Notes under the pieces: model-generated
Database searches by the model: none
The model's input: the letters and a program-made list of their open reading frames with translations, nothing else
What the model was told of the DNA's origin: nothing
In this document: one piece after another, positions 1-56,113 of the stretch
Position numbering within the stretch: the first letter of the stretch is position 1
How the letters are laid out: every line of letters starts with the position of its first letter
Source: an uncultured Dongia sp.
Lineage (GTDB): Bacteria; Pseudomonadota; Alphaproteobacteria; Dongiales; Dongiaceae
DNA: 56,113 bases
Direction of reading: 5' to 3'
NCBI RefSeq assembly: GCF_936916975.1
Contig: NZ_CAKZGO010000010.1
Span: 1-56,113, forward strand
Translations under genes and position numbers: made by a program

Positions 1-135
1 TTTGCTGCGTTGTTTTTTGTTGGGTTTTTTTGTTGTCGCGCTGGGGGTTTGTTTTTTTGTTTGTGGTTTGGGTTTTCCCTTTTTTTTTGTGATCCTGGGG
101 GGGGGGCGCCTTTTGTGGGGGGGGGGGCCCCGCGA
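1..135. other. Low-complexity G/T-rich contig end, probably artefactual
   Basis: The first ~135 bases are runs of T and G with very few A or C, including T runs of 7-9 and G runs of 10 or more. This is unlike the balanced high-GC coding DNA that begins about base 140. There is no reading frame, repeat unit or known signal. I read it as low-quality sequence at the end of a contig rather than biology. Confidence 0.7.
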
Positions 136-151
136 CGGCACGTCTATATGA

Positions 152-1165
152 TCAGTTCGCGGCTTGCAGGGCCTTGAGGTCCCAGCAAGTGCTGGGCTTC
201 AGATCGGCCTTGGTGGTCGCCTTTTCCAACGTGTAGATATAGGTCGACGCGGTACCGGGTGCCTGCCCGCTCTGCAGCAGGTATTTGATGATCGCGTTGA
301 TATCGCGCGACTGGCCGGCCAGTTCAGTCATCACGACCGCACCGAAAGTGCCGTTTTCCAGCGCATCGCAATCGACCTTCTCGCCGCCACCGGTGGTGAC
401 CAGGAAGATCTTGTCCTGCTTGCCGGCTTCGCGGATCGCCGCCGCCGTGCCGGTTGCGTCACCGTCCCAGAAATCGATGATGCCGCAGATGTCGGGGAAT
501 TGCTGCAGCATGGTGGTGGTGACGTTACGCGCCGTGGTCGCGTCCCAATTGGAATCCGGCTTTGCCACGACTTTGAAATCCGGGTGCTTTTCCAGAACCT
601 TCATGATTCCAGCGTATTGATAGAGGCTGGAGGCATTGACCTGGTCGCCCTGTACGAGACCGATCTGCTTCGACGAGTTCTCGCCGCAGCCCTTGATGAC
701 GGCTTCGGCTTCCAGCTGGCCGAGACGATCCCAATCACTGCCGATGAAAGCGTCGACCGGATAGTTGACCGGGTTGTCGATCGCGACCACGAAGATGCCT
801 TCCTTCTGCGCCTTCTTGAACAACTTAGCATAGGAGTTGAGATCGGGCGAATGCACGACCAGAACGTTGGGCTTCGGGTCCGAGGAGATGGCTTCGGTGA
901 TCGCCTGGGCACCGGCCTCGATGCTCCAATTGGGATCGCGGGTCTCGAACACGCCACCGAAGCCTTCGATTTCCTTCTTGAGATAGGCTGCCCAGCCTTG
1001 GGCCAGATCGAAGCCCATGGCCATCGGCACCATGACGACGCGCTTGTCTTTCATGGCCGCAGCGTAAGCCGCAGGGCCTGGATCTTCCTGCGCAACGGCG
1101 GCGCTGCCGAAGGCCAGGGTCATCACCGCCGTTGCGGCGACCAGTGTTTTCTTGAAGCTGTTCAT
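152..1165 (-). CDS. Sugar ABC transporter periplasmic binding protein (CUT2, ribose/xylose type)
   Basis: A 337-residue periplasmic binding protein. The N-terminus (MNSFKKTLVAATAVMTLAFG...AVAQ) is a typical Sec signal peptide with cleavage near residue 25. The rest follows the periplasmic-binding-protein-like I fold used by ribose/galactose-type transporters, with a VVAIDNPV segment and an SDWDRLGQLEAE segment in the hinge region. A purine-rich ribosome site (AGGAAAGGTG) precedes the ATG. It lies 40 bp downstream of a CUT2 permease on the same strand and probably works with it. The matching ATPase is not adjacent and may lie left of the window. The substrate cannot be read from the sequence. 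Confidence 0.85.
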   Translation of the reverse strand: MNSFKKTLVAATAVMTLAFGSAAVAQEDPGPAAYAAAMKDKRVVMVPMAMGFDLAQGWAAYLKKEIEGFGGVFETRDPNWSIEAGAQAITEAISSDPKPNVLVVHSPDLNSYAKLFKKAQKEGIFVVAIDNPVNYPVDAFIGSDWDRLGQLEAEAVIKGCGENSSKQIGLVQGDQVNASSLYQYAGIMKVLEKHPDFKVVAKPDSNWDATTARNVTTTMLQQFPDICGIIDFWDGDATGTAAAIREAGKQDKIFLVTTGGGEKVDCDALENGTFGAVVMTELAGQSRDINAIIKYLLQSGQAPGTASTYIYTLEKATTKADLKPSTCWDLKALQAAN

Positions 1166-1205
1166 GTGGCACCTTTCCTGTCTGCTTTTTTGGTATTCGT
1201 TCGGG

Positions 1206-2186
1206 TCAGATATCGCCCTGCTGTGCCGTCTGCTCGTCGCGCGGGTTGAGCAAGCCGTCGATGATGATGGCGGCCAGCAGGATCGTCGATTTGATCAGGT
1301 TCTGGTAAATGTTCGGAATGTCGAGGATGGTCATCGCATTGAGCATGATGCCGATCAGCAGCGCGCCGACGATAACGTTGCGCATGCCGCCTTTGCCGCC
1401 GGAGAGGCCGATGCCCCCGATCACCGCCACCAGGACGATGTCATAAAGCAGCGTCGAGTTGACCACGCGGGTGTTGATCGAGAGCAGGCTTGAAGCAGTG
1501 AGAATGCCGGCTACAAAAGCGATCACCGCCGAGATCACATAGCGCAGCAGCAGCATCGGCCGGACGGGAATGCCGAGATTTCGCGCCGCCATCGGGTTGT
1601 CGCCGGCGAAATAGACATAGCGCCCCCATTTGGTGAAGCGCAGGAAGAGGAATGCCAGGAACACAATGACGGAGAACAGGAACACTTCGATTGGGATGCC
1701 CAGCCAGCGCATGCGGCCCAGAGCCTCGACCCAATGCTGGGGAGGCACCGGGATCGCATCCTGCGTGATGAGCTGCGAGCGCACGAAGCCAAAGACGAAG
1801 GAGCCGCTCGCCAGCGTCACGAAGATCGGGGGTACATCGGCATAGGCGACCAGAAAGCCGTTGATCAGGCCGATCGCCAGCACAGCGCCGAGGGCAATGG
1901 CCAGCGCCATGCCATTGGGCGTGCCATCGCCCAGCATCTGGAGATACCAGGCCACCGACATCGCCATGATGGCGACGGCGGATAGGTCGATGCCGCGGCC
2001 GATGATGACGATCGCCATGCCGACTGCCAGGATGCCGAGAACCGACACGCTGCGCACGATGGACACGACATTGGCCGTGGTGAGGAAACCCGGCAAGGCG
2101 ATGGCGGCCACGACGAACACCGCCACGGCGATCGCCAAGACGATCCGCTCCTGGTCAAGGCGTGCGGCTAAAGAGCGAGAAATCAT
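1206..2186 (-). CDS. CUT2-family sugar ABC transporter permease
   Basis: Inner-membrane permease of the RbsC/BPD_transp_2 family, about 326 residues from the chosen ATG (MISRSLAARL). It has about 8-10 hydrophobic segments and the family pattern GRGIDLSAVAIMAMS near the first third, where ribose-type permeases have GGIDLSVG. The loop GGIGLSGGKGGM precedes the last helices. A GTG at 2237 would add 17 residues but gives a less membrane-protein-like N-terminus. It pairs with the binding protein at 152-1165. It is separated from the upstream binding-protein gene by about 250 bp containing a terminator, so it is likely its own transcription unit. Confidence 0.85.
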   Translation of the reverse strand: MISRSLAARLDQERIVLAIAVAVFVVAAIALPGFLTTANVVSIVRSVSVLGILAVGMAIVIIGRGIDLSAVAIMAMSVAWYLQMLGDGTPNGMALAIALGAVLAIGLINGFLVAYADVPPIFVTLASGSFVFGFVRSQLITQDAIPVPPQHWVEALGRMRWLGIPIEVFLFSVIVFLAFLFLRFTKWGRYVYFAGDNPMAARNLGIPVRPMLLLRYVISAVIAFVAGILTASSLLSINTRVVNSTLLYDIVLVAVIGGIGLSGGKGGMRNVIVGALLIGIMLNAMTILDIPNIYQNLIKSTILLAAIIIDGLLNPRDEQTAQQGDI

Positions 2187-2374
2187 CCCAATACGCCATA
2201 AAATATGGGTTTCGGCCCCTGCACTGAGGCCGATCACCCTATGCCACGATAGAACCCCAAGCGCCGAGGCTAGTACGGCGGCAATTGAAGAGTCTACTGA
2301 TCATTTGTAAGACAAGATATGCGCCAGGCGAGCGAGGATTCCTGTGGGCTGCCTAAGAAATAGGCGCCGGCGCC

Positions 2375-2408
2375 GAAAGAATGACGCAGAGCCCGAAGGC
2401 CCCGCGTC
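2375..2408 (-). terminator. Rho-independent terminator with UUCG loop after the binding-protein gene
   Basis: Read on the minus strand, an 11-bp stem (GACGCGGGGCC against GGCTCTGCGTC, pairing fully if G-U is allowed) closes a TTCG tetraloop and is followed by ATTCTTTC. It begins 31 bp past the stop of the binding-protein gene at 2440. It would end the transporter operon read from 7067 and separate it from the permease at 1206-2186. The U tract is imperfect. Confidence 0.6.
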
Positions 2409-2439
2409 GCGCAGTTAGACAGAAAACAGAGGTCCGAGC

Positions 2440-3546
2440 TTAGAAATCGAAGTCGTTGATATTGTCCTTGGTGAAGGTGAAAGGCTGGCCGAGCAGAATC
2501 TCGGAGCCGTTGATCACCTGCAAATCACCGAGCTTGCCCGCCTTGACCGAGGTCGCACCCGGCTTCAGATCGCCGTCCACCGCGGCGCGCAGCACATACA
2601 TGGCGGCGTAGCCGAGATCGACCGGGTTCCACAGCACCACGGATTTCACGCAATCCTTGGCGACATAGGGCTTCATGGCATTGGGTGTCGCGAGACCGAC
2701 CACGGCAATCTGGCCGCATTTACCGCCCTGGGTTACCGCTTCGGCTGAAGCCGGGGTGGCAACGCTGGTCATGCCGAAGATGCCCTTCAGCTCATCGCCA
2801 TATTTGTTGATGAGCGTGCTGGCCTGGTTGAAGGAGAGCACGTTGTCTTCCTGGGCCTCGACGGTTTCCAGCCACTTCATCTTCGGGTGGCATTTCGCCT
2901 GATAGGCCGCCATCTCGGCAATCCAGCGCGCCTGGTTGGGCGTGGTGAAGGTCGAGGTGACGATAGCGAAAGATGCTTCCTCGCCGGCTTCCTTGGCCAT
3001 GTTGTCGACCATGGATTTGGCGATGCCGTTGAACTCGGCCTGGTTGACGAACCATTCGCGGGCATCGGGAGTCGAGTTGGCGTCATAGCCCACGACATGG
3101 ATGCCCTTGGACAGCGCCTTCTTCAGCACGGGGGCGATCGCCACCGGGTCATTGGCGGCAAACAGAATGCCGTTGACGCCGCTGGTGATCGAATTGTCGA
3201 GGAAGGTGATCTGCTCGTCGATGTTCGCCTTGGTCGGACCGTCGGTCTTGGCATCGACCGACCCCAATTCAGCCGCAGCATCGGCGATGCCCTTGGAGGT
3301 CGCATTGAAATAGCCGATGCCGATCAGCTTCGGCACATCAACGACCGTGATCTTCTGCCCTTTCATGTCCGGGGCACCGGTCGGCTGGCCACCGTCATAG
3401 GGCACGGCCGCGGCAGCACCCGCTGCACCATCGCAGGCAAGCGGATTGGTCGGCAGTTCATCACCGCCGGTCCAGGCCGATTGCGCCATCGCGACGCCGC
3501 CGCTCCCCACGGCAAGTCCTAACGCCAGTATCATGGTCTTATACAT
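2440..3546 (-). CDS. Sugar-binding protein of the adjacent CUT2 transporter, RhaS/LsrB-like
   Basis: A 368-residue periplasmic sugar-binding protein with a signal peptide (MYKTMILALGLAVGSGGVAMAQ). A strong AAGGAG site sits 8 bases before the ATG. After a ~40-residue low-complexity linker comes the binding fold, starting KGQKITVVDVPKLIGIGYF. The C-terminus, GQPFTFTKDNINDFDF, has the ending typical of rhamnose (RhaS) and autoinducer-2 (LsrB) binding proteins. It is the last gene of the operon ATPase-permease-permease-binding protein and is followed by a terminator. Proximity to rhaR-rhaD-rhaI makes rhamnose the likely ligand, but this is inference from context. Confidence 0.75.
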   Translation of the reverse strand: MYKTMILALGLAVGSGGVAMAQSAWTGGDELPTNPLACDGAAGAAAAVPYDGGQPTGAPDMKGQKITVVDVPKLIGIGYFNATSKGIADAAAELGSVDAKTDGPTKANIDEQITFLDNSITSGVNGILFAANDPVAIAPVLKKALSKGIHVVGYDANSTPDAREWFVNQAEFNGIAKSMVDNMAKEAGEEASFAIVTSTFTTPNQARWIAEMAAYQAKCHPKMKWLETVEAQEDNVLSFNQASTLINKYGDELKGIFGMTSVATPASAEAVTQGGKCGQIAVVGLATPNAMKPYVAKDCVKSVVLWNPVDLGYAAMYVLRAAVDGDLKPGATSVKAGKLGDLQVINGSEILLGQPFTFTKDNINDFDF

Positions 3547-3611
3547 TGTGACTTCTCCTTTTACGGCATGGGTTTTTTCTCGACGGCGATGCCCACACCT
3601 TCCTCCCAGTC

Positions 3612-4556
3612 TCAGCCGTCGCCGTTACGGCTCAGTAGATTTCCCAATAGAATGGCGGCGATCAACACCACGCCGATCACCACGATCGTGCCATCGCCCT
3701 TGACGCCCGCAAGCGCCAGGCCGCTCTTCATCACCTGCATCAGCACGAGACCAAGTATGGTCCCGATGATGGTGCCCTTTCCTCCGAAAATGGAGGTGCC
3801 GCCCAGGACGACGGCCGTAATGACATCTAGCTCCAGACCAGTGCCCATGTCAGAACGTGTCGTCGAGACGCGCGAGACGAAGATGACGGCAGCAAGGCCG
3901 GCGATGAGGCCGGACGTCGCATAGATGATCAGTTTCGTCCGCGCCACATTGAGGCCGGAGAAACGCGCCGCCACCTCATTGGCACCGATGGCATAGGTGG
4001 TACGGCCAAAGGTCGTGAGGCCGAGCACCGCAGCCGCTGCAATGGCGAGGCCGAACAGGAACCAGAGCTGTGTGGGCAATCCCAGCACCTCGCCCTGCCC
4101 CAGCACGAAGAACCATTCCGGATAGCCACGCACCGAGCGCGCCTGGCTGATCCCCTCGGCGAGGCCCCGGTAAAGCGCCAGGGTGGCCAGGGTGGCGATG
4201 AGCGGCGGTACGTTGAAGCGCGTCATGATGAGGCCGTTACCGAGGCCGGCAACGCCACCCACCAGCACCGCCAGCACCATGGCGACCGGCAGCGGTATCC
4301 CCAAGCCATGCCAGAACACGCCGAGCAGGATGGCCGACAGGCCAAAGATGGAGCCCACCGATAGATCGATGCCGCCGGTCACGATGACGAAGGTCATCGG
4401 CAAGGCGAGCAGCCCCACCTCCGCCATCAAGCGGCCTTGGTTGAGGAGATTGTCCGTGGTGAAAAACTTGTCCGATTGTTGCGCCAGGATGATGAGCGCG
4501 ATCACCAGCAGAATGAGCAGGATGGTCTCGTGGCGCAGGAAGGAGCGGAGTGTCAT
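3612..4556 (-). CDS. CUT2 sugar ABC transporter permease (RhaQ-like)
   Basis: An inner-membrane permease of about 314 residues starting MTLRSFLRHETILLILLVIA. The open frame continues 15 codons upstream, but those residues would overlap the preceding gene and are not hydrophobic. It carries the family signature GGIDLSVGSIFGLSA and the C-terminal loop GGTSIFGGKGTIIG. It lies 10 bp downstream of the sister permease at 4567-5553 and 65 bp upstream of the binding-protein gene. The two permeases are expected to form the membrane heterodimer of a rhamnose-type transporter. Confidence 0.85.
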   Translation of the reverse strand: MTLRSFLRHETILLILLVIALIILAQQSDKFFTTDNLLNQGRLMAEVGLLALPMTFVIVTGGIDLSVGSIFGLSAILLGVFWHGLGIPLPVAMVLAVLVGGVAGLGNGLIMTRFNVPPLIATLATLALYRGLAEGISQARSVRGYPEWFFVLGQGEVLGLPTQLWFLFGLAIAAAAVLGLTTFGRTTYAIGANEVAARFSGLNVARTKLIIYATSGLIAGLAAVIFVSRVSTTRSDMGTGLELDVITAVVLGGTSIFGGKGTIIGTILGLVLMQVMKSGLALAGVKGDGTIVVIGVVLIAAILLGNLLSRNGDG

Positions 4557-4566
4557 GGCCGGATCC

Positions 4567-5553
4567 TCACCGCAACCGCCGGCGCCTTGCCATATCGGCA
4601 AGCACGGTCGCGAGAATGAGGAGGCCCTGGACGGCGCGCAGCCAGTAGGCTGAGACGTTGGTAAAGATCAGCGCCGAGCCGATCGCGGCAAACAGAATCG
4701 CCGCCAGGGTCGAGCCAATGACCGTCCCGGTGCCGCCGAGGATGCTGACACCACCCACCACCGAGGCCGTGATCACGGTCAATTCGAGGTTGGGGGGTAC
4801 GGTCGATTGAATGACCTGGAGCTGGGTCGCGAACAGCACCGCGGCGATTCCGGCGAAGAAGCCATGAATCATGAACACGCCGACGATGGATCGCTCGATG
4901 CGGATGCCGGCAACCCGCGCTGCATCCGGATTGCCGCCGATGGCGTAGATGGTGCGGCCGAACCCGCTATGGCGCATCCACAAGGCGGCCAGGATGGTGA
5001 GGGCCACCATGAAATAGATCGGCGAGGGAATGCCGAACAAGCGGAACTGCGCCAGCATGAAGTCCGGCGGCAGATCGTTGATCCAGGCGCCCGCGGTGGC
5101 GCTGATGAGGCCGCCTTTGAGGACCGACAGCATCCCGAGTGTCACGACAATCGATGGAATGCGCACATAAGCGACAAGGACACCAACAAACGCATTGATG
5201 GCGATACCGACGACCAGCGGCGCCAGCCAGCAGATGATGATCGGATAGCCGTTGACGGCGAGTGTGCCGGAGATCGTGGCGAGAACCCCGATGAGTGATC
5301 CCACGGACACATCGATATTGCCGGAGATGATCACCAGCGTCATGCCGATCGCCGCCACGGCGACATAGGCATTGCCGGAGAAAATGGTGGTGAGGTTGGT
5401 GTCGCTCAGAAACCGCGGGTTGATCATGGCGACTACCGCGAACAGCACGACGATGACAGCGAAGACCACCAGTTCCTGGCCATTGGCCTCCAAGGTCGTA
5501 GCCAGCCGGCGGACAGGTGCGGTCAGTCGCGGTGTGGCGAGAGGCGACGTCAT
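4567..5553 (-). CDS. CUT2 sugar ABC transporter permease (RhaP-like)
   Basis: A 328-residue inner-membrane permease of the RbsC family. An N-terminal cytoplasmic segment of about 25 residues is followed by about 9-10 hydrophobic helices. Family motifs are SGNIDVSVGSLIGVLA and GGVSILGGTGTVIG. The positively charged C-terminus (ADMARRRRLR) fits an inside location. Its start overlaps the stop of the upstream ATPase gene by 4 bases, so the two are probably translationally coupled. It partners the permease at 3612-4556. Confidence 0.88.
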   Translation of the reverse strand: MTSPLATPRLTAPVRRLATTLEANGQELVVFAVIVVLFAVVAMINPRFLSDTNLTTIFSGNAYVAVAAIGMTLVIISGNIDVSVGSLIGVLATISGTLAVNGYPIIICWLAPLVVGIAINAFVGVLVAYVRIPSIVVTLGMLSVLKGGLISATAGAWINDLPPDFMLAQFRLFGIPSPIYFMVALTILAALWMRHSGFGRTIYAIGGNPDAARVAGIRIERSIVGVFMIHGFFAGIAAVLFATQLQVIQSTVPPNLELTVITASVVGGVSILGGTGTVIGSTLAAILFAAIGSALIFTNVSAYWLRAVQGLLILATVLADMARRRRLR

Positions 5554-7067
5554 GACGCGAGCTCCGCCACGGCGTGCTTGCCTGCTGCGGTCATGGCGGC
5601 GCCTACAGCGTCCGGTGTCGCCTCGGCACGGTCGAATTCAGCGACGATGGCGCCACCGCGCATCACCAGCACCCGGTCGCTCATGCCGAGCACTTCCGGC
5701 AATTCGCTGGAGATCATCAGGACCGCCAGGCCCTGGCCCGCGAGCTTGCTCATCAAGGCGTGGATCTCCGCCTTGGCGCCAACATCGATGCCGCGGGTGG
5801 GCTCATCCATGATGAGAACCCTGGGTTCCGTTGCAATCCATTTTGCCAAGACCACCTTCTGCTGATTGCCGCCGGACAATTGCCGCACCAGTTGCTCCGC
5901 CCCCCGCGCCCGGATACCGAAACGCGCGATGGACTCGCGGGCAAGTGCCCCTTCGCGTCGCCGGTCGACCACGAGGAGCTTCGCCAATCGGTCGAGAATG
6001 GCCAGCGAGACGTTCTCGCGAATTGTCTGCGGCTTGATGAGGCCCTGCAGGCCGCGATCCTCCGGCACATAAGCAATACCGTGGCTGCGCGCGGTGGCGG
6101 GGCTGTCTATGGTGACCGGCTTACCGTCGATCAGGATCTCGCCGCCGGTCGCCGGTGTGATGCCGAAGATGGTGAGTGCCGTCTCTGTGCGACCCGATCC
6201 GATCAAGCCGGCGATGCCGACGATCTCGCCGGCGCGCAGTTTCAAGCTGATATTGTTGACGACGTTGCGATAGCTGACATTCTTCATCTCCAGGATCGTC
6301 TCGCCCACCGCTGTCGCGACCTTGGGGAACAGCTGGTCGATCGAGCGACCGACCATCATTGAAACCAGCGACGCCTCCGTGACTTCGCCGATCGGCTTGG
6401 TGCCAATAAAGGCGCCATCGCGCAGAACGGTGACACGGTCGGCGAGAGCAAAGATTTCCGGCATGCGATGGCTGACATAGACGATACCGACACCGCGTTC
6501 ACGCAGACGCCGCACCACGCTGAGCAGGCGTTTGGCGTCGGCATCTGCGAGTGCTGCCGTCGGCTCATCCATGATGACAAGGCGCGCATCCTGCGACAAT
6601 GCCTTGGCGATCTCCACTCGCTGCCGGTTGGCAACCGAGAGCAGCCCAACCTTGGTATCGACATCGAGATCATGGCTGTCGAGCGAATCAAGGAGAGCTC
6701 TGGCACCGGCCCGCATCGCCTGCCAATCTAGCGTGCGCCATTTGGTGCGCGGCGCGTGGCCCAAATAGACGTTCTCGGCCACAGTCAATTCCGGAAACAG
6801 CAGCAATTCCTGATAGACCGTTGCGATGCCGGTATGGCGCGCGTCGCGAGGCGAGGCGAAGCGGACAACGTCACCCTCCACCTTGATCTCGCCGCCATCG
6901 GGCTGCAGCACGCCGGAGATGATCTTGATGAGGGTCGATTTGCCCGCCCCGTTCTCGCCGAGGAGCGCATGCACCTCGCCCGGCCGGACGTCGAAGCTGA
7001 TGTCTTTCAGCACGCGGAGATTACCGAAGGATTTGGAGATGTTGCTGACTTCGACAACCGGCATCAT
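5550..7067 (-). CDS. CUT2 sugar ABC transporter ATPase with two nucleotide-binding domains (RhaT-like)
   Basis: A 505-residue duplicated ABC ATPase energising sugar import. The N-terminal domain has Walker A GENGAGKST, degenerate signature LLSVANRQR and Walker B VIMDEPTAAL. The C-terminal domain has the degenerate P-loop GLIGSGRTE typical of this family, signature QLSGGNQQK and Walker B LIMDEPTRGIDVG. Start is MMPVVEVSNISKSFG; either Met is possible. It is the first gene of the operon running to 2440 and diverges from the kinase at 7151 across an 83-bp gap. Its local neighbours suggest L-rhamnose, but the family also includes ribose, xylose and autoinducer-2 systems. Confidence 0.9.
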   Translation of the reverse strand: MMPVVEVSNISKSFGNLRVLKDISFDVRPGEVHALLGENGAGKSTLIKIISGVLQPDGGEIKVEGDVVRFASPRDARHTGIATVYQELLLFPELTVAENVYLGHAPRTKWRTLDWQAMRAGARALLDSLDSHDLDVDTKVGLLSVANRQRVEIAKALSQDARLVIMDEPTAALADADAKRLLSVVRRLRERGVGIVYVSHRMPEIFALADRVTVLRDGAFIGTKPIGEVTEASLVSMMVGRSIDQLFPKVATAVGETILEMKNVSYRNVVNNISLKLRAGEIVGIAGLIGSGRTETALTIFGITPATGGEILIDGKPVTIDSPATARSHGIAYVPEDRGLQGLIKPQTIRENVSLAILDRLAKLLVVDRRREGALARESIARFGIRARGAEQLVRQLSGGNQQKVVLAKWIATEPRVLIMDEPTRGIDVGAKAEIHALMSKLAGQGLAVLMISSELPEVLGMSDRVLVMRGGAIVAEFDRAEATPDAVGAAMTAAGKHAVAELAS

Positions 7068-7150
7068 GACCGCACCCCATCGATCAGGTCTTGCGGGCGA
7101 CGCCTGCCCTGCGCCATCCTGCGCCGGGCAGATATTGCAGGAGCAACGAA

Positions 7151-8533
7151 ATGATGCTGGTCGTCATCGATCTTGGCAAGACCAACGCCAAGATGCTGGT
7201 GTTCGGAGGCGATGGCCGCATTCATTGGCAGGCGCGCACAGCCCCGAGCTGGATCGACCATGGTCCCTACCGCGTGCTTGATGAGGCGCGGCTGTGGGCG
7301 TGGCTCAACGCCTCGCTCGCTGCCGCATCGGCCGAATATGACCTTCGCGGCATCATGCTGACGACCCATGGCTGCACCTGCGCGCTGATCGGGGAAGATG
7401 CACTCGCCAACCCGATCCTCGACTACGAATCGCCGCTGCCGGCCGACATCACAACGGCTTTCGCCCGCGTGGCGCCGCCTTTTGATGAGACCTACTCGCC
7501 CGATCTGCCGCTTGGCCTCAATTTCGGCAAGCAGGTGTTCTGGCTGAGCAAGATTGACCCCGGCCTTATGGCTCGAACTGAGGCCATCCTCTGCTATCCG
7601 CAATACTGGAACTGGCGTTTCACCGGCCAGGCCCTGAGCGAGGTCAGCTATCTCGGCTGCCATACGCATCTGTGGGCGCCGGCGCGCAATGATTTCAGCA
7701 GCCTGGTCGATACCGAAGGTTGGCGTGGGAAGTTTCCGGCTTTCAAGCGCGCTGGCGCGGTGATCGGCGAGTACGCCTTGACCGGTATGGATGGCCGGCA
7801 GCGCGCGCTGCCGATTCACAACGGTGTCCATGACAGCAACGCCTGCCTGCATTTCTATCGCAGCCTCGGATATGAGTCGTTTTCGCTCATCTCGACCGGC
7901 ACCTGGGTGATCGGCTTCAACACCGATTGCCCGCTCGGCGCGCTCGACCAAACGCGCGACATGCTGGCGAATGTCACCGTCGATGGCGCGCCGATTGCGA
8001 CCGCACGTTTCATGGGCGGACGCGAATTCGACGTCATTTCGCAGCAAGCGCGCTGCGTTGTGCCGGTGGAGGCGATTGCCGACCTCATCGGCACCGGCAG
8101 CTTCGCCCTGCCGAGCTTCGCGCCCGGCGGCCCCTTCCCTGATGGTCAAGGGGCTCTGTTGGGGCCGGCACCCGAGACCGAATTGCAGCGGGCAGCGTTG
8201 GCGACGCTCTACGTTGCCTGCATGATGTCCGTCATGCTCAATCTGCTGCAATCCAGGAACGCCATCATCGTCGATGGCGGGCTTGCCAACAACGCAACGC
8301 TGCTGGGCCTGCTCGCCGCCTTGCGTCCGGAGCAGGAGGTCTTGCGTGGCGGCAATGCGGAGGGCACGGCGGCGGGTGCTGCAGCTCTGGCGTTTGAGAG
8401 CCTCGGTTGGCAACCGTTCCAGGAGACATGCAGCCGCGTCGCCGCGCTGTCCGTGCCCGGGCTGCAGAAATACTTTGCCGAATGGCTGGACCGTGCGGAG
8501 GTTCATGCCGGCAAAGCCTCCCGCCAGCGCTGA
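7151..8533 (+). CDS. FGGY-family carbohydrate kinase, RhaK-type (copy 1)
   Basis: About 460 residues from MMLVVIDLGKTNAKML, an FGGY sugar kinase expected to phosphorylate a ketose such as L-rhamnulose with ATP. The N-terminal phosphate-binding loop DLGKTNAK, the TGTWVIGF segment in the second half and IIVDGGLANN near the C-terminus are seen. It is clearly paralogous to the kinase at 8503-9846; both contain YPQYW, LGCHT and FMGGRE. The open frame extends 20 codons upstream, but the conserved fold starts here. It is divergent from the transporter operon and convergent with its paralog, overlapping it by 31 bp. Which copy is the true rhamnulokinase cannot be decided. Confidence 0.8.
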   Translation: MMLVVIDLGKTNAKMLVFGGDGRIHWQARTAPSWIDHGPYRVLDEARLWAWLNASLAAASAEYDLRGIMLTTHGCTCALIGEDALANPILDYESPLPADITTAFARVAPPFDETYSPDLPLGLNFGKQVFWLSKIDPGLMARTEAILCYPQYWNWRFTGQALSEVSYLGCHTHLWAPARNDFSSLVDTEGWRGKFPAFKRAGAVIGEYALTGMDGRQRALPIHNGVHDSNACLHFYRSLGYESFSLISTGTWVIGFNTDCPLGALDQTRDMLANVTVDGAPIATARFMGGREFDVISQQARCVVPVEAIADLIGTGSFALPSFAPGGPFPDGQGALLGPAPETELQRAALATLYVACMMSVMLNLLQSRNAIIVDGGLANNATLLGLLAALRPEQEVLRGGNAEGTAAGAAALAFESLGWQPFQETCSRVAALSVPGLQKYFAEWLDRAEVHAGKASRQR

Positions 8534-9846
8534 CGATACTGTGTCATGGGCAGGTCGAGCGGCGTTACCGTTCGGCTGCTGCCATCGATCTTCTGCCCCG
8601 CGAGTTGGGCCGCTCCGCTGATCGTGCCGGTGGCGTCGTCAGACACGAATACATCGGCCGAGCGACGCAGGGCCGCCAGCGCAGAGAGATAGAGATCGTT
8701 GCCGATGAGACTGCCTTCGACCACCACCGGCCCGGTGGCCTTGATAAGATCGAGGCAGTAATCAGTCATAAGGGCGAGATAGAGGCTGGCTTGCGCCACC
8801 ACCTGTTCCTGCTTGCGCAGCCCCGTGCCGCGCGCGCCGCCATGGGCCTTGCCCACGAACGGGCCACCGAAATCGCTGATCGGCGGTACCAGCATGGCGC
8901 CGGCATCGATCACCGCGGCGGCATCCGGTACGCCAGCCACGGCGGCGTTGGCGCCCTCGGTCAGGGTCGAGTACTCGCGCCCGCCCATGAACAGGCTGAC
9001 CGGTACCGGATTGCCCATCACATCGACATTGGCGAGACAGCTGCGGGCGGCGGGCAAATTGGCCACGTCGGCGCCCGCCGCCATACACACGACCCAGGTG
9101 CCGGTCGACGCCACCGCGAAAGGCGACGTCCGTAACAAACGATGGCGCAGAAAAGAGGCGCTGCTGTCATGGATGCCAACGCGGATGCGGCAATCAGCCG
9201 GCAGGCCGGTGCGTGCCCGGATCTCCGGCAGGACATTGCCCAGCACCTCATCGGCACGGCGTAGTGGCGGGAACAGATCGCGCCATCCCATGCGCGTGAC
9301 GAAACCGCTGAAGGTCGCCGCCGCTGGCTGCCACAGGCCGGTATGGCAGCCAAGATAGGTGACCTCGCTGCTGGCGATGCCGCTCAGGCGGAAGCTCCAA
9401 TATTGCGGATAAGGCAGGATGTATCGGACCCGGGCGAACTCATTAGGATACTGTTGCGCCAGCCAATGAATCTGCCGGCCCAGATTGAGGCCGCCCGCCA
9501 TGGCCGGCGAGAACGTCTCGGCAAAGGGCGACGCCAAGCGATCGTAATCCGAATCCTCGATCGGCACTTCATAGTCGAGGATCGGCAAAGCGAGCTTGCC
9601 TTCGGCATCGACCAGCGCTGCCGTAGCACCATGGGCGACCACGACAATGTCGGTAATCTCCGCTTCAGCCGCCAGATCCTTCAAGCCGCGCAGCAGAAAG
9701 GACCAGATGCCGGCTTCGTCGATATGGGGATAAGGTGGTGCAGGCAGCGAGCGATCCGGCGTCGACACGGTGTGACGGATCTCGCCCGCCTCAACCAGCG
9801 AGAGCTTGATGTTCGTCTTTCCGATGTCAAAGACAACGATCGCCAT
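8503..9846 (-). CDS. rhaK: FGGY-family carbohydrate kinase, RhaK-type (copy 2)
   Basis: A 447-residue FGGY kinase beginning MAIVVFDIGKTNIKLSL. Phosphate-binding loop DIGKTNIK, middle segment STGTWVVCM, FMGGREYS, and GPVVVEGSLIGN near the C-terminus mark the two-domain fold. It lies downstream of the DeoR-type regulator on the same strand, an order like the end of the rhizobial rha operon where rhaK is last. That favours this copy as rhamnulokinase, so the symbol is tentative. Its 3' end overlaps that of the convergent paralog by 31 bp. A possible 26-codon reading frame ends 15 bp upstream of its start. Confidence 0.75.
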   Translation of the reverse strand: MAIVVFDIGKTNIKLSLVEAGEIRHTVSTPDRSLPAPPYPHIDEAGIWSFLLRGLKDLAAEAEITDIVVVAHGATAALVDAEGKLALPILDYEVPIEDSDYDRLASPFAETFSPAMAGGLNLGRQIHWLAQQYPNEFARVRYILPYPQYWSFRLSGIASSEVTYLGCHTGLWQPAAATFSGFVTRMGWRDLFPPLRRADEVLGNVLPEIRARTGLPADCRIRVGIHDSSASFLRHRLLRTSPFAVASTGTWVVCMAAGADVANLPAARSCLANVDVMGNPVPVSLFMGGREYSTLTEGANAAVAGVPDAAAVIDAGAMLVPPISDFGGPFVGKAHGGARGTGLRKQEQVVAQASLYLALMTDYCLDLIKATGPVVVEGSLIGNDLYLSALAALRRSADVFVSDDATGTISGAAQLAGQKIDGSSRTVTPLDLPMTQYRQRWREALPA

Positions 9847-9861
9847 GATGCTGAAACGCCC

Positions 9862-9942
9862 TCAGCGCGCCATGACGCGATGCGCCCGCAGGCGATCCGT
9901 GACGGTCGCTGCACGAATGACGGCGATGCAATTCGAGTCCAT
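9862..9942 (-). CDS. Possible 26-residue leader or small protein
   Basis: A short frame starting MDSNCIAVIR and ending HRVMAR, between the regulator gene and the copy 2 kinase. It is preceded by a very strong ribosome site (AGGGGAGG, 5 bases before the ATG), stronger than that of the kinase gene itself, whose ATG follows the stop by 15 bp. It may be a translated leader coupling ribosomes into the kinase. It does not resemble the L-rhamnose mutarotase that occupies this position in rhizobia. Evidence is only the ribosome site and position. Confidence 0.25.
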   Translation of the reverse strand: MDSNCIAVIRAATVTDRLRAHRVMAR

Positions 9943-9993
9943 ATCGGCCTCCCCTGTTTCACCTCACCCTTGAAGATCTGATGCCGCGAAAAG

Positions 9994-10782
9994 TCAGGCG
10001 ACCGACGCAGCTTTCAAAACCCGGGTGATGATGACCTCAATACCGGCATCGGTCAGCATCTTGTGCGTGCTGGTTTCGATACCGTCATCCGTGATCAAGA
10101 TGTTTATCCGTTCGAGCGGGCAGAGGATGAGGCTGCCACGGTTGTGGAATTTGCTGCTGTCGACCAGGACGATCACCTTTTCCGCCTGGCGGATCAATTT
10201 CTGTTCGGCGCGGATGAGCAGCGGGTCGGTCTGCATGAGACCGTGCTGTGTGATCGCACGGGCACCCAGGAAGACTTTCGAGGCGATGAAACGCTCAATG
10301 GCATCATCCTCGAATGGGCTGAGAATGAGGCCCTGCTCGCGGAAAATCTCGCCGCCCGGCAGGATCACACGCGCCTGGCCACGCTTCATCAAATATTCGG
10401 CGATCGGGAATGAATTGGTGAGGACCTGGAGGTCACGCTCGCCCAGGAACTCGGTCATCGCATAGGTCGTGGTGCCGCCATCGATGATCACGGAATCGCC
10501 GGTCAGGCACAAATCGGCCGCGGCGCGCGCGATGGCACGTTTCATCGCTTTGTGGCGCATCTGGTTGGCGTCGAAATTGGGTTCCGCCAAGGCCGGTGCG
10601 CCGTGCATCGCCTCGGCACCACCGCGCACCCGCTTGATGCGATTGGCCAAGGCCAGATCCTGGATGTCGCGGGCGATGGTGGCGCGTGATGCCCCGAGAC
10701 GCGCCATGAGATCCGGCACCGTCGCAAAGCCCTCGGCCGCGACAGTCTCGCAGATCAGATGATGGCGCTGCCGCTGAAGCAT
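9994..10782 (-). CDS. rhaR: DeoR-family transcriptional regulator of rhamnose genes
   Basis: A 262-residue DeoR-type repressor. The N-terminal winged helix-turn-helix (MLQRQRHHLICETVAAEG...LGASRATIARDIQDL) is followed by RVRGGA, and the C-terminal sugar-phosphate sensor domain contains DGGTTTYAMTEFL. The open frame runs about 98 codons further upstream, but this ATG has a GGGG site and matches where the family begins. It diverges from rhaD across about 208 bp holding a perfect inverted repeat. In rhizobia a DeoR-type RhaR controls rhamnose genes; the assignment here rests on family and neighbourhood. Confidence 0.8.
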   Translation of the reverse strand: MLQRQRHHLICETVAAEGFATVPDLMARLGASRATIARDIQDLALANRIKRVRGGAEAMHGAPALAEPNFDANQMRHKAMKRAIARAAADLCLTGDSVIIDGGTTTYAMTEFLGERDLQVLTNSFPIAEYLMKRGQARVILPGGEIFREQGLILSPFEDDAIERFIASKVFLGARAITQHGLMQTDPLLIRAEQKLIRQAEKVIVLVDSSKFHNRGSLILCPLERINILITDDGIETSTHKMLTDAGIEVIITRVLKAASVA

Positions 10783-10879
10783 GTGTCCCCGTTGCGCTGC
10801 CGCCCAGTCTCGCCTTTCGGAATAGCCGGAATCAGGTTCGAGCGTCAAATACAAATCTTCAAAATCGCTCACAGATTGA

Positions 10880-10921
10880 TCATTTTGCATCGCAAAAACA
10901 AAATACTGCGATGCAAAATGA
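10880..10921. promoter_or_regulatory. Inverted-repeat operator between rhaR and rhaD
   Basis: Two perfect 15-base arms, TCATTTTGCATCGCA and its exact complement, flank a 12-base A-rich spacer. The arm itself contains TTTTGC-ATC-GCAAAA-type symmetry, so two half-operators face each other about 27 bp apart, centre to centre. It lies 97 bp upstream of the regulator's start and 69 bp upstream of the rhaD start, in an AT-rich patch. This is the expected place for a DeoR-family operator that controls both directions. No second copy was noticed upstream of the transporter operon. Confidence 0.65.
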
Positions 10922-10990
10922 CGGATTTCGTTGACCTGAAGGTCGTGCAGGCCTATTTCAGAGCCGAATGGGCAGCGTAGACTAGTCTGC

Positions 10991-13138
10991 GTGAGCGATT
11001 TTGACGATTTTGTTTCGAGCCATCCGATGGAGCCGCCGGTGACTGCAGAAAATGTCATTCCTTCCCAAAATGTCATTCCCTCTCTGTGGGACGATCAGAA
11101 AGCCAAGGCCCTGACGGAGCCGGAGCTGCTACTTTATCGCTCCAATCTGCTGGGTGCCGATCTGCGCATCACCAATTACGGCGGCGGCAATACGTCGGCC
11201 AAGATCCCGACACCCGATCCACTCACCGGCGAGACGGCGACGGTGCTCTGGGTGAAGGGATCGGGCGGCGATCTCGGCTCCATGAAGCTCGACGGCTTCT
11301 CGACGCTCTATCTCGACAAGCTTGAGGGATTGAAGCGGCTCTATCGCGGTCTCGCGCAGGAAGACGAGATGGTGGGTTACCTGCCGCATTGCACCTTCAA
11401 CATGAACCCGCGTGCGGCCAGCATCGACACGCCGCTCCACGCCTTCATCCCCTACGCCCATGTCGACCACATGCATCCTGATGCGGTGATCGCCATCGCC
11501 GCCGCCTCACGCAGCAAGGAGTTGACCGCCGAAGTATTCGGCCCGGAAATCGGCTGGCTGCCCTGGCAGCGACCGGGTTTCGATCTTGGCTTGAAACTGG
11601 GCGAAATGGCGACGTCCCAACCGAACCTCAAGGGTATTGTGCTCTCGGGGCACGGCCTCTTCACCTGGGGTGATAATTCCAAGAGCTGCTACGACAACAC
11701 GCTGCGCGTGATCCGCCTCGCCGATGCATGGCTGGCGGCGAAGACCGCGAAGGCTGCGATCTTCGGCGGCCAGGCGGTTGCCCCGCTCGACCAGGCGCGC
11801 CGCCGCGATATTGCCGCGGCCCTGATGCCGGCCATTCGTGGACGCATCGCCGGCGGCAAGCCCAAAGTCGGGCATTTCAATGATTCCGCGGCGGTGTTGG
11901 AATTCGTCTGCGCCAAGAATGCGCGCGCTCTGGCGGAACTTGGTACGTCTTGCCCGGACCATTTCCTGCGCACGAAGATCCGTCCGCTGGTGCTGGATTT
12001 CAGCGGCGACTTGGCGGCTACAATTGCCAGCCTCGACGAGGCGCTGAAGGCCTATCGCGCGGATTACGGTGGCTATTACGATCGCTGCAAGCGCAGCAAC
12101 AGCCCGGCCATCCGCGACCAGAACCCGATCGTCTATCTCATCCCCAGCGTCGGCATGGTGACCTTTGCCGCTGACAAGGCGACGGCGCGCATCGCCGGCG
12201 AATTCTATGTCAATGCGATCAACGTGATGCGCGGCGCCAGCACGGTCGACAGCTATGTCGGACTCGATGAGCAGGAAGCCTTCGATATCGAGTATTGGCT
12301 GCTCGAAGAAGCCAAGCTGCAGCGCATGCCCAAGGCCAAGAGCCTTGCCGGCCAGGTCGCCTTCATCACCGGTGGCGCCGGCGGCATCGGCCGCGCGACG
12401 GCGGAAGCCTTGCTGGCGGAAGGTGCCTGTGTGGCGCTCGCTGACATCGACGGTGGCCGGCTCGACCAGGCGGTCACCGAACTGGGCGGCAAGCACGGCA
12501 AGGACCGGGTCTGGGGCACCAGCCTGGACGTCACCCATGAGCAGGCGGTGATTGACGCCTTCGCCGCGACGGCACGCCAGTTCGGCGGCGTCGACATCCT
12601 GGTCTCCAATGCCGGCATAGCATCGGCGTCACCCATCGAGGACACCTCGCTTGAGCTTTGGAACCAGAACATCTCGGTGCTGGCGACGGGTTATTTCCTG
12701 GTCAGCCGCGAAGCGTTCCGCCTGATGAAGATCCAGAATGCCGGTGGCAGCATGGTGTTCATCGCCTCGAAGAACGCCATGGCGGCATCGGTCAATGCGT
12801 CCGCCTATTGCACGGCGAAAGCCGCGGAAGTGCATCTCGCCCGCTGCCTCGCCCTGGAAGGCGCTCCGCTCGGCATTCGCGTCAATGTGGTCAATCCCGA
12901 CGCGGTGTTGCGCGGCTCCAACATCTGGAGCGGGAATTGGCTGCAGGAACGGGCCGACGCGTATAAGATCGAAACCGAGCAGCTGGCGGACCATTACCGC
13001 CAACGCAGCCTGCTGAAACTGTCGGTCTATCCGGAAGATATCGCCGCGGCGGTGCGGTTCTTCTGCACCGATGCGCCGAAATCGACCGGCAACATTCTCA
13101 ATGTCGACGCCGGCAATGCCGTCGCGTTCACGCGCTAA
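10991..13138 (+). CDS. rhaD: Bifunctional rhamnulose-1-phosphate aldolase / L-lactaldehyde dehydrogenase
   Basis: A 715-residue fusion. The N-terminal class II aldolase half has TNYGGGNTSAK near residue 61, metal-binding histidines in YAHVDHMHPD near 155-163 and in VLSGHGLFTW. The short-chain dehydrogenase half starts near 455 with the Rossmann motif ITGGAGGIG, then SNAGIAS and catalytic YCTAK near 605. It cleaves L-rhamnulose-1-phosphate to dihydroxyacetone phosphate and L-lactaldehyde, then oxidises the aldehyde. The start is a GTG and the first 30 residues are atypical, with a six-residue repeat (ENVIPS/QNVIPS). An ATG at 11027 is an alternative. It is followed 14 bp later by rhaI. Confidence 0.9.
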   Translation: MSDFDDFVSSHPMEPPVTAENVIPSQNVIPSLWDDQKAKALTEPELLLYRSNLLGADLRITNYGGGNTSAKIPTPDPLTGETATVLWVKGSGGDLGSMKLDGFSTLYLDKLEGLKRLYRGLAQEDEMVGYLPHCTFNMNPRAASIDTPLHAFIPYAHVDHMHPDAVIAIAAASRSKELTAEVFGPEIGWLPWQRPGFDLGLKLGEMATSQPNLKGIVLSGHGLFTWGDNSKSCYDNTLRVIRLADAWLAAKTAKAAIFGGQAVAPLDQARRRDIAAALMPAIRGRIAGGKPKVGHFNDSAAVLEFVCAKNARALAELGTSCPDHFLRTKIRPLVLDFSGDLAATIASLDEALKAYRADYGGYYDRCKRSNSPAIRDQNPIVYLIPSVGMVTFAADKATARIAGEFYVNAINVMRGASTVDSYVGLDEQEAFDIEYWLLEEAKLQRMPKAKSLAGQVAFITGGAGGIGRATAEALLAEGACVALADIDGGRLDQAVTELGGKHGKDRVWGTSLDVTHEQAVIDAFAATARQFGGVDILVSNAGIASASPIEDTSLELWNQNISVLATGYFLVSREAFRLMKIQNAGGSMVFIASKNAMAASVNASAYCTAKAAEVHLARCLALEGAPLGIRVNVVNPDAVLRGSNIWSGNWLQERADAYKIETEQLADHYRQRSLLKLSVYPEDIAAAVRFFCTDAPKSTGNILNVDAGNAVAFTR

Positions 13139-13152
13139 CCAGGGAGGCAGCC

Positions 13153-14451
13153 ATGGCTGATACCTATCGGATCCCGGAAGCAGACATCGTCGCACAGAAC
13201 GCCAAGGCCCGGCCGGCCTTGCAGGAGGACTATGAGAGCCTCGGCCGCAGGCTGGCACGCAGCGGCAGCGATATCGAGACGATCACGACGGCAGTCGGCG
13301 CCTTTGGCGTTGCCTTGCCGAGCTGGGGTGTCGGCACCGGGGGCACGCGCTTCGCGCGCTATCCCGGCGTGGGCGAGCCCCGCCACATCTTCGACAAGCT
13401 GGAGGATTGCGGGACGATTCATCAGCTGACCCGCGCCACCCCCACCGTGTCGCTGCATTTCCCCTGGGACAAGCCCAGCGACATCAAGGCCACGCGTGAA
13501 TTTGCGAGCGAGCTTGGCCTGGGCTTCGACGCGGTCAATTCGAATACTTTCCAGGACGCTGCCGGGCAGAAGCTGTCCTACAAATTCGGCAGCCTCACCA
13601 ATACCGACAGGGCCGTGCGCGATCAGGCGGTTGCGCATAACATCGAATGCATCGAGCTCGGCAAGGCGTTGGGATCGAAGGCGCTGACCGTGTGGATCGG
13701 CGACGGCTCGAATTTCGCCGGCCAGCAGCATTTCACACGCGCGCTCGAGCGCTACCTGGAAAGTGCCAAGGCGATCTATCAGGCGCTGCCTGCGGATTGG
13801 CATATGTTCATCGAGCATAAACTCTATGAGCCGGCCTTCTATTCGACGGTAATCGCCGATTGGGGCACCAACTATCTTGCCGCGACGCAATTGGGCCCCA
13901 AGGCGCGCTGCCTGGTCGATCTTGGCCACCATGCGCCCAACACCAATATCGAGATGATCGTCGCGCGCCTCATTCAGTTCGGCAAGCTGGGCGGCTTCCA
14001 TTTCAATGACAGCAAGTATGGTGATGACGATCTCGACAGCGGCTCGATCAACCCGTTCCAGCTGTTCCTGATCTTCAATGAACTGGTTGATGCGGCCGAT
14101 CGCGGGGCCTTCGACGTGGCACCGGCCTATATGCTCGATCAATCGCACAACGTCACCGACCCGGTCGAGAGCCTGATGTCGAGCGCCATGGAATTGCAGC
14201 GGCGTTATGCCCAGGCGATGTTGATCGACCGCGCCCGGCTGGAGCAGGCACAGGCCGAGAACGACGCGCTGATGGCACTAGAGACCCTGAAGGCTGCCTT
14301 CAATACAGACGTGGCGCCGATCCTGGGCATGGCGCGGCAGCGCAAGGGCGGCGCCATCGACCCCATCGGCGTCTATCGCCTGTCGCAATATCGCCGGCAC
14401 AAGCAGAGCGAACGCCCGGCAGCGGCCAAGCAATCCGCCGGTATCGTCTAG
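13153..14451 (+). CDS. rhaI: L-rhamnose isomerase, rhizobial RhaI type
   Basis: A 432-residue TIM-barrel sugar isomerase converting L-rhamnose to L-rhamnulose. Supporting segments are HFPWDKP, WIGDGSNFAGQQHF, FIEHKLYEPAFYST, LVDLGHHAPNTNIE and GGFHFNDSKYGDDDLD, which carry the His, Glu and Asp residues expected of a metal-dependent xylose-isomerase-like site. AGGGAGG stands just before the ATG. It forms an operon with rhaD. Its stop lies only 13 bp from the stop of the convergent operon ending at 14465, and no terminator is visible between them. Confidence 0.9.
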   Translation: MADTYRIPEADIVAQNAKARPALQEDYESLGRRLARSGSDIETITTAVGAFGVALPSWGVGTGGTRFARYPGVGEPRHIFDKLEDCGTIHQLTRATPTVSLHFPWDKPSDIKATREFASELGLGFDAVNSNTFQDAAGQKLSYKFGSLTNTDRAVRDQAVAHNIECIELGKALGSKALTVWIGDGSNFAGQQHFTRALERYLESAKAIYQALPADWHMFIEHKLYEPAFYSTVIADWGTNYLAATQLGPKARCLVDLGHHAPNTNIEMIVARLIQFGKLGGFHFNDSKYGDDDLDSGSINPFQLFLIFNELVDAADRGAFDVAPAYMLDQSHNVTDPVESLMSSAMELQRRYAQAMLIDRARLEQAQAENDALMALETLKAAFNTDVAPILGMARQRKGGAIDPIGVYRLSQYRRHKQSERPAAAKQSAGIV

Positions 14452-14464
14452 CGCGCTGCCTGGC

Positions 14465-15505
14465 TCAGGCCTGCGCTTTCTTGCGGTCGTCGGTGAGCTG
14501 CTTGCGGTAGCGTTCGGCATCCCAGTCAAGCAGCGCCATCTCCTCATCCTGCGGCAAGTAGCGGATGGGGGCATCGAGGGGCAAGCGGCTGATGACCAGC
14601 CCCAGGCATTCCAGCATCGCTTCAGCAGCGCGCGTGATGTCCTTTCGCACAAAGGCACCGGCGCCGGGGACCAGGAATGCAACCGGCGCAGGACGGTCCT
14701 GGAACGTGGAGAGATAGGCAGGGACCGTCATTCCCGCCGGCATCTGCGGCAGGGCCGGGCCGAGAAACACGACATGATCCGGATAGAGCGACCCGGCAGT
14801 GGCAACGGCAAGATTGTGCGAATCTGTTGCCAGGATATGGCTGTCCTCTGATACGGCGGGGCGATAATCGGTGCCGGCGCACAAGGCTTCTAGCCGCGAG
14901 ATGTCTGCCGATACGGCAGCGCGGGGGATAAGCTGAAGGCGTCGCTCGACATCCTGCATCAGTGCTTCTGCCGCGACCACATCGGAACCACCGACCAACA
15001 AGCCGTGATTACCGAGGATCAGCACATCCGGCTGCTTGTCCGCTGTGAGTGCGGCGATGGCCTGGCTGAGCGGCAGGCCGGGCCGGTAATATGGTAGCTT
15101 CGCCCATGAGAGCCCGGTCAGCTTTTCCCGCAAGGCGGCATCGCCATCGGTACGCACTGCCCAGGCGATCGTGTTGACCGCATGGACATGCAGCACCACT
15201 TTATGCGCCATCAACGCATGCAAGGATGTCTCGATCGAAGGGCGCAATTTAGTCGGACCTTGGTTGCTCAGAACCGGCATCACGCTGTTCTGATTGGCCA
15301 GCGCCTGCCGTGCACCGGCGAGATCGACCGCCACGAAGATATCATCACGCTGCGCGTCCGCCAGCCACAAGCCCGACGCCTTGACCCACAACGCATCCGC
15401 GATCTTGATCGAGGTGTTGCCGCCAGCACCCTGCACGAGATGCATGTCGGCGCCGATCCGCGCCGAGACTTCCCGGAGGCCGTCGAGTTCTGCCGACATG
15501 TTCAT
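14465..15505 (-). CDS. Class II aldolase/adducin family protein (two-lobed, RhaD aldolase-like)
   Basis: About 346 residues starting MNMSAELDGLREVSARIG. The first half matches a class II aldolase: GAGGNTSIK, VKASG, HVHAVNTIAW (metal histidines) and LGNHGLLVGG. The C-terminal half (YPDHVVFLGP, ACLL-free AFVRK) resembles the extra lobe seen in the aldolase part of RhaD proteins, but there is no dehydrogenase domain. The longer open frame to 15700 is not coding-like. It is the last gene of the 13-gene operon, 10 bp after the HAD gene. Likely cleaves a ketose-1-phosphate to dihydroxyacetone phosphate plus an aldehyde; the substrate is unknown. Confidence 0.75.
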   Translation of the reverse strand: MNMSAELDGLREVSARIGADMHLVQGAGGNTSIKIADALWVKASGLWLADAQRDDIFVAVDLAGARQALANQNSVMPVLSNQGPTKLRPSIETSLHALMAHKVVLHVHAVNTIAWAVRTDGDAALREKLTGLSWAKLPYYRPGLPLSQAIAALTADKQPDVLILGNHGLLVGGSDVVAAEALMQDVERRLQLIPRAAVSADISRLEALCAGTDYRPAVSEDSHILATDSHNLAVATAGSLYPDHVVFLGPALPQMPAGMTVPAYLSTFQDRPAPVAFLVPGAGAFVRKDITRAAEAMLECLGLVISRLPLDAPIRYLPQDEEMALLDWDAERYRKQLTDDRKKAQA

Positions 15506-15515
15506 GGTCTCTCCT

Positions 15516-16379
15516 TCACCAGGCCAGATGGTCGATGATCCAGTCGGGCTCGTTCGCCGGTCCTGCCGCGAGATCGCGCACGGCCTTCGGCACATCACGC
15601 GCGTTACGCAGGATCGGCGCATGAACACCCGCGGCGATGAGTACCGTCCGCATGCCGGCCTGGCACCCACCCAGTATATCGTGATCGAGGGAATCGCCAA
15701 TCACCACGACCCGCTTCGGCGCGGGATTTCCCAACTGTGACATCGCTGCCACGAAGATCGGCGGATGCGGCTTGCCGATATAGATGACACGGCCGCCCAT
15801 CGCCGCGTAATGCGCCGCAAGCGCACCTGGTGCCGGCATCAACCCGCCGGCGCCGAACATGGTGAGATCCGGGTTGGCGCAGAGCATCGGCAGCTGGCGG
15901 GAAATCGCCGTAGCAAAGATGGCTTGCCACGCCTCGGGCGCGGATTTGTCGTCATCGAGGCCGGCCAGCAGGATGAAATCGGCGACCGAAGGATTGCTGG
16001 CGATATCGACCGACAGGCCGGCAACAATCGACAGATCCCGGCCACGGGTGATGAGATAGCACCGCTTGCCCAATGCCGGGAAAGCCGCATGAGCAGGGTC
16101 GCGGAGGCCCCGCCACGCAACCTCGCCCGAGCTCAGCACACCGTCATATTCGTCGGCCGGCAATCCCAGATCCTGCAGACGGCGCAGGTTTTCGCTGGAT
16201 CGCTTGCCGGAGTTGGAGAGGACGAGAATCTTCTTGCCCCCCGCCCGCAACTTGGCCACACAGTCGCGCGCCGCCGGGAAAACGGCCTGCCCTTCATGGA
16301 GCGCGCCCCATTGGTCGAGCAGGACCGCGTCGAACTGATCGGCGATTTCACGAATGCCGTTGATCATTTCGGCCGTCAT
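15516..16379 (-). CDS. HAD-superfamily subclass IIA phosphatase (TIGR01459-like)
   Basis: A 287-residue HAD hydrolase. Motif I is DAVLLDQWGALHEG (DxWG form typical of the IIA group), motif II VLSNSGKRS, and the terminal region KPHPPIFVAAM...VVVIGDSLDHDILGG supplies the Lys and the GDSxxxDxxG motif. The family dephosphorylates small sugar phosphates or nucleotides; the substrate here is unknown. Its ATG overlaps the stop of the upstream kinase gene by 4 bases, so it belongs to the catabolic operon. A role in recycling a mis-phosphorylated or dead-end intermediate is inference. Confidence 0.75.
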   Translation of the reverse strand: MTAEMINGIREIADQFDAVLLDQWGALHEGQAVFPAARDCVAKLRAGGKKILVLSNSGKRSSENLRRLQDLGLPADEYDGVLSSGEVAWRGLRDPAHAAFPALGKRCYLITRGRDLSIVAGLSVDIASNPSVADFILLAGLDDDKSAPEAWQAIFATAISRQLPMLCANPDLTMFGAGGLMPAPGALAAHYAAMGGRVIYIGKPHPPIFVAAMSQLGNPAPKRVVVIGDSLDHDILGGCQAGMRTVLIAAGVHAPILRNARDVPKAVRDLAAGPANEPDWIIDHLAW

Positions 16380-17662
16380 GGCGGCCCCTCATGCAAGGCC
16401 AGCAGTGCCGCGCCATAGGCCGCCTCGGTCTGCCGGGCGCGTGTTACAGGCACGTTGAGATGGCGCTGGCGAATCTGGGTCCAGGCGTCGTTGCTCGCAC
16501 CGCCACCGATGCTGATCACACGGCGCAGGGCTGGTGCACCCAACTCCGTCAGCCGCGCATAGGCCGAGCGCTCGATCTCGGCGATACCTTCGAGCATGCC
16601 CTGAAAGAATGTGACATCGCTTGCCGGGCGCGGCGTCAGGCGGGGGGCGAGATCTGGGTCGTTGATGGGAAAGCGCTCCCCGGGCTTGGACAAAGGGTAA
16701 TAGTCGAGGCCGGTAGGATGGGCCGGATCGAGTTGCGAGGTCAATTCGGCGATGCGCGCTGCGTCGAATTGCGCAAGCAATGCGGCCCCTCCACTGTTGG
16801 AAGCACCGCCGGCGAGCCAGCGATCCCCCAGCCGGTGGCTGTAGATGCCCTGTGGGGCCGCGAAGACAGGCCGGTCGGAGAGCAGCTTGAGGACCAGGGT
16901 GGTGCCAAGTGACGTCACCGCATCTCCCGGCATCTGCGCGCCGGTGGCGATGAAGGCCGCGACACCATCCGTGGTGCCCGCGCAGATTTGTGTCTCCGAC
17001 GAAAGGCCAAGCCGTGCTGCTATCTCCGCCTCAATCGTCCCGAGATTCGTGCCGGGCACAGCGACGTCCGGCAATAGATGGCGCGGAACACCGAGCTGTT
17101 CGAGCCATGCCGGCCATTGCCGCCCGATCGGATCATAGCCGAGCTTGAGGGCATTGTTCTCGTCACTGAAATCGAAGCGGCCGAGCAGCCGGCCGGCGAT
17201 CCAATCGGCCTGATGCACCGCATGTCGGCAGTCGCTGGATGCATCCGGCAGGAGATGGAGAAGTTTGGCAAGCGCCGCACTAGGCCCTTGGGCACCGCTT
17301 TCCGACGGCGCCACCGCCTTGATTCGTGCCGCCGCCTGGCCAGCGCGCCCATCGTTGTACATAAGGCCCAATGAGCGCGGTGCACCCTGTCCGTCGACGA
17401 GTAGCAGCGTGCCGGATGTGCCATCGATGGCGATGCGCGCAACCTTGCCGAGGTCGCACGTCTTGGCGAGCTGCGCCAAGACGGCCATCACCGCCTGCCA
17501 CCAGATGTCCGGATCCTGGTCAATCGCCGCGCCCTGCTGGCGCGGTGCCGGCATGGATACCGCGCTGGTGGCAATCACCTGCGCAGCAGCATCGATCGCA
17601 TTGATGCGGACGCCGCTGGTACCGATATCGATGCCGAGACAAAGCGTGCCGGCGTCAGACAT
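16376..17662 (-). CDS. FGGY-family D-ribulokinase-like kinase (SePSK / XK-1 type)
   Basis: A 428-residue FGGY kinase. It opens with GIDIGTSGVRINAID and has IAIDGTSGTLLLVD, HQADW, NALKLGYDP, ICAGTTDGVAAF, AVTSLGTTLVLKLLS, GLDYYPL and GERFPINDPD. As I recall them, the same landmarks occur in the cyanobacterial SePSK and plant XK-1 D-ribulose kinases, which are shorter than xylulokinases. The expected reaction is D-ribulose + ATP to D-ribulose-5-phosphate, though a related ketose is possible. It overlaps the GlpD-like gene upstream by 8 bases and the HAD gene downstream by 4, indicating tight coupling. Confidence 0.75.
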   Translation of the reverse strand: MSDAGTLCLGIDIGTSGVRINAIDAAAQVIATSAVSMPAPRQQGAAIDQDPDIWWQAVMAVLAQLAKTCDLGKVARIAIDGTSGTLLLVDGQGAPRSLGLMYNDGRAGQAAARIKAVAPSESGAQGPSAALAKLLHLLPDASSDCRHAVHQADWIAGRLLGRFDFSDENNALKLGYDPIGRQWPAWLEQLGVPRHLLPDVAVPGTNLGTIEAEIAARLGLSSETQICAGTTDGVAAFIATGAQMPGDAVTSLGTTLVLKLLSDRPVFAAPQGIYSHRLGDRWLAGGASNSGGAALLAQFDAARIAELTSQLDPAHPTGLDYYPLSKPGERFPINDPDLAPRLTPRPASDVTFFQGMLEGIAEIERSAYARLTELGAPALRRVISIGGGASNDAWTQIRQRHLNVPVTRARQTEAAYGAALLALHEGPP

Positions 17663-19196
17663 GGGCGACCGGTTCAGCCGACGTCAGTCCCTCATGATTG
17701 AGGCTCAAGAACCAGCGCTCGAAGCTGCCGCGTTCTTCCGGCGTCAGATGCAGGCCGTGCTTGGTACGCCGTTCCAACACATCTTCCGGTGATTGTGCCC
17801 ATTCGGCGCGCAGTAGAAACCGTGCCTCACGTTCATAAAGAATGCTGCCGAAATGCCTGCCAAGATCCGTCATGGCCTTGGCGTCGCCAAGTAGATCAAT
17901 GGCGCGCGTGCCATAGAGCCTGGCGTAATGCTGCGCTATGCCAGGATTCAGCCAGGGCCAGGCCCGCAGGAAGGCCGCCAGCCACGGCTCGAAATCCGCA
18001 CCAGGAATATCGCCACCCGGCAGCGTTGCGTGTGCCGTCCAAGACTTGTCCATATTCGGAAAGAAAGGGGCGAGCTTCTCTAACGCGTGTTCTGCAAGCT
18101 TGCGGTAGGTCGTGATCTTGCCCCCGAACACTGAGAGAATCGGTGGTGCACCATCGGTCGCTACCTTGGGGTCGACATCGAAGACATAGTCGCGCGTCAC
18201 TGCCGAGGGGTTGGCGGCGTTATCATCGTAAAGTGGTCGCACGCCGGAAAAACTGTGCACGATGTCGGCACGGCCTGGCGGTTTGGCGAAATAGCGCGCA
18301 AGCACGTCGAGCAGATAATCGATTTCCGTTTCGTCAACGCGCGCATCTTCCGGCTGACCCTCGACGGCGATATCGGTGGTACCGACCAATGCCAAATCAC
18401 CTTCATAAGGATTGACGAAGATCACCCGCTTGTCGTGGTTCTGCAGCAGATAGGCGTGATCGCCTTCCCAGAACTTACGGATGACGAGATGACTGCCCTT
18501 GACCAGTCGCACCCGCCGTTGGCTGCTGATGCCCTTGACCTGCCCCAGCATATTCTCGACCCAGGGGCCTGCCGCGTTGACCACGCAGCGCGCCATGACC
18601 GTGAAACGGTGGCCGTCGCCGGCGTCTTGCAACTCGACTTCCCACGCATCGCCGGCACGTTTCGCGCTGGTGACCTTGGTACGGGTAAGGATCCGGGCGC
18701 CATGCTGTTGCGCGTCGAGCGCGTTCAACACGACGAGCCTCGCATCATCCACCCAGCAATCGGAATATTCAAAGGCCTGGTGGAACTCAGGTTTTATCGG
18801 CTCGCCGACAGGGTCGCGAGCGAGATCGATGGCGCGCGTCCCCGGCAGTTTCTGGCGACCGCCCAGATGGTCATAGAGGAAGAGTCCGAGCCGCAGCAGC
18901 CAGGCTGGCCGTTGCTCGGGACTGTGGGGCAGCACAAAGCGCATCGGCCAGATGATGTGCGGGGCCGCTCGCAGCAAGACTTCGCGTTCGATCAAGGCCT
19001 CCCGCACCAGGCGGAATTCATAATATTCGAGATAACGCAGACCGCCATGAACCAGCTTGCCGCTGCGTGACGAGGTGCCCTGGGCCAGATCGTCCCGTTC
19101 GCACAGCATCACGGAGAGTCCTCGGCCGGCGGCATCGCGGGCGATTCCTGCCCCGTTTATGCCGCCGCCGATGATGAGAAGGTCAACGCGTTCCAT
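17655..19196 (-). CDS. FAD-dependent polyol-phosphate dehydrogenase, GlpD/EryB family
   Basis: A 513-residue flavoprotein of the glycerol-3-phosphate dehydrogenase family, oxidising a polyol phosphate at the inner membrane and passing electrons to quinone. It shows the FAD site IIGGGINGAGIARDAAGRGLSV, then SSRSGKLVHGGLRYLEYYEF, VNAAGPWV, VGTTD, SFSGVRPL and FGGKITTYRKLAE, all hallmarks of GlpD. Length is right for GlpD (about 500). The dedicated kinases and transporter around it suggest its substrate could be a different polyol phosphate, as with EryB of erythritol catabolism; plain glycerol-3-phosphate remains possible. Confidence 0.85.
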   Translation of the reverse strand: MERVDLLIIGGGINGAGIARDAAGRGLSVMLCERDDLAQGTSSRSGKLVHGGLRYLEYYEFRLVREALIEREVLLRAAPHIIWPMRFVLPHSPEQRPAWLLRLGLFLYDHLGGRQKLPGTRAIDLARDPVGEPIKPEFHQAFEYSDCWVDDARLVVLNALDAQQHGARILTRTKVTSAKRAGDAWEVELQDAGDGHRFTVMARCVVNAAGPWVENMLGQVKGISSQRRVRLVKGSHLVIRKFWEGDHAYLLQNHDKRVIFVNPYEGDLALVGTTDIAVEGQPEDARVDETEIDYLLDVLARYFAKPPGRADIVHSFSGVRPLYDDNAANPSAVTRDYVFDVDPKVATDGAPPILSVFGGKITTYRKLAEHALEKLAPFFPNMDKSWTAHATLPGGDIPGADFEPWLAAFLRAWPWLNPGIAQHYARLYGTRAIDLLGDAKAMTDLGRHFGSILYEREARFLLRAEWAQSPEDVLERRTKHGLHLTPEERGSFERWFLSLNHEGLTSAEPVAHV

Positions 19197-19206
19197 ATCG
19201 TCCGTT

Positions 19207-19950
19207 CTAGCCAGCGCGCGCCCGCTTCGCCACGGCTTTCTTCACTGCTTTGGGCTTTGCCTTTGCTGCCGGCTTGCGCGCGGCAGCAGGCTTTTGACGT
19301 GGGCCGTAGTTCTTGAATTTCTCGATGACGTGGCTGATCTCGCGGTCGTCCAGCACCTGGGCGTCATCGAGCAGCAGGGTGAGATAGTATTGCCGCGCGA
19401 TGGTCTCCACTTCGACCGCCAGCCACAATGCCTTGCCGACATTGGCGCCTGTCGCAATCACGCCGTGATTGCGCAGCAGACAGCAGGTGCGCCCCTCCAG
19501 CGCTTTCATGGCATGTTCGGACAATTCCTTGGTGCCGTAAGTGGCATACGGCGCCACCCGGATATCCGGCCCGCCGCCTGCAGCGACCATGTAATGAATG
19601 GCCGGAATGGGCTTGTTGCAGATGGCGAGCGTGGTGGCATAGGTGCTGTGGGTATGCACCACAGCGCCGACATCCGGTCTTGCACGCATGATGTCCATGT
19701 GAAAGCGCCATTCAGAGGACGGGTCCAGCGGTCCCGACCAGCTGCCATACTCTCCCTTGATCGGCATGGTGGCGATGTCCTTGGGCGTCAGCGCGTCGTA
19801 AGAAACGCCGGTTGGCGTGATCAGCATGATGTCCTTATAGCGGGCGCTGATATTGCCCGACGTTCCCTGGTTGATGCCGAGGCCATTCATGGACTGGCAG
19901 GCCTTGATGATGCTGCGCCGGATATCGAGTTCTTCCTTGGTCATGGCCAT
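19207..19950 (-). CDS. Class II aldolase, FucA-like, with Lys/Ala-rich C-terminal tail
   Basis: A 247-residue protein. Residues 1-205 are a single-domain class II aldolase of the L-fuculose-1-phosphate aldolase type: NQGTSGNISAR (phosphate binding), ITPTGVSYD, SSEWRFHMDI (catalytic Glu region), VVHTHSTYAT (metal histidines) and LLRNHGVIATG (third histidine). Cleavage of a ketose-1-phosphate to dihydroxyacetone phosphate is expected. The last ~38 residues are unusual: they repeat KPAA-, KAKPK- and KKAVAKRA-like units and resemble a histone H1 tail, not an aldolase. It lies 10 bp upstream of the GlpD-like gene and 5 bp downstream of the dehydrogenase gene. Confidence 0.82.
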   Translation of the reverse strand: MAMTKEELDIRRSIIKACQSMNGLGINQGTSGNISARYKDIMLITPTGVSYDALTPKDIATMPIKGEYGSWSGPLDPSSEWRFHMDIMRARPDVGAVVHTHSTYATTLAICNKPIPAIHYMVAAGGGPDIRVAPYATYGTKELSEHAMKALEGRTCCLLRNHGVIATGANVGKALWLAVEVETIARQYYLTLLLDDAQVLDDREISHVIEKFKNYGPRQKPAAARKPAAKAKPKAVKKAVAKRARAG

Positions 19951-19955
19951 AGCTT

Positions 19956-21002
19956 TCAGCAGGGGTTGAGAGGTTGTTCGCCCGCGGCGTGGCGCCGGAT
20001 CTCCTCGGCGATCATGCGGGCGGCGATGCGGACGGTGGTGGTGGAGGCGCCGGCGATATGCGGCGTCAGGGTGACATTGTCGAGCTGCAGCAGCGGTGCA
20101 TCAGCAGGCGGTGGTTCAAGCCAGAAGGTCTCCAGCATCGCCCCACGCACATGGCGTGATTTCAGTGCGTGATACAGATCGTCGTAATTCACCATGGGCC
20201 CGCGCGCGGTGTTGATGAAATAGGCGCCTCGCTTCATACGGGCGAATTGTGCCGCGGCGAGGAATCCCTTGGTCTCATCGGTGACGCGCGCATGCAGGCT
20301 GACCACGTCGCTCTCACGCAGCAGGGTGTCGAGATCGACCGCCTGGACGCCGTCGGCCGTGTCGTCGGGTGACAGGACGCGGTAGGGATCAGCCACCAGG
20401 ATACGGCAGCCGAACGGCTTCAGCAGCTTGACCACACGCGTCCCGATATGGCCATAGCCGATCAGGCCCACGGTCATTTCCGAGAGTTCCGCATCGATCT
20501 TGTCGAAGCGGTAGAGGTCACCTCGCCAGACGCCCTGCCGCAGCGCTTCGTGGCCGGCACGGATGAGGCGTGTTTCAGAGAGGATCGCGGCGATAGTGAA
20601 TTCGGCGACGGCGGAGGCATTGCGGCCAGGCGTGTTGACCAGCTTCACCTTGCGGGCACGGCAGGCCTCGATATCGATATTGACCGGCCCGCCGCGGGAC
20701 ACGGCGATCAACTTCAAATCCGGCAGCCTGTCGAGAATTGCACCATTGATTGGCGCCAGATGGTTGATGAGAACATCGGCGCCCTTGACGAAAGCCACCA
20801 CCTCATCCGGCTCGCCTTGATATTCGCGCAGGCCTTCCAGGCCGCCATCGACATAACCATGCCGCATTGGCTCATCCGGCCAGGGAAGTTCCTTGGTGCG
20901 AATCTCGACCAGCAAATCAGGCACCTTCTTCAGCGCCTCGGTGAAGGCGGCCGGTTTCATGAAGTTGTCGCCGATTACCGCGACATTGAGCTTACGCATC
21001 AT
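19956..21002 (-). CDS. D-isomer-specific 2-hydroxyacid dehydrogenase (SerA-like)
   Basis: A 348-residue NAD-dependent dehydrogenase. The cofactor motif is GLIGYGHIGTRV; catalytic Arg is in SRGGPVNID, Glu in AMLETFWLEP and His in LTPHIAGAS. The size fits the short phosphoglycerate-dehydrogenase-like group, with no ACT domain. Its ATG overlaps the stop of the upstream kinase gene by 4 bases, so it belongs to the operon. It may oxidise or reduce a hydroxyacid made from the aldehyde product of the aldolases (for example glycolate or glycerate); that is inference. It is unlikely to be the serine-biosynthesis enzyme given its setting. Confidence 0.82.
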   Translation of the reverse strand: MMRKLNVAVIGDNFMKPAAFTEALKKVPDLLVEIRTKELPWPDEPMRHGYVDGGLEGLREYQGEPDEVVAFVKGADVLINHLAPINGAILDRLPDLKLIAVSRGGPVNIDIEACRARKVKLVNTPGRNASAVAEFTIAAILSETRLIRAGHEALRQGVWRGDLYRFDKIDAELSEMTVGLIGYGHIGTRVVKLLKPFGCRILVADPYRVLSPDDTADGVQAVDLDTLLRESDVVSLHARVTDETKGFLAAAQFARMKRGAYFINTARGPMVNYDDLYHALKSRHVRGAMLETFWLEPPPADAPLLQLDNVTLTPHIAGASTTTVRIAARMIAEEIRRHAAGEQPLNPC

Positions 21003-22564
21003 GGTTTCCTGTGTTGTGCCGCAGCCAGATCCGCCCAGAGCGGGGGCATGGCCTGTCGTGTCTTGAGATAGATGGGGAAAAGTTCGTCATAGCGCGCCTT
21101 CAGCGCGGGGTCTGGCGCAATGGTGCCGCGCAGGGTGGGCGTCACCCAATCCGCCACGGCCCTTTCCATATCCGGAATGGCCCCGATGGCAACTGCCGCC
21201 ATCATGGCGGCGCCGGCAGCGCCCGCCTCCTCCCGCGCCGTCTCCCGGACGGGCACGCCGAGACCGCTCGCCAGCAAGGTCTTCAAGGCGCGCGAGCGCT
21301 TGGCGCCGCCCGCCACACGGATCTCGTCCGGCAATTGGCCCATGGCGGTGTAGCAATCGCGCGCCGCCAGTACTAGGCCGTCATAGACTGTGCGGACCAG
21401 TTCGGCAAACCCTGTGCGGTGGGTGAGACCGATGAACTGGGCGCGGGCATAGGCATCGACAAATGGACCTCGCTCACCGGCTTCATGGATATAGGGGTGA
21501 TAGATCTCCGCATGGGGCCGCGCCTCCAGCACCAGGGCATCGAAGGCCGCCAGCGCATCCGGGCGCGAGACGTCCTTGCCGAGGATGCGGGCGGCATCAC
21601 GGCCGATATCGACAATCCAATCAATGTTAAGGGTCGCTGCCATGTTGGACTGCATCTGTGCTGCGGCGCCAGCTACTGGAAAGGACATGGTGTAGCCGCT
21701 GGGTTCGGCAGCAAGATTGAGCGACGCCGCCTCCGGTACATAGCGCATATGCATGGCCGTCGAGCCAACGATCGAGCAGCCGACGGACTGACCCGGCTGA
21801 TAGAGACCACCGCCCAAGGCCGTGCAGACAACATCGACTGCACCCAGCGAAACCGGCAGGCCGATGGGGAGGCCGATCGCCTTGGCGGCCGCAGCGGTCA
21901 GCCCATGAGTCATCTTGCTGCCGTCGACGATTTCCGGCAGCAAGTCGCGGCGATTGGCGATCTCCAGCCAGTCGAGAATTTCCGGAACATATTCGCGCGT
22001 ACGGAAATTGCCGAAGGTGAAGACGCCCTCGCTGACATCGGTCGCCCGCCGCCCGGTGAGGCCCAGATAGAGCCAATCCTTGCAATGATGTGCCGACACC
22101 GCCTTGTCGAGGATCTCCGGCGTGTATCGCTGCATCCAGGCCATCTGGGCACTTTGCGAACAGGCATTCAAGCCGCAGCCGGTGTAGGCGTACATCCTGC
22201 GACGAACGCCGCTCGCTTCATGTTCGCGCACCAGATCAGCAGCGCGGGAATCGAGCCACAGCCAGGCGGGTGCCACCGGCTGCCCGTCGCGGTCGACCAA
22301 CCAAGTGCCATCGCCCTGCCCCGTGATGGCAAGAGAGGCCGCGCGATCCTTCAGCGCAGGTGTCTTGTCCGTCAGCTCGCGCAGGACATCAACCGTGTCG
22401 CGCCAGGTGCGCGCCATGTCCTGTTCAACCGCGCCACCATCGCGCGTCTCATAGACATTCGGCTTCGACGCTGCGGCAATCTGGTTGCCGGCGAGATCGA
22501 ATACCAGCGCCTTGATGACCGACGTGCCGGCATCGACCGCGACGATGAGGTCACGCTCCACCAT
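20999..22564 (-). CDS. FGGY-family kinase, erythritol kinase (EryA)-like
   Basis: About 521 residues from MVERDLIVAVDAGTSVIKAL, overlapping the upstream ATPase stop by one base; the longer frame to 22753 is spurious. Segments VDAGTSVIKALVFD, ITGQGDGTWLVD, AWLWLDSRAA, HHCKDWLYLGLTG, SEGVFTFGNFRTR and GCSIVGSTAMHM resemble the alphaproteobacterial erythritol kinase EryA as I remember it. The FGGY signature lies in VAGGAKRSRALKTLLASGLG near the C-terminus. It should phosphorylate the imported polyol or ketose with ATP. The companion EryC-type isomerase of erythritol loci is missing, so the substrate may differ. Confidence 0.78.
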   Translation of the reverse strand: MVERDLIVAVDAGTSVIKALVFDLAGNQIAAASKPNVYETRDGGAVEQDMARTWRDTVDVLRELTDKTPALKDRAASLAITGQGDGTWLVDRDGQPVAPAWLWLDSRAADLVREHEASGVRRRMYAYTGCGLNACSQSAQMAWMQRYTPEILDKAVSAHHCKDWLYLGLTGRRATDVSEGVFTFGNFRTREYVPEILDWLEIANRRDLLPEIVDGSKMTHGLTAAAAKAIGLPIGLPVSLGAVDVVCTALGGGLYQPGQSVGCSIVGSTAMHMRYVPEAASLNLAAEPSGYTMSFPVAGAAAQMQSNMAATLNIDWIVDIGRDAARILGKDVSRPDALAAFDALVLEARPHAEIYHPYIHEAGERGPFVDAYARAQFIGLTHRTGFAELVRTVYDGLVLAARDCYTAMGQLPDEIRVAGGAKRSRALKTLLASGLGVPVRETAREEAGAAGAAMMAAVAIGAIPDMERAVADWVTPTLRGTIAPDPALKARYDELFPIYLKTRQAMPPLWADLAAAQHRKP

Positions 22565-23706
22565 CAATGCACCTTGGACGCGAGGCCATGAGCCAAAGCC
22601 CGACCTGAGACAGCATCGAACAAATGAACCGCCTTCGCCGGGACACGCAATGCCAGGGCCTTGCCGATTTCGGTTTCGACCGGCCGTTCTGTGACACAGA
22701 CAACGTTGGTACCGGCGACATCCAGGCAGATATGGCTTTGATCGCCCAGCCAATGATTGCTGATGATCCGGCCGGTGGCGACGGCATCTTCGCTTGTCGG
22801 CGAGGCATCTGCGCCAAGCGTAATGAGATGCGGGCGAATGCCGATTCGCACATCCTGGCCCGCGACGTTTTCCAGCAGCGGCGCTTTGAGGCTGAAGGCC
22901 GCCTGACCGCCAGCGCCCAGCGCGTTGATCCGCAGGTGATCGCCGGCGTGATCGAGATGAGCGTCAAAGATGTTCATCGGCGGTTCACCGACGAAACTCG
23001 CCACGAACAGGTTGTTGGGCCGCTCCTTGATCTCCGCCGGCGTCCCAAATTGTTGCAACTCGCCCTTCTCCATCACCGCAATCCGGTCCGCCAACGCAAT
23101 CGCCTCGGTCTGGTCATGAGTCACGAACAGGGTCGTCATCTTGTGCTCGATCAGATAGTCCTTCAACCGGGCGCGGACGATGGCGCGCAATTGCGGCTCC
23201 AATTGCGACATCGGCTCGTCGAGCAGCGAGACGGGTGCGCGCCGGATGAGGGCGCGGGCGAGCGAGGTGCGCTGCTGCTGTCCGGCCGAGATGACGGTCG
23301 GGTAGCGATCGAGGATATCTGTGATCTCGAGCAATTCCGCGACCTGGCGGACCCTGGCCTCGATCTCGGCATTGGCCTTCTTTTCGCGCAGGAGGGCAAA
23401 GGCGACGTTTTCGCGCACCTTCAGCGGCGGGTACAACGAATAGCCTTCAAATGCCATGGCGACACCGCGCTGCGAGGGCGGCAGGTTGTGGATCTCCTGC
23501 CCACCGATGCGGATGGCACCTTCCGTCACTTCCTCGAACCCGGCCACCATGCGCAGCATGCTGGTCTTGCCGCAGCCGGACGACCCCAGAAGCGCCACGA
23601 TCTCGCCGTCCTTGATGTCCAAGCGAACCTGCTTCACCGCGCGGATCGGTGCCTTGGCGCGCGGCGCGTAGGTCTTCGAGATATCGTCGAGCAAAAGGTT
23701 TGCCAT
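22564..23706 (-). CDS. CUT1 sugar ABC transporter ATPase (second of a non-identical pair)
   Basis: A 380-residue MalK-type ATPase from MANLLLDDISKTY, with GAGG before the ATG; a TTG five codons upstream is less likely. Walker A GSSGCGKTS and Walker B VSLLDEP are intact, switch His is in FVTHDQTE, and the C-terminal TOBE-type regulatory half is present. Two positions are unusual: the Q-loop glutamine is Glu (AMAFEGYSLYP) and the signature is ISAGQQQR instead of LSGGQ. The D-loop reads SQLEP. It presumably forms a heterodimer with the ATPase at 23718-24818. Its stop overlaps the EryA-like kinase start. Confidence 0.85.
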   Translation of the reverse strand: MANLLLDDISKTYAPRAKAPIRAVKQVRLDIKDGEIVALLGSSGCGKTSMLRMVAGFEEVTEGAIRIGGQEIHNLPPSQRGVAMAFEGYSLYPPLKVRENVAFALLREKKANAEIEARVRQVAELLEITDILDRYPTVISAGQQQRTSLARALIRRAPVSLLDEPMSQLEPQLRAIVRARLKDYLIEHKMTTLFVTHDQTEAIALADRIAVMEKGELQQFGTPAEIKERPNNLFVASFVGEPPMNIFDAHLDHAGDHLRINALGAGGQAAFSLKAPLLENVAGQDVRIGIRPHLITLGADASPTSEDAVATGRIISNHWLGDQSHICLDVAGTNVVCVTERPVETEIGKALALRVPAKAVHLFDAVSGRALAHGLASKVH

Positions 23707-23717
23707 GATCGCCAGCC

Positions 23718-24818
23718 TCAATTCACGCGCGGTGCCAGGCGCTGACCGCTGGCCGCATCAAACAGGAGTATATCGTCCGGCGCGAAGCTCACCCAGACCT
23801 TGCGATGGCCGCGACCGAAGCGCGCCGCCTCGCTCTCGCCGACCGTCGCCAGGACCTCTTCGCCGGCCGGGCCACGGAGATAGAGGACGCTGCGCACATT
23901 GACCGGCATCACGGCATCCAGATCGAACTCAACGCTGCCGGGCGTGTTCGTTTCCGTGACGATCACATGCTCCGGCCGCAGCCCGGCAACGAGATCGCGG
24001 CCGGTGGCCTCGGCATAGGCCTCCGAAACGGGGCTAACCCGACCGAAGGCGTGAATCTGGCTGCCCTGCCCCACCGTTTCCAGCCGGCAAGGTGCCAGGT
24101 TGATGGTCGGATCGCCGAACAGCCGCGCCACGTCAAGCGAGACCGGTGCGCGGTAGACATTGGTGGGCGTGTCCCATTGCTCGATCCGCCCGTTGCGCAA
24201 CACGGCGATATGATCGCCCAGCGCCATGGCCTCCTTGTAGTCCTGCGTCACATAGATCACGGCGCTGTTGAACGTCCGCAGTAGCCGCGGCAGTTCCAGG
24301 CGCATCTCATAGCGCAGCTTCGCATCGACATTGCGCAGCGGATCGTCCAGCAGCAGGACTTTGGGCTGCCCAATCAGGGCGCGGGCGAGTGCCGTACGTT
24401 GCTTTTGGCCGTTGGAGAGCTCGCGCGGTGCATGGCCCAGCACATGGTCGATCTTCAGCATGCGGGCAATGGCCGAGACCTGCTCCTTCAGCCGACCTTC
24501 CGGTACATTCCGCGCGGTGAGCGGGCTGGCAATATTGTCATGGGTGCTGAAATGCGGAAACAAGGCGAAGTTCTGGAACGCCATGCCGACATTGCGCGCC
24601 TCCGGCGAAGCATCGGTCATGTCCACGCCATCGATGGTGATCCCGCCTGCATCCGGCTCCTGCACGCCGGCGACGATGCGCAGCAGCACGGTCTTGCCGG
24701 TGCCCGACGGGCCGAACACCACGACGATCTCCCCGGCTTTCACCGAGAGTGAGACATCCTCCAGCACCATGCCGGATTTGAAGCCCTTGGAGATGTTGCT
24801 GAGTTCAAGACTGGACAT
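23718..24818 (-). CDS. CUT1 sugar ABC transporter ATPase (first of a non-identical pair)
   Basis: A 366-residue MalK-type ATPase starting MSSLELSNISKGF, 2 bp after the permease stop; the open frame to 25187 lies inside the permease gene and is rejected. Walker A is GPSGTGKTV, Q-loop MAFQNFALFPH is normal, but the signature is LSNGQKQR and the Walker B catalytic Glu is replaced by Asp (VLLLDDPLRNVDAK). The switch position reads YVTQDYKEA, with Gln where His is usual. The C-terminal regulatory half is present. Such changes often mark the less active site of a heterodimeric ABC ATPase. Confidence 0.85.
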   Translation of the reverse strand: MSSLELSNISKGFKSGMVLEDVSLSVKAGEIVVVFGPSGTGKTVLLRIVAGVQEPDAGGITIDGVDMTDASPEARNVGMAFQNFALFPHFSTHDNIASPLTARNVPEGRLKEQVSAIARMLKIDHVLGHAPRELSNGQKQRTALARALIGQPKVLLLDDPLRNVDAKLRYEMRLELPRLLRTFNSAVIYVTQDYKEAMALGDHIAVLRNGRIEQWDTPTNVYRAPVSLDVARLFGDPTINLAPCRLETVGQGSQIHAFGRVSPVSEAYAEATGRDLVAGLRPEHVIVTETNTPGSVEFDLDAVMPVNVRSVLYLRGPAGEEVLATVGESEAARFGRGHRKVWVSFAPDDILLFDAASGQRLAPRVN

Positions 24819-24820
24819 AG

Positions 24821-25678
24821 TTATCCCTTCACCGCGCCGAGCGACAGGCCTTCGACCAGATAGCGCTGGGCATAGAGCGCCAGCAGCAAGGTCGGCGTCA
24901 CCGAGAGGACAATCGCCGCCGCGATCTGGCCATATTGGATGCCCGAGGCTGTCACGAAGGCAAGCGCCCCCACAGTCACCGGCTGCTTCGAGGCGGAGGC
25001 CAGGATCAGCGCAAAGATGAAATTGTTCCAGGCGAAGATGAAAGCGAGCAAGCCGGCCGCAGCGATTCCAGGTCGCGCCAACGGAATGGCAATGCGCCGG
25101 AATGTCCGCCACCAGGAATGGCCGGCGATGCGATAGGCGTTCTCGATATCCGGGCTGATATCCTCGAAATAGCCGCGCACAATCCACAGGATGAGCGGCA
25201 GGCAGATCAGCTGATAGACCCAGATGAGACCGATATAGGTGTCGGTAAGCCCCAACTGTTTGAAGAACAGGCTGAGGGGCAAGAGCACCAGCAGCGGTGG
25301 TGCAAAACGGAACGACAGCAAGGTGAAGGCAATGTTCTCACCCAGGCGGAACTTGAACCGCGCAAAAGCATAGGCCGCGGGGACGCCCAGCGCCAGGGAG
25401 AGCAGCACCGAGAAGGTCGAAAGCAGCAGTGAGTTGCCCAGATTGCGCATGAAGGCGATGTCGAGAGACCCCGCCGCCGTTTCCAGCTTGCCGGTGAGCA
25501 GGGCCGAATAGTTCTGCAGCGTCGGCTCGAAGAACAGGCTCGGCGGAATGCGCAGGATGTCCTCATTGGTCTGGAAGGACATCAGAAAAATCCAGAAGAT
25601 CGGAAACAGGAAGAACAGCAGCACGGCGGTAATCAAGATGCCGCGGATGGCTTTCTCCAAGGATGAGCTGCGTTCCAT
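24821..25678 (-). CDS. CUT1 sugar ABC transporter permease (MalG/UgpE-like)
   Basis: A 285-residue inner-membrane permease with six hydrophobic segments. After the first (ILITAVLLFFLFPIFWIFLMSF) comes a periplasmic loop, and the cytoplasmic EAA loop reads ENAYRIAGHSWWRTFRRIAIPLARPG, as in MalG-type proteins. The C-terminus ends with YLVEGLSLGAVKG, another MalG-like trait. It is 9 bp downstream of the partner permease and 2 bp upstream of the first ATPase gene. It should form the channel with the permease ending at 25688. Confidence 0.9.
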   Translation of the reverse strand: MERSSSLEKAIRGILITAVLLFFLFPIFWIFLMSFQTNEDILRIPPSLFFEPTLQNYSALLTGKLETAAGSLDIAFMRNLGNSLLLSTFSVLLSLALGVPAAYAFARFKFRLGENIAFTLLSFRFAPPLLVLLPLSLFFKQLGLTDTYIGLIWVYQLICLPLILWIVRGYFEDISPDIENAYRIAGHSWWRTFRRIAIPLARPGIAAAGLLAFIFAWNNFIFALILASASKQPVTVGALAFVTASGIQYGQIAAAIVLSVTPTLLLALYAQRYLVEGLSLGAVKG

Positions 25679-25687
25679 GGTCGCTCC

Positions 25688-26635
25688 TCAGGCCGGTCCG
25701 TGGGCGCGTTCGCGCAGTTTCAGCCAATGCTTGATGAAGATGTTCGACAAGGCATAGGTGATCGCCCACAGCACGATGAGGAGTGCCGCCGAGCGGCCGA
25801 CATTTGTGTATTGGAAGAACTCCAGATAGGCCTGCACCTGGAACACCATCAATGTGTCACCCGGCCCACCCTGGGTCATCGAATAGACGATATCGAATTG
25901 CTGCATCGAATCCAGCAGGCGAAATAGGCTAGCCGTGATGATGTAAGGCATCAACATCGGCAAGGTGATGCGGAAGAAGACGAAGGAGCGTGGCACGCCA
26001 TCGAGTGCAGCCGCTTCAAACGGCTGCTTGGGCAACGAGCGGAGGCCTGCCAGCAGCAGGATCATGATAAAGGGCGTGTAGACCCAGACGTCGACCAGCA
26101 CCACGGTAAAGAGCGCGCTCGACGGATCCGACGCCCAGTTGAAATTGTCGAAACCAAGCTGGCTCACGAGATAGCTGAGGATGCCGAAATTCGGATTGGT
26201 CATCAGCTTCCACATCAGGGCCGCCAAGGCCGGCGCCGTCATCAACGGCAGCAGCAGCATGATCGAGGCGGCATTGTTGATCTTGGTCGGTCGCACCAGC
26301 AGGAGTGCGATACCGAGGCCCAGCAGCAATTCGCCCGTCACCGTCACCAGCGCATAGACCAACGAGACCTGAACCGTATTCCAGAAGGCGGCGTCGGTCA
26401 GGAATGAGATATAGTTATCCACCCAGATAAAGCCTTTCATCATGGGTAGATTGAGACGGAAGCGCAGGGTCGAATAATAGACCGCTGTGAAGAACGGGAT
26501 GAGGATGCCGATGCACACCAGCAGCGCCGGCAGGCTGAGGAGATAGGGCAGAAAGCGCCGCATAGTGAGGCGGCGGGGTCTATTGGGGTGGGCGGCGACA
26601 GTCATATGCGTGCGGACCAGATCCAGGAAAGTCAT
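25688..26635 (-). CDS. CUT1 sugar ABC transporter permease (MalF/UgpA-like)
   Basis: An inner-membrane permease of about 315 residues. Six hydrophobic segments begin with FLPYLLSLPALLVCIGILIPFF; the EAA loop is EAAALDGVPRSFVFFRITLPMLMP. The start is uncertain. The frame is open to an ATG at 26698, but that would translate a strong hairpin at 26664-26694. I chose the ATG at 26635 (MTFLDLV); 26605 and 26563 are alternatives, and none has a clear ribosome site. It lies between the binding-protein gene and the second permease in the operon. Confidence 0.85.
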   Translation of the reverse strand: MTFLDLVRTHMTVAAHPNRPRRLTMRRFLPYLLSLPALLVCIGILIPFFTAVYYSTLRFRLNLPMMKGFIWVDNYISFLTDAAFWNTVQVSLVYALVTVTGELLLGLGIALLLVRPTKINNAASIMLLLPLMTAPALAALMWKLMTNPNFGILSYLVSQLGFDNFNWASDPSSALFTVVLVDVWVYTPFIMILLLAGLRSLPKQPFEAAALDGVPRSFVFFRITLPMLMPYIITASLFRLLDSMQQFDIVYSMTQGGPGDTLMVFQVQAYLEFFQYTNVGRSAALLIVLWAITYALSNIFIKHWLKLRERAHGPA

Positions 26636-26663
26636 CGCGTTCGGTTGAAAGGACGGAAAGAAA

Positions 26664-26694
26664 GGCGGCGACCCGTGGGAGTCGGGCCGCCGCC
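26664..26694 (-). terminator. Attenuating hairpin between binding-protein and permease genes
   Basis: On the minus strand, a 12-bp stem (GGCGGCGGCCCG against CGGGTCGCCGCC, one G-U pair) closes a 7-base loop and is followed by TTTCTTTCC. It starts 15 bp after the binding-protein stop. In many importer operons a hairpin here stops part of the transcripts or protects the 3' end, giving more binding protein than membrane subunits; that role is inferred. Confidence 0.5.
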
Positions 26695-26708
26695 CCATCG
26701 GCCGGGAA

Positions 26709-28151
26709 TCAGCCGCCTAGGCCTGCATCTTCCAGCTGCTTGTCGACGCTGGCCGCCAATTGGTCGAGGCCTTCGTCGATCGGCACTTCCTTCGCCACCA
26801 TCTTCTGCAGCGTTTCCGCCCATTGCGTGGTGAGATCGAAGAACAGCGGCTGGGCCGTGAAGTAGATCTTCGCCCCCGGCGCCGAGGCATCATGCTGGTT
26901 GAGATAGCCGGGATAGGATTTGTCGATACGGCCGCGGAACTCCTCGTCCTTCCAGACAGAGGCACGGACCGGGTTGACGAAATCCATCTTCCTAGCGCCG
27001 AACAGATCATGCTCGACCGAGGACGCCCATTGCATGAAGTACCAGGCCGCGTCTTTCTGGGCCGAGAAGCTGGACATGGCCAAGGACCAGATCCACACAT
27101 TCGGCGTTGGCGCGGTCGCAGCGGGATTCGCGGCAAAGGGCGCGTAATGGATATTGCCCTTCTCCTTATTGTCGCCGCCATTCATGAAGTAGCCCAGGAT
27201 GTCGGCGTCGAAAATCATCGCCGAGGCGCCGGCGCCGAGATCGGTGCCGACCTGGTACCAGGTATAGGTCGACCAGTTCTTCGGCCCGGATTCCTGGATC
27301 ATCTGCACCCAGAGCTTGTGATAGGCCTTGGATTCGGCGGTGTTCATCGCCGCCTTCAGTTTGCCATCGGTGACGGTGAAGTCGCGCTGGCCGTAATTCG
27401 AATAGCCGGACAGGAAGCCCGGATGGATCGAGGCCCAGGAACGCGATCCGCGCACGCCGACACCGTAAGGACCGCCGGCATCCTTGGTGAGCTTGGCCGC
27501 AACGCCGACCATATCTTCGAGGTTCTTCGGCGGTTCGACGCCGACTTTGTCGAAGATTTTCTGGTTGTAGGAGAGGTTGTTGAGTTCATAGCCCCACGGA
27601 ATGCACCATTGCTTGGCATCGGCGGAGCCAAGCTCGCCGCCCGGTACGCCATTCCAGGCCGTCGATGCACGCAGCCCCGGCAGGACGTCTTCCCAATCGT
27701 AATTGGGATTGGTCTTGGCCGGGTCCTTGATATAGGCGTTGAGATCTTCGATCCAGCCGGCCGGACCATAAGTCCATGTCATATAGGCGCCGGTCATGAA
27801 GGCGTCATATTCGCTGGAACCTGACGACAGCGCTGCCGTCACCTTGTCGAAATAGACATCTTCCGGGAACACGTCATAGCTCACATCCATACCGGTCAGC
27901 ATCTTGAAGTTCTCAAGATCGGCCACCATGGCGTCGACGTAAGGATGCTTGTTGAGCAGCAGCTTCAGCTTGGTGCCGCTGTACTTCTTCCAATCGAAAT
28001 CGGCAGCCATTGCCTGGCCCATAGCTTGGGCGACCAGGAAACTGGTCGCTGCCACGCCCAGGCCCAATTGCCCAGCGCGCTGGATCAACTCTCGACGACC
28101 GATTTGCTTGCGTACAAAGGCGGCCGCCAGATCATGCCCTTTCTCAAACAT
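26709..28151 (-). CDS. CUT1 sugar/polyol ABC transporter binding protein, probable Tat substrate
   Basis: A 480-residue family 1 extracellular solute-binding protein. The N-terminus has a long basic region and then GRRELIQRAGQLGLGVAATSFLVAQ...AMA, which looks like a twin-arginine signal (RR at 19-20) with cleavage near residue 49. The mature part begins DFDWKKYSGTKLKLLLNKHPY, with WGYELNNLSYNQKIFDKVGVEPPKNLEDM typical of sugar- and polyol-binding proteins. It is the second gene of the operon, 24 bp after the regulator, and is followed by a hairpin that may raise its level over the permeases. Ligand unknown; a polyol fits the enzymes downstream. Confidence 0.85.
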   Translation of the reverse strand: MFEKGHDLAAAFVRKQIGRRELIQRAGQLGLGVAATSFLVAQAMGQAMAADFDWKKYSGTKLKLLLNKHPYVDAMVADLENFKMLTGMDVSYDVFPEDVYFDKVTAALSSGSSEYDAFMTGAYMTWTYGPAGWIEDLNAYIKDPAKTNPNYDWEDVLPGLRASTAWNGVPGGELGSADAKQWCIPWGYELNNLSYNQKIFDKVGVEPPKNLEDMVGVAAKLTKDAGGPYGVGVRGSRSWASIHPGFLSGYSNYGQRDFTVTDGKLKAAMNTAESKAYHKLWVQMIQESGPKNWSTYTWYQVGTDLGAGASAMIFDADILGYFMNGGDNKEKGNIHYAPFAANPAATAPTPNVWIWSLAMSSFSAQKDAAWYFMQWASSVEHDLFGARKMDFVNPVRASVWKDEEFRGRIDKSYPGYLNQHDASAPGAKIYFTAQPLFFDLTTQWAETLQKMVAKEVPIDEGLDQLAASVDKQLEDAGLGG

Positions 28152-28175
28152 GGTACCGTCTCCTCTCCAGGATTT

Positions 28176-29159
28176 TTATCGCTTGGCCATTTTCTTGCCG
28201 GCCGCAACGTCGCTGCCATCGAGCGTGTCGACGATGGCTTTTGCGGTCGCCTCATCCGTGATCAGGCCTTTAATCACGTGACTTTCCAGAACAGCTTTGA
28301 TTGCCTCGATCTTGTTGGCGCCGCCCGCGATGGCAACGACGGACTTCCCCTTGATTTCCTCAAGCTTGAGCGCCACCGCGCGGTCATTGAGCTCCGCCGC
28401 GACCGCCTTGCCCGTCTTGTCGAGAAAGCGGCCAATGACTTCACCGACGGCGCCAGCGCGCTTCACCTCGCGCAGCTCCTTCTCCGTCACCGTGCCGGTC
28501 GCCAGCATATGCGCCTGCGAGCCCACCTCGCCGATACCGACTACATAGAGTTCGGCGGCACGGGCCAGCGAGAACACGTCCTTCAGGCTCTTCTGGGCCA
28601 GAAGGACCTTTTTGTCGGCGATGCTGTCGGCAAAGAATGGCGCCGGCATGAAATAGCATTCAGCACCCGTCACCTCGACCAGGCGATGGATGACGTCGAA
28701 GGGGTTGGCGGCGGCGTGGCGCGTCAAGCTGCCGAGCAAGGAAACGAAGCGGATATCCGGCCGGGCGATGCGCGGCAGATAGCGCACGACTTCGTCCAGC
28801 GTACGCCCATGGCCGATGCCGATGAGCTTGGCCTCGCCCCGCTCCAGCACGCCGTGCAGGTAATGCGCACCGGCCGCGGCCAAGGTGCGCAGCGGCAAGG
28901 CATTGTCGTCGACGGTGGGCGATACAGAACAGAAATCGAGCTGCCAATGGGCGGCAATGCGGGATTCGAGGGCGACGCATTCGGCCGCATTTCCTTCGAC
29001 GAACACGCGCACCAGACCGGCCTCGGTCGCTTCCGCGATCAGGCGATTGATCTTGACGCGCGAGAGGCCGAGCTTCTGCGCGATCTCTTCCTGCGTATAG
29101 CCGCCGATGAAGGAGAGCCACGCGGCTCTGGCCGCGAGGCTACGCTCGTTTCCCTGCAC
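28176..29159 (-). CDS. SorC-family sugar-binding transcriptional regulator (EryD-like)
   Basis: A 327-residue regulator. Residues ~18-50 form the helix-turn-helix (GYTQEEIAQKLGLSRVKINRLIAEATEAGLV); the remainder is the SorC sugar-phosphate sensor domain, with IGHGRTLDEVVRYLP and AIAGGANKIEAIKAVL. SorC-type proteins usually repress sugar or polyol operons until a phosphorylated intermediate binds. It is the first gene of the 13-gene operon and so likely controls itself. An inverted repeat TGAAC-ATTA-GTTCA lies 34 bp upstream of its start. EryD of erythritol operons is of this family; that comparison supports, but does not prove, a polyol inducer. Confidence 0.85.
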   Translation of the reverse strand: MQGNERSLAARAAWLSFIGGYTQEEIAQKLGLSRVKINRLIAEATEAGLVRVFVEGNAAECVALESRIAAHWQLDFCSVSPTVDDNALPLRTLAAAGAHYLHGVLERGEAKLIGIGHGRTLDEVVRYLPRIARPDIRFVSLLGSLTRHAAANPFDVIHRLVEVTGAECYFMPAPFFADSIADKKVLLAQKSLKDVFSLARAAELYVVGIGEVGSQAHMLATGTVTEKELREVKRAGAVGEVIGRFLDKTGKAVAAELNDRAVALKLEEIKGKSVVAIAGGANKIEAIKAVLESHVIKGLITDEATAKAIVDTLDGSDVAAGKKMAKR

Positions 29160-29192
29160 TTGGTCGCTTCCTCACTGTCGAGTTTCTTGCTT

Positions 29193-29206
29193 TGAACATT
29201 AGTTCA
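29193..29206. promoter_or_regulatory. Inverted repeat upstream of the SorC regulator, possible operator
   Basis: TGAAC-ATTA-GTTCA, a perfect 5-bp inverted repeat with a 4-base centre, 34 bp upstream of the regulator's ATG. Palindromes of TGAAC/GTTCA form are common for SorC and related regulators. The position would overlap or follow the operon promoter. Short enough to occur by chance. Confidence 0.4.
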
Positions 29207-29335
29207 TGACTCGTACATGTGTGCATCCTGAGACGAGGGCGGCCTGTTGTCAAGCGGCCAGCGCGCATTCTGCTGGCGACGACATGTCAGTGATTTGCGA
29301 CGATCTTCACCACTTGGATGTGTTGCGCCGCAACG

Positions 29336-29369
29336 AAAAAGGGCCCGTCGGCATGCTGCCGGCGGGCCC
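29336..29369 (-). terminator. Strong rho-independent terminator after the SMP-30 gene
   Basis: On the minus strand a 13-bp stem (GGGCCCGCCGGCA against TGCCGACGGGCCC, one G-U pair) with a 3-base loop is followed by TTTTT. It lies 22 bp after the stop of the lactonase gene and before the SorC regulator, so the two units are transcribed separately. Confidence 0.85.
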
Positions 29370-29391
29370 TCAAGACGTGATGCAAGATCGT

Positions 29392-30315
29392 TCAGGCTTT
29401 GGGTCGCAGCGCCCCTTGTGTGTTGACGTAGACCGCATAAAGCGAGGTCGTGCCGCAGATGAACAGGCGATTGCGCTTGGGGCCGCCGAAACAGACATTG
29501 GCGACCACTTCCGGCACGCGGACACGGCCGATGAGCGTGCCGTCCGGATCGTAACAATCGACGCCGGCGCCGGTGCTGGTCCAAATGTTGCCATGCACAT
29601 CGAGCCGGAATCCGTCGAACAGGCCGATGGCACATTCGGCGAATTTCTCGCCGCCGCTCAATGACTTGCCGTCGGCGCTGACGCGAAAGCGCCGGATATG
29701 GCGGGCGCCGTCCGGGCGATGGGTGGCGCCGGTATCGGCCACATAGAGCAGGCTTTCGTCCGGGGTGAAGGCGAGGCCATTGGGCTTCTCGAAATCGGTG
29801 GCCACCGCCGTCAACTCATTCTTGGCAGGGTCGAAACGATAGACATGGCAGGCGCCGATCTCCGAAGGCGCCGCGTCGCCTTCATATTCGCCGTCGATGC
29901 CATAGCTGGGATCGGTGAACCAGATCGTCCCGTCGGATTTCACCACCGCATCATTGGGCGAATTCAACCGCTTGCCCTGGTAATGCGACACCAGGACCGT
30001 ACGCGACCCATCGTGCTCGGTGCGTGACACGCAGCGACCGCGATGCTCGCAGGAGATCATGCGGCCTTCCCGGTCGATGGTATGGCCATTGGTGTGCAAG
30101 GCGGGTGCACGGAAGACCGAGACTGAGCCATCCGTCTCGTCCCAGCGCATGATCCGGTCATTGGGAATGTCCGACCAGACCAGATAGCGGCCGGCAGCAA
30201 AATAGGCCGGCCCTTCCGCCCAGCGGCACCCGGTATAAAGCTTCTCAAGATGGACGTTGCCGCCGACATAGCGGCGGAAGCGGTCGTCAAAGACCTCAAA
30301 ACTCTCGCTCAGCAT
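29392..30315 (-). CDS. SMP-30/gluconolactonase family lactonase
   Basis: A 307-residue six-bladed beta-propeller of the SMP-30/gluconolactonase family, hydrolysing a sugar lactone with a bound divalent metal. It shows CRWAEGPAYF (metal-binding Glu), NGHTIDREGRMISCEHRGR, LNSPNDAVVKSDGTIWFTDPSYGI (metal Asn), EKPNGLAFTPDESLLYVADTG and FDGFRLDVHGNIW (metal Asp). No signal peptide is seen, so it is cytoplasmic. It stands alone between its own promoter region and a strong terminator. It could process a lactone for the neighbouring catabolic operon, but nothing couples them transcriptionally. Confidence 0.85.
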   Translation of the reverse strand: MLSESFEVFDDRFRRYVGGNVHLEKLYTGCRWAEGPAYFAAGRYLVWSDIPNDRIMRWDETDGSVSVFRAPALHTNGHTIDREGRMISCEHRGRCVSRTEHDGSRTVLVSHYQGKRLNSPNDAVVKSDGTIWFTDPSYGIDGEYEGDAAPSEIGACHVYRFDPAKNELTAVATDFEKPNGLAFTPDESLLYVADTGATHRPDGARHIRRFRVSADGKSLSGGEKFAECAIGLFDGFRLDVHGNIWTSTGAGVDCYDPDGTLIGRVRVPEVVANVCFGGPKRNRLFICGTTSLYAVYVNTQGALRPKA

Positions 30316-30334
30316 CGTCTCCCCCTCGCGATCT

Positions 30335-30352
30335 ATTCCATTGATCTGGAAT
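30335..30352. promoter_or_regulatory. Inverted repeat upstream of the SMP-30 gene, possible operator
   Basis: ATTCCA-TTGATC-TGGAAT, perfect 6-bp arms with a 6-base centre, 20 bp upstream of the lactonase start. The form resembles binding sites of dimeric sugar-acid regulators such as the IclR group, but no such regulator is encoded nearby. Confidence 0.4.
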
Positions 30353-30493
30353 TGAAACTATAGCCGCAGCCCGGCGTCGGATATGACGCGGGCCGATCCG
30401 GCTGCAAAGCGGGGAGATCATCCTTGAAAGAAGGGGGTGCGTTCAACACCTATTCGCAGGCATCGACGTTCCCAGACCGATTAATCGGCCTGA

Positions 30494-30613
30494 TTAATAG
30501 GTGTTCGCCCCATTGGGATAGATGAGAAAGAGGAATCCGTAGAACACCGCGCACATCATCGCGATAACGCCACCAAGGATGCACAGCATCGCCTTGAAAT
30601 CAGTCATGGTCAT
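30494..30613 (-). CDS. Small single-pass membrane protein
   Basis: A 39-residue frame starting MTMTDFKAMLC and ending YPNGANTY. Residues ~9-33 are one hydrophobic helix (CILGGVIAMMCAVFYGFLFLIY). The open frame extends 27 codons further upstream but that part is not protein-like. It is unlike any family I recognise. The stop is followed by a 12-bp palindrome (CCGATTAATCGG, 30477-30488) inside a wider inverted repeat. Support is the clean membrane helix and the absence of any other gene here. Confidence 0.4.
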   Translation of the reverse strand: MTMTDFKAMLCILGGVIAMMCAVFYGFLFLIYPNGANTY

Positions 30614-30757
30614 CTCAGGTGAGCCAGTTGCGTTTGCCCGGCACTTCGGCGACGGATCAGAAATCCGCTTTGCTCCGTACCTGCCAGCGATCATGTCAAT
30701 CTGGTCAGGCGCTCACCAAGCGCCTTATATGCCGCCGGCGCAACATATTAGGGGCCC

Positions 30758-30780
30758 AAAACCTGTGCTCCCGGTCACAG
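30758..30780 (-). terminator. Weak terminator-like hairpin after the VanZ-like gene
   Basis: On the minus strand CTGTG and CACAG pair around an 8-base loop, followed by GTTTT. It lies 44 bp after the stop of the VanZ-like gene. The stem is only 5 bp, so confidence is low. Confidence 0.3.
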
Positions 30781-30824
30781 TCGTGAAAGTTAGGTCGCCT
30801 GGTGTGCGTGCAGGGCGCGGCGCG

Positions 30825-31187
30825 TCAGATCTGCTTTCGCACAAGACGCCCCGCGCCAAGGCACAACGTCGCCCCGAGCACGATGCCAATCGTATTGGCC
30901 AACTGGTCCAGGGCCGAGGCTTCCCGGCCGGCAAAAGCCTGGGCGATCTCGATGGCGATGCCCAGCAGAAAGAGGAAGGTGACGGCACCCAGGCGCTTGC
31001 TCATTGAGCGGAACGAGAATATCGCCAACCCCGACAACACCATATAGGCGCCGATATGCTGGAATTTGTCGATGACGCCACCTGCCGGCGGCTTAAGATC
31101 CGACGACAGTGACCCGACGACAGCGGCCAGGATGCCAAGCACCCAGAGCAGGCGGAATATCAAGCGCTGGATCGCAGGGCGACTCAT
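30825..31187 (-). CDS. VanZ-like family membrane protein
   Basis: A 120-residue membrane protein starting MSRPAIQRLIFRLLW. Four hydrophobic segments are visible, with DKFQHIGAYMVLSGLA and AIEIAQAFAGREASALDQLANTIGIVLG, the pattern of the VanZ/teicoplanin-resistance-like family (DKxxH and E...R...DxxaNxxG). The family's biochemical role is unclear. Its ATG shares one base with the galE stop (TGATG), so translation is coupled to galE, placing it in the polysaccharide locus. The upstream extension to 31229 overlaps galE and is rejected. Confidence 0.75.
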   Translation of the reverse strand: MSRPAIQRLIFRLLWVLGILAAVVGSLSSDLKPPAGGVIDKFQHIGAYMVLSGLAIFSFRSMSKRLGAVTFLFLLGIAIEIAQAFAGREASALDQLANTIGIVLGATLCLGAGRLVRKQI

Positions 31188-32188
31188 CAATGGTGGCCGG
31201 TCGCTACGGCACTGTATTTTGCGTCCCACGCCACGGCACTTTTCACGATATCGTTGATATCGAGGTGTTTCGGCGTCCAGCCGAGCTCTCGCTTGGCGAG
31301 ATCATTCGCGGCGTAGAGTGACATGGGATCACCCTCGCGGCGTGGCGACTCGATCACGGGCACCGGCTTCTGTATCGCCTTGCCGACGGCCGCCAGCACC
31401 TCGCGTACCGACACCGGCACACCCGTCCCAAGATTGAAGCGGTGGCCACGGCGCGCGCCCATAACAAAATGGAGCGCGGCGACATGCGCGTCAGCCAGAT
31501 CGGCCACATGCACATAGTCGCGCAGGCAGGTACCATCCGGCGTGTCGTAATCGGTACCAAAGACCTTGAGCGGATCCGACTGCAGGCGTGCTGCGCGAAC
31601 GGCCAGCGGAATCAGATGCGATTCATGAACATGGGCCTCGCCGATGCGCAGTTCGCTGTCCGCACCTGCCGCATTGAAGTAGCGCAGCATGACGGCATCG
31701 AGCTTTCCTGCATTTGCGGCATCGAAGATGGCATTTTCAGCAGCGAGCTTTGATCGCCCGTAAGGATTGACCGGCGCCGTCGGCATGTCTTCCTTGATCG
31801 GCAAGGAGGGCGGCACGCCGTAGACTGCGCAGGTGCTCGAGAAGACCAGTTTGGAGACGCCGCACTGCCCCATCGCCGTCAGCAAGGACAGAGTTCCCGA
31901 GACGTTGTTATCGTAGTAGCGTAGCGGCTCGGTGACGGATTCGCCGACCAAAGACAACGCCGCGAAATGCATCACGGCCTCGATTCGGTGCTTTTCAAGA
32001 ACCTGACGGACGAAGGCCGTGTCGCGCACGTCGCCCTTTTCCAGCGGACCCCATTGTACGGCCCACTCATGGCCCGTCACCAGGCTGTCCAGGGTAATGG
32101 GCTGGAAGCCCATGGCGGACAAGGCCTGGCACGTGTGACTGCCGATATAGCCGGCACCGCCGGTGACAAGAACTTGCAAGATCGTCAA
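31187..32188 (-). CDS. galE: UDP-glucose 4-epimerase
   Basis: A 333-residue extended short-chain dehydrogenase interconverting UDP-glucose and UDP-galactose, providing a precursor for the exopolysaccharide. Motifs: NAD site VTGGAGYIGSHTC, FAALSLVGESV, SSTCAVYG (catalytic Ser), YGRSK (Tyr/Lys), RYFNAAGAD and GDGTCLRDY-like DGTCLRDYVHVADLA. Length is right for GalE/ExoB. It is followed by the coupled VanZ-like gene and preceded by ugd about 55 bp upstream on the same strand. Confidence 0.92.
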   Translation of the reverse strand: MTILQVLVTGGAGYIGSHTCQALSAMGFQPITLDSLVTGHEWAVQWGPLEKGDVRDTAFVRQVLEKHRIEAVMHFAALSLVGESVTEPLRYYDNNVSGTLSLLTAMGQCGVSKLVFSSTCAVYGVPPSLPIKEDMPTAPVNPYGRSKLAAENAIFDAANAGKLDAVMLRYFNAAGADSELRIGEAHVHESHLIPLAVRAARLQSDPLKVFGTDYDTPDGTCLRDYVHVADLADAHVAALHFVMGARRGHRFNLGTGVPVSVREVLAAVGKAIQKPVPVIESPRREGDPMSLYAANDLAKRELGWTPKHLDINDIVKSAVAWDAKYSAVATGHH

Positions 32189-32243
32189 TTCCTTCTAGAC
32201 AGCCCGATCGACGAGCAGACGATAAACGTCGGTCAATGAATTT

Positions 32244-33557
32244 TCAGTGAACTTTAGGGCGACCGAGGCTCACATAGCGATAACCGAATTGCGCCATCTC
32301 GTCTGGCCGGTAGATGTTCCGCAGATCGACGATGGTTGGCGATTTCAGCAGATCTTTCATGCGGTTGAGATCAAGGGCCCGATAGCTGTTCCATTCAGTG
32401 AGGATGACCACCACATCGGCCCCCTCCATGGTTTGGTAGGCGTCCTCGCAATAGCCGATGTTCGGCATGTGCTTGCGTGCTTCCTCGATCCCGACCGGAT
32501 CATGGGCCCGCACCTTGGCGCCACGCTTTACCAGTTCCGGCACGATCACCAGGCTTGGCGCATCACGCATGTCGTCGGTGTTCGGCTTGAACGTCAATCC
32601 GAGTACAGCCACCGTCTTACCCAACAAATCACCGTCGACCGCGGCCTCGATACGATCCGTCATCTGCAGCTTGCGCGCATCGTTGTAGCTGACGGTCGCT
32701 TCGACCAGCGAGAGCGGTGATTTTGCATCGCGTGCGGTCTTCACCAGCGCCAGCGTATCTTTGGGAAAGCAGGAGCCGCCATAGCCCGGCCCCGGATGCA
32801 GGAACTTGGAGCCAATGCGGCCGTCAAGTCCGATACCACGCGAGACGTCGGCAACGTTGGCGCCGACCTCATCGCACAGATCCGAGATCTGGTTGATGAA
32901 GGAGATCTTCAAAGCGAGGAAGGCATTGGCCGTGTATTTGATAAGTTCGGCAGTTTCGAGGCTGGTAAACAGGATCGGCGTCTCGATCAGGAACAGTGGG
33001 CGATAGAGCTGGCGCATGACCGCGCGCGCTTCGTCGGTTTCGCAGCCGATCACCACGCGGTCCGGGCGCATAAAGTCACCGATCGCCGATCCCTCGCGCA
33101 GAAATTCCGGATTCGAGGCCATATCGAACTTTGCAGCCGGATTAGTCTTGCGGATGATCTCGGCCACCTTACGGCCGGTACCGACGGGCACGGTGGATTT
33201 CGTCACGATCACCGTGTAGTCGGTGATCTGCTTGGCGATGGTTTCCGCCGCTGCATAGACATAGGTGAGATCGGCATGACCATCGCCACGCCGGCTTGGC
33301 GTACCTACCGCGATGAAGACCGCCGCTGCGCCGGCAACCGCCTTGTCGAGGTCCGTGGTGAAGGACAGGCGCCCACGATCAGCATTGTTCTTCACCAACG
33401 TGTCGAGTTCAGGCTCGTAGATCGGGATTTTCCCGGCGTTGAGCATGGCAATCTTGCTTGCGTCCTGGTCGACGCAAACGACATCGAAGCCAAATTCCGA
33501 GAAGCAGGCACCTGACACCAGGCCAACATAGCCGGTGCCGATCACAGCAATCTTCAT
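32244..33557 (-). CDS. ugd: UDP-glucose 6-dehydrogenase
   Basis: A 437-residue enzyme oxidising UDP-glucose to UDP-glucuronate with two NAD+. It starts MKIAVIGTGYVGLVSGACF (Rossmann GxGxxG) after an AGGTGG ribosome site. Landmarks are VGTPSRRGDG, KSTVPVGTG, NPEFLREGSA, and the catalytic Cys in YGGSCFPKDT; the C-terminal domain has LGLTFKPNTDDMRDAP and LTEWNSYRAL. It supplies UDP-glucuronate, also the substrate of the epimerase at 48501-49475. Both indicate an acidic polysaccharide. Confidence 0.93.
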   Translation of the reverse strand: MKIAVIGTGYVGLVSGACFSEFGFDVVCVDQDASKIAMLNAGKIPIYEPELDTLVKNNADRGRLSFTTDLDKAVAGAAAVFIAVGTPSRRGDGHADLTYVYAAAETIAKQITDYTVIVTKSTVPVGTGRKVAEIIRKTNPAAKFDMASNPEFLREGSAIGDFMRPDRVVIGCETDEARAVMRQLYRPLFLIETPILFTSLETAELIKYTANAFLALKISFINQISDLCDEVGANVADVSRGIGLDGRIGSKFLHPGPGYGGSCFPKDTLALVKTARDAKSPLSLVEATVSYNDARKLQMTDRIEAAVDGDLLGKTVAVLGLTFKPNTDDMRDAPSLVIVPELVKRGAKVRAHDPVGIEEARKHMPNIGYCEDAYQTMEGADVVVILTEWNSYRALDLNRMKDLLKSPTIVDLRNIYRPDEMAQFGYRYVSLGRPKVH

Positions 33558-33611
33558 ACTACCACCTTGCAATTAGGAGTACCGCGCGACCGCGCGGGCG
33601 TGTTGCGAATA

Positions 33612-34370
33612 TCAAGCATGTCCGCCAAACCGTCGATTGCGACTGCGGAACTGCAATAGGGCGGAGTCAAAATCCTCCGCCGTAAAATCAGGCCAATACC
33701 GTTCGACGAAAAGCATCTCCGCATAAGCAATCTGCCACAGCAGGAAATTGCTCACCCGCTGCTCACCGCTGGTGCGGATGAGCAGATCCGGATCGGGGAG
33801 ATAGGCACTGGGCAGGCAAGCCGAGAAGCTCGCCTCATCGATCTCGTCAGCTTTGACGACGCCTTCGGCCGCCATTGTGGCAAGCCGGCGCGCTGCCGCC
33901 ACGATATCCGACCTGCCACCATAGTTGAGGGCGATGGTGAGATGGAGACCGGGATTGCCTTGTGTCAATGTCTCTGCCTGGACGATCAGCGACACGATGT
34001 CCGTCGGCAAACCCGCCCGGTCGCCGATCACCGTCAATCGAACCTTGTTCTCATGCAGGCTTTGCACATCCTTGCGAAGATAGCTGCGCAGCAGGCCCAT
34101 CAGATAATCGACCTCCGTCTTCGGACGCCGCCAGTTCTCTGAGGAAAAGCCGAACAGCGTGAGGTGCGTGACACCCGCGGCACCAGCTGCCTTGACAATT
34201 TTTCGAGCCGTTTCGGCCCCGAAGTAATGACCCATGGTGCGCGGCAGGCCACGCTTTTGCGCCCATCTGCCGTTGCCATCCATGATGATCGCGACATGAA
34301 AGCTGCTCGATGTGGACTGGCCATTGGCCGTCTCGGGCAGCGGTGCCAAGGCGTATGACAATGTCGTCAC
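33612..34370 (-). CDS. uppS: Undecaprenyl diphosphate synthase
   Basis: A 252-residue cis-prenyltransferase making the C55 lipid carrier from farnesyl and isopentenyl diphosphates. It shows VAIIMDGNGRWAQKRGLPR (catalytic Asp and phosphate loop), LTLFGFSSENWRRP, ALNYGGRSDI and DLLIRTSGEQRVSNFLLWQIAYAE. About 22 residues precede the conserved core; the start could be a little downstream. Its place inside the polysaccharide locus, away from the usual cdsA/dxr neighbours, suggests a second, locus-specific copy that raises lipid carrier supply. Whether the genome has another uppS cannot be seen. Confidence 0.9.
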   Translation of the reverse strand: MTTLSYALAPLPETANGQSTSSSFHVAIIMDGNGRWAQKRGLPRTMGHYFGAETARKIVKAAGAAGVTHLTLFGFSSENWRRPKTEVDYLMGLLRSYLRKDVQSLHENKVRLTVIGDRAGLPTDIVSLIVQAETLTQGNPGLHLTIALNYGGRSDIVAAARRLATMAAEGVVKADEIDEASFSACLPSAYLPDPDLLIRTSGEQRVSNFLLWQIAYAEMLFVERYWPDFTAEDFDSALLQFRSRNRRFGGHA

Positions 34371-34600
34371 GATACCCCCGTTGACATCAATTCTCCTCCC
34401 ATCATGGCATCCGCCGACGGTATTCGAAGGTTGCAGGAAGCACGGCCGAGTAACTCGGACATGCTCGGGCAGGATGCTTGGGAAAGAAGGCGAAATTGAT
34501 GCAAGCGGATGTCGACTGCGGCGTGAGGAAGGTCATTTGACGGCAGCAAGCCCAAGCGGTCGCCCCACACGCAGAGAGATTGCCATCGACCTTGCGCCGC

Positions 34601-36145
34601 TCAGAAGGCGTTGCGCGGCCTAATGAGCTCCACGACCGTCATGATGAGAATGCGAAGATCAAAGAAGAACGACCAGTTGTCGATGTAATAAATATCGTGA
34701 TGGACGCGGGCCTCAAGAACTTCCGGCTCGTCGACCGCACCGCGCAGGCCACGGACCTGGGCCCAACCGGTGATACCTGGCTTCATGCGGTGGCGCACAG
34801 CGTATTCACGGACAATCTCGTCGCACAGCCGGTCACCGACCTGCATGCCCAACGCATGCGGGCGTGGACCGACGAGCGACATGTCGCCGCGCAGAACATT
34901 GATCAGCTGGGGCAACTCGTCGATGCTGGTCTTGCGCAACAGGCCGCCAATTTTGGTCACGCGGGCATCGTTGCGCTGCGTCTGCTGGCGGGCCTCAAAA
35001 TCCGAGCAATCCATGTACATCGAACGGAACTTGAGTACGTGGAACTGCTTGTTGTTAAAGCCCATGCGCGGCTGGCGGAAGAAAATCGGCCCCGGGCTGG
35101 TGACCTTGATAGCCAAAGCGGCCGCAGCCAGCACCGGCGACAGCAGCACGAGCGCGCCAAGTGCCGCCGCAAAATCGAAGGTCCGCTTGATCAGCAGATC
35201 CATCTCCGACTGCGGCTTGCGGCTGATGTTCAGAATTGGCGGATGCGCGTCGCGGATGACCTGCTTGTCGATCCTGACGCCGACGAACTCGGGCACCAAT
35301 GCCACGTCGACCGGCAAGTGCCGCAATCTGGTCAGCAGCTGAAGAATGCGATCTTCCGCATTCATGGGCAGGGCAATCAGGACCTTGTCGATCGACGGGG
35401 TATTCTGAACCAGATCAATCAGGTGATCGATACCACCCCGGACCGGAATCCCGTGCAGATCGCTCGGCACGCGATGCATACGATCATCGAAAATTCCCCG
35501 CACCTGGACGGAATCGGCGTAGTCGTCGCGGATCACGCGCATCAGGCGTTGGCCGATCGCATCAGCGCCGAACAAGACGACATTGGTGGAGAGATGGCCC
35601 GCAGCCTGCAGGCGGCTGAGGAAGCCGTAAATGAGCGTCCGCTCAATGGCGATCGCGAAGGTGGCAAACAGCACGAAATGAGCTTCGGGTGGCAGGAAGC
35701 CCGCCAGAACATGCACGTCGCCGATCGGCGTGTTCCGGCCCAAAAGAGCCTCAACGCCATAGGCAAAGCCAGTCGCGGCCAGGGTCAAGGTGGCCGGCTT
35801 CAGAATGAATTGAATGCGCGAGATCTTGGAGATGCGGGACAGGCTTTCGCCCTTATAGGACTGGGCAAAGGCATGCGCCAGGAAGAAGCAGAGCGCGCTC
35901 GTCACAAAGAAATGCGGGAGGCCTGTCGATAGAAATTCTGCGTGCGAATAAAGTAATACCGCAGCGACCAAGGCCATTGCAGTGAAAAACACAGAAATAT
36001 CACAGACTGCCAACAATATGCCGCCGAGCTTAGGATCTCGCGGCAGCAAACGATGGCGGTTCAGCGACCCGACATTTGCCGGATGTGCTGGTGACGAAAC
36101 AACCGGGCTAGAACGCAAATTTGGAGCAATGTGCAGTTGCAGCAT
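34601..36145 (-). CDS. Undecaprenyl-phosphate glucose phosphotransferase (initiating polyprenyl glycosylphosphotransferase)
   Basis: About 514 residues starting MLQLHIAPNLRSS after an AGGTG site; the frame is open to 36229. The N-terminal half has hydrophobic helices (LAVCDISVFFTAMALVAAVLL, FFVTSALCFFLAHAFA) and a CoA-binding-like domain (NVVLFGADAIGQRLMRVI). The C-terminal bacterial sugar transferase domain has KRTFDFAAALGALVLLSP, KFRSMY, KTSIDELPQLINVLRGDMSLVGPRPHA. It loads the first sugar-1-phosphate on undecaprenyl phosphate, starting repeat-unit synthesis. It is divergent from the export gene across a 780-bp gap. Confidence 0.9.
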   Translation of the reverse strand: MLQLHIAPNLRSSPVVSSPAHPANVGSLNRHRLLPRDPKLGGILLAVCDISVFFTAMALVAAVLLYSHAEFLSTGLPHFFVTSALCFFLAHAFAQSYKGESLSRISKISRIQFILKPATLTLAATGFAYGVEALLGRNTPIGDVHVLAGFLPPEAHFVLFATFAIAIERTLIYGFLSRLQAAGHLSTNVVLFGADAIGQRLMRVIRDDYADSVQVRGIFDDRMHRVPSDLHGIPVRGGIDHLIDLVQNTPSIDKVLIALPMNAEDRILQLLTRLRHLPVDVALVPEFVGVRIDKQVIRDAHPPILNISRKPQSEMDLLIKRTFDFAAALGALVLLSPVLAAAALAIKVTSPGPIFFRQPRMGFNNKQFHVLKFRSMYMDCSDFEARQQTQRNDARVTKIGGLLRKTSIDELPQLINVLRGDMSLVGPRPHALGMQVGDRLCDEIVREYAVRHRMKPGITGWAQVRGLRGAVDEPEVLEARVHHDIYYIDNWSFFFDLRILIMTVVELIRPRNAF

Positions 36146-36925
36146 GGCGACACCTGTCATCCCCCCCCGAGCAGCTGATCTACCTCCCAGCGAAGCAGAA
36201 ATATGTGTTCTTTTTCTTGTACTTTTCATAACAATTTGCAGTCACTTCTCGCTCTTTGGCCCTGCTGGCAAAACCGACGCCAGCAACAGCCCGACAGTTT
36301 ACCGCAATTGCGAACTAATCTTATCGCAATGCAACACGCCGGCCAAGTACATTTTCCCCGGCTCGGACTTTTGTTCGTCTCGGGATGATGTTCGAAGCGG
36401 GCCCTAAAGGGGTGTAACAACCTTGGGAGAAAATAGGACTTTCGGACGAATTCTATGTCGAATTATTTACCGCAGTCCCGCGATTACACAAACCACACTT
36501 GTAGCCATTGGTTCCGCGTCTTCGGTAAATATCGATTTGTGTCTGCCCTGACACACTGGCTGGCACCTAATCTGGCCGGCGCACAATACCCAGCAAGTAT
36601 CGTGAAGCTATATGGGCGACATTATTTCAATCAATAATATTTGGCGGACCAACATCCACCAGGTCGTCTGAGACCCTGCGGTACGCCGGGCCAGGACCTG
36701 CCCCAGAGATGATTGCGGAAATATCGCACGCAACGACGCGACGGCATGGCGTTGAATGGGGCTCCGGCTTTCCCCGATGCCGAAACCAAAAAGGACGCCT
36801 TAACATGGCAAGGCAACAGCAGGAATGTTTGCGCACAACCGATGTTGAAGATAGATTGTAGCGACGCGGGGAAATTTCATATTCGGCCCAGTCCACAGGG
36901 ACAAATCATTTTCGTGAGGTTATCG
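36146..36925. other. Long divergent intergenic region in the polysaccharide locus
   Basis: About 780 bp, more AT-rich than its neighbours, between the divergent initiating transferase and export genes. It should hold both promoters. I see no convincing gene; a 60-codon frame at 36455-36637 lacks a ribosome site and protein-like composition. TGGCAC at 36561 has CTGGC, not TTGC, at the right distance, so it is at best a poor sigma-54 element. Several short palindromes (for example GTGTC-N6-GACAC near 36540) are too weak to call. A GAGGT ribosome site ends the region. Confidence 0.5.
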
Positions 36926-37525
36926 ATGTTGCGAATGTTTAGGACGACACTGATCGCGCTGTTCGCCCTGCTGGCAGGCCTTGCCATGCCCGCTCTGGCA
37001 GAGGACGGCGTTTACCGGATCAACGGCGGCGACCAGCTTCACATTTCGGTCTATGGCGAACAGAACCTCAATCAGGACGTTGTCGTGCAACCGGACGGCT
37101 GGGTATCCTTTCCGCTCGTCGGCAGCATTAACGCCCTTGATATGACGCTGCAGGACCTGCAGGCCAAGATCGCGGAAAGCCTGCGTCAGAGTCAGTATTT
37201 CCCGAACCTCACCGACAGCGAAGTGACTGTGTCGATGCTCAAGGCGATGGGCAATTCGATCTCTGTGATCGGCCAGGTGAAGCAGCCAGGCACCTTCGCC
37301 TTCGATACCAGGCTCGATGTCATGCAGGCACTGAGCCTTGCCGGCGGCTTGACGGCCTTTGCCGGCAAGGACGAAATCAAGGTGCTGCGACGCGATCCTG
37401 CCGGCAAACAGACCGCCATTCCCTTCGACTATTCCGCGGTTGAGGAAGGCGAGAGCCTCGATAGCAATATCCTGCTGAAAGGGGGCGACGTTGTGGTCGT
37501 GCCGCAGGCCGGATTCGGTTTCTAG
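36926..37525 (+). CDS. Polysaccharide export protein (Wza/ExoF-like, short form)
   Basis: A 199-residue periplasmic export protein. The ATG at 36926 follows GAGGT by 6 bases and opens a clear signal peptide (MFRTTLIALFALLAGLAMPALA); the longer frame to 36713 is not used. The Poly_export domain begins YRINGGDQLHISVYGEQNL...VVQPDGWVSFPLVGSINA, followed by one SLBB domain, ISVIGQVKQPGTFAF...LSLAGGLTAFAG. There is no lipobox cysteine and no C-terminal membrane helix, so it is shorter than E. coli Wza. It is followed directly by a beta-barrel protein gene. Confidence 0.88.
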   Translation: MLRMFRTTLIALFALLAGLAMPALAEDGVYRINGGDQLHISVYGEQNLNQDVVVQPDGWVSFPLVGSINALDMTLQDLQAKIAESLRQSQYFPNLTDSEVTVSMLKAMGNSISVIGQVKQPGTFAFDTRLDVMQALSLAGGLTAFAGKDEIKVLRRDPAGKQTAIPFDYSAVEEGESLDSNILLKGGDVVVVPQAGFGF

Positions 37526-37530
37526 TGGGG

Positions 37531-38790
37531 ATGCAGATTTTGGGGGCCATGGCGTTTCCGGGGTTGCGTGCGCGCCGATTCCTGATTGGCCTGGCACTAC
37601 CGCTGTCTTCATTCTGGTTTTGCCATGAAGGCAATGCCCAGGAGTGGAAGCTGGACACCAGCTTGTCTCAGCAAGCCCTCTACAGCGACAATCTGCTTAT
37701 GGGCATCGACCGCGAGATCGAGACGTTCGGGGCGATCAGCACGCCATCTGTGCGGCTGCAGCGTCTCTCGCCGACGCTGAACTTGGCGCTGAACGGGCGG
37801 TACGAGTTCTCCGAATACCTCAATCATTCGGAATTCAATTCGCAGGATCCGTTTGTTGGACTCAGTGTGGGCAAGATCCTGACTGAGCGCAGTTCGCTGG
37901 CCTTCAGGGGCAGTTTCAGCCAGGACAGCAGCTTGAAGTCCGAACAACAGGATGAGACGTCGAAGTTTATCGACAAGCTCGTCCAGTCGACCACCTTCGA
38001 CGCCCGCCCGAGCTGGACTTATCTGCTCACGCCGGTGGACCGGGTCGTCCTCAGCGGAACCTACACCGACGTTTCATATGACAGCACAGAGAAGACCGAC
38101 TACCAGTACTTCGGCTCGACTTTGGATTACAATCATCAACTGAGCGATATCGACAGCGTCATCGCAAATGTCAGCTTCTTCCGCTATATTCCCGATCGTG
38201 CGGATGACACACCGACGGACACGGTCAGCGTACTCGGTGGTTACTCGTACAAGCCGTCGGACCGCCTGTCGATTACGGGATTGGCCGGCCTTGCCTACAG
38301 CCTGAAAGACACCAATGGCAGCGGTTCAGGTAGCAGCGGCGACGACTCGAATGGCGACAATGACGGCGGTCTCGGCTATCGACTGAAGTTCAATGCGCAA
38401 TACAAATTGGACGATCGCACATCGGGTCGCTTGGCCCTTTCGCACGATTCAGAACCGTCCAGCGATGGTGACCAGACGACACGCAACCGCCTGACCCTCG
38501 GAGTCAATCACAAGCTGACACCGCTGACGAGCGTCAGCGTCAGTCTCGATTATGTCGATAATTACGACTATGCGGGCCTGGGCGGAAGAACCGAGAATGA
38601 TAACCGGGAATCACGCTATGCCGCGGTCAAGCCGGCGATCTCCTGGGAGTTGACCGAGGATGTCAGCCTGCTCGCCGAATATCGCTTTCGTTACAAGCTC
38701 TATGAAGACAACGGCGATTCGGCGATGTCGAACAGCGTCTTTCTCACGCTGAAATACGCCCTGCCGACCTGGGGATGGGACGGCTACTAA
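37531..38790 (+). CDS. Outer-membrane beta-barrel protein of the polysaccharide/PEP-CTERM locus
   Basis: About 419 residues starting MQILGAMAFPGLRARR, with a signal peptide ending near CHEGNAQ. An in-frame GTG at 37525 overlaps the previous stop, and an ATG at 37549 is also possible. The mature chain consists of alternating amphipathic strands rich in Tyr, Ser and Asp (ALYSDNLLMG, GRYEFSEYLNH, VVLSGTYTDVSYDST, LTPLTSVSVSLDYVDNYDY), typical of the barrel proteins beside PEP-CTERM and exopolysaccharide genes (EpsL-like, beta_barrel_2). A Ser/Gly/Asp-rich loop stands near residue 270. It probably forms the outer-membrane exit with the export protein. Its stop is 2 bp from the convergent acyltransferase stop. 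Confidence 0.78.
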   Translation: MQILGAMAFPGLRARRFLIGLALPLSSFWFCHEGNAQEWKLDTSLSQQALYSDNLLMGIDREIETFGAISTPSVRLQRLSPTLNLALNGRYEFSEYLNHSEFNSQDPFVGLSVGKILTERSSLAFRGSFSQDSSLKSEQQDETSKFIDKLVQSTTFDARPSWTYLLTPVDRVVLSGTYTDVSYDSTEKTDYQYFGSTLDYNHQLSDIDSVIANVSFFRYIPDRADDTPTDTVSVLGGYSYKPSDRLSITGLAGLAYSLKDTNGSGSGSSGDDSNGDNDGGLGYRLKFNAQYKLDDRTSGRLALSHDSEPSSDGDQTTRNRLTLGVNHKLTPLTSVSVSLDYVDNYDYAGLGGRTENDNRESRYAAVKPAISWELTEDVSLLAEYRFRYKLYEDNGDSAMSNSVFLTLKYALPTWGWDGY

Positions 38791-38792
38791 CT

Positions 38793-40700
38793 CTAGAGGC
38801 CGCCCCGCTCCCGCATCCCCCACTCCCGCATCTTATGCGCGACATAGATCCCGCCGCTCTCGGTCAGATGCCCGTAGTCGAAGGACAGCGGGATGCCGTC
38901 ACCGCTCACCGTGCGGCAATTGCCGGCCGTACAGATGGCGTCATAGAGAGAAAAGTAAGGCACGCCCATCTCCGCCAGCTCCCGCTGATACAGAGTATCG
39001 ATGTCTCGTTGCCCCGTCTTCCGGCTCTTATCGAGCAACGAAGGGTCGTCCTGGAGGACGCTCAACGCCATCAGCGACGGCAGATCATGTTTGTATTCCA
39101 CATGCGGCCCGACCACGATGACACGCGGCGCATAAGTCGACAGCAGCCGCATTGTTTCTTTCAGGTAGGGAAGATCATCGCGTTTCCACCGCGCCGAGAT
39201 GATGATGCCATCCACTTTGGCGCTGGGCAGGAATTTGAAGAACATCATCTCCATCAGATTGCGGCATAGCCGCTGGCCCGGTTGATCCAGGACCGGCTTG
39301 CAACCGGCTGCCGTGGCCTGCAGGAAGTTGATCTCGGGATTGACCTTCTTGAGACCGTTGACAAGGTCGTTAGCATGACTATCGCCTATGACGATGTAGT
39401 TCTGCTGCGATGCCGACATGCGCAGGCATGTGTCCGCGTCGAACAGATCGTCCCGGCCCGAACGCGGCGAGATGAAACAGGACTTGAAGTCGCGGGCCCG
39501 TCCTGTCGTCGTTGGCGTGACGGAAACGATGCGTTCCACCTCTGGCGGCAGCTGCCAGAGTTCCTTGCTGGCGACGGTTAGCATCGCACCACTTATCACC
39601 AGTACCGCCATGATTGCGCCGGACATTGCCAACGTCACGCGGTTGCTGACCCGGAACACTGCCGCATGCCGGAATGGCCGCTCCACAAAATACCAGGACA
39701 GCGTCGCCGTCACAAAGCCCAGCATCAGGGCGACAATTTTGAACGGCTGGGTATCGACGTCCCACGCATACCAATAGCCAATGAGTCGCATCAGGACGTT
39801 GATCGGCCAATGCCAGAGATAGAGGGAATAGGAGATCAGGCCGATGAAGCGAACGGGTGGTAGAGATAGAAGCTGTCCGACCATTGAGCGGGCATGCACT
39901 CCCGCATGGATGATGAGGGCCGCACCGAGGCATGGCAGCAGGGCGCTCGGCCCTGGAAAGGGCATGCTGGCGGAATAGAACATCACGCTGCCGGCGATGA
40001 GCAGCATGCCTAGCGCTGAACATACTTCCGCCAGCTTGGCGTTCCGAATGACTGGCACGGTACCCATGGCGAGGCAGGAGCCGATCATCAACTCCCAGGC
40101 ACGTGAATGCAGCAGATAGAAGGAAGCCGCGGCATTGCTCCATACCAGCCAGGCCGATATGGCCAAAGATACCAGCGCGATTCCCACAATCACCTTGGTC
40201 TGGGTCAGCGCCGAATAGCGCCTGATCAACAGCAAAACGAGCGGGAAGAAGATGTAGAACTGTTCTTCGACGGCAAGCGACCAGGTATGCAGCAGCGGCT
40301 GCATCTCGGCGCCGGGCGCAAAGTAGTCCGCAGTCGCATAAAAATAGATGTTGGAAACGAACAGGGTCGATGCAATGAGGCTGCTGCGGAAATTCTCGAC
40401 TACACTGGGCAGGCAGAAAATCAGGATGACGACGGCACAGACCGCCGACATGAAGAACAGTGCTGGAAAGATGCGTCGCGCGCGCCTGCTGTAGAACTCG
40501 ACGATCGAATAGCGCCCTTCGACCATCTCGCCGTGGATGAGCTTGGTGATGAGATAACCCGAGATCACGAAGAAGATGTCGACGCCGACAAAGCCCCCGG
40601 GCAAGATGTTCATGCCAAATTGGTAGACGTGAAGGTGGTAGATCACCACCGATAGAACCGCGATCGCCCTGAGGCCGTCGATATCGGGCCGATATTTCAT
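38793..40700 (-). CDS. Acyltransferase 3 with C-terminal SGNH domain (OafA/YrhL-like)
   Basis: A 635-residue membrane O-acetyltransferase from MKYRPDIDGLRAIAVLSVV, with AGAGG 6 bases before the ATG. The N-terminal part has about 10-11 helices with GGFVGVDIFFVISGYLIT, FYSRRARRIFPALF and HTWSLAVEEQFYIFFPL (catalytic-type His). The C-terminal ~250 residues form an SGNH domain with VIGDSHANDL and terminal DYGHLTESGG. It moves acetyl or a similar acyl group across the membrane onto a sugar of the polymer. It is the last gene of the minus-strand block running from about 46261. Confidence 0.9.
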   Translation of the reverse strand: MKYRPDIDGLRAIAVLSVVIYHLHVYQFGMNILPGGFVGVDIFFVISGYLITKLIHGEMVEGRYSIVEFYSRRARRIFPALFFMSAVCAVVILIFCLPSVVENFRSSLIASTLFVSNIYFYATADYFAPGAEMQPLLHTWSLAVEEQFYIFFPLVLLLIRRYSALTQTKVIVGIALVSLAISAWLVWSNAAASFYLLHSRAWELMIGSCLAMGTVPVIRNAKLAEVCSALGMLLIAGSVMFYSASMPFPGPSALLPCLGAALIIHAGVHARSMVGQLLSLPPVRFIGLISYSLYLWHWPINVLMRLIGYWYAWDVDTQPFKIVALMLGFVTATLSWYFVERPFRHAAVFRVSNRVTLAMSGAIMAVLVISGAMLTVASKELWQLPPEVERIVSVTPTTTGRARDFKSCFISPRSGRDDLFDADTCLRMSASQQNYIVIGDSHANDLVNGLKKVNPEINFLQATAAGCKPVLDQPGQRLCRNLMEMMFFKFLPSAKVDGIIISARWKRDDLPYLKETMRLLSTYAPRVIVVGPHVEYKHDLPSLMALSVLQDDPSLLDKSRKTGQRDIDTLYQRELAEMGVPYFSLYDAICTAGNCRTVSGDGIPLSFDYGHLTESGGIYVAHKMREWGMRERGGL

Positions 40701-40723
40701 CCATTGCCTCTCATTCTGGCCGA

Positions 40724-41905
40724 CTAGCGCGCGAAGCCAACCTCGCTTTGCCCGCATTCGGGCAGAATCACTTTCCAATAGGCCAGCTTGGCGCGCTCGA
40801 CGCTGAACTCCGCAGCACGCGCTGCCGCCTTCAATCCGTACGCCGCACGACGCTCCGGCTCGCTCATGGCACGCAGAGCATCTTTCATCGCAATCGTGTC
40901 ATTTGGCGGGATCAGAATGCCATTCTCGGCAAAGACGACGCCCGAGGCCACGTCTTCGCGCGCGAGGTCGGCCAGCACTTCCGACGGTCCCGATTGGCAA
41001 TTTGTCGAAATGACCGGCACGCCAACGCTCATCGCCTCAAGAAGACTGTTCGGAAAGCCTTCGGCATTGGACGGCAAGGTGAAATAGGCCGCCTTGCGAA
41101 GCGTCGCGAACGGATTGGCGGAAAAGCCCGGCAACATGACCCGGTCGGTCAATCCCAACCGGTCGATTTGAGCGGTCAAGGCGGCCCGCTCCGGCCCGTC
41201 ACCAAGGATCAGCAACTGGCCGTCGATCTTCGCGGCGGCGAACGCGTCGATCAGCATGCCAAAATTCTTGTTGGGTACGAGCCGCCCCATGGCCATGCCG
41301 AACTCTCCGGCCGGCGCCACGCTCTCGGTCTCCTGCGACCTCGCCCGAATATCGTCGATATCGATCGGATTGCTGATCACGACCAGCTTGTCCTGGGGCA
41401 CGCCAAAGGCCGTCTTGAGATCGTCGGCCACGCCGGGTGAGACGGCAATAATACGACGTGCCTTTGGATACAGCCATTTCACCAGGAATTTGGCGAGGGC
41501 CGCTGCCCGCCCCTTGCCGAGATGGCTGGTCGTGTTGACACGCTCGCTGATGATGGCCGGAATGCCGAGCAAGCCAGTGGCGATCACATTCGCCACATTG
41601 GCGCGCGTGAGGAAACTTAGCGTCGCATCCGGCCGGCTGCGACGCAGCATCGCGTACAGCGACCATATGCTGCGCAGCAAGGAATGCCGACAGTCCAATT
41701 GCTCAACCTTGACCCAGCTAGGCACATGGTAGGCGGCGGATTCCCGGTCGAGCAAAATGAGCGAGATGTCGACCTCGTTCCGCTCCGTTTCCGAAGCGCG
41801 CAGAAGCGTACACATCACGCGTTCCGCGCCGCCGCCGGCCAGGGAATTGATTATGAAGGTCACCTTCTTCCGCGGCATCAGCGAGGTCGGTTCTTCGCGT
41901 ATCAC
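40724..41905 (-). CDS. Glycosyltransferase family 4
   Basis: A 393-residue GT-B glycosyltransferase. The N-terminal lobe has INSLAGGGAERVMCTLLRA; the C-terminal nucleotide-sugar lobe has GMAMGRLVPNKNFGMLIDAF, LLILGDGPERAAL and the GT4 signature SNAEGFPNSLLEAMSVGVPVI, followed by CQSGPSEVL, as in N-acetylgalactosamine or related transferases. The start is a GTG overlapping the upstream stop by 4 bases (GTGA), with GGAA before it; an ATG ten codons in is the alternative. It adds one sugar to the repeat unit; donor unknown. Confidence 0.88.
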   Translation of the reverse strand: MIREEPTSLMPRKKVTFIINSLAGGGAERVMCTLLRASETERNEVDISLILLDRESAAYHVPSWVKVEQLDCRHSLLRSIWSLYAMLRRSRPDATLSFLTRANVANVIATGLLGIPAIISERVNTTSHLGKGRAAALAKFLVKWLYPKARRIIAVSPGVADDLKTAFGVPQDKLVVISNPIDIDDIRARSQETESVAPAGEFGMAMGRLVPNKNFGMLIDAFAAAKIDGQLLILGDGPERAALTAQIDRLGLTDRVMLPGFSANPFATLRKAAYFTLPSNAEGFPNSLLEAMSVGVPVISTNCQSGPSEVLADLAREDVASGVVFAENGILIPPNDTIAMKDALRAMSEPERRAAYGLKAAARAAEFSVERAKLAYWKVILPECGQSEVGFAR

Positions 41906-42774
41906 GATGAAATTCCGCGCCGACTTTTGGCGCGACCATTAGCCCACTGCCACGCATAGCCTATTGCGCCATAGGATTCCCAATAGGCACTTGCCGGCCG
42001 CCGCCGCAGACGCAACGTGATCAGCCGACCCCAGCCCTTCAAGCCATGACCGACCGCGCCACAGCTGAGTATCAGCTTTGTGTGATAGGCGCCGCGACCG
42101 ATATCATAGCTCCGGTGCAGTTTGCCGATCGAATCGGCCTTGCGGCCATGATGGTGCGCAACCTCGATGTCCGGATCGTACACACCGTCCCAACCGGCAA
42201 GGCCGGCACGCGCCGCGGCATCACAATCCTCAGCCGGGAACAGCGCACCGCTGCCGAATAGCGGATCGAAGCCACCGATCGCCGTCAGCGTCTCGTGTCG
42301 GAAGGACATGTTGGCGCCCATCAACGCGCCTGGCGGCAAGTACCGCCCGCTGGGAAAGAACTTGGGAACGCGCGACTCATTGATCGTTGCCGGGTAGTCT
42401 GTCGGGTCATGCAGAGTAACGCGTCCCGTAACGAATCCGACACTTGGGTTGCCGAACGCCCGCAACGTTGCCGCAAGAAAGTTGGGCGACACGTAGCAAT
42501 CATCGTCTGTGAAGGCGACGATGCCTCCGGTTGACGCAGCTATGCCGGCGTTGCGAGCATTGCCCAGCCCTTTGATCGGCTGAAATACGTAACGAACGGG
42601 AAAGGCGACACTGCGCGCGAAGTCGGCAATCACCTCGGCTGTCTTGTCCGAAGATCCGTTGTCGACGACGATCAATTCCCACGACCCTGTGTAGGCAAGC
42701 TCAGCGACATAACGCAGGCATGGCCCCAATTGCGCGGCCCGGTTCCTGGTACAGATCACCAGCGAGATGTCCAT
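41902..42774 (-). CDS. Glycosyltransferase family 2
   Basis: A 290-residue GT-A transferase. The ATG (MDISLVICTRNRAAQL) has an ideal AGGAGG 5 bases before it, ruling out the longer frame to 42990. Motifs are LIVVDNGSSDKT, GLGNARNAGI, AFTDDDCYV (metal-binding DDD), and FGSGALFPAEDCDAAAR (catalytic-type Asp). The C-terminal part has a basic segment but no clear transmembrane helix. Its stop overlaps the start of the family 4 transferase, so the two are coupled. Confidence 0.9.
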   Translation of the reverse strand: MDISLVICTRNRAAQLGPCLRYVAELAYTGSWELIVVDNGSSDKTAEVIADFARSVAFPVRYVFQPIKGLGNARNAGIAASTGGIVAFTDDDCYVSPNFLAATLRAFGNPSVGFVTGRVTLHDPTDYPATINESRVPKFFPSGRYLPPGALMGANMSFRHETLTAIGGFDPLFGSGALFPAEDCDAAARAGLAGWDGVYDPDIEVAHHHGRKADSIGKLHRSYDIGRGAYHTKLILSCGAVGHGLKGWGRLITLRLRRRPASAYWESYGAIGYAWQWANGRAKSRRGISS

Positions 42775-42841
42775 TCCATCCTCCTGTTCGAGGCGATACC
42801 GAGGCATCCTTTTGGCAACCGACCCAAATCGGCGCTTTTCG

Positions 42842-43888
42842 TCATTGATGTGGTCCCGTGGTGGAAAGCAGGTGTCGGCCAATCTCCATGGCCTCGCGCA
42901 TGTCGCCGGCTTGCCGCAATCCGCTATACCCTGCCGACCAGGCGGCGATGAAATTGCCCAGCTTGCCGTAGGAATTGTCGAGGGCGACATGCGGGATATC
43001 TAGCAGCAGCGACATGATATGTGCGTGTAACCGATCGGTGATAACGACCCGGCCCTGCGACAGCATCGCCACGCCACGGCGAAAGCGCTGCGATGCCAGC
43101 GCGTCATGCACCGTTGGGGAGTGACCAGAAATTCCGTTGCCGCGAATTGCAGAGGAAAGCCGCGCACGCAATCGCGTGCGTCGCAATTCCGTTGCCGATT
43201 CTTCGAGCCAATCAACAATGATCTGACTGCCCTGGGCCTGCGGCGCATCCAGACCCGCCCTGCGTTCCGTATCGGTGCGCATGAGACAAAGGAAATCGAC
43301 GCTGGCAACCTGCCGTTCGACTGGCCCGATATAGAATGCCATGTCGGGGCACAGATGCACCGGGCAATCGAAATGCTTGCGAGCAAACTCGAGCGACTTT
43401 TGGTCACGGACCAGAAGGATGAAAGCGCCATGCCGCCGTATCGCGTCGGCGGTCTCAGCAATAGCGCCGTCATTATCAAAATGAATCGACTGAGGAAGCT
43501 GGATGATGGGGCGGCCGGGGAACTCGCGCAAGGCATCCAGGCGGAGCTTATGATGGTGCTGCCAAAGTGTACCGAAATTACCGCCACCATGGATCAGGAT
43601 CGGGCCATCCGGTACCTTGGCGCGCAGTTCCGACGCCGAAAACGTGGCGGTTGAGCAGGTGTAGGCCGGGCGCTTGCGCAGTTCGCGGGCCAGGAAAGCG
43701 ATCTCGCCCAGCCAGATCGCCGAATCGCCGACGTTAGGATGATTCGGGAAATCGATCAGTGCCAATCGACCATCGGGAATGAGCGGCAAGAGTGCCGCCT
43801 TGATGGCCGCCTGCAAGGCCGTGATCACAGCTGCGCGATCGAGCGAAGCTGCGTGCTCGGCCTTCTGCGCGCCGAACGTCTTCATCAT
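42842..43888 (-). CDS. Polysaccharide pyruvyl transferase
   Basis: A 348-residue enzyme transferring pyruvate ketal groups from phosphoenolpyruvate to a sugar of the repeat unit. It shows FPNHPNVGDSAIWLGE, ILIHGGGNFGTLWQ, IQLPQSIHF, LVRDQKSLEFAR and ITDRLHAHIMSLLLDIPHVALDNSYGKL, the landmarks of the ExoV/CsaB family. The ATG overlaps the flippase stop (ATGA); the frame to 44395 lies inside the flippase gene and is rejected. Pyruvate adds negative charge, consistent with the glucuronate genes at both ends of the locus. Confidence 0.9.
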   Translation of the reverse strand: MMKTFGAQKAEHAASLDRAAVITALQAAIKAALLPLIPDGRLALIDFPNHPNVGDSAIWLGEIAFLARELRKRPAYTCSTATFSASELRAKVPDGPILIHGGGNFGTLWQHHHKLRLDALREFPGRPIIQLPQSIHFDNDGAIAETADAIRRHGAFILLVRDQKSLEFARKHFDCPVHLCPDMAFYIGPVERQVASVDFLCLMRTDTERRAGLDAPQAQGSQIIVDWLEESATELRRTRLRARLSSAIRGNGISGHSPTVHDALASQRFRRGVAMLSQGRVVITDRLHAHIMSLLLDIPHVALDNSYGKLGNFIAAWSAGYSGLRQAGDMREAMEIGRHLLSTTGPHQ

Positions 43889-45438
43889 TGCTTTGCGCCC
43901 TTCTTCCAATGCTTCTTGAACTGGCGAACCAGCATCTGACGGGTTTCGGCCGAAATCGCCGGTAGAGCGATAGCGTAGAGAACGGCACCGACCGTGACAG
44001 ACGCGCCCACAAATACGGCTTCCGACCCGATATGGGGACGGACCAGCATCATGAACAGCGATGTCCCCGCCCCCATAATGATAGAGGCAGAGAAGGGAGC
44101 CGCGGTGGCTCGGAAAGTGACGCCAAAACCGATTCCCGCGCGCCGCTTCAGCAACCACAATTGCAGCGGAAAAGTCAGGTATGCGCGCGCCACATATACC
44201 CAGGCAACAGCAACGATACCGTAGGGTGCCGCGAACCAGGTGAGGCCGAGCGTCAGGCAGAGTTGAAAGGTTGCCATCCAACGCATATCCGCGCCGCGGC
44301 CGATGGCGCTCAACACCGGTGCCGCGAAGTAATTCAAGGAAAACGGCACCACCATCAGAGCAAAGATCTGTGCGAGAATGCCCGCATCCCGCCATTGTTC
44401 ACCGTAGACCAAGGGGACGGCCTCGCGTGCGACGACGCCAAAGCCGACAAGGGCAGGAAACGACATCATCGAGCTGGCAAAGACCATGCCGCGATAGGCT
44501 TTCGCGAGATCCGGCGCATTGTCCTGCAGACGAGAGAATGTCTGCACCGCTACCTGAGCAAATGGTTGAATTGCACCGTTCGTGATCAACTCGGTCATCC
44601 GCCAGGCGGTTCGGTAGATACCGACGGCCGCCGCGCCGATGGTAGCTCCCACGATGACATCCTGCGCCCGTGTCATGGCGAGAAAGATGACCTGCGTGAC
44701 GGCGAGATTGGCGCTGAAGCCCCTGATTTCGCGCAGCGTCGCGAAAGAGAAGCAGCGGCCCGGCAGCCAGCGATGGGCATGCCAGGAGACAATAGCATTG
44801 ACGACTTCCGTAACCACGCGCTGAACGACGAGACTCCAGATTCCCCAACCGGCAAACGCCGCCGCAATCGCCGCGGCACCGCCGATCGCGCCGCTCAGCA
44901 TGGACCGGATGGCCATGGATTTGTGACCGAACGCGCGCAGCCTGATCGCCATATGGGTGGCACCGGAGGCAACGACAGGTAGCAGAGCAGCCACCACCAT
45001 CATTGGGCCGACCGCCGTTGGCTGACCCAAAACTGTCAGCAGTGGATAGGCAAGGGCCATCACCAGGATCGCGACCCCGACCGCCAAACCCATATTGCCC
45101 CAGAAGATCGTGTCGGCGAGTTCCGGCGTAAGTTTGCGGGCGCGGACGACATAATTCGTCAGCCCGCCATTGGCGATGATCCGCGCGAGTTCCGAAAACA
45201 AGGTGACAATGGCGAAGGTACCGACATCGTGCGGACTGAGGAAACGCGCCAGGACGACGAACACGCCAAAGGAGAAGAGTTGATTCGACGCCAGTCGAAT
45301 GATCGTCCAGATGACCGAGTTCCGGGTCTTCGTTTTCAGCTTGCTGTCATAGGCAACATCGCCATCTTCGTCTGCCACAGTCGGTTGCCTTGCTTGCGTC
45401 TCTTCCGATGCGGGGTTCCCCGCTGCGATCGAAGTCAT
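43885..45438 (-). CDS. Polysaccharide flippase, Wzx/PST family
   Basis: A 517-residue inner-membrane protein with about 12-14 hydrophobic segments, the MATE-like Wzx/oligosaccharide flippase fold. A ~38-residue acidic cytoplasmic head precedes RNSVIWTIIRLASNQLFSFGVFVVLARFLSPHDVGTFAIV, the usual start of the fold. It flips the undecaprenyl-linked repeat unit to the periplasm. The C-terminus is basic (RQFKKHWKKGAKQ). It is coupled to the pyruvyl transferase by a 4-base overlap and lies 10 bp after the family 25 transferase gene. Confidence 0.88.
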   Translation of the reverse strand: MTSIAAGNPASEETQARQPTVADEDGDVAYDSKLKTKTRNSVIWTIIRLASNQLFSFGVFVVLARFLSPHDVGTFAIVTLFSELARIIANGGLTNYVVRARKLTPELADTIFWGNMGLAVGVAILVMALAYPLLTVLGQPTAVGPMMVVAALLPVVASGATHMAIRLRAFGHKSMAIRSMLSGAIGGAAAIAAAFAGWGIWSLVVQRVVTEVVNAIVSWHAHRWLPGRCFSFATLREIRGFSANLAVTQVIFLAMTRAQDVIVGATIGAAAVGIYRTAWRMTELITNGAIQPFAQVAVQTFSRLQDNAPDLAKAYRGMVFASSMMSFPALVGFGVVAREAVPLVYGEQWRDAGILAQIFALMVVPFSLNYFAAPVLSAIGRGADMRWMATFQLCLTLGLTWFAAPYGIVAVAWVYVARAYLTFPLQLWLLKRRAGIGFGVTFRATAAPFSASIIMGAGTSLFMMLVRPHIGSEAVFVGASVTVGAVLYAIALPAISAETRQMLVRQFKKHWKKGAKQ

Positions 45439-45448
45439 TTATTCAGGA

Positions 45449-46261
45449 TCATTTGGGCGAGGTTTCTACCCGCCCGGCAACATAATTGACGACCCGCGCG
45501 AGCCCAAGCGTCCGCCGAACGGCATGCGAAAGCCGGTGCCCGCGAATCTGCCACCGGGTCGTCTTTCGATGGATGAAGCTGCGCAGCTTCAGCAATGGCG
45601 GCATGACGATCTTGTCGTAGCGGTCGTAGCCAATGCCGGACGGGACGGATTCCTCCATCACCGGGAACGGGAAGACCGAGAGATTCGGTATGCCGTGAGA
45701 CCAGGACCTGTCCAACACATTGTCAATCGGCGAGCGCACATTCCGGGCATAGGCCAGCAAGGTCTGCGCAGTCTCTTTGGTGATGACATATGCCTGGGTA
45801 CCGCAGGCAAAACCAAATAGCTGAACGATCGCGCGCGTGTGATCGATGAAGTTGCGCATGACTTTGGTGTGGTTGACCGGCTGTTGCCAATAGAGTCGGA
45901 GATAGCCGATATCGAGGCTTCGCAGATCGTCCTGCACGATTTTGCCGATGAAGGCCCAATCGACGATGATGTCGTCCTCCATCACGATGTACTGGTCCGC
46001 GTCGCCCTGGACTAGTTCTTCCCAAACAGCATAATGGCTGGAATAGCAGCCGAGTTCGCCACTGCGTAACGGGCGACCCTTGACGGCAAGCACCTCTGCT
46101 TCGACGTAATTCAGTGCCGGATGCAATTGCGTGTAGGCAGGAAAGAAACGCCAGTCGACGCCAGCTGCTGCGGCACGCGCTGTAAATCTCTCCCGTCGAT
46201 CAATTGCCGACTCAAGACTGATAACGGCAATTTTTGTTTTGACGGCTGGTCTCTCAGGCAT
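45449..46261 (-). CDS. Glycosyltransferase family 25
   Basis: A 270-residue protein starting MPERPAVKTKIAVISLESA, with GGGGCG before the ATG; a TTG four codons upstream is possible. It matches LPS-type family 25 transferases: ISLESAIDRRERF, LRSGELGCYSSHYAVWEELV, YIVMEDDIIVD (metal-binding acidic motif) and GTQAYVITKETAQTLL. C-terminal ~50 residues are very basic. It probably adds a side-chain sugar such as galactose. The next upstream gene, an ExeA-like ATPase, ends 33 bp away. Confidence 0.85.
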   Translation of the reverse strand: MPERPAVKTKIAVISLESAIDRRERFTARAAAAGVDWRFFPAYTQLHPALNYVEAEVLAVKGRPLRSGELGCYSSHYAVWEELVQGDADQYIVMEDDIIVDWAFIGKIVQDDLRSLDIGYLRLYWQQPVNHTKVMRNFIDHTRAIVQLFGFACGTQAYVITKETAQTLLAYARNVRSPIDNVLDRSWSHGIPNLSVFPFPVMEESVPSGIGYDRYDKIVMPPLLKLRSFIHRKTTRWQIRGHRLSHAVRRTLGLARVVNYVAGRVETSPK

Positions 46262-46294
46262 TTTGCGCCCCAATCTTTTTATGACTTAGCATTC

Positions 46295-47371
46295 TCAAGT
46301 TGCCCGCAGAAATGTTCGCCGGAACCAGGATGGGCGATCGGCCTCATGGGCGGCAAAGCTGCGCAGTTCACCCTGACCATCGCCATAGCCGGCCGACAAT
46401 CTGGTTCTCGGTTGTGGCATGACCACTTGTGGTTTCGGCGCCGGCGGCTCTGGTTCGGGCAATGGCGGCAAAGTCGCGCGCGCTTCGGCAGCAGCTCGGA
46501 TCAACGTGGTGATTTCCTTGACGACCATCGGATCCTCCGGCCCGCCGACACCGGCGAAGGAGGAGACGCCATTGGACATTCTGTCGCCGACCACGCGGAA
46601 GACATGGTCAAGGTCGATCTCCGGCTTCTGGTCGGCAAAACCATAGACCAGCGACATGTCGCAGATCGAATTGATGATGCGCGGTACGCCGCCGGAAAAA
46701 TACTGAATGCCGCCAACGGCCATGTCGTTGAAGATCGGCGCTGTAGCACCGGCCACACGCAGACGGTGGGTGATGTAGTGCAACGTCTCAGCGCAGGTGA
46801 GTGGCGCCAGATGGTAGGAGACGCTGATGCGTTGCGCGAACTGACAGAGTTCCGGCCGCCGGAGCTTTTCAAGCAGTTCCGGCTGGCCGACGAGAATGAT
46901 CTGCAGCAGCAAATCCTTATCGGCATTGATGTTCGAGAGTAATCGCAGCTCTTCCAGTGCCTGGATGGTCAGATTCTGAGCCTCATCGACGATCAGGACA
47001 GAGCGCTTTCCGGCGCCATATTCCTCGATCAGGAAGAGCATCAGTTCCTGATGGATTTCCGCGCGTGTCGTTCCCTTTGGCGTCCGGCCAAAGGCCGACA
47101 GCGCCCAGCCGGCTATGTCGCTATGGGAACTATGCGTGTTTGAGATCAACCCAAGCCGGATGTCGCGGTCGATCCGCCGCAGCAAGGCACGGATGAGCGT
47201 TGTCTTGCCGGACCCGATCTCGCCGGTGATGGCACAGAAACCGGCCTGCCCGGCAAGACTGTATTCCAGCATGCTGAGGGCAAGGGAGTGCTTGCTGCTC
47301 AGAAACAGGAAGTCGGGATCCGGCAATAGCGAAAAGGGCTTTTCGTTAAGTCCGTAGAATTCTTCGTACAT
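46295..47371 (-). CDS. ExeA-like AAA ATPase of the PEP-CTERM/exopolysaccharide locus
   Basis: A 358-residue ATPase beginning MYEEFYGLNEKPFSLLPDPDFLF, the stereotyped start of the putative secretion ATPases found beside XrtA/PEP-CTERM genes (TIGR03015-like). Walker A GEIGSGKT is at 50-57, Walker B SVLIVDEAQNL ends near 133, and FAQRISVSYHL and FSGGVPRIINSICD (sensor regions) follow. The C-terminal ~90 residues are Pro/Glu-rich and disordered, ending with a basic RRTFLRAT. The usual export function is not proven. It is 67 bp downstream of the kinase-like gene. Confidence 0.87.
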   Translation of the reverse strand: MYEEFYGLNEKPFSLLPDPDFLFLSSKHSLALSMLEYSLAGQAGFCAITGEIGSGKTTLIRALLRRIDRDIRLGLISNTHSSHSDIAGWALSAFGRTPKGTTRAEIHQELMLFLIEEYGAGKRSVLIVDEAQNLTIQALEELRLLSNINADKDLLLQIILVGQPELLEKLRRPELCQFAQRISVSYHLAPLTCAETLHYITHRLRVAGATAPIFNDMAVGGIQYFSGGVPRIINSICDMSLVYGFADQKPEIDLDHVFRVVGDRMSNGVSSFAGVGGPEDPMVVKEITTLIRAAAEARATLPPLPEPEPPAPKPQVVMPQPRTRLSAGYGDGQGELRSFAAHEADRPSWFRRTFLRAT

Positions 47372-47438
47372 GACGGCCTGCCGCTATCGTCTTGATAGGG
47401 CGAGATGCGGCAATATTGCCGCCAGCATGGATCTTACG

Positions 47439-48224
47439 TCAGTGCGCATTCAGCAACGTCCCAACGATTGGCTTATTCCCAAGCAGATTCGCCGATTTCT
47501 CGATTTCGAGCTTGGTTGTCATGCCACTGCGAGCGACCAGCAATACTGCATCGACATTCGGCATGAAGCCCAGCGTATCGCCGGAGGGAATCAAGGGCGG
47601 CGTATCGTAAATGATGATTCGATCCTGATAGCGGCTTTGCAGTTCTTTGGCCAAAGCCGTCATACGCGGCGAGCTGATGATCTCTGCCGCCTCGCCATTG
47701 GGAACGCGCGCCGGCAACAAGACCAGCCGGGCGACGCCCGGACTGACCAAACAATCCTTCAACTCGACATCGCCCCGCAGATAGTCGTCAATGCCGGCCG
47801 TCGGCTTTATCCGGAATTTTTCGTGCAGTCCGGGTTCGCGCAGGTTGAGATCGACGAGCAGGACCGTCTGATTGACATCAAGTGCAATCGCCAGCGCCAG
47901 GTTGGCCGCAGTCGTCGTCACGCCAGCACCGATCTCCGGGCTGGTGACGGCAAGTGTCGACATACCATTCGCGCGCATGCGCTGCAGGACCTGAGTGCGC
48001 AACAAGCCGTAAGTGTCTGACACCGGATGGCCAAGAACATCGGCGATCACGCGCTCCTCATTCATCCGGCGCAGATCCGGCGCCGCCACCACTGTCTCGG
48101 TGTAGGACGGCGCTACACCATTGGCCGATGAGTGGACGGTCGATGTATTGGCGGGGCGCAACTGCTTCAGGTTGCTCGATCGGGTTTCGCGGGCCCGCGC
48201 GAGCGCCTTTTCAATCTGTTCCAT
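47439..48224 (-). CDS. CpsD/CapB-like tyrosine-kinase homologue with degenerate Walker A
   Basis: A 261-residue cytoplasmic protein of the BY-kinase/ParA-like fold, resembling PEP-CTERM-associated tyrosine kinases. Residues 95-104 read SPEIGAGVTT where active kinases have GxGK(S/T): residue 102 is Val (codon GTG), so the ATP-binding Lys is missing. The Walker A' motif reads VDLNLREP rather than DxDxR. Walker B-like IIIYDTPPLIPSGD is normal. The C-terminus ends GTLLNAH with no tyrosine cluster. No Wzc-like membrane partner is encoded nearby. It may be a non-catalytic regulator of polymer length. Confidence 0.82.
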   Translation of the reverse strand: MEQIEKALARARETRSSNLKQLRPANTSTVHSSANGVAPSYTETVVAAPDLRRMNEERVIADVLGHPVSDTYGLLRTQVLQRMRANGMSTLAVTSPEIGAGVTTTAANLALAIALDVNQTVLLVDLNLREPGLHEKFRIKPTAGIDDYLRGDVELKDCLVSPGVARLVLLPARVPNGEAAEIISSPRMTALAKELQSRYQDRIIIYDTPPLIPSGDTLGFMPNVDAVLLVARSGMTTKLEIEKSANLLGNKPIVGTLLNAH

Positions 48225-48500
48225 CGGTTACTCCATAGATGTCGATGATCAGTGGTCGCGCCCAATTGCTGCAACTGCGAAGGCCGACTATAACCGGGTC
48301 GAGCCCCGCTGATAAGACCCCAGACACCGTACGAACGGCATTACTTGCAAAATGATCCATAGAGGACACCGATTTACCGTCCTCACGATGCCGCACTGCA
48401 TCAATAAATCCGACCTACACAAGGTCATATGCGGGTTTTTGTTTAGCGAGTTGCTAGCCTGCCCAGCTGTGACAATCCGGGCACAAACGATGCCGATCGC

Positions 48501-49475
48501 CTAGCGAGCGTTAAACGCCTGATACCATGCGACAAACCGGTCGACGCCCTCTTTGAGAGGTACTTTCGGTTCATAGCCGAGGTCGCGGCGGCTGGTCGAA
48601 ATATCGGCCCAGGTTGCCGGTACGTCACCTGGCGACGGCGGAAGATAGTTAATCTCGACGGGTCGGCCGCAGGCCTGCCCAACCAGCTCGATGAGCCGTG
48701 AGAGTTTCTCCGGCTGGTCGTTGCCGAGGTTGAAGAGACGATGGGGCACCGCGCCACTGGGTGGCCGGTCCAAGGCGGCAATGACGCCGGCGACGATATC
48801 GTCGATATAGGTGAAATCCCGGCTTTGCGTCCCATCACCGTTCACATTGATCGGCTTGCCGGCAAGGATCGCCGCCGTGAACATGAAATAGGCCATATCG
48901 GGCCGGCCGGCCGGACCATAGACCGTGAAGAAGCGCAGGCCGGTCTGCGGAATTTTATAGAGGCTGGCATAGGAAGCGCTCATCAGCTCGTCGGCGCGTT
49001 TGGTGGCGGCATAGAGCGACACCGGCTGATCGACAGGGTCATCCAATGCGAATGGAACCCGCTGGCTCGCCCCATAGACGGAGCTTGAGCTGGCATAGAC
49101 CAGATGTGCCAGGCGCGGCAACTGACGCGCGACTTCAAGCATATGGAGATGACCGGCCAGATTGGCATTGAGATAATCGAGCGGCTGATCGATCGAATGA
49201 CGCACGCCGGCTTGCGCCGCCAGATGCACGATGCCGGTGATCTCGTCGCGCAGCGGCCGAATTACCTCAAGCAGATTGGGAAGCTGCGAAATGTCGACCA
49301 GCGCAAAGGTGAAGCCAGGCTTTTTCTTGAGGGCATCCAGGCGCGCATGCTTCAGGCCGACATCGTAATAGGTATTGAGGTTGTCCAGGCCGATCACGGT
49401 TTCGCCACGTGCCAGCAACGCTTCAGCGACATTGGACCCAATAAAGCCGGCAGCACCCGTAACCAAGACAGCCAT
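48501..49475 (-). CDS. UDP-glucuronate 4-epimerase-like NAD-dependent epimerase
   Basis: A 324-residue extended short-chain dehydrogenase. It has the NAD site VTGAAGFIGSNVAEALL, GLDNLNTYYDVGLKHARLDAL and HLAAQAGVRHSIDQPLDYLNANL, the diagnostic opening of UDP-glucuronate epimerases. SSSSVYG supplies Ser; YAATKRA supplies Tyr and Lys; RFFTVYGPAGRPDMAYFMF follows. It makes UDP-galacturonate from the product of Ugd. A 276-bp gap separates it from the kinase-like gene downstream; that gap holds only a weak GACCT-N5-AGGTC palindrome. Confidence 0.9.
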   Translation of the reverse strand: MAVLVTGAAGFIGSNVAEALLARGETVIGLDNLNTYYDVGLKHARLDALKKKPGFTFALVDISQLPNLLEVIRPLRDEITGIVHLAAQAGVRHSIDQPLDYLNANLAGHLHMLEVARQLPRLAHLVYASSSSVYGASQRVPFALDDPVDQPVSLYAATKRADELMSASYASLYKIPQTGLRFFTVYGPAGRPDMAYFMFTAAILAGKPINVNGDGTQSRDFTYIDDIVAGVIAALDRPPSGAVPHRLFNLGNDQPEKLSRLIELVGQACGRPVEINYLPPSPGDVPATWADISTSRRDLGYEPKVPLKEGVDRFVAWYQAFNAR

Positions 49476-49610
49476 ACCCTACCCTCTCAAAAATTTGCGC
49501 GCCGCGGAACGCGTGCCCGATGGCTTCGTCCTGCCGGCGACTGAAAATCGACCCGCGCCAACCCAGATGGCGATACCGTCTGGCAGGTAAGCGGAATCCA
49601 GAAATAGCTC

Positions 49611-49642
49611 AAAGTAAAACCCCCAGAACTAGTCTGGGGGTT
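49611..49642 (-). terminator. Rho-independent terminator after the PEP-CTERM gene
   Basis: A perfect 10-bp stem (AACCCCCAGA with TCTGGGGGTT) around a 5-base loop, read on the minus strand and followed by TTTACTTT. It lies 43 bp past the stop of the PEP-CTERM protein gene, making that gene monocistronic. Confidence 0.85.
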
Positions 49643-49684
49643 CTACTCAAATTTAACCGTATCGAAGCGGATCGCGCAACCAGA

Positions 49685-50221
49685 TCAGGCCTGCGCGGCC
49701 GCGGCCTTGCGCTTGCGATACGCGGCAATGCCCATGCCACCCAGCGCCGTACCGAACAGCAGCAGCGCCGGCGGGATCGGGGTTTCGGTGACAGCAAATT
49801 TGTAGCTGTAGAAGTTGCCACCGGCAGCGGTGCTGCCGGTGATGCGGAAGAAGTAGTCACCCGCAGCGAGGTCAGCATAGTTGAAGGCGATACCGGTACC
49901 GGACAGGTCTTCATAGTGACCCAGCGATGTCACGGGATCGCCGACGCTGAACAGGTCGAGCACAAAATTGACGCTGTTCACCGGCGCGCCAAGAAACGTC
50001 GTGACGACGTCGGAGATGCTGCCAACCAGCGACGTGCTGAGGCCAGTCAATGAGAAGGCGATCTGGTCGCTGAAGGTCTGGATGCCCGTGCCGAAATTAG
50101 CAACGAAACCGGTCGTGTCGGAGCTCAAGGTGCCCAGGTCAAAGTTCGAGGCTGAAGCCGGCGAAGTGGCAACTCCGAGCGTCAAACCGGCGGCGAATAG
50201 GAGTGCGGTTATCTTGTTCAT
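49685..50221 (-). CDS. PEP-CTERM-type sorted protein, FxDxF family
   Basis: A 178-residue exported protein. The ATG (MNKITALLFAAGLTLGVATSPASA) follows AGGGAAG and opens a signal peptide. The mature part has FSDQIAFSL, the FxDxF-like motif, and Ser/Thr/Gly-rich strands. The C-terminus carries a sorting signal: TPIPPA, then a hydrophobic helix LLLFGTALGGMGIAAY, then RKRKAAAAQA. This is the exosortase signal with PIPPA in place of PEP, close to the VPLPA variant. An exosortase should cleave it at the membrane, but none is encoded in the window. It has its own promoter region and terminator. Confidence 0.88.
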   Translation of the reverse strand: MNKITALLFAAGLTLGVATSPASASNFDLGTLSSDTTGFVANFGTGIQTFSDQIAFSLTGLSTSLVGSISDVVTTFLGAPVNSVNFVLDLFSVGDPVTSLGHYEDLSGTGIAFNYADLAAGDYFFRITGSTAAGGNFYSYKFAVTETPIPPALLLFGTALGGMGIAAYRKRKAAAAQA

Positions 50222-50866
50222 TACTTCCCTGCCCATATCTTCATTTGGACGACCCAATCAACAGTCGCTAGCTACTTCTGTTTAGGCCGGTGTTTAGTTA
50301 AATTCAAGTTAATCTTGCAGTTGCGAAGGCCCAATTGCAAACCTTCCCTACTGCGTGACAAAATAGCACCGCGCAGGCACCCAGCATTGTGCTGACTCTG
50401 AGTTTTTCTTGTGACATTTCCTGATCGCCACACATGGACGTGATAGGTCTTTTTTCTTGTTCTGATTTAAACCGTTATTTTGCAGATCATTAGCGAGATA
50501 CCCGGAATGAACCGCTGGGACATGCACTTGGCACCGCACAAAGTGACGCCGAGCCTGATCATGGCGGCTCTCCCACAATTAACCCTATTAATACCGCAAT
50601 CTCAGGCGCCGCTGCGACAGCAGTCCTAGGACTGCATCACAACGCAGCTTTAAAGTCGTGGTGGGATACGACTGCCTGCTCGGTTAACCAGTTCTCGCGC
50701 GCCATTGATGTTCCCGCCGGGAAGGGGAGCGATTCGGCCGCGCTGCTGCCTCTTGCAAAAGTCCCGCAGAGCGCTGACAAATCGCCCTGCCCGATCGGCG
50801 CCGTTAAGACATGCGCCCGACACAGCACCAAACATTGCCCGCTTTGGCGTCCACTACAGGGAAGAC
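50222..50866. other. Divergent intergenic region between PEP-CTERM and PrsT genes
   Basis: About 645 bp. The stretch 50260-50640 is AT-rich with stop codons in all frames and should carry the two divergent promoters. GAAGG-N12-CCTTC near 50325 can form a small hairpin. TGGCAC at 50529 is not followed by the TTGC needed for a sigma-54 promoter. The part from 50705 on stays open in the PrsT frame but lacks coding character before 50867. No small gene, RNA or repeat is evident. Confidence 0.5.
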
Positions 50867-53293
50867 ATGCGACTCATGATGACCGGCGCTCGGACGCTAA
50901 TTTTTCTGTCGCTGCTGTTCCTGGCGGCTTGCGGTTCGCCGGAGGAGCGTGAGGCAAGGCACCTGCAAAGTGGCCGTGAACTTTACGCCAGTGGCGATCT
51001 GGTAAAGGCGATCCTGGAATTCCGAAATGCGCTGCAAATCAACCCGACCGGTGTCGAAGCCAAATATTCGATCGGCCTTATCCTGGAGAAGCAGGGCAAT
51101 CTGGCGGCAGCCCTCTCCGCCTTTCAGGAAACGGCCCTCCAGGATCCCAATCACCGCGACGCGCAGTTGAAGCTTGGTCAATATGCGCTGCTGAACGGCG
51201 ACGCGGACAATGCCCTGCTACAAGCCGACAAGCTGATTGCTCTCGATCCAAAGCGCCCGGATGGCCACACCATGCGCGCGGCGGCCTTGCTCATGCAGGG
51301 AAAGCTGGACCAGGTCGAGACGGCGGCACAGGCAGCCCTTGCCCTGGCGCCGAACGACGAAGACGCCCTGATCGTGCTCGCCAGCCAGCGGGCGCGGCAG
51401 AAAAAATTCAGCGAAGCCGAGGCGCTGATCGATAGCGGCCTGAAGGTACACGCCAAGAGCAAGCAACTGCTCGGCGTCAAGTTGAAGCTGTTACGGGACC
51501 AGGGGCAGATGGCCGCTGCCGACGATATCCTGCGCACGCTGATCACGATTGAGCCTGACAATCCGCGCTATGTCGTGGAACTCGCCAGCAATCTCCACAA
51601 GGAGAACAAACTCCCGGAAGCACAAGACGTATTCCGGCAAGCCATCAAGACCAGCAAGACGCCAGAACAACTGGTCACCGTCTATGCCGACTTCCTGGAG
51701 AAAGCAGTCGGTGTGCAGCAGGCGATCATGGAAACGGCCGCGTTGGCCAAATCGTCCGGCACCGAGGCGACCTACGCCCTCCTTCTCGCGCGCCTCCATA
51801 TGAAGGCCGAGCAATATGACCAGGCTGTTGCGTTGCTCGAACCGTTGGTCACCACACTCCCTAAGGCCTCGGAAAAACTGGAAGCCCGCGTCGAACTGGC
51901 TCGCGTATCGCTGATGCGTGGCCAACCTGCGGAGGCGCTGACCCAACTCAACGCCATCCTGCTGGAAGACAGCTCCAACGAAAATGCCCTTATTCTGCGC
52001 GCCATCATTTCTTTCAATGATCGCAAATACGACGACACCATTGCCGATGCGCGATCGGCCCTCAGCGTAAATCCGAATTCCGCCATGGCCCTCAGCCTGA
52101 TGTCGCAGACCTACCTTGCGACGAACGAACGTGAACTGGCGACGGGTGCGTTGCGATCGCTGATCACTGTTGCGCCAGACAATGTCGATGCGCGGATCAA
52201 ACTGGCAGGTTTGTTGGCGATAAAGTCGCCGAATGAGGCGGTCCAGAACCTCGATGCTGCCATCGCCTTGCGGCCGGATATGCCCGAGCTTCTCGTCAGT
52301 AAGGCGCAAATTTTTATCTACTCAAAGCAATGGGACAAAGGTGAACTGGTCGGCCAGGCTCTGTTGGCCAATGACAAGACCAAGGCGGCAGGACATCAAG
52401 TCCTTGGCGAGGCCGCCCTCGTCCGCAAGGATTATCCGACAGCCATTTCCGAGTTCGAAGCGGCTTTGGCTCTGGGACGGGATTTCGCCGTGGTCGGCCC
52501 GAAATTGACCGAGGCACAAACACGCGCCTCCCAGCCAGCTGCCGGTGATACCACAGGCACACCGGCCAAGAATCCTGCCGAGAAGCTGCTGACCGATCGC
52601 CTCGAGAGTAACCCGCAAGATATCGATGCGCTCATTCTGCTGGCCGATCTCCGCCAACGGGATGGTGCTTTGGACGAGGCGGAAGATCTATTGCGGCGCG
52701 CCGTCACCGCTGCCCCCAACAACCGCGCGCCATATCTCAATCTGTCGCTCATCCTCAAGAAAAAGGGCCAGAAAGCCGAGACGGTGGCACTGCTGCGGGA
52801 AGCTGCTGCAATCTTCCCGAACGACAGTTTGGTTCAGGAAAGCCTGGCGATCAGCTACGAGATCGCCGAAGACTATGACAACGCCAAAGCGACCTATGAG
52901 GCTGTGCTGGAAAAATGGCCCGGCAATATCGTCTCATCCAACAATCTGGCACAGCTCATTGCCGACATATGGCCGAACGATAAGGCCGAACTGGATCGCG
53001 CCAGATTGCTGGTGGAGAAATACCGTAGCAGCAATAACGCGACGTTGATCGATACGTTGGGCTGGGTTCAAGTTCGCTTGGGTAACGCCGACGATGGTGC
53101 CATTCTACTGGAGAAGGCGACGTCGCTGGCGCCCACCGACCAGCAGATGCGCTATCACTACGCCGTGGCACTCTCACTCAAGAACCTCGACGATAAGGCG
53201 AAGAGCGTGTTGAACGAAGCGCTTGCCGGAACACCCACCTTCCGTGGCGTCGATGACGCCAAGAAGCTGTCGGAAACATTGCGCGCCAAATAG
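50867..53293 (+). CDS. PEP-CTERM system TPR-repeat lipoprotein PrsT-like
   Basis: An 808-residue lipoprotein made almost wholly of tetratricopeptide repeats. The start (MRLMMTGARTLIFLSLLFLAACGSPEE) gives a lipobox LAAC, so it is anchored in a membrane. Repeats follow, for example AKYSIGLILEKQGNLAAALSAFQETALQDPNHRDAQ and NLSLILKKKGQKAETVALLREAAAIFPND, at about 34-residue spacing. Length and architecture match the PrsT family found with PEP-CTERM/exopolysaccharide loci, which is thought to scaffold assembly. Its stop lies 33 bp from the convergent ligase-like gene, with no strong terminator between. Confidence 0.85.
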   Translation: MRLMMTGARTLIFLSLLFLAACGSPEEREARHLQSGRELYASGDLVKAILEFRNALQINPTGVEAKYSIGLILEKQGNLAAALSAFQETALQDPNHRDAQLKLGQYALLNGDADNALLQADKLIALDPKRPDGHTMRAAALLMQGKLDQVETAAQAALALAPNDEDALIVLASQRARQKKFSEAEALIDSGLKVHAKSKQLLGVKLKLLRDQGQMAAADDILRTLITIEPDNPRYVVELASNLHKENKLPEAQDVFRQAIKTSKTPEQLVTVYADFLEKAVGVQQAIMETAALAKSSGTEATYALLLARLHMKAEQYDQAVALLEPLVTTLPKASEKLEARVELARVSLMRGQPAEALTQLNAILLEDSSNENALILRAIISFNDRKYDDTIADARSALSVNPNSAMALSLMSQTYLATNERELATGALRSLITVAPDNVDARIKLAGLLAIKSPNEAVQNLDAAIALRPDMPELLVSKAQIFIYSKQWDKGELVGQALLANDKTKAAGHQVLGEAALVRKDYPTAISEFEAALALGRDFAVVGPKLTEAQTRASQPAAGDTTGTPAKNPAEKLLTDRLESNPQDIDALILLADLRQRDGALDEAEDLLRRAVTAAPNNRAPYLNLSLILKKKGQKAETVALLREAAAIFPNDSLVQESLAISYEIAEDYDNAKATYEAVLEKWPGNIVSSNNLAQLIADIWPNDKAELDRARLLVEKYRSSNNATLIDTLGWVQVRLGNADDGAILLEKATSLAPTDQQMRYHYAVALSLKNLDDKAKSVLNEALAGTPTFRGVDDAKKLSETLRAK

Positions 53294-53326
53294 GGTCGGC
53301 TACCGCCAGAAGCCGTCGCGGAAAGC

Positions 53327-54739
53327 TCAATCGGCCCGCAGGATGTTCGGCCGAGGCTTAAGCATGTGCGGCCGCTTGGCCGGCCCTGTTTGGTGCTCGC
53401 CCGGTTGACTCTCAGCCGGCGCCTGCGCGGCCACCGCAGGCGTCGGTCGCCGCAGCATAAACAGCGTATAGCCACAGATGACGCCATAGAAGATATCGCC
53501 CTCCAGCATCCAATGCGGCATGGTCGCCATGTTGAGCAGAAGAAAGCTCAGATGAGCCGCGACAAGCTTGCCGCGCACGCCGCGCGGCGTGCACATGGCA
53601 GCATACAGCATCGTCGCCCACAGATAGCAAAATGCCACGATACCGAGCACGCCGTATTCGTAGAGAGCCGAAACGAGGGTGTTATGGGCGTAGACATTCA
53701 TGACGCCAATCCAGGAGTCAGGCCCATAACCCAGGAAATGATTCAGTGTCGAGCCGTTGATATAGGCTTCGATATAGCCGGCCCAGATATAGGGCCTGGC
53801 GGACATCAGTTGCTTCTGGTCATGGGTGTATTCGGCTTGCGGCTTGATGAGGTCGTCAAACGATTCGAAGACAGTGGCGATGTCCAGGAACCGTTCCCGG
53901 AACACCCAGCCGACAGCCACGACGGCGATTCCACTGAAGATCAGAAAAGCGACCGCAATAATGCTCCGCTGCTTGGGGGAGAAGCGGCCGACCAGATCGA
54001 TGTTGAACTGCGTCACAATCAGCGGCGCAAAAGCCAGAATGGCGGTGCGATAATTGGCCGCGACAATGGCACCCATGAAAACCAGTACGACTGTCAGCCG
54101 GCTCCAGATCCGAAGACCGGTCGCAAAGCACGCGATGAAAAGCCCCGTCGCCAGCACCACAGAGAAAGCGGCCTCATGGCCGTAGCCACCGATATAGCTG
54201 AGCGAGCCGTCGGCTTCGCTTGCCTTGACGACATGGAAAACGATCGACAACGCCTGGAATGCAAGTGGTGTCAGGAAAGCCCACAGCATCAAATTCGTCA
54301 TGCGCCGCTGGCCCAGCTCGATCAGGCCTTCGTAGATGCTGATCGTGATGACGAGAAGGTAGCCGAACTTGACGCCGACATCGACGACGCGGGGAATGGT
54401 GTGGTTGCCGACGCCGCTTAGGACAACCAGCGCAATCAACACATAGCAGGGTATCAGCTGCTTGATCAGGAGATGCCTGCTTCTGATCAGCAGCAGGCCG
54501 AGCACGAAGACGGCCGATGAACCGAGTGCATTCCATGAAAGCCCGATCGGCGAAGCACTGAATGTGAATGTATGATGCGCCGACGCCAGATACCGGAAAC
54601 TCAGCGCAAAGCACGCGAATGCGGCAACGACACTGTGAACACGCCAGAAGCGATAGCCGAGTACCAGGAGTATCAACAATGTCGTTGGATAGAGCAGCCA
54701 GGACGGCAGCGTCGACCCCAGATTCAAACCATCGGTCAT
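53327..54739 (-). CDS. O-antigen ligase/polymerase-like membrane protein
   Basis: A 470-residue inner-membrane protein from MTDGLNLGSTLPSWLLYP, with about 11-12 helices and a large periplasmic loop near residues 290-360. The loop holds SARPYIWAGYIEAYINGSTLNHFLGYGPDSWIGVMNVYAHNTLVSALYEYG; the GYGP...HNT pattern is that of the Wzy_C/O-antigen ligase (WaaL) family. It probably polymerises the repeat units, as no other Wzy is present. The C-terminal ~45 residues are Pro/Ala-rich and cytoplasmic. The upstream TTG at 54748 is a weaker start. Confidence 0.83.
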   Translation of the reverse strand: MTDGLNLGSTLPSWLLYPTTLLILLVLGYRFWRVHSVVAAFACFALSFRYLASAHHTFTFSASPIGLSWNALGSSAVFVLGLLLIRSRHLLIKQLIPCYVLIALVVLSGVGNHTIPRVVDVGVKFGYLLVITISIYEGLIELGQRRMTNLMLWAFLTPLAFQALSIVFHVVKASEADGSLSYIGGYGHEAAFSVVLATGLFIACFATGLRIWSRLTVVLVFMGAIVAANYRTAILAFAPLIVTQFNIDLVGRFSPKQRSIIAVAFLIFSGIAVVAVGWVFRERFLDIATVFESFDDLIKPQAEYTHDQKQLMSARPYIWAGYIEAYINGSTLNHFLGYGPDSWIGVMNVYAHNTLVSALYEYGVLGIVAFCYLWATMLYAAMCTPRGVRGKLVAAHLSFLLLNMATMPHWMLEGDIFYGVICGYTLFMLRRPTPAVAAQAPAESQPGEHQTGPAKRPHMLKPRPNILRAD

Positions 54740-55074
54740 TGATGACAATCCACTTTAGTCGCCGTCCAGAAATGATGCCGGTGGCGACCGTCTGCCGGAC
54801 CGCGGCCACGCGTTAGAAAAAAGTCGATGGGCAAAGTGCCGATGATGGAATTGTGACACACGCATAATACGACACACCTCGACAGCCAGCAATTGCGCCC
54901 ATTCCCATGACGGCAGGACAGCCCCACGATCACAGAGATCACATACCGTTGCCCGTTGACAGGCCGGGTCTGCAACCCCAGTTTAAGGGCAATCTCCGCG
55001 AAATTGGTGCGTTAACCCAGCGCATGGCAATCACCCATAACTTTATTGACGCGGTACATTTAAAGGAATTGAGC
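54740..55074. other. Divergent intergenic region before the beta-helix gene
   Basis: About 335 bp between the divergent ligase-like and beta-helix genes. TTGACG near 55046 lies too close to the start at 55075 to be a normal promoter element for it. An in-frame ATG at 55024 would extend the downstream protein by 17 residues. No gene or strong hairpin is seen. Confidence 0.45.
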
Positions 55075-56113
55075 ATGCGGCACAGATTTCTCGACGCTGG
55101 CAGCGGCGGTCGTTTTCTCACGCGGCGCCAGGCCATCGCCCAAGTGTTGCTCGGCGTTGGCCTGGCGAAGCTCGGCAGCTGGCCGGCCTTTGCCGAGGTG
55201 GCTTCCGGATACTCACCCGACACCCTGCATGCGATCGCCAAGGCCGGCCTGATCAAGCGCTTCACGCAGAAGGGTGCAGGCGACAATGACGGACAGGATT
55301 GGTCCAACGCCATGCCGCTGGAATGGCTGTCGAAATCCGCGGCCCTGGCAGAACCGGGAACGACGCTCCTGATTGGCTTTGATCCGGCAGAAATCCGTCC
55401 CGTGCCGTTGGGGAAAAAGCGCAAGCGGAACGCCATCCGCGCATCTGGCGAGGCCGGGAAGCCAATTGCGGTGGTCGCCGGGTTGATGGCACCCGATGGC
55501 ACGGTCGTTCCCGCGCCGACGGGCGAGGATACTCTGTTCTTCAAGAGCGACGAGCCTTGGTCAGTGGAGCGGTATGGCAGGGTCAACGGTCCACCTTGCT
55601 ATCTGGCGATCGAACGGAATGCGTCGCATCTGCTCCTCGCCGGGTTCCGGGTCGCTGGCACCTATGGCGACGGCTTCTTCAAGTTCAGGGCGGGGAAGGA
55701 TCAGACGGCCAATTTCAGCGACGTCATGTTTTCCGATATTCACGGCACGGATGTTGCCCGGGTCATCGAAACGGACAAGGGTAGCAAACTGTCGAACATC
55801 ACGATCACCGATTGCCAAGCCTTTGGCATCATCCGGGGGTTCGCGCGTTTCTATCACATCTCGGATTCCGTCTTGCGCAATCTCGAGCTCGACGCCAACA
55901 ATCTCGATGCCGGCGGCAAAAATGTCTGCCAGCTGATTGCCGTCAACTCCGGCGCGAACCTGCTGTTTGAGAACGTGGTGATGAAGAATGCCATCAGCAC
56001 CCGCAAGCTCGATGACGGCAAAGAGGGATATGTCCAGGGCGACGGGATCGTCTGCGAGTTGAAGACGCGCGACGTCACGATCCGCAATTGTCATGCCAGC
56101 GGTATTGGCGACG
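55075..56113 (+). CDS. Tat-exported right-handed beta-helix protein (partial, runs off the window)
   Basis: At least 346 residues with no stop before the window ends. It starts MRHRFLDAGSGGRFLTRRQAIAQVLL, a twin-arginine signal (RR near 17-18) cleaved near SWPAFA; AAGGAA stands 7-8 bases upstream of the ATG. From about residue 180 the chain shows short repeated strands such as LLLAGFRVAGTYGDGFFKF, ANFSDVMFSDIHGTDVARVIE, LSNITITDCQAFG, ISDSVLRNLELDANNLDA and LLFENVVMKNA, the ladder of a pectate-lyase-like parallel beta-helix. Likely a periplasmic polysaccharide lyase, epimerase or hydrolase acting on the locus's polymer; no catalytic residue is assigned. Confidence 0.8.
   Translation, partial: MRHRFLDAGSGGRFLTRRQAIAQVLLGVGLAKLGSWPAFAEVASGYSPDTLHAIAKAGLIKRFTQKGAGDNDGQDWSNAMPLEWLSKSAALAEPGTTLLIGFDPAEIRPVPLGKKRKRNAIRASGEAGKPIAVVAGLMAPDGTVVPAPTGEDTLFFKSDEPWSVERYGRVNGPPCYLAIERNASHLLLAGFRVAGTYGDGFFKFRAGKDQTANFSDVMFSDIHGTDVARVIETDKGSKLSNITITDCQAFGIIRGFARFYHISDSVLRNLELDANNLDAGGKNVCQLIAVNSGANLLFENVVMKNAISTRKLDDGKEGYVQGDGIVCELKTRDVTIRNCHASGIGD

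Follow-up and report, generated by a model that had tools for sequence, protein, structure and literature searches.

A Dongia operon of the mpt-ery-lal-rbt family of pentitol loci, with ribitol and L-arabitol as likely substrates

The window analysed here is a 56,113-nucleotide stretch of contig NZ_CAKZGO010000010.1 from an uncultured Dongia sp. Thirteen open reading frames were confirmed on its minus strand between positions 14465 and 29159, and the twelve junctions between them range from −8 to +24 bases, negative values being overlaps, bearing out the tightly packed single-strand arrangement described in an earlier note on this DNA. The gene families named there also agree with ours: a SorC regulator, a CUT1 importer with two ATPases, two FGGY kinases, a GlpD-type flavoprotein, a FucA-like and a second class II aldolase, a 2-hydroxyacid dehydrogenase and a HAD-IIA phosphatase. 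From gene 1 onwards the operon reads as follows, with percentages giving protein identity and the names RbtA, RbtB, RbtC and LalA assigned by gene position.

28176..29159, minus strand: EryD-type SorC-family regulator, operon gene 1; PF04198 sugar-binding domain (Pfam, 1.8e-65); 48% to the EryD-position counterparts of S. meliloti and S. fredii
26709..28151, minus strand: MptA-type solute-binding protein (SBP_bac_1); 73% to S. fredii NGR234, 72% to the best plasmid records
25688..26698, minus strand: MptB-type permease; 73–76% to Sinorhizobium; the real start may lie further in
24821..25678, minus strand: MptC-type permease; 80% to S. fredii and Sinorhizobium sp. M103
23718..24824, minus strand: MptD/E-type ATPase 1; 53% to Sinorhizobium
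22564..23706, minus strand: MptD/E-type ATPase 2; 55–56% to Sinorhizobium
20999..22564, minus strand: EryA-type FGGY polyol kinase; 51% to the EryA-position counterparts of S. meliloti and S. fredii
19956..21002, minus strand: RbtA (by position), SerA-type 2-hydroxyacid dehydrogenase; 59% to Sinorhizobium
19207..19950, minus strand: FucA1-type class II aldolase; 59% to its FucA1-position counterpart of S. meliloti
17655..19196, minus strand: EryB, GlpD-type flavoprotein polyol-phosphate dehydrogenase (assigned with a tree, below); 66% to Sinorhizobium
16376..17662, minus strand: RbtB (by position), small FGGY kinase; 52–53% to Sinorhizobium, 65% to Bradyrhizobium L028
15516..16379, minus strand: RbtC (by position), HAD-IIA phosphatase; TIGR01459 at 192.8 bits (cut-off 103.75); 39% to S. 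fredii, 60% to Bradyrhizobium L028
14465..15499, minus strand: LalA (by position), a class II aldolase akin to the aldolase portion of bifunctional RhaD; 46–47% to Sinorhizobium, 55% to Bradyrhizobium L028

A rhamnose-type locus, with rhaI and a bifunctional RhaD-type gene, directly adjoins the operon.

The gene set corresponds to that of the locus for erythritol, adonitol and L-arabitol use that Geddes and colleagues described in S. meliloti, eryD-mptABCDE-eryA-rbtA-fucA1-eryB-lalA-rbtBC-eryC-eryR-tpiB-rpiB (PMC3599248). The two share the regulator and transporter, EryA and EryB, FucA and the other aldolase, and the dehydrogenase, kinase and HAD protein, and the gene order is identical to that of S. 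meliloti Ak57 up to eryB. Beyond that point the Dongia operon runs kinase–HAD–aldolase where S. meliloti has aldolase–kinase–HAD, and it lacks the eryC-eryR-tpiB-rpiB end of the S. meliloti locus. Plasmid b of S. fredii NGR234 carries the same set and order up to eryB but without fucA, in agreement with the published S. fredii locus (PMC3599248). Dongia proteins share 39–80% identity with those of the Sinorhizobium loci. Compared with the published homologue cut-offs (PMC3599248), which are BLASTP values whereas our identities come from global alignments, EryA (51% against 46%), EryB (66% against 65%), EryD (48% against 44%), MptA (73%, to S. fredii, against 56%) and, named by position, RbtA (59% against 50%) and RbtB (52–53% against 51%) all lie above the threshold; the Sinorhizobium identities of LalA (46–47% against 49%) and RbtC (39% against 40%) fall slightly below, and those to Bradyrhizobium L028 are 55% and 60%. 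At E 1e-40, EryA finds one match in the S. meliloti record (51%) and two on NGR234 plasmid b (51% and 30%); its next match within its own genome has 31% identity.

The earlier note had considered the substrate unknown and the pathway possibly new, and had named a gene order matching that of a characterised polyol operon as the observation that would speak against it. Because gene set and order match the Sinorhizobium locus, this is largely what we found, save that the final aldolase gene is placed differently, and we reject the new-pathway reading: what was proposed as new is a described locus type. Judged by gene content, the operon is a member of the mpt-ery-lal-rbt family of pentitol loci and encodes no unknown pathway. 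We consider this locus type, together with a pentitol (ribitol/adonitol and L-arabitol) reading, highly probable.

The erythritol isomerases are absent, as the earlier note stated, but this is a condition already described for the locus family. No EryC was found in the Dongia genome by a search that returned EryC from both of two control records, no EryR lies within the operon, and the genome holds no close RpiB (a single match at 42%; congener G004 has one at 80% and one at 37%). Nor does it hold a close TpiB, its one Tpi match having 38% identity against a published cut-off of 69% (PMC3599248). With no EryC, a Tpi at 38% and an RpiB at 42%, the genome falls short of the complete erythritol pathway EryA-EryB-EryC-EryH-EryI. 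EryH we take to be TpiB-type and EryI RpiB-type. Loci with eryABD, mpt and lal/rbt genes but without eryC, eryR and tpiB, as here, make up category 3, with members in Bradyrhizobium BTAi1 and ORS278, Acidiphilium and Verminephrobacter; polyol use is undemonstrated for some loci of that study (PMC3599248). Lacking an EryC or TpiB homologue, the Dongia operon is, by its predicted genes, of this Bradyrhizobium/Acidiphilium type. Where the Bradyrhizobium stretches we compared (from strains other than BTAi1 and ORS278) carry the kinase–HAD–aldolase trio next to the regulator, the trio is encoded on the opposite strand, whereas in Dongia it forms the end of the same operon. The category 2 erythritol locus of Brucella and R. 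leguminosarum likewise has EryA and EryB homologues, but it uses the transporter EryEFG, includes EryC, EryR and TpiB, and has no rbt or lal genes (PMC3599248).

A search of genome contigs for EryA-like kinases yielded 66 loci, in which a gene was scored as present on a tblastn match of at least 60 bits and at least 33% identity. The dehydrogenase was present in 64 (the exceptions, L074 and L082, are contigs that end at the kinase), a GlpD-like gene in 62, and all thirteen genes within the stretch examined in 25, indicating that their grouping is not due to chance. The same thirteen genes occur in Acidiphilium iwatense, and ten of the Dongia proteins are 71–90% identical to those of relatives L019, L020 and L058 where these have them. 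These results extend a rhizobial polyol locus type to Dongia-like bacteria.

The flavoprotein scores 808.6 bits with the GlpD model PRK13369 (cut-off 352), as it would in a plain GlpK/GlpD glycerol operon. A tree, however, separates 69 locus proteins, including that of Dongia, from 22 other GlpD-type proteins by a 98% branch, and the genome has another GlpD (55% identity to the operon protein); both disfavour the glycerol reading, which we regard as extremely improbable. The tree was built by a quick method, with three long rows flagged by the program, from proteins of 450–560 residues with at least 85% coverage and at least 45% identity, less three duplicates (L013–L015). The predicted GlpD-like flavoprotein is, on this grouping, EryB.

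A good reading of these genes remains one operon for taking up a polyol, followed by phosphorylation of the EryA type, oxidation of the GlpD/EryB type and aldol cleavage. The substrate would enter through the MptABCDE-type transporter, EryA would phosphorylate it at a primary hydroxyl, and EryB would oxidize the neighbouring carbon to give a 2-ketose 1-phosphate. A stereochemical rule applied to 15 alditols besides glycerol is satisfied by five, and among the C4–C5 alditols only by erythritol, ribitol and L-arabitol; D-arabitol fails it. One passage of PMC10433430 gives D-arabitol as an MptABCDE substrate, and other passages give L-arabitol. The binding protein was too distant from its best solved relative, one named as a sorbitol-binding protein (E 1.5e-17), to indicate a substrate. 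Ribitol and L-arabitol are the likely substrates of the Dongia operon. On the stereochemical argument, the EryB products are predicted to be D-ribulose-1-phosphate and L-xylulose-1-phosphate, fitting the FucA-like and RhaD-like aldolases, respectively. FucA would then cut the ribitol product, and LalA the L-arabitol product, each yielding dihydroxyacetone phosphate (DHAP) and glycolaldehyde. The two aldolases suggest this ending without proving it, and we propose it tentatively.

Both aldolases appear intact. In an alignment with 1fua, the FucA-like protein, which has a Lys/Ala-rich tail, places E80, H99, H101 and H162 in aligned positions, which we take to be the catalytic Glu (E80) and the Zn ligands. 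In LalA, E90, H104, H106 and H165 are invariant in 21 rows. The former scores below the curated cut-offs (PRK08087, 248 against 264 bits; TIGR01086, 230 against 400). LalA, matching the aldolase half only, is below that of RhaD (TIGR02632, 63 against 568 bits), yet its best models are bifunctional RhaD-type (1.2e-18, against 2.9e-06 for the best FucA-named model); this disfavours an AraD-type epimerase, the sole epimerase model at E 0.001 being that of one subfamily (2.7e-04). According to passages of PMC9700705, a FucA-family enzyme of the non-carboxylating pentose bisphosphate pathway of halophilic archaea converts ribulose-1-phosphate to DHAP and glycolaldehyde, a likeness to the role proposed for the Dongia FucA; in those passages, however, the substrate arises from ribulose bisphosphate through a phosphatase, and the Dongia protein scores 185 bits with the model for the archaeal aldolase (cut-off 300). 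A literature search on L-xylulose-1-phosphate or rhamnulose-1-phosphate aldolase with L-arabitol returned nothing relevant. In S. meliloti, fucA is dispensable for erythritol, adonitol and L-arabitol use (PMC3599248), so a FucA step would be at best redundant there.

Across loci, fucA in the locus and eryC in the genome are seldom found together. The genome encodes EryC for 1 of 30 loci with fucA and for 13 of 19 without it (Fisher p 1.2e-6, 49 loci). This count rests on 50 of the 66 loci, less L051; 16 shorter or end-cut stretches, including the FucA-bearing L022, L034 and L066, were left out by hand, and absences are uncertain because many of the genomes are metagenome-assembled. In a 22-locus set defined after seeing the data, in which 21 Bradyrhizobium, six Aestuariivirga-like (L025, L027, L030, L031, L035, L045) and three Taklimakanibacter-like (L023, L026, L037) loci were each reduced to one, the values are 1 of 10 and 8 of 12 (p 0.011). 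Exceptions are Stappia sp. BW2 and S. meliloti, in which the two genes coexist, and six of the 19 loci without FucA also lack EryC in the genome. In seven genomes the EryC matches came with in-frame TGA codons, at first sight a possible case of recoding. Six of these loci (L025, L027, L030, L031, L042, L045), of which two are truncated by a stretch end, were aligned and showed no stop within the aligned part, so the TGAs probably lie past the protein end.

This pattern is what would be expected if erythritol were the substrate and FucA replaced EryC, TpiB and RpiB by cleaving D-erythrulose-1-phosphate to DHAP and formaldehyde, as is the finding that congener R-7 (L058), whose locus lacks fucA, has EryC and TpiB elsewhere in its genome. 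The pattern fits pentitol specialization equally well, however, and formaldehyde release would be costly; we judge the erythritol reading unlikely. With some doubt, we put forward the possibility that the family as a whole is a pentitol pathway of two branches whose aldolases match in stereochemistry, FucA tending to stay where EryC is missing.

The remaining enzymes may offer another exit for the pentitol products. RbtC and RbtB could shift the phosphate, from ketose-1-phosphate through the free ketose to ketose-5-phosphate, as a parallel exit, or RbtB, the second FGGY kinase, could admit free ketoses. The earlier note called RbtB ribulokinase-like; it is an FGGY kinase, but that label is loose, the best model being xylulokinase TIGR01312 (147 bits, cut-off 380) and ribulokinase models reaching at most 51 bits. 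If phosphate relocation were the main route, the EryB product would be dephosphorylated by RbtC and rephosphorylated at C5 by RbtB to enter the pentose phosphate pathway, with the aldolases as side routes. This is conceivable, though we would not call it probable: it leaves two aldolases with intact residues without a role, and L-xylulose-5-phosphate needs further epimerases, which are absent from the operon. In favour of phosphate relocation, RbtB-like kinases occur in 44 of 49 genomes searched, and the 12 stretches compared around copies that lie beyond the stretch first examined all have a HAD gene next to the kinase, with the aldolase adjoining it in 7; lalA-rbtABC, moreover, are reported to be part of adonitol and L-arabitol use, in the same organism in which fucA is dispensable (PMC3599248). 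For RbtB, RbtC, LalA and FucA1, the two routes together propose specific, testable steps. In RbtA, the SerA-like enzyme for which the earlier note proposed a part in dealing with the aldehyde, R267, E296 and H315 are invariant in 18 rows and are presumably the catalytic triad.

L-rhamnitol also satisfies the stereochemical rule, and it or another deoxypolyol would give L-rhamnulose-1-phosphate, which could feed the rhaI and RhaD-type genes next to the operon. We regard this as very unlikely, RhaI occurring in one of the 66 family stretches (L077), even though Aminobacter, Bradyrhizobium ARR65 and Mesorhizobium carry the kinase–HAD–aldolase trio within or next to rha-type genes. The kinase–HAD module is also found in other operons, and its substrate may therefore be wider.

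The operon (14465-29159, minus strand) comprises thirteen open reading frames packed at junctions that range from an 8-base overlap to a 24-base gap, bearing out the compact same-strand arrangement proposed in the earlier note. In transcription order, its genes are:

Genes 1 to 6: SorC-type regulator, binding protein, two permeases, two ATPases
Genes 7 to 10: FGGY kinase (EryA-like), 2-hydroxyacid dehydrogenase, FucA-like aldolase (19207-19950), GlpD-like flavoprotein
Genes 11 to 13: small FGGY kinase, HAD-IIA phosphatase, second class II aldolase

The suggestion in the same note that the pathway might be new did not hold, as the gene set is that of a described locus type. The S. meliloti locus is reported to contain 17 genes (PMC3599248), and we found 17 in S. 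meliloti Ak57 (CP090106), in the order regulator, transporter, EryA, dehydrogenase, FucA, EryB, aldolase, FGGY kinase, HAD, EryC, DeoR-type regulator, TpiB and RpiB. NGR234 plasmid b carries the same set minus FucA, matching the description of a plasmid-borne S. fredii NGR234 locus with all genes except fucA1 (PMC3599248). The same paper describes lalA-rbtB-rbtC as a suboperon. An EryA search at E 1e-40 returned one 51% match in each of these two records, and a second, 30% match on NGR234 plasmid b. We infer that the dehydrogenase, small kinase, HAD phosphatase and second aldolase correspond to RbtA, RbtB, RbtC and LalA from gene order and from the order and size of the identity cut-offs in PMC3599248, because the available text of that paper does not state the protein families bearing these names. 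The operon proteins exceed six of the eight cut-offs, with LalA and RbtC narrowly under. Like the category 3 loci of PMC3599248, described as having no eryC, eryR or tpiB, the operon lacks all three genes. It is a real, well-conserved further member of the described locus type; the literature searched yielded no earlier report of such a locus in the host family. CP090106 is labelled pSymB yet spans 3.72 Mb, and is therefore probably the chromosome. Its binding protein, one permease and the HAD gene are each divided over two matches, which looks like assembly error.

The closest named relatives of the EryA-like kinase are in Dongia deserti (73%), the metagenome-assembled Rhodospirillum sp. PB1.008 (72%) and Rhodospirillaceae bacterium R-7 (72%). 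R-7 is listed in the genus of the window's genome and the other two in its family, which points to a Dongia-like alphaproteobacterial host. Among 66 EryA loci from the genome collection, where many stretches are incomplete and counts are lower bounds, the dehydrogenase occurs in at least 64, EryB in at least 62, the second aldolase in at least 37, the small kinase in at least 36, FucA in at least 34, HAD in at least 32 and EryC in at least 11; at least 25 hold all thirteen genes. Acidiphilium iwatense has the same thirteen, with the second aldolase preceding the small kinase. In two Shinella records the locus ends after FucA; in Shinella sp. H4-D48 a different plasmid gives a small-kinase match.

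The GlpD-like protein shares 66% identity with Sinorhizobium EryB and 55% with the other GlpD of its own genome. In a 91-row tree, a branch supported at 98% (SH-aLRT) separates the 69 locus proteins from the remaining 22 of GlpD type. By sequence comparison, the protein is EryB rather than GlpD.

Substrates were predicted from alditol projections by assuming that EryB shares with GlpD a requirement for the sn-glycerol-3-phosphate configuration where the carbon adjoins the phosphate, and that EryA needs the erythritol configuration at the following carbon. Only erythritol, ribitol and L-arabitol fit among C4 and C5 alditols, as do allitol and L-rhamnitol among the six-carbon alditols entered. 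S. meliloti EryA and MptABCDE are reported to handle erythritol, adonitol and L-arabitol, which are stereochemically identical across three carbons (PMC3599248). The text of PMC10433430 gives the same three polyols in two places and D-arabitol, a misfit to the rule, in a third; it reports no role for Mpt in sorbitol or mannitol transport.

Under the rule, the predicted EryB products are D-erythrulose-1-phosphate, D-ribulose-1-phosphate and L-xylulose-1-phosphate. At C3 and C4, D-ribulose-1-phosphate has the arrangement of L-fuculose-1-phosphate, and L-xylulose-1-phosphate that of L-rhamnulose-1-phosphate. The FucA-type aldolase scores 226.7 bits to 1fua, and the best models for the second aldolase are bifunctional RhaD-type enzymes. 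We propose that the former would act on D-ribulose-1-phosphate and the RhaD-like enzyme on L-xylulose-1-phosphate. A FucA-family enzyme is described as cleaving ribulose-1-phosphate to dihydroxyacetone phosphate and glycolaldehyde (PMC9700705). S. meliloti is reported not to need fucA (PMC3599248), which argues against an essential role of FucA in that species. At its C-terminus the FucA-like aldolase carries a tail of about 28 residues that is rich in Lys and Ala; among nine relatives compared, the tail recurs in locus stretches L019, L020, L028, L043 and L065 and is absent in S. meliloti, Acidiphilium and Aurantimonas.

Five catabolic genes, EryA, B, C, H and I, are described as enabling E. 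coli growth on erythritol (PMC10190533). At E 1e-5, a search that detected EryC in both control records found none in the window's genome, which has single Tpi (38%) and RpiB (42%) matches; its erythritol route is incomplete. In R-7, of the same listed genus, EryC and TpiB occur together and RpiB matches at 80%, with no FucA in the EryA locus stretch. EryC is present in the genome for 1 of 30 loci with FucA near EryA (Stappia sp. BW2) versus 13 of 19 without (p 1.2e-6), and in 1 of 10 versus 8 of 12 (p 0.011) when Bradyrhizobium and two other groups are each collapsed to one locus. Both genes are present in S. meliloti, which is outside this count; S. fredii NGR234 carries EryC and lacks FucA in its locus. 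The pattern fits either replacement or specialisation.

The small kinase and HAD phosphatase co-occur, often with the second aldolase. HAD adjoins the kinase in all 12 further small-kinase stretches, and seven hold the second aldolase. In ten (L121-L130) the neighbouring genes include another SorC-type regulator, 36-37% identical to the window's, and in nine of these ten also an additional EryA-like kinase and an additional binding protein (22-26%). These ten may represent a further polyol operon type. L121, L122 and L128 also have an RpiB-like gene. The module adjoins RhaK-, RhaR- and RhaT-like genes in Mesorhizobium (L131) and rhaI in Bradyrhizobium ARR65 (L132), and the trio lies within the Aminobacter rha operon. 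Because it recurs in such varied operons, the kinase-HAD module probably handles a ketose common to several pathways.

A rhamnose-type locus (4567-14451) adjoins the operon. Its RhaI exceeds the curated cut-off, its RhaR-, RhaK- and RhaT-like genes are named by likeness to the Aminobacter rha operon, and it includes a bifunctional class II aldolase/short-chain dehydrogenase and tandem RhaK-kind kinases (7064-8506 and 8503-9846). rhaI and the operon's last aldolase gene are convergent, their ends 13 bases apart. Upstream of the operon, on the same strand, lies an SMP-30/gluconolactonase-family gene (29392-30315). The right half (31187-54748) gives a weak O-antigen ligase match, under its cut-off, and carries cell-surface polysaccharide genes encoding a UDP-sugar dehydrogenase, a sugar transferase, glycosyltransferases, a pyruvyl transferase, and flippase-type and export proteins.
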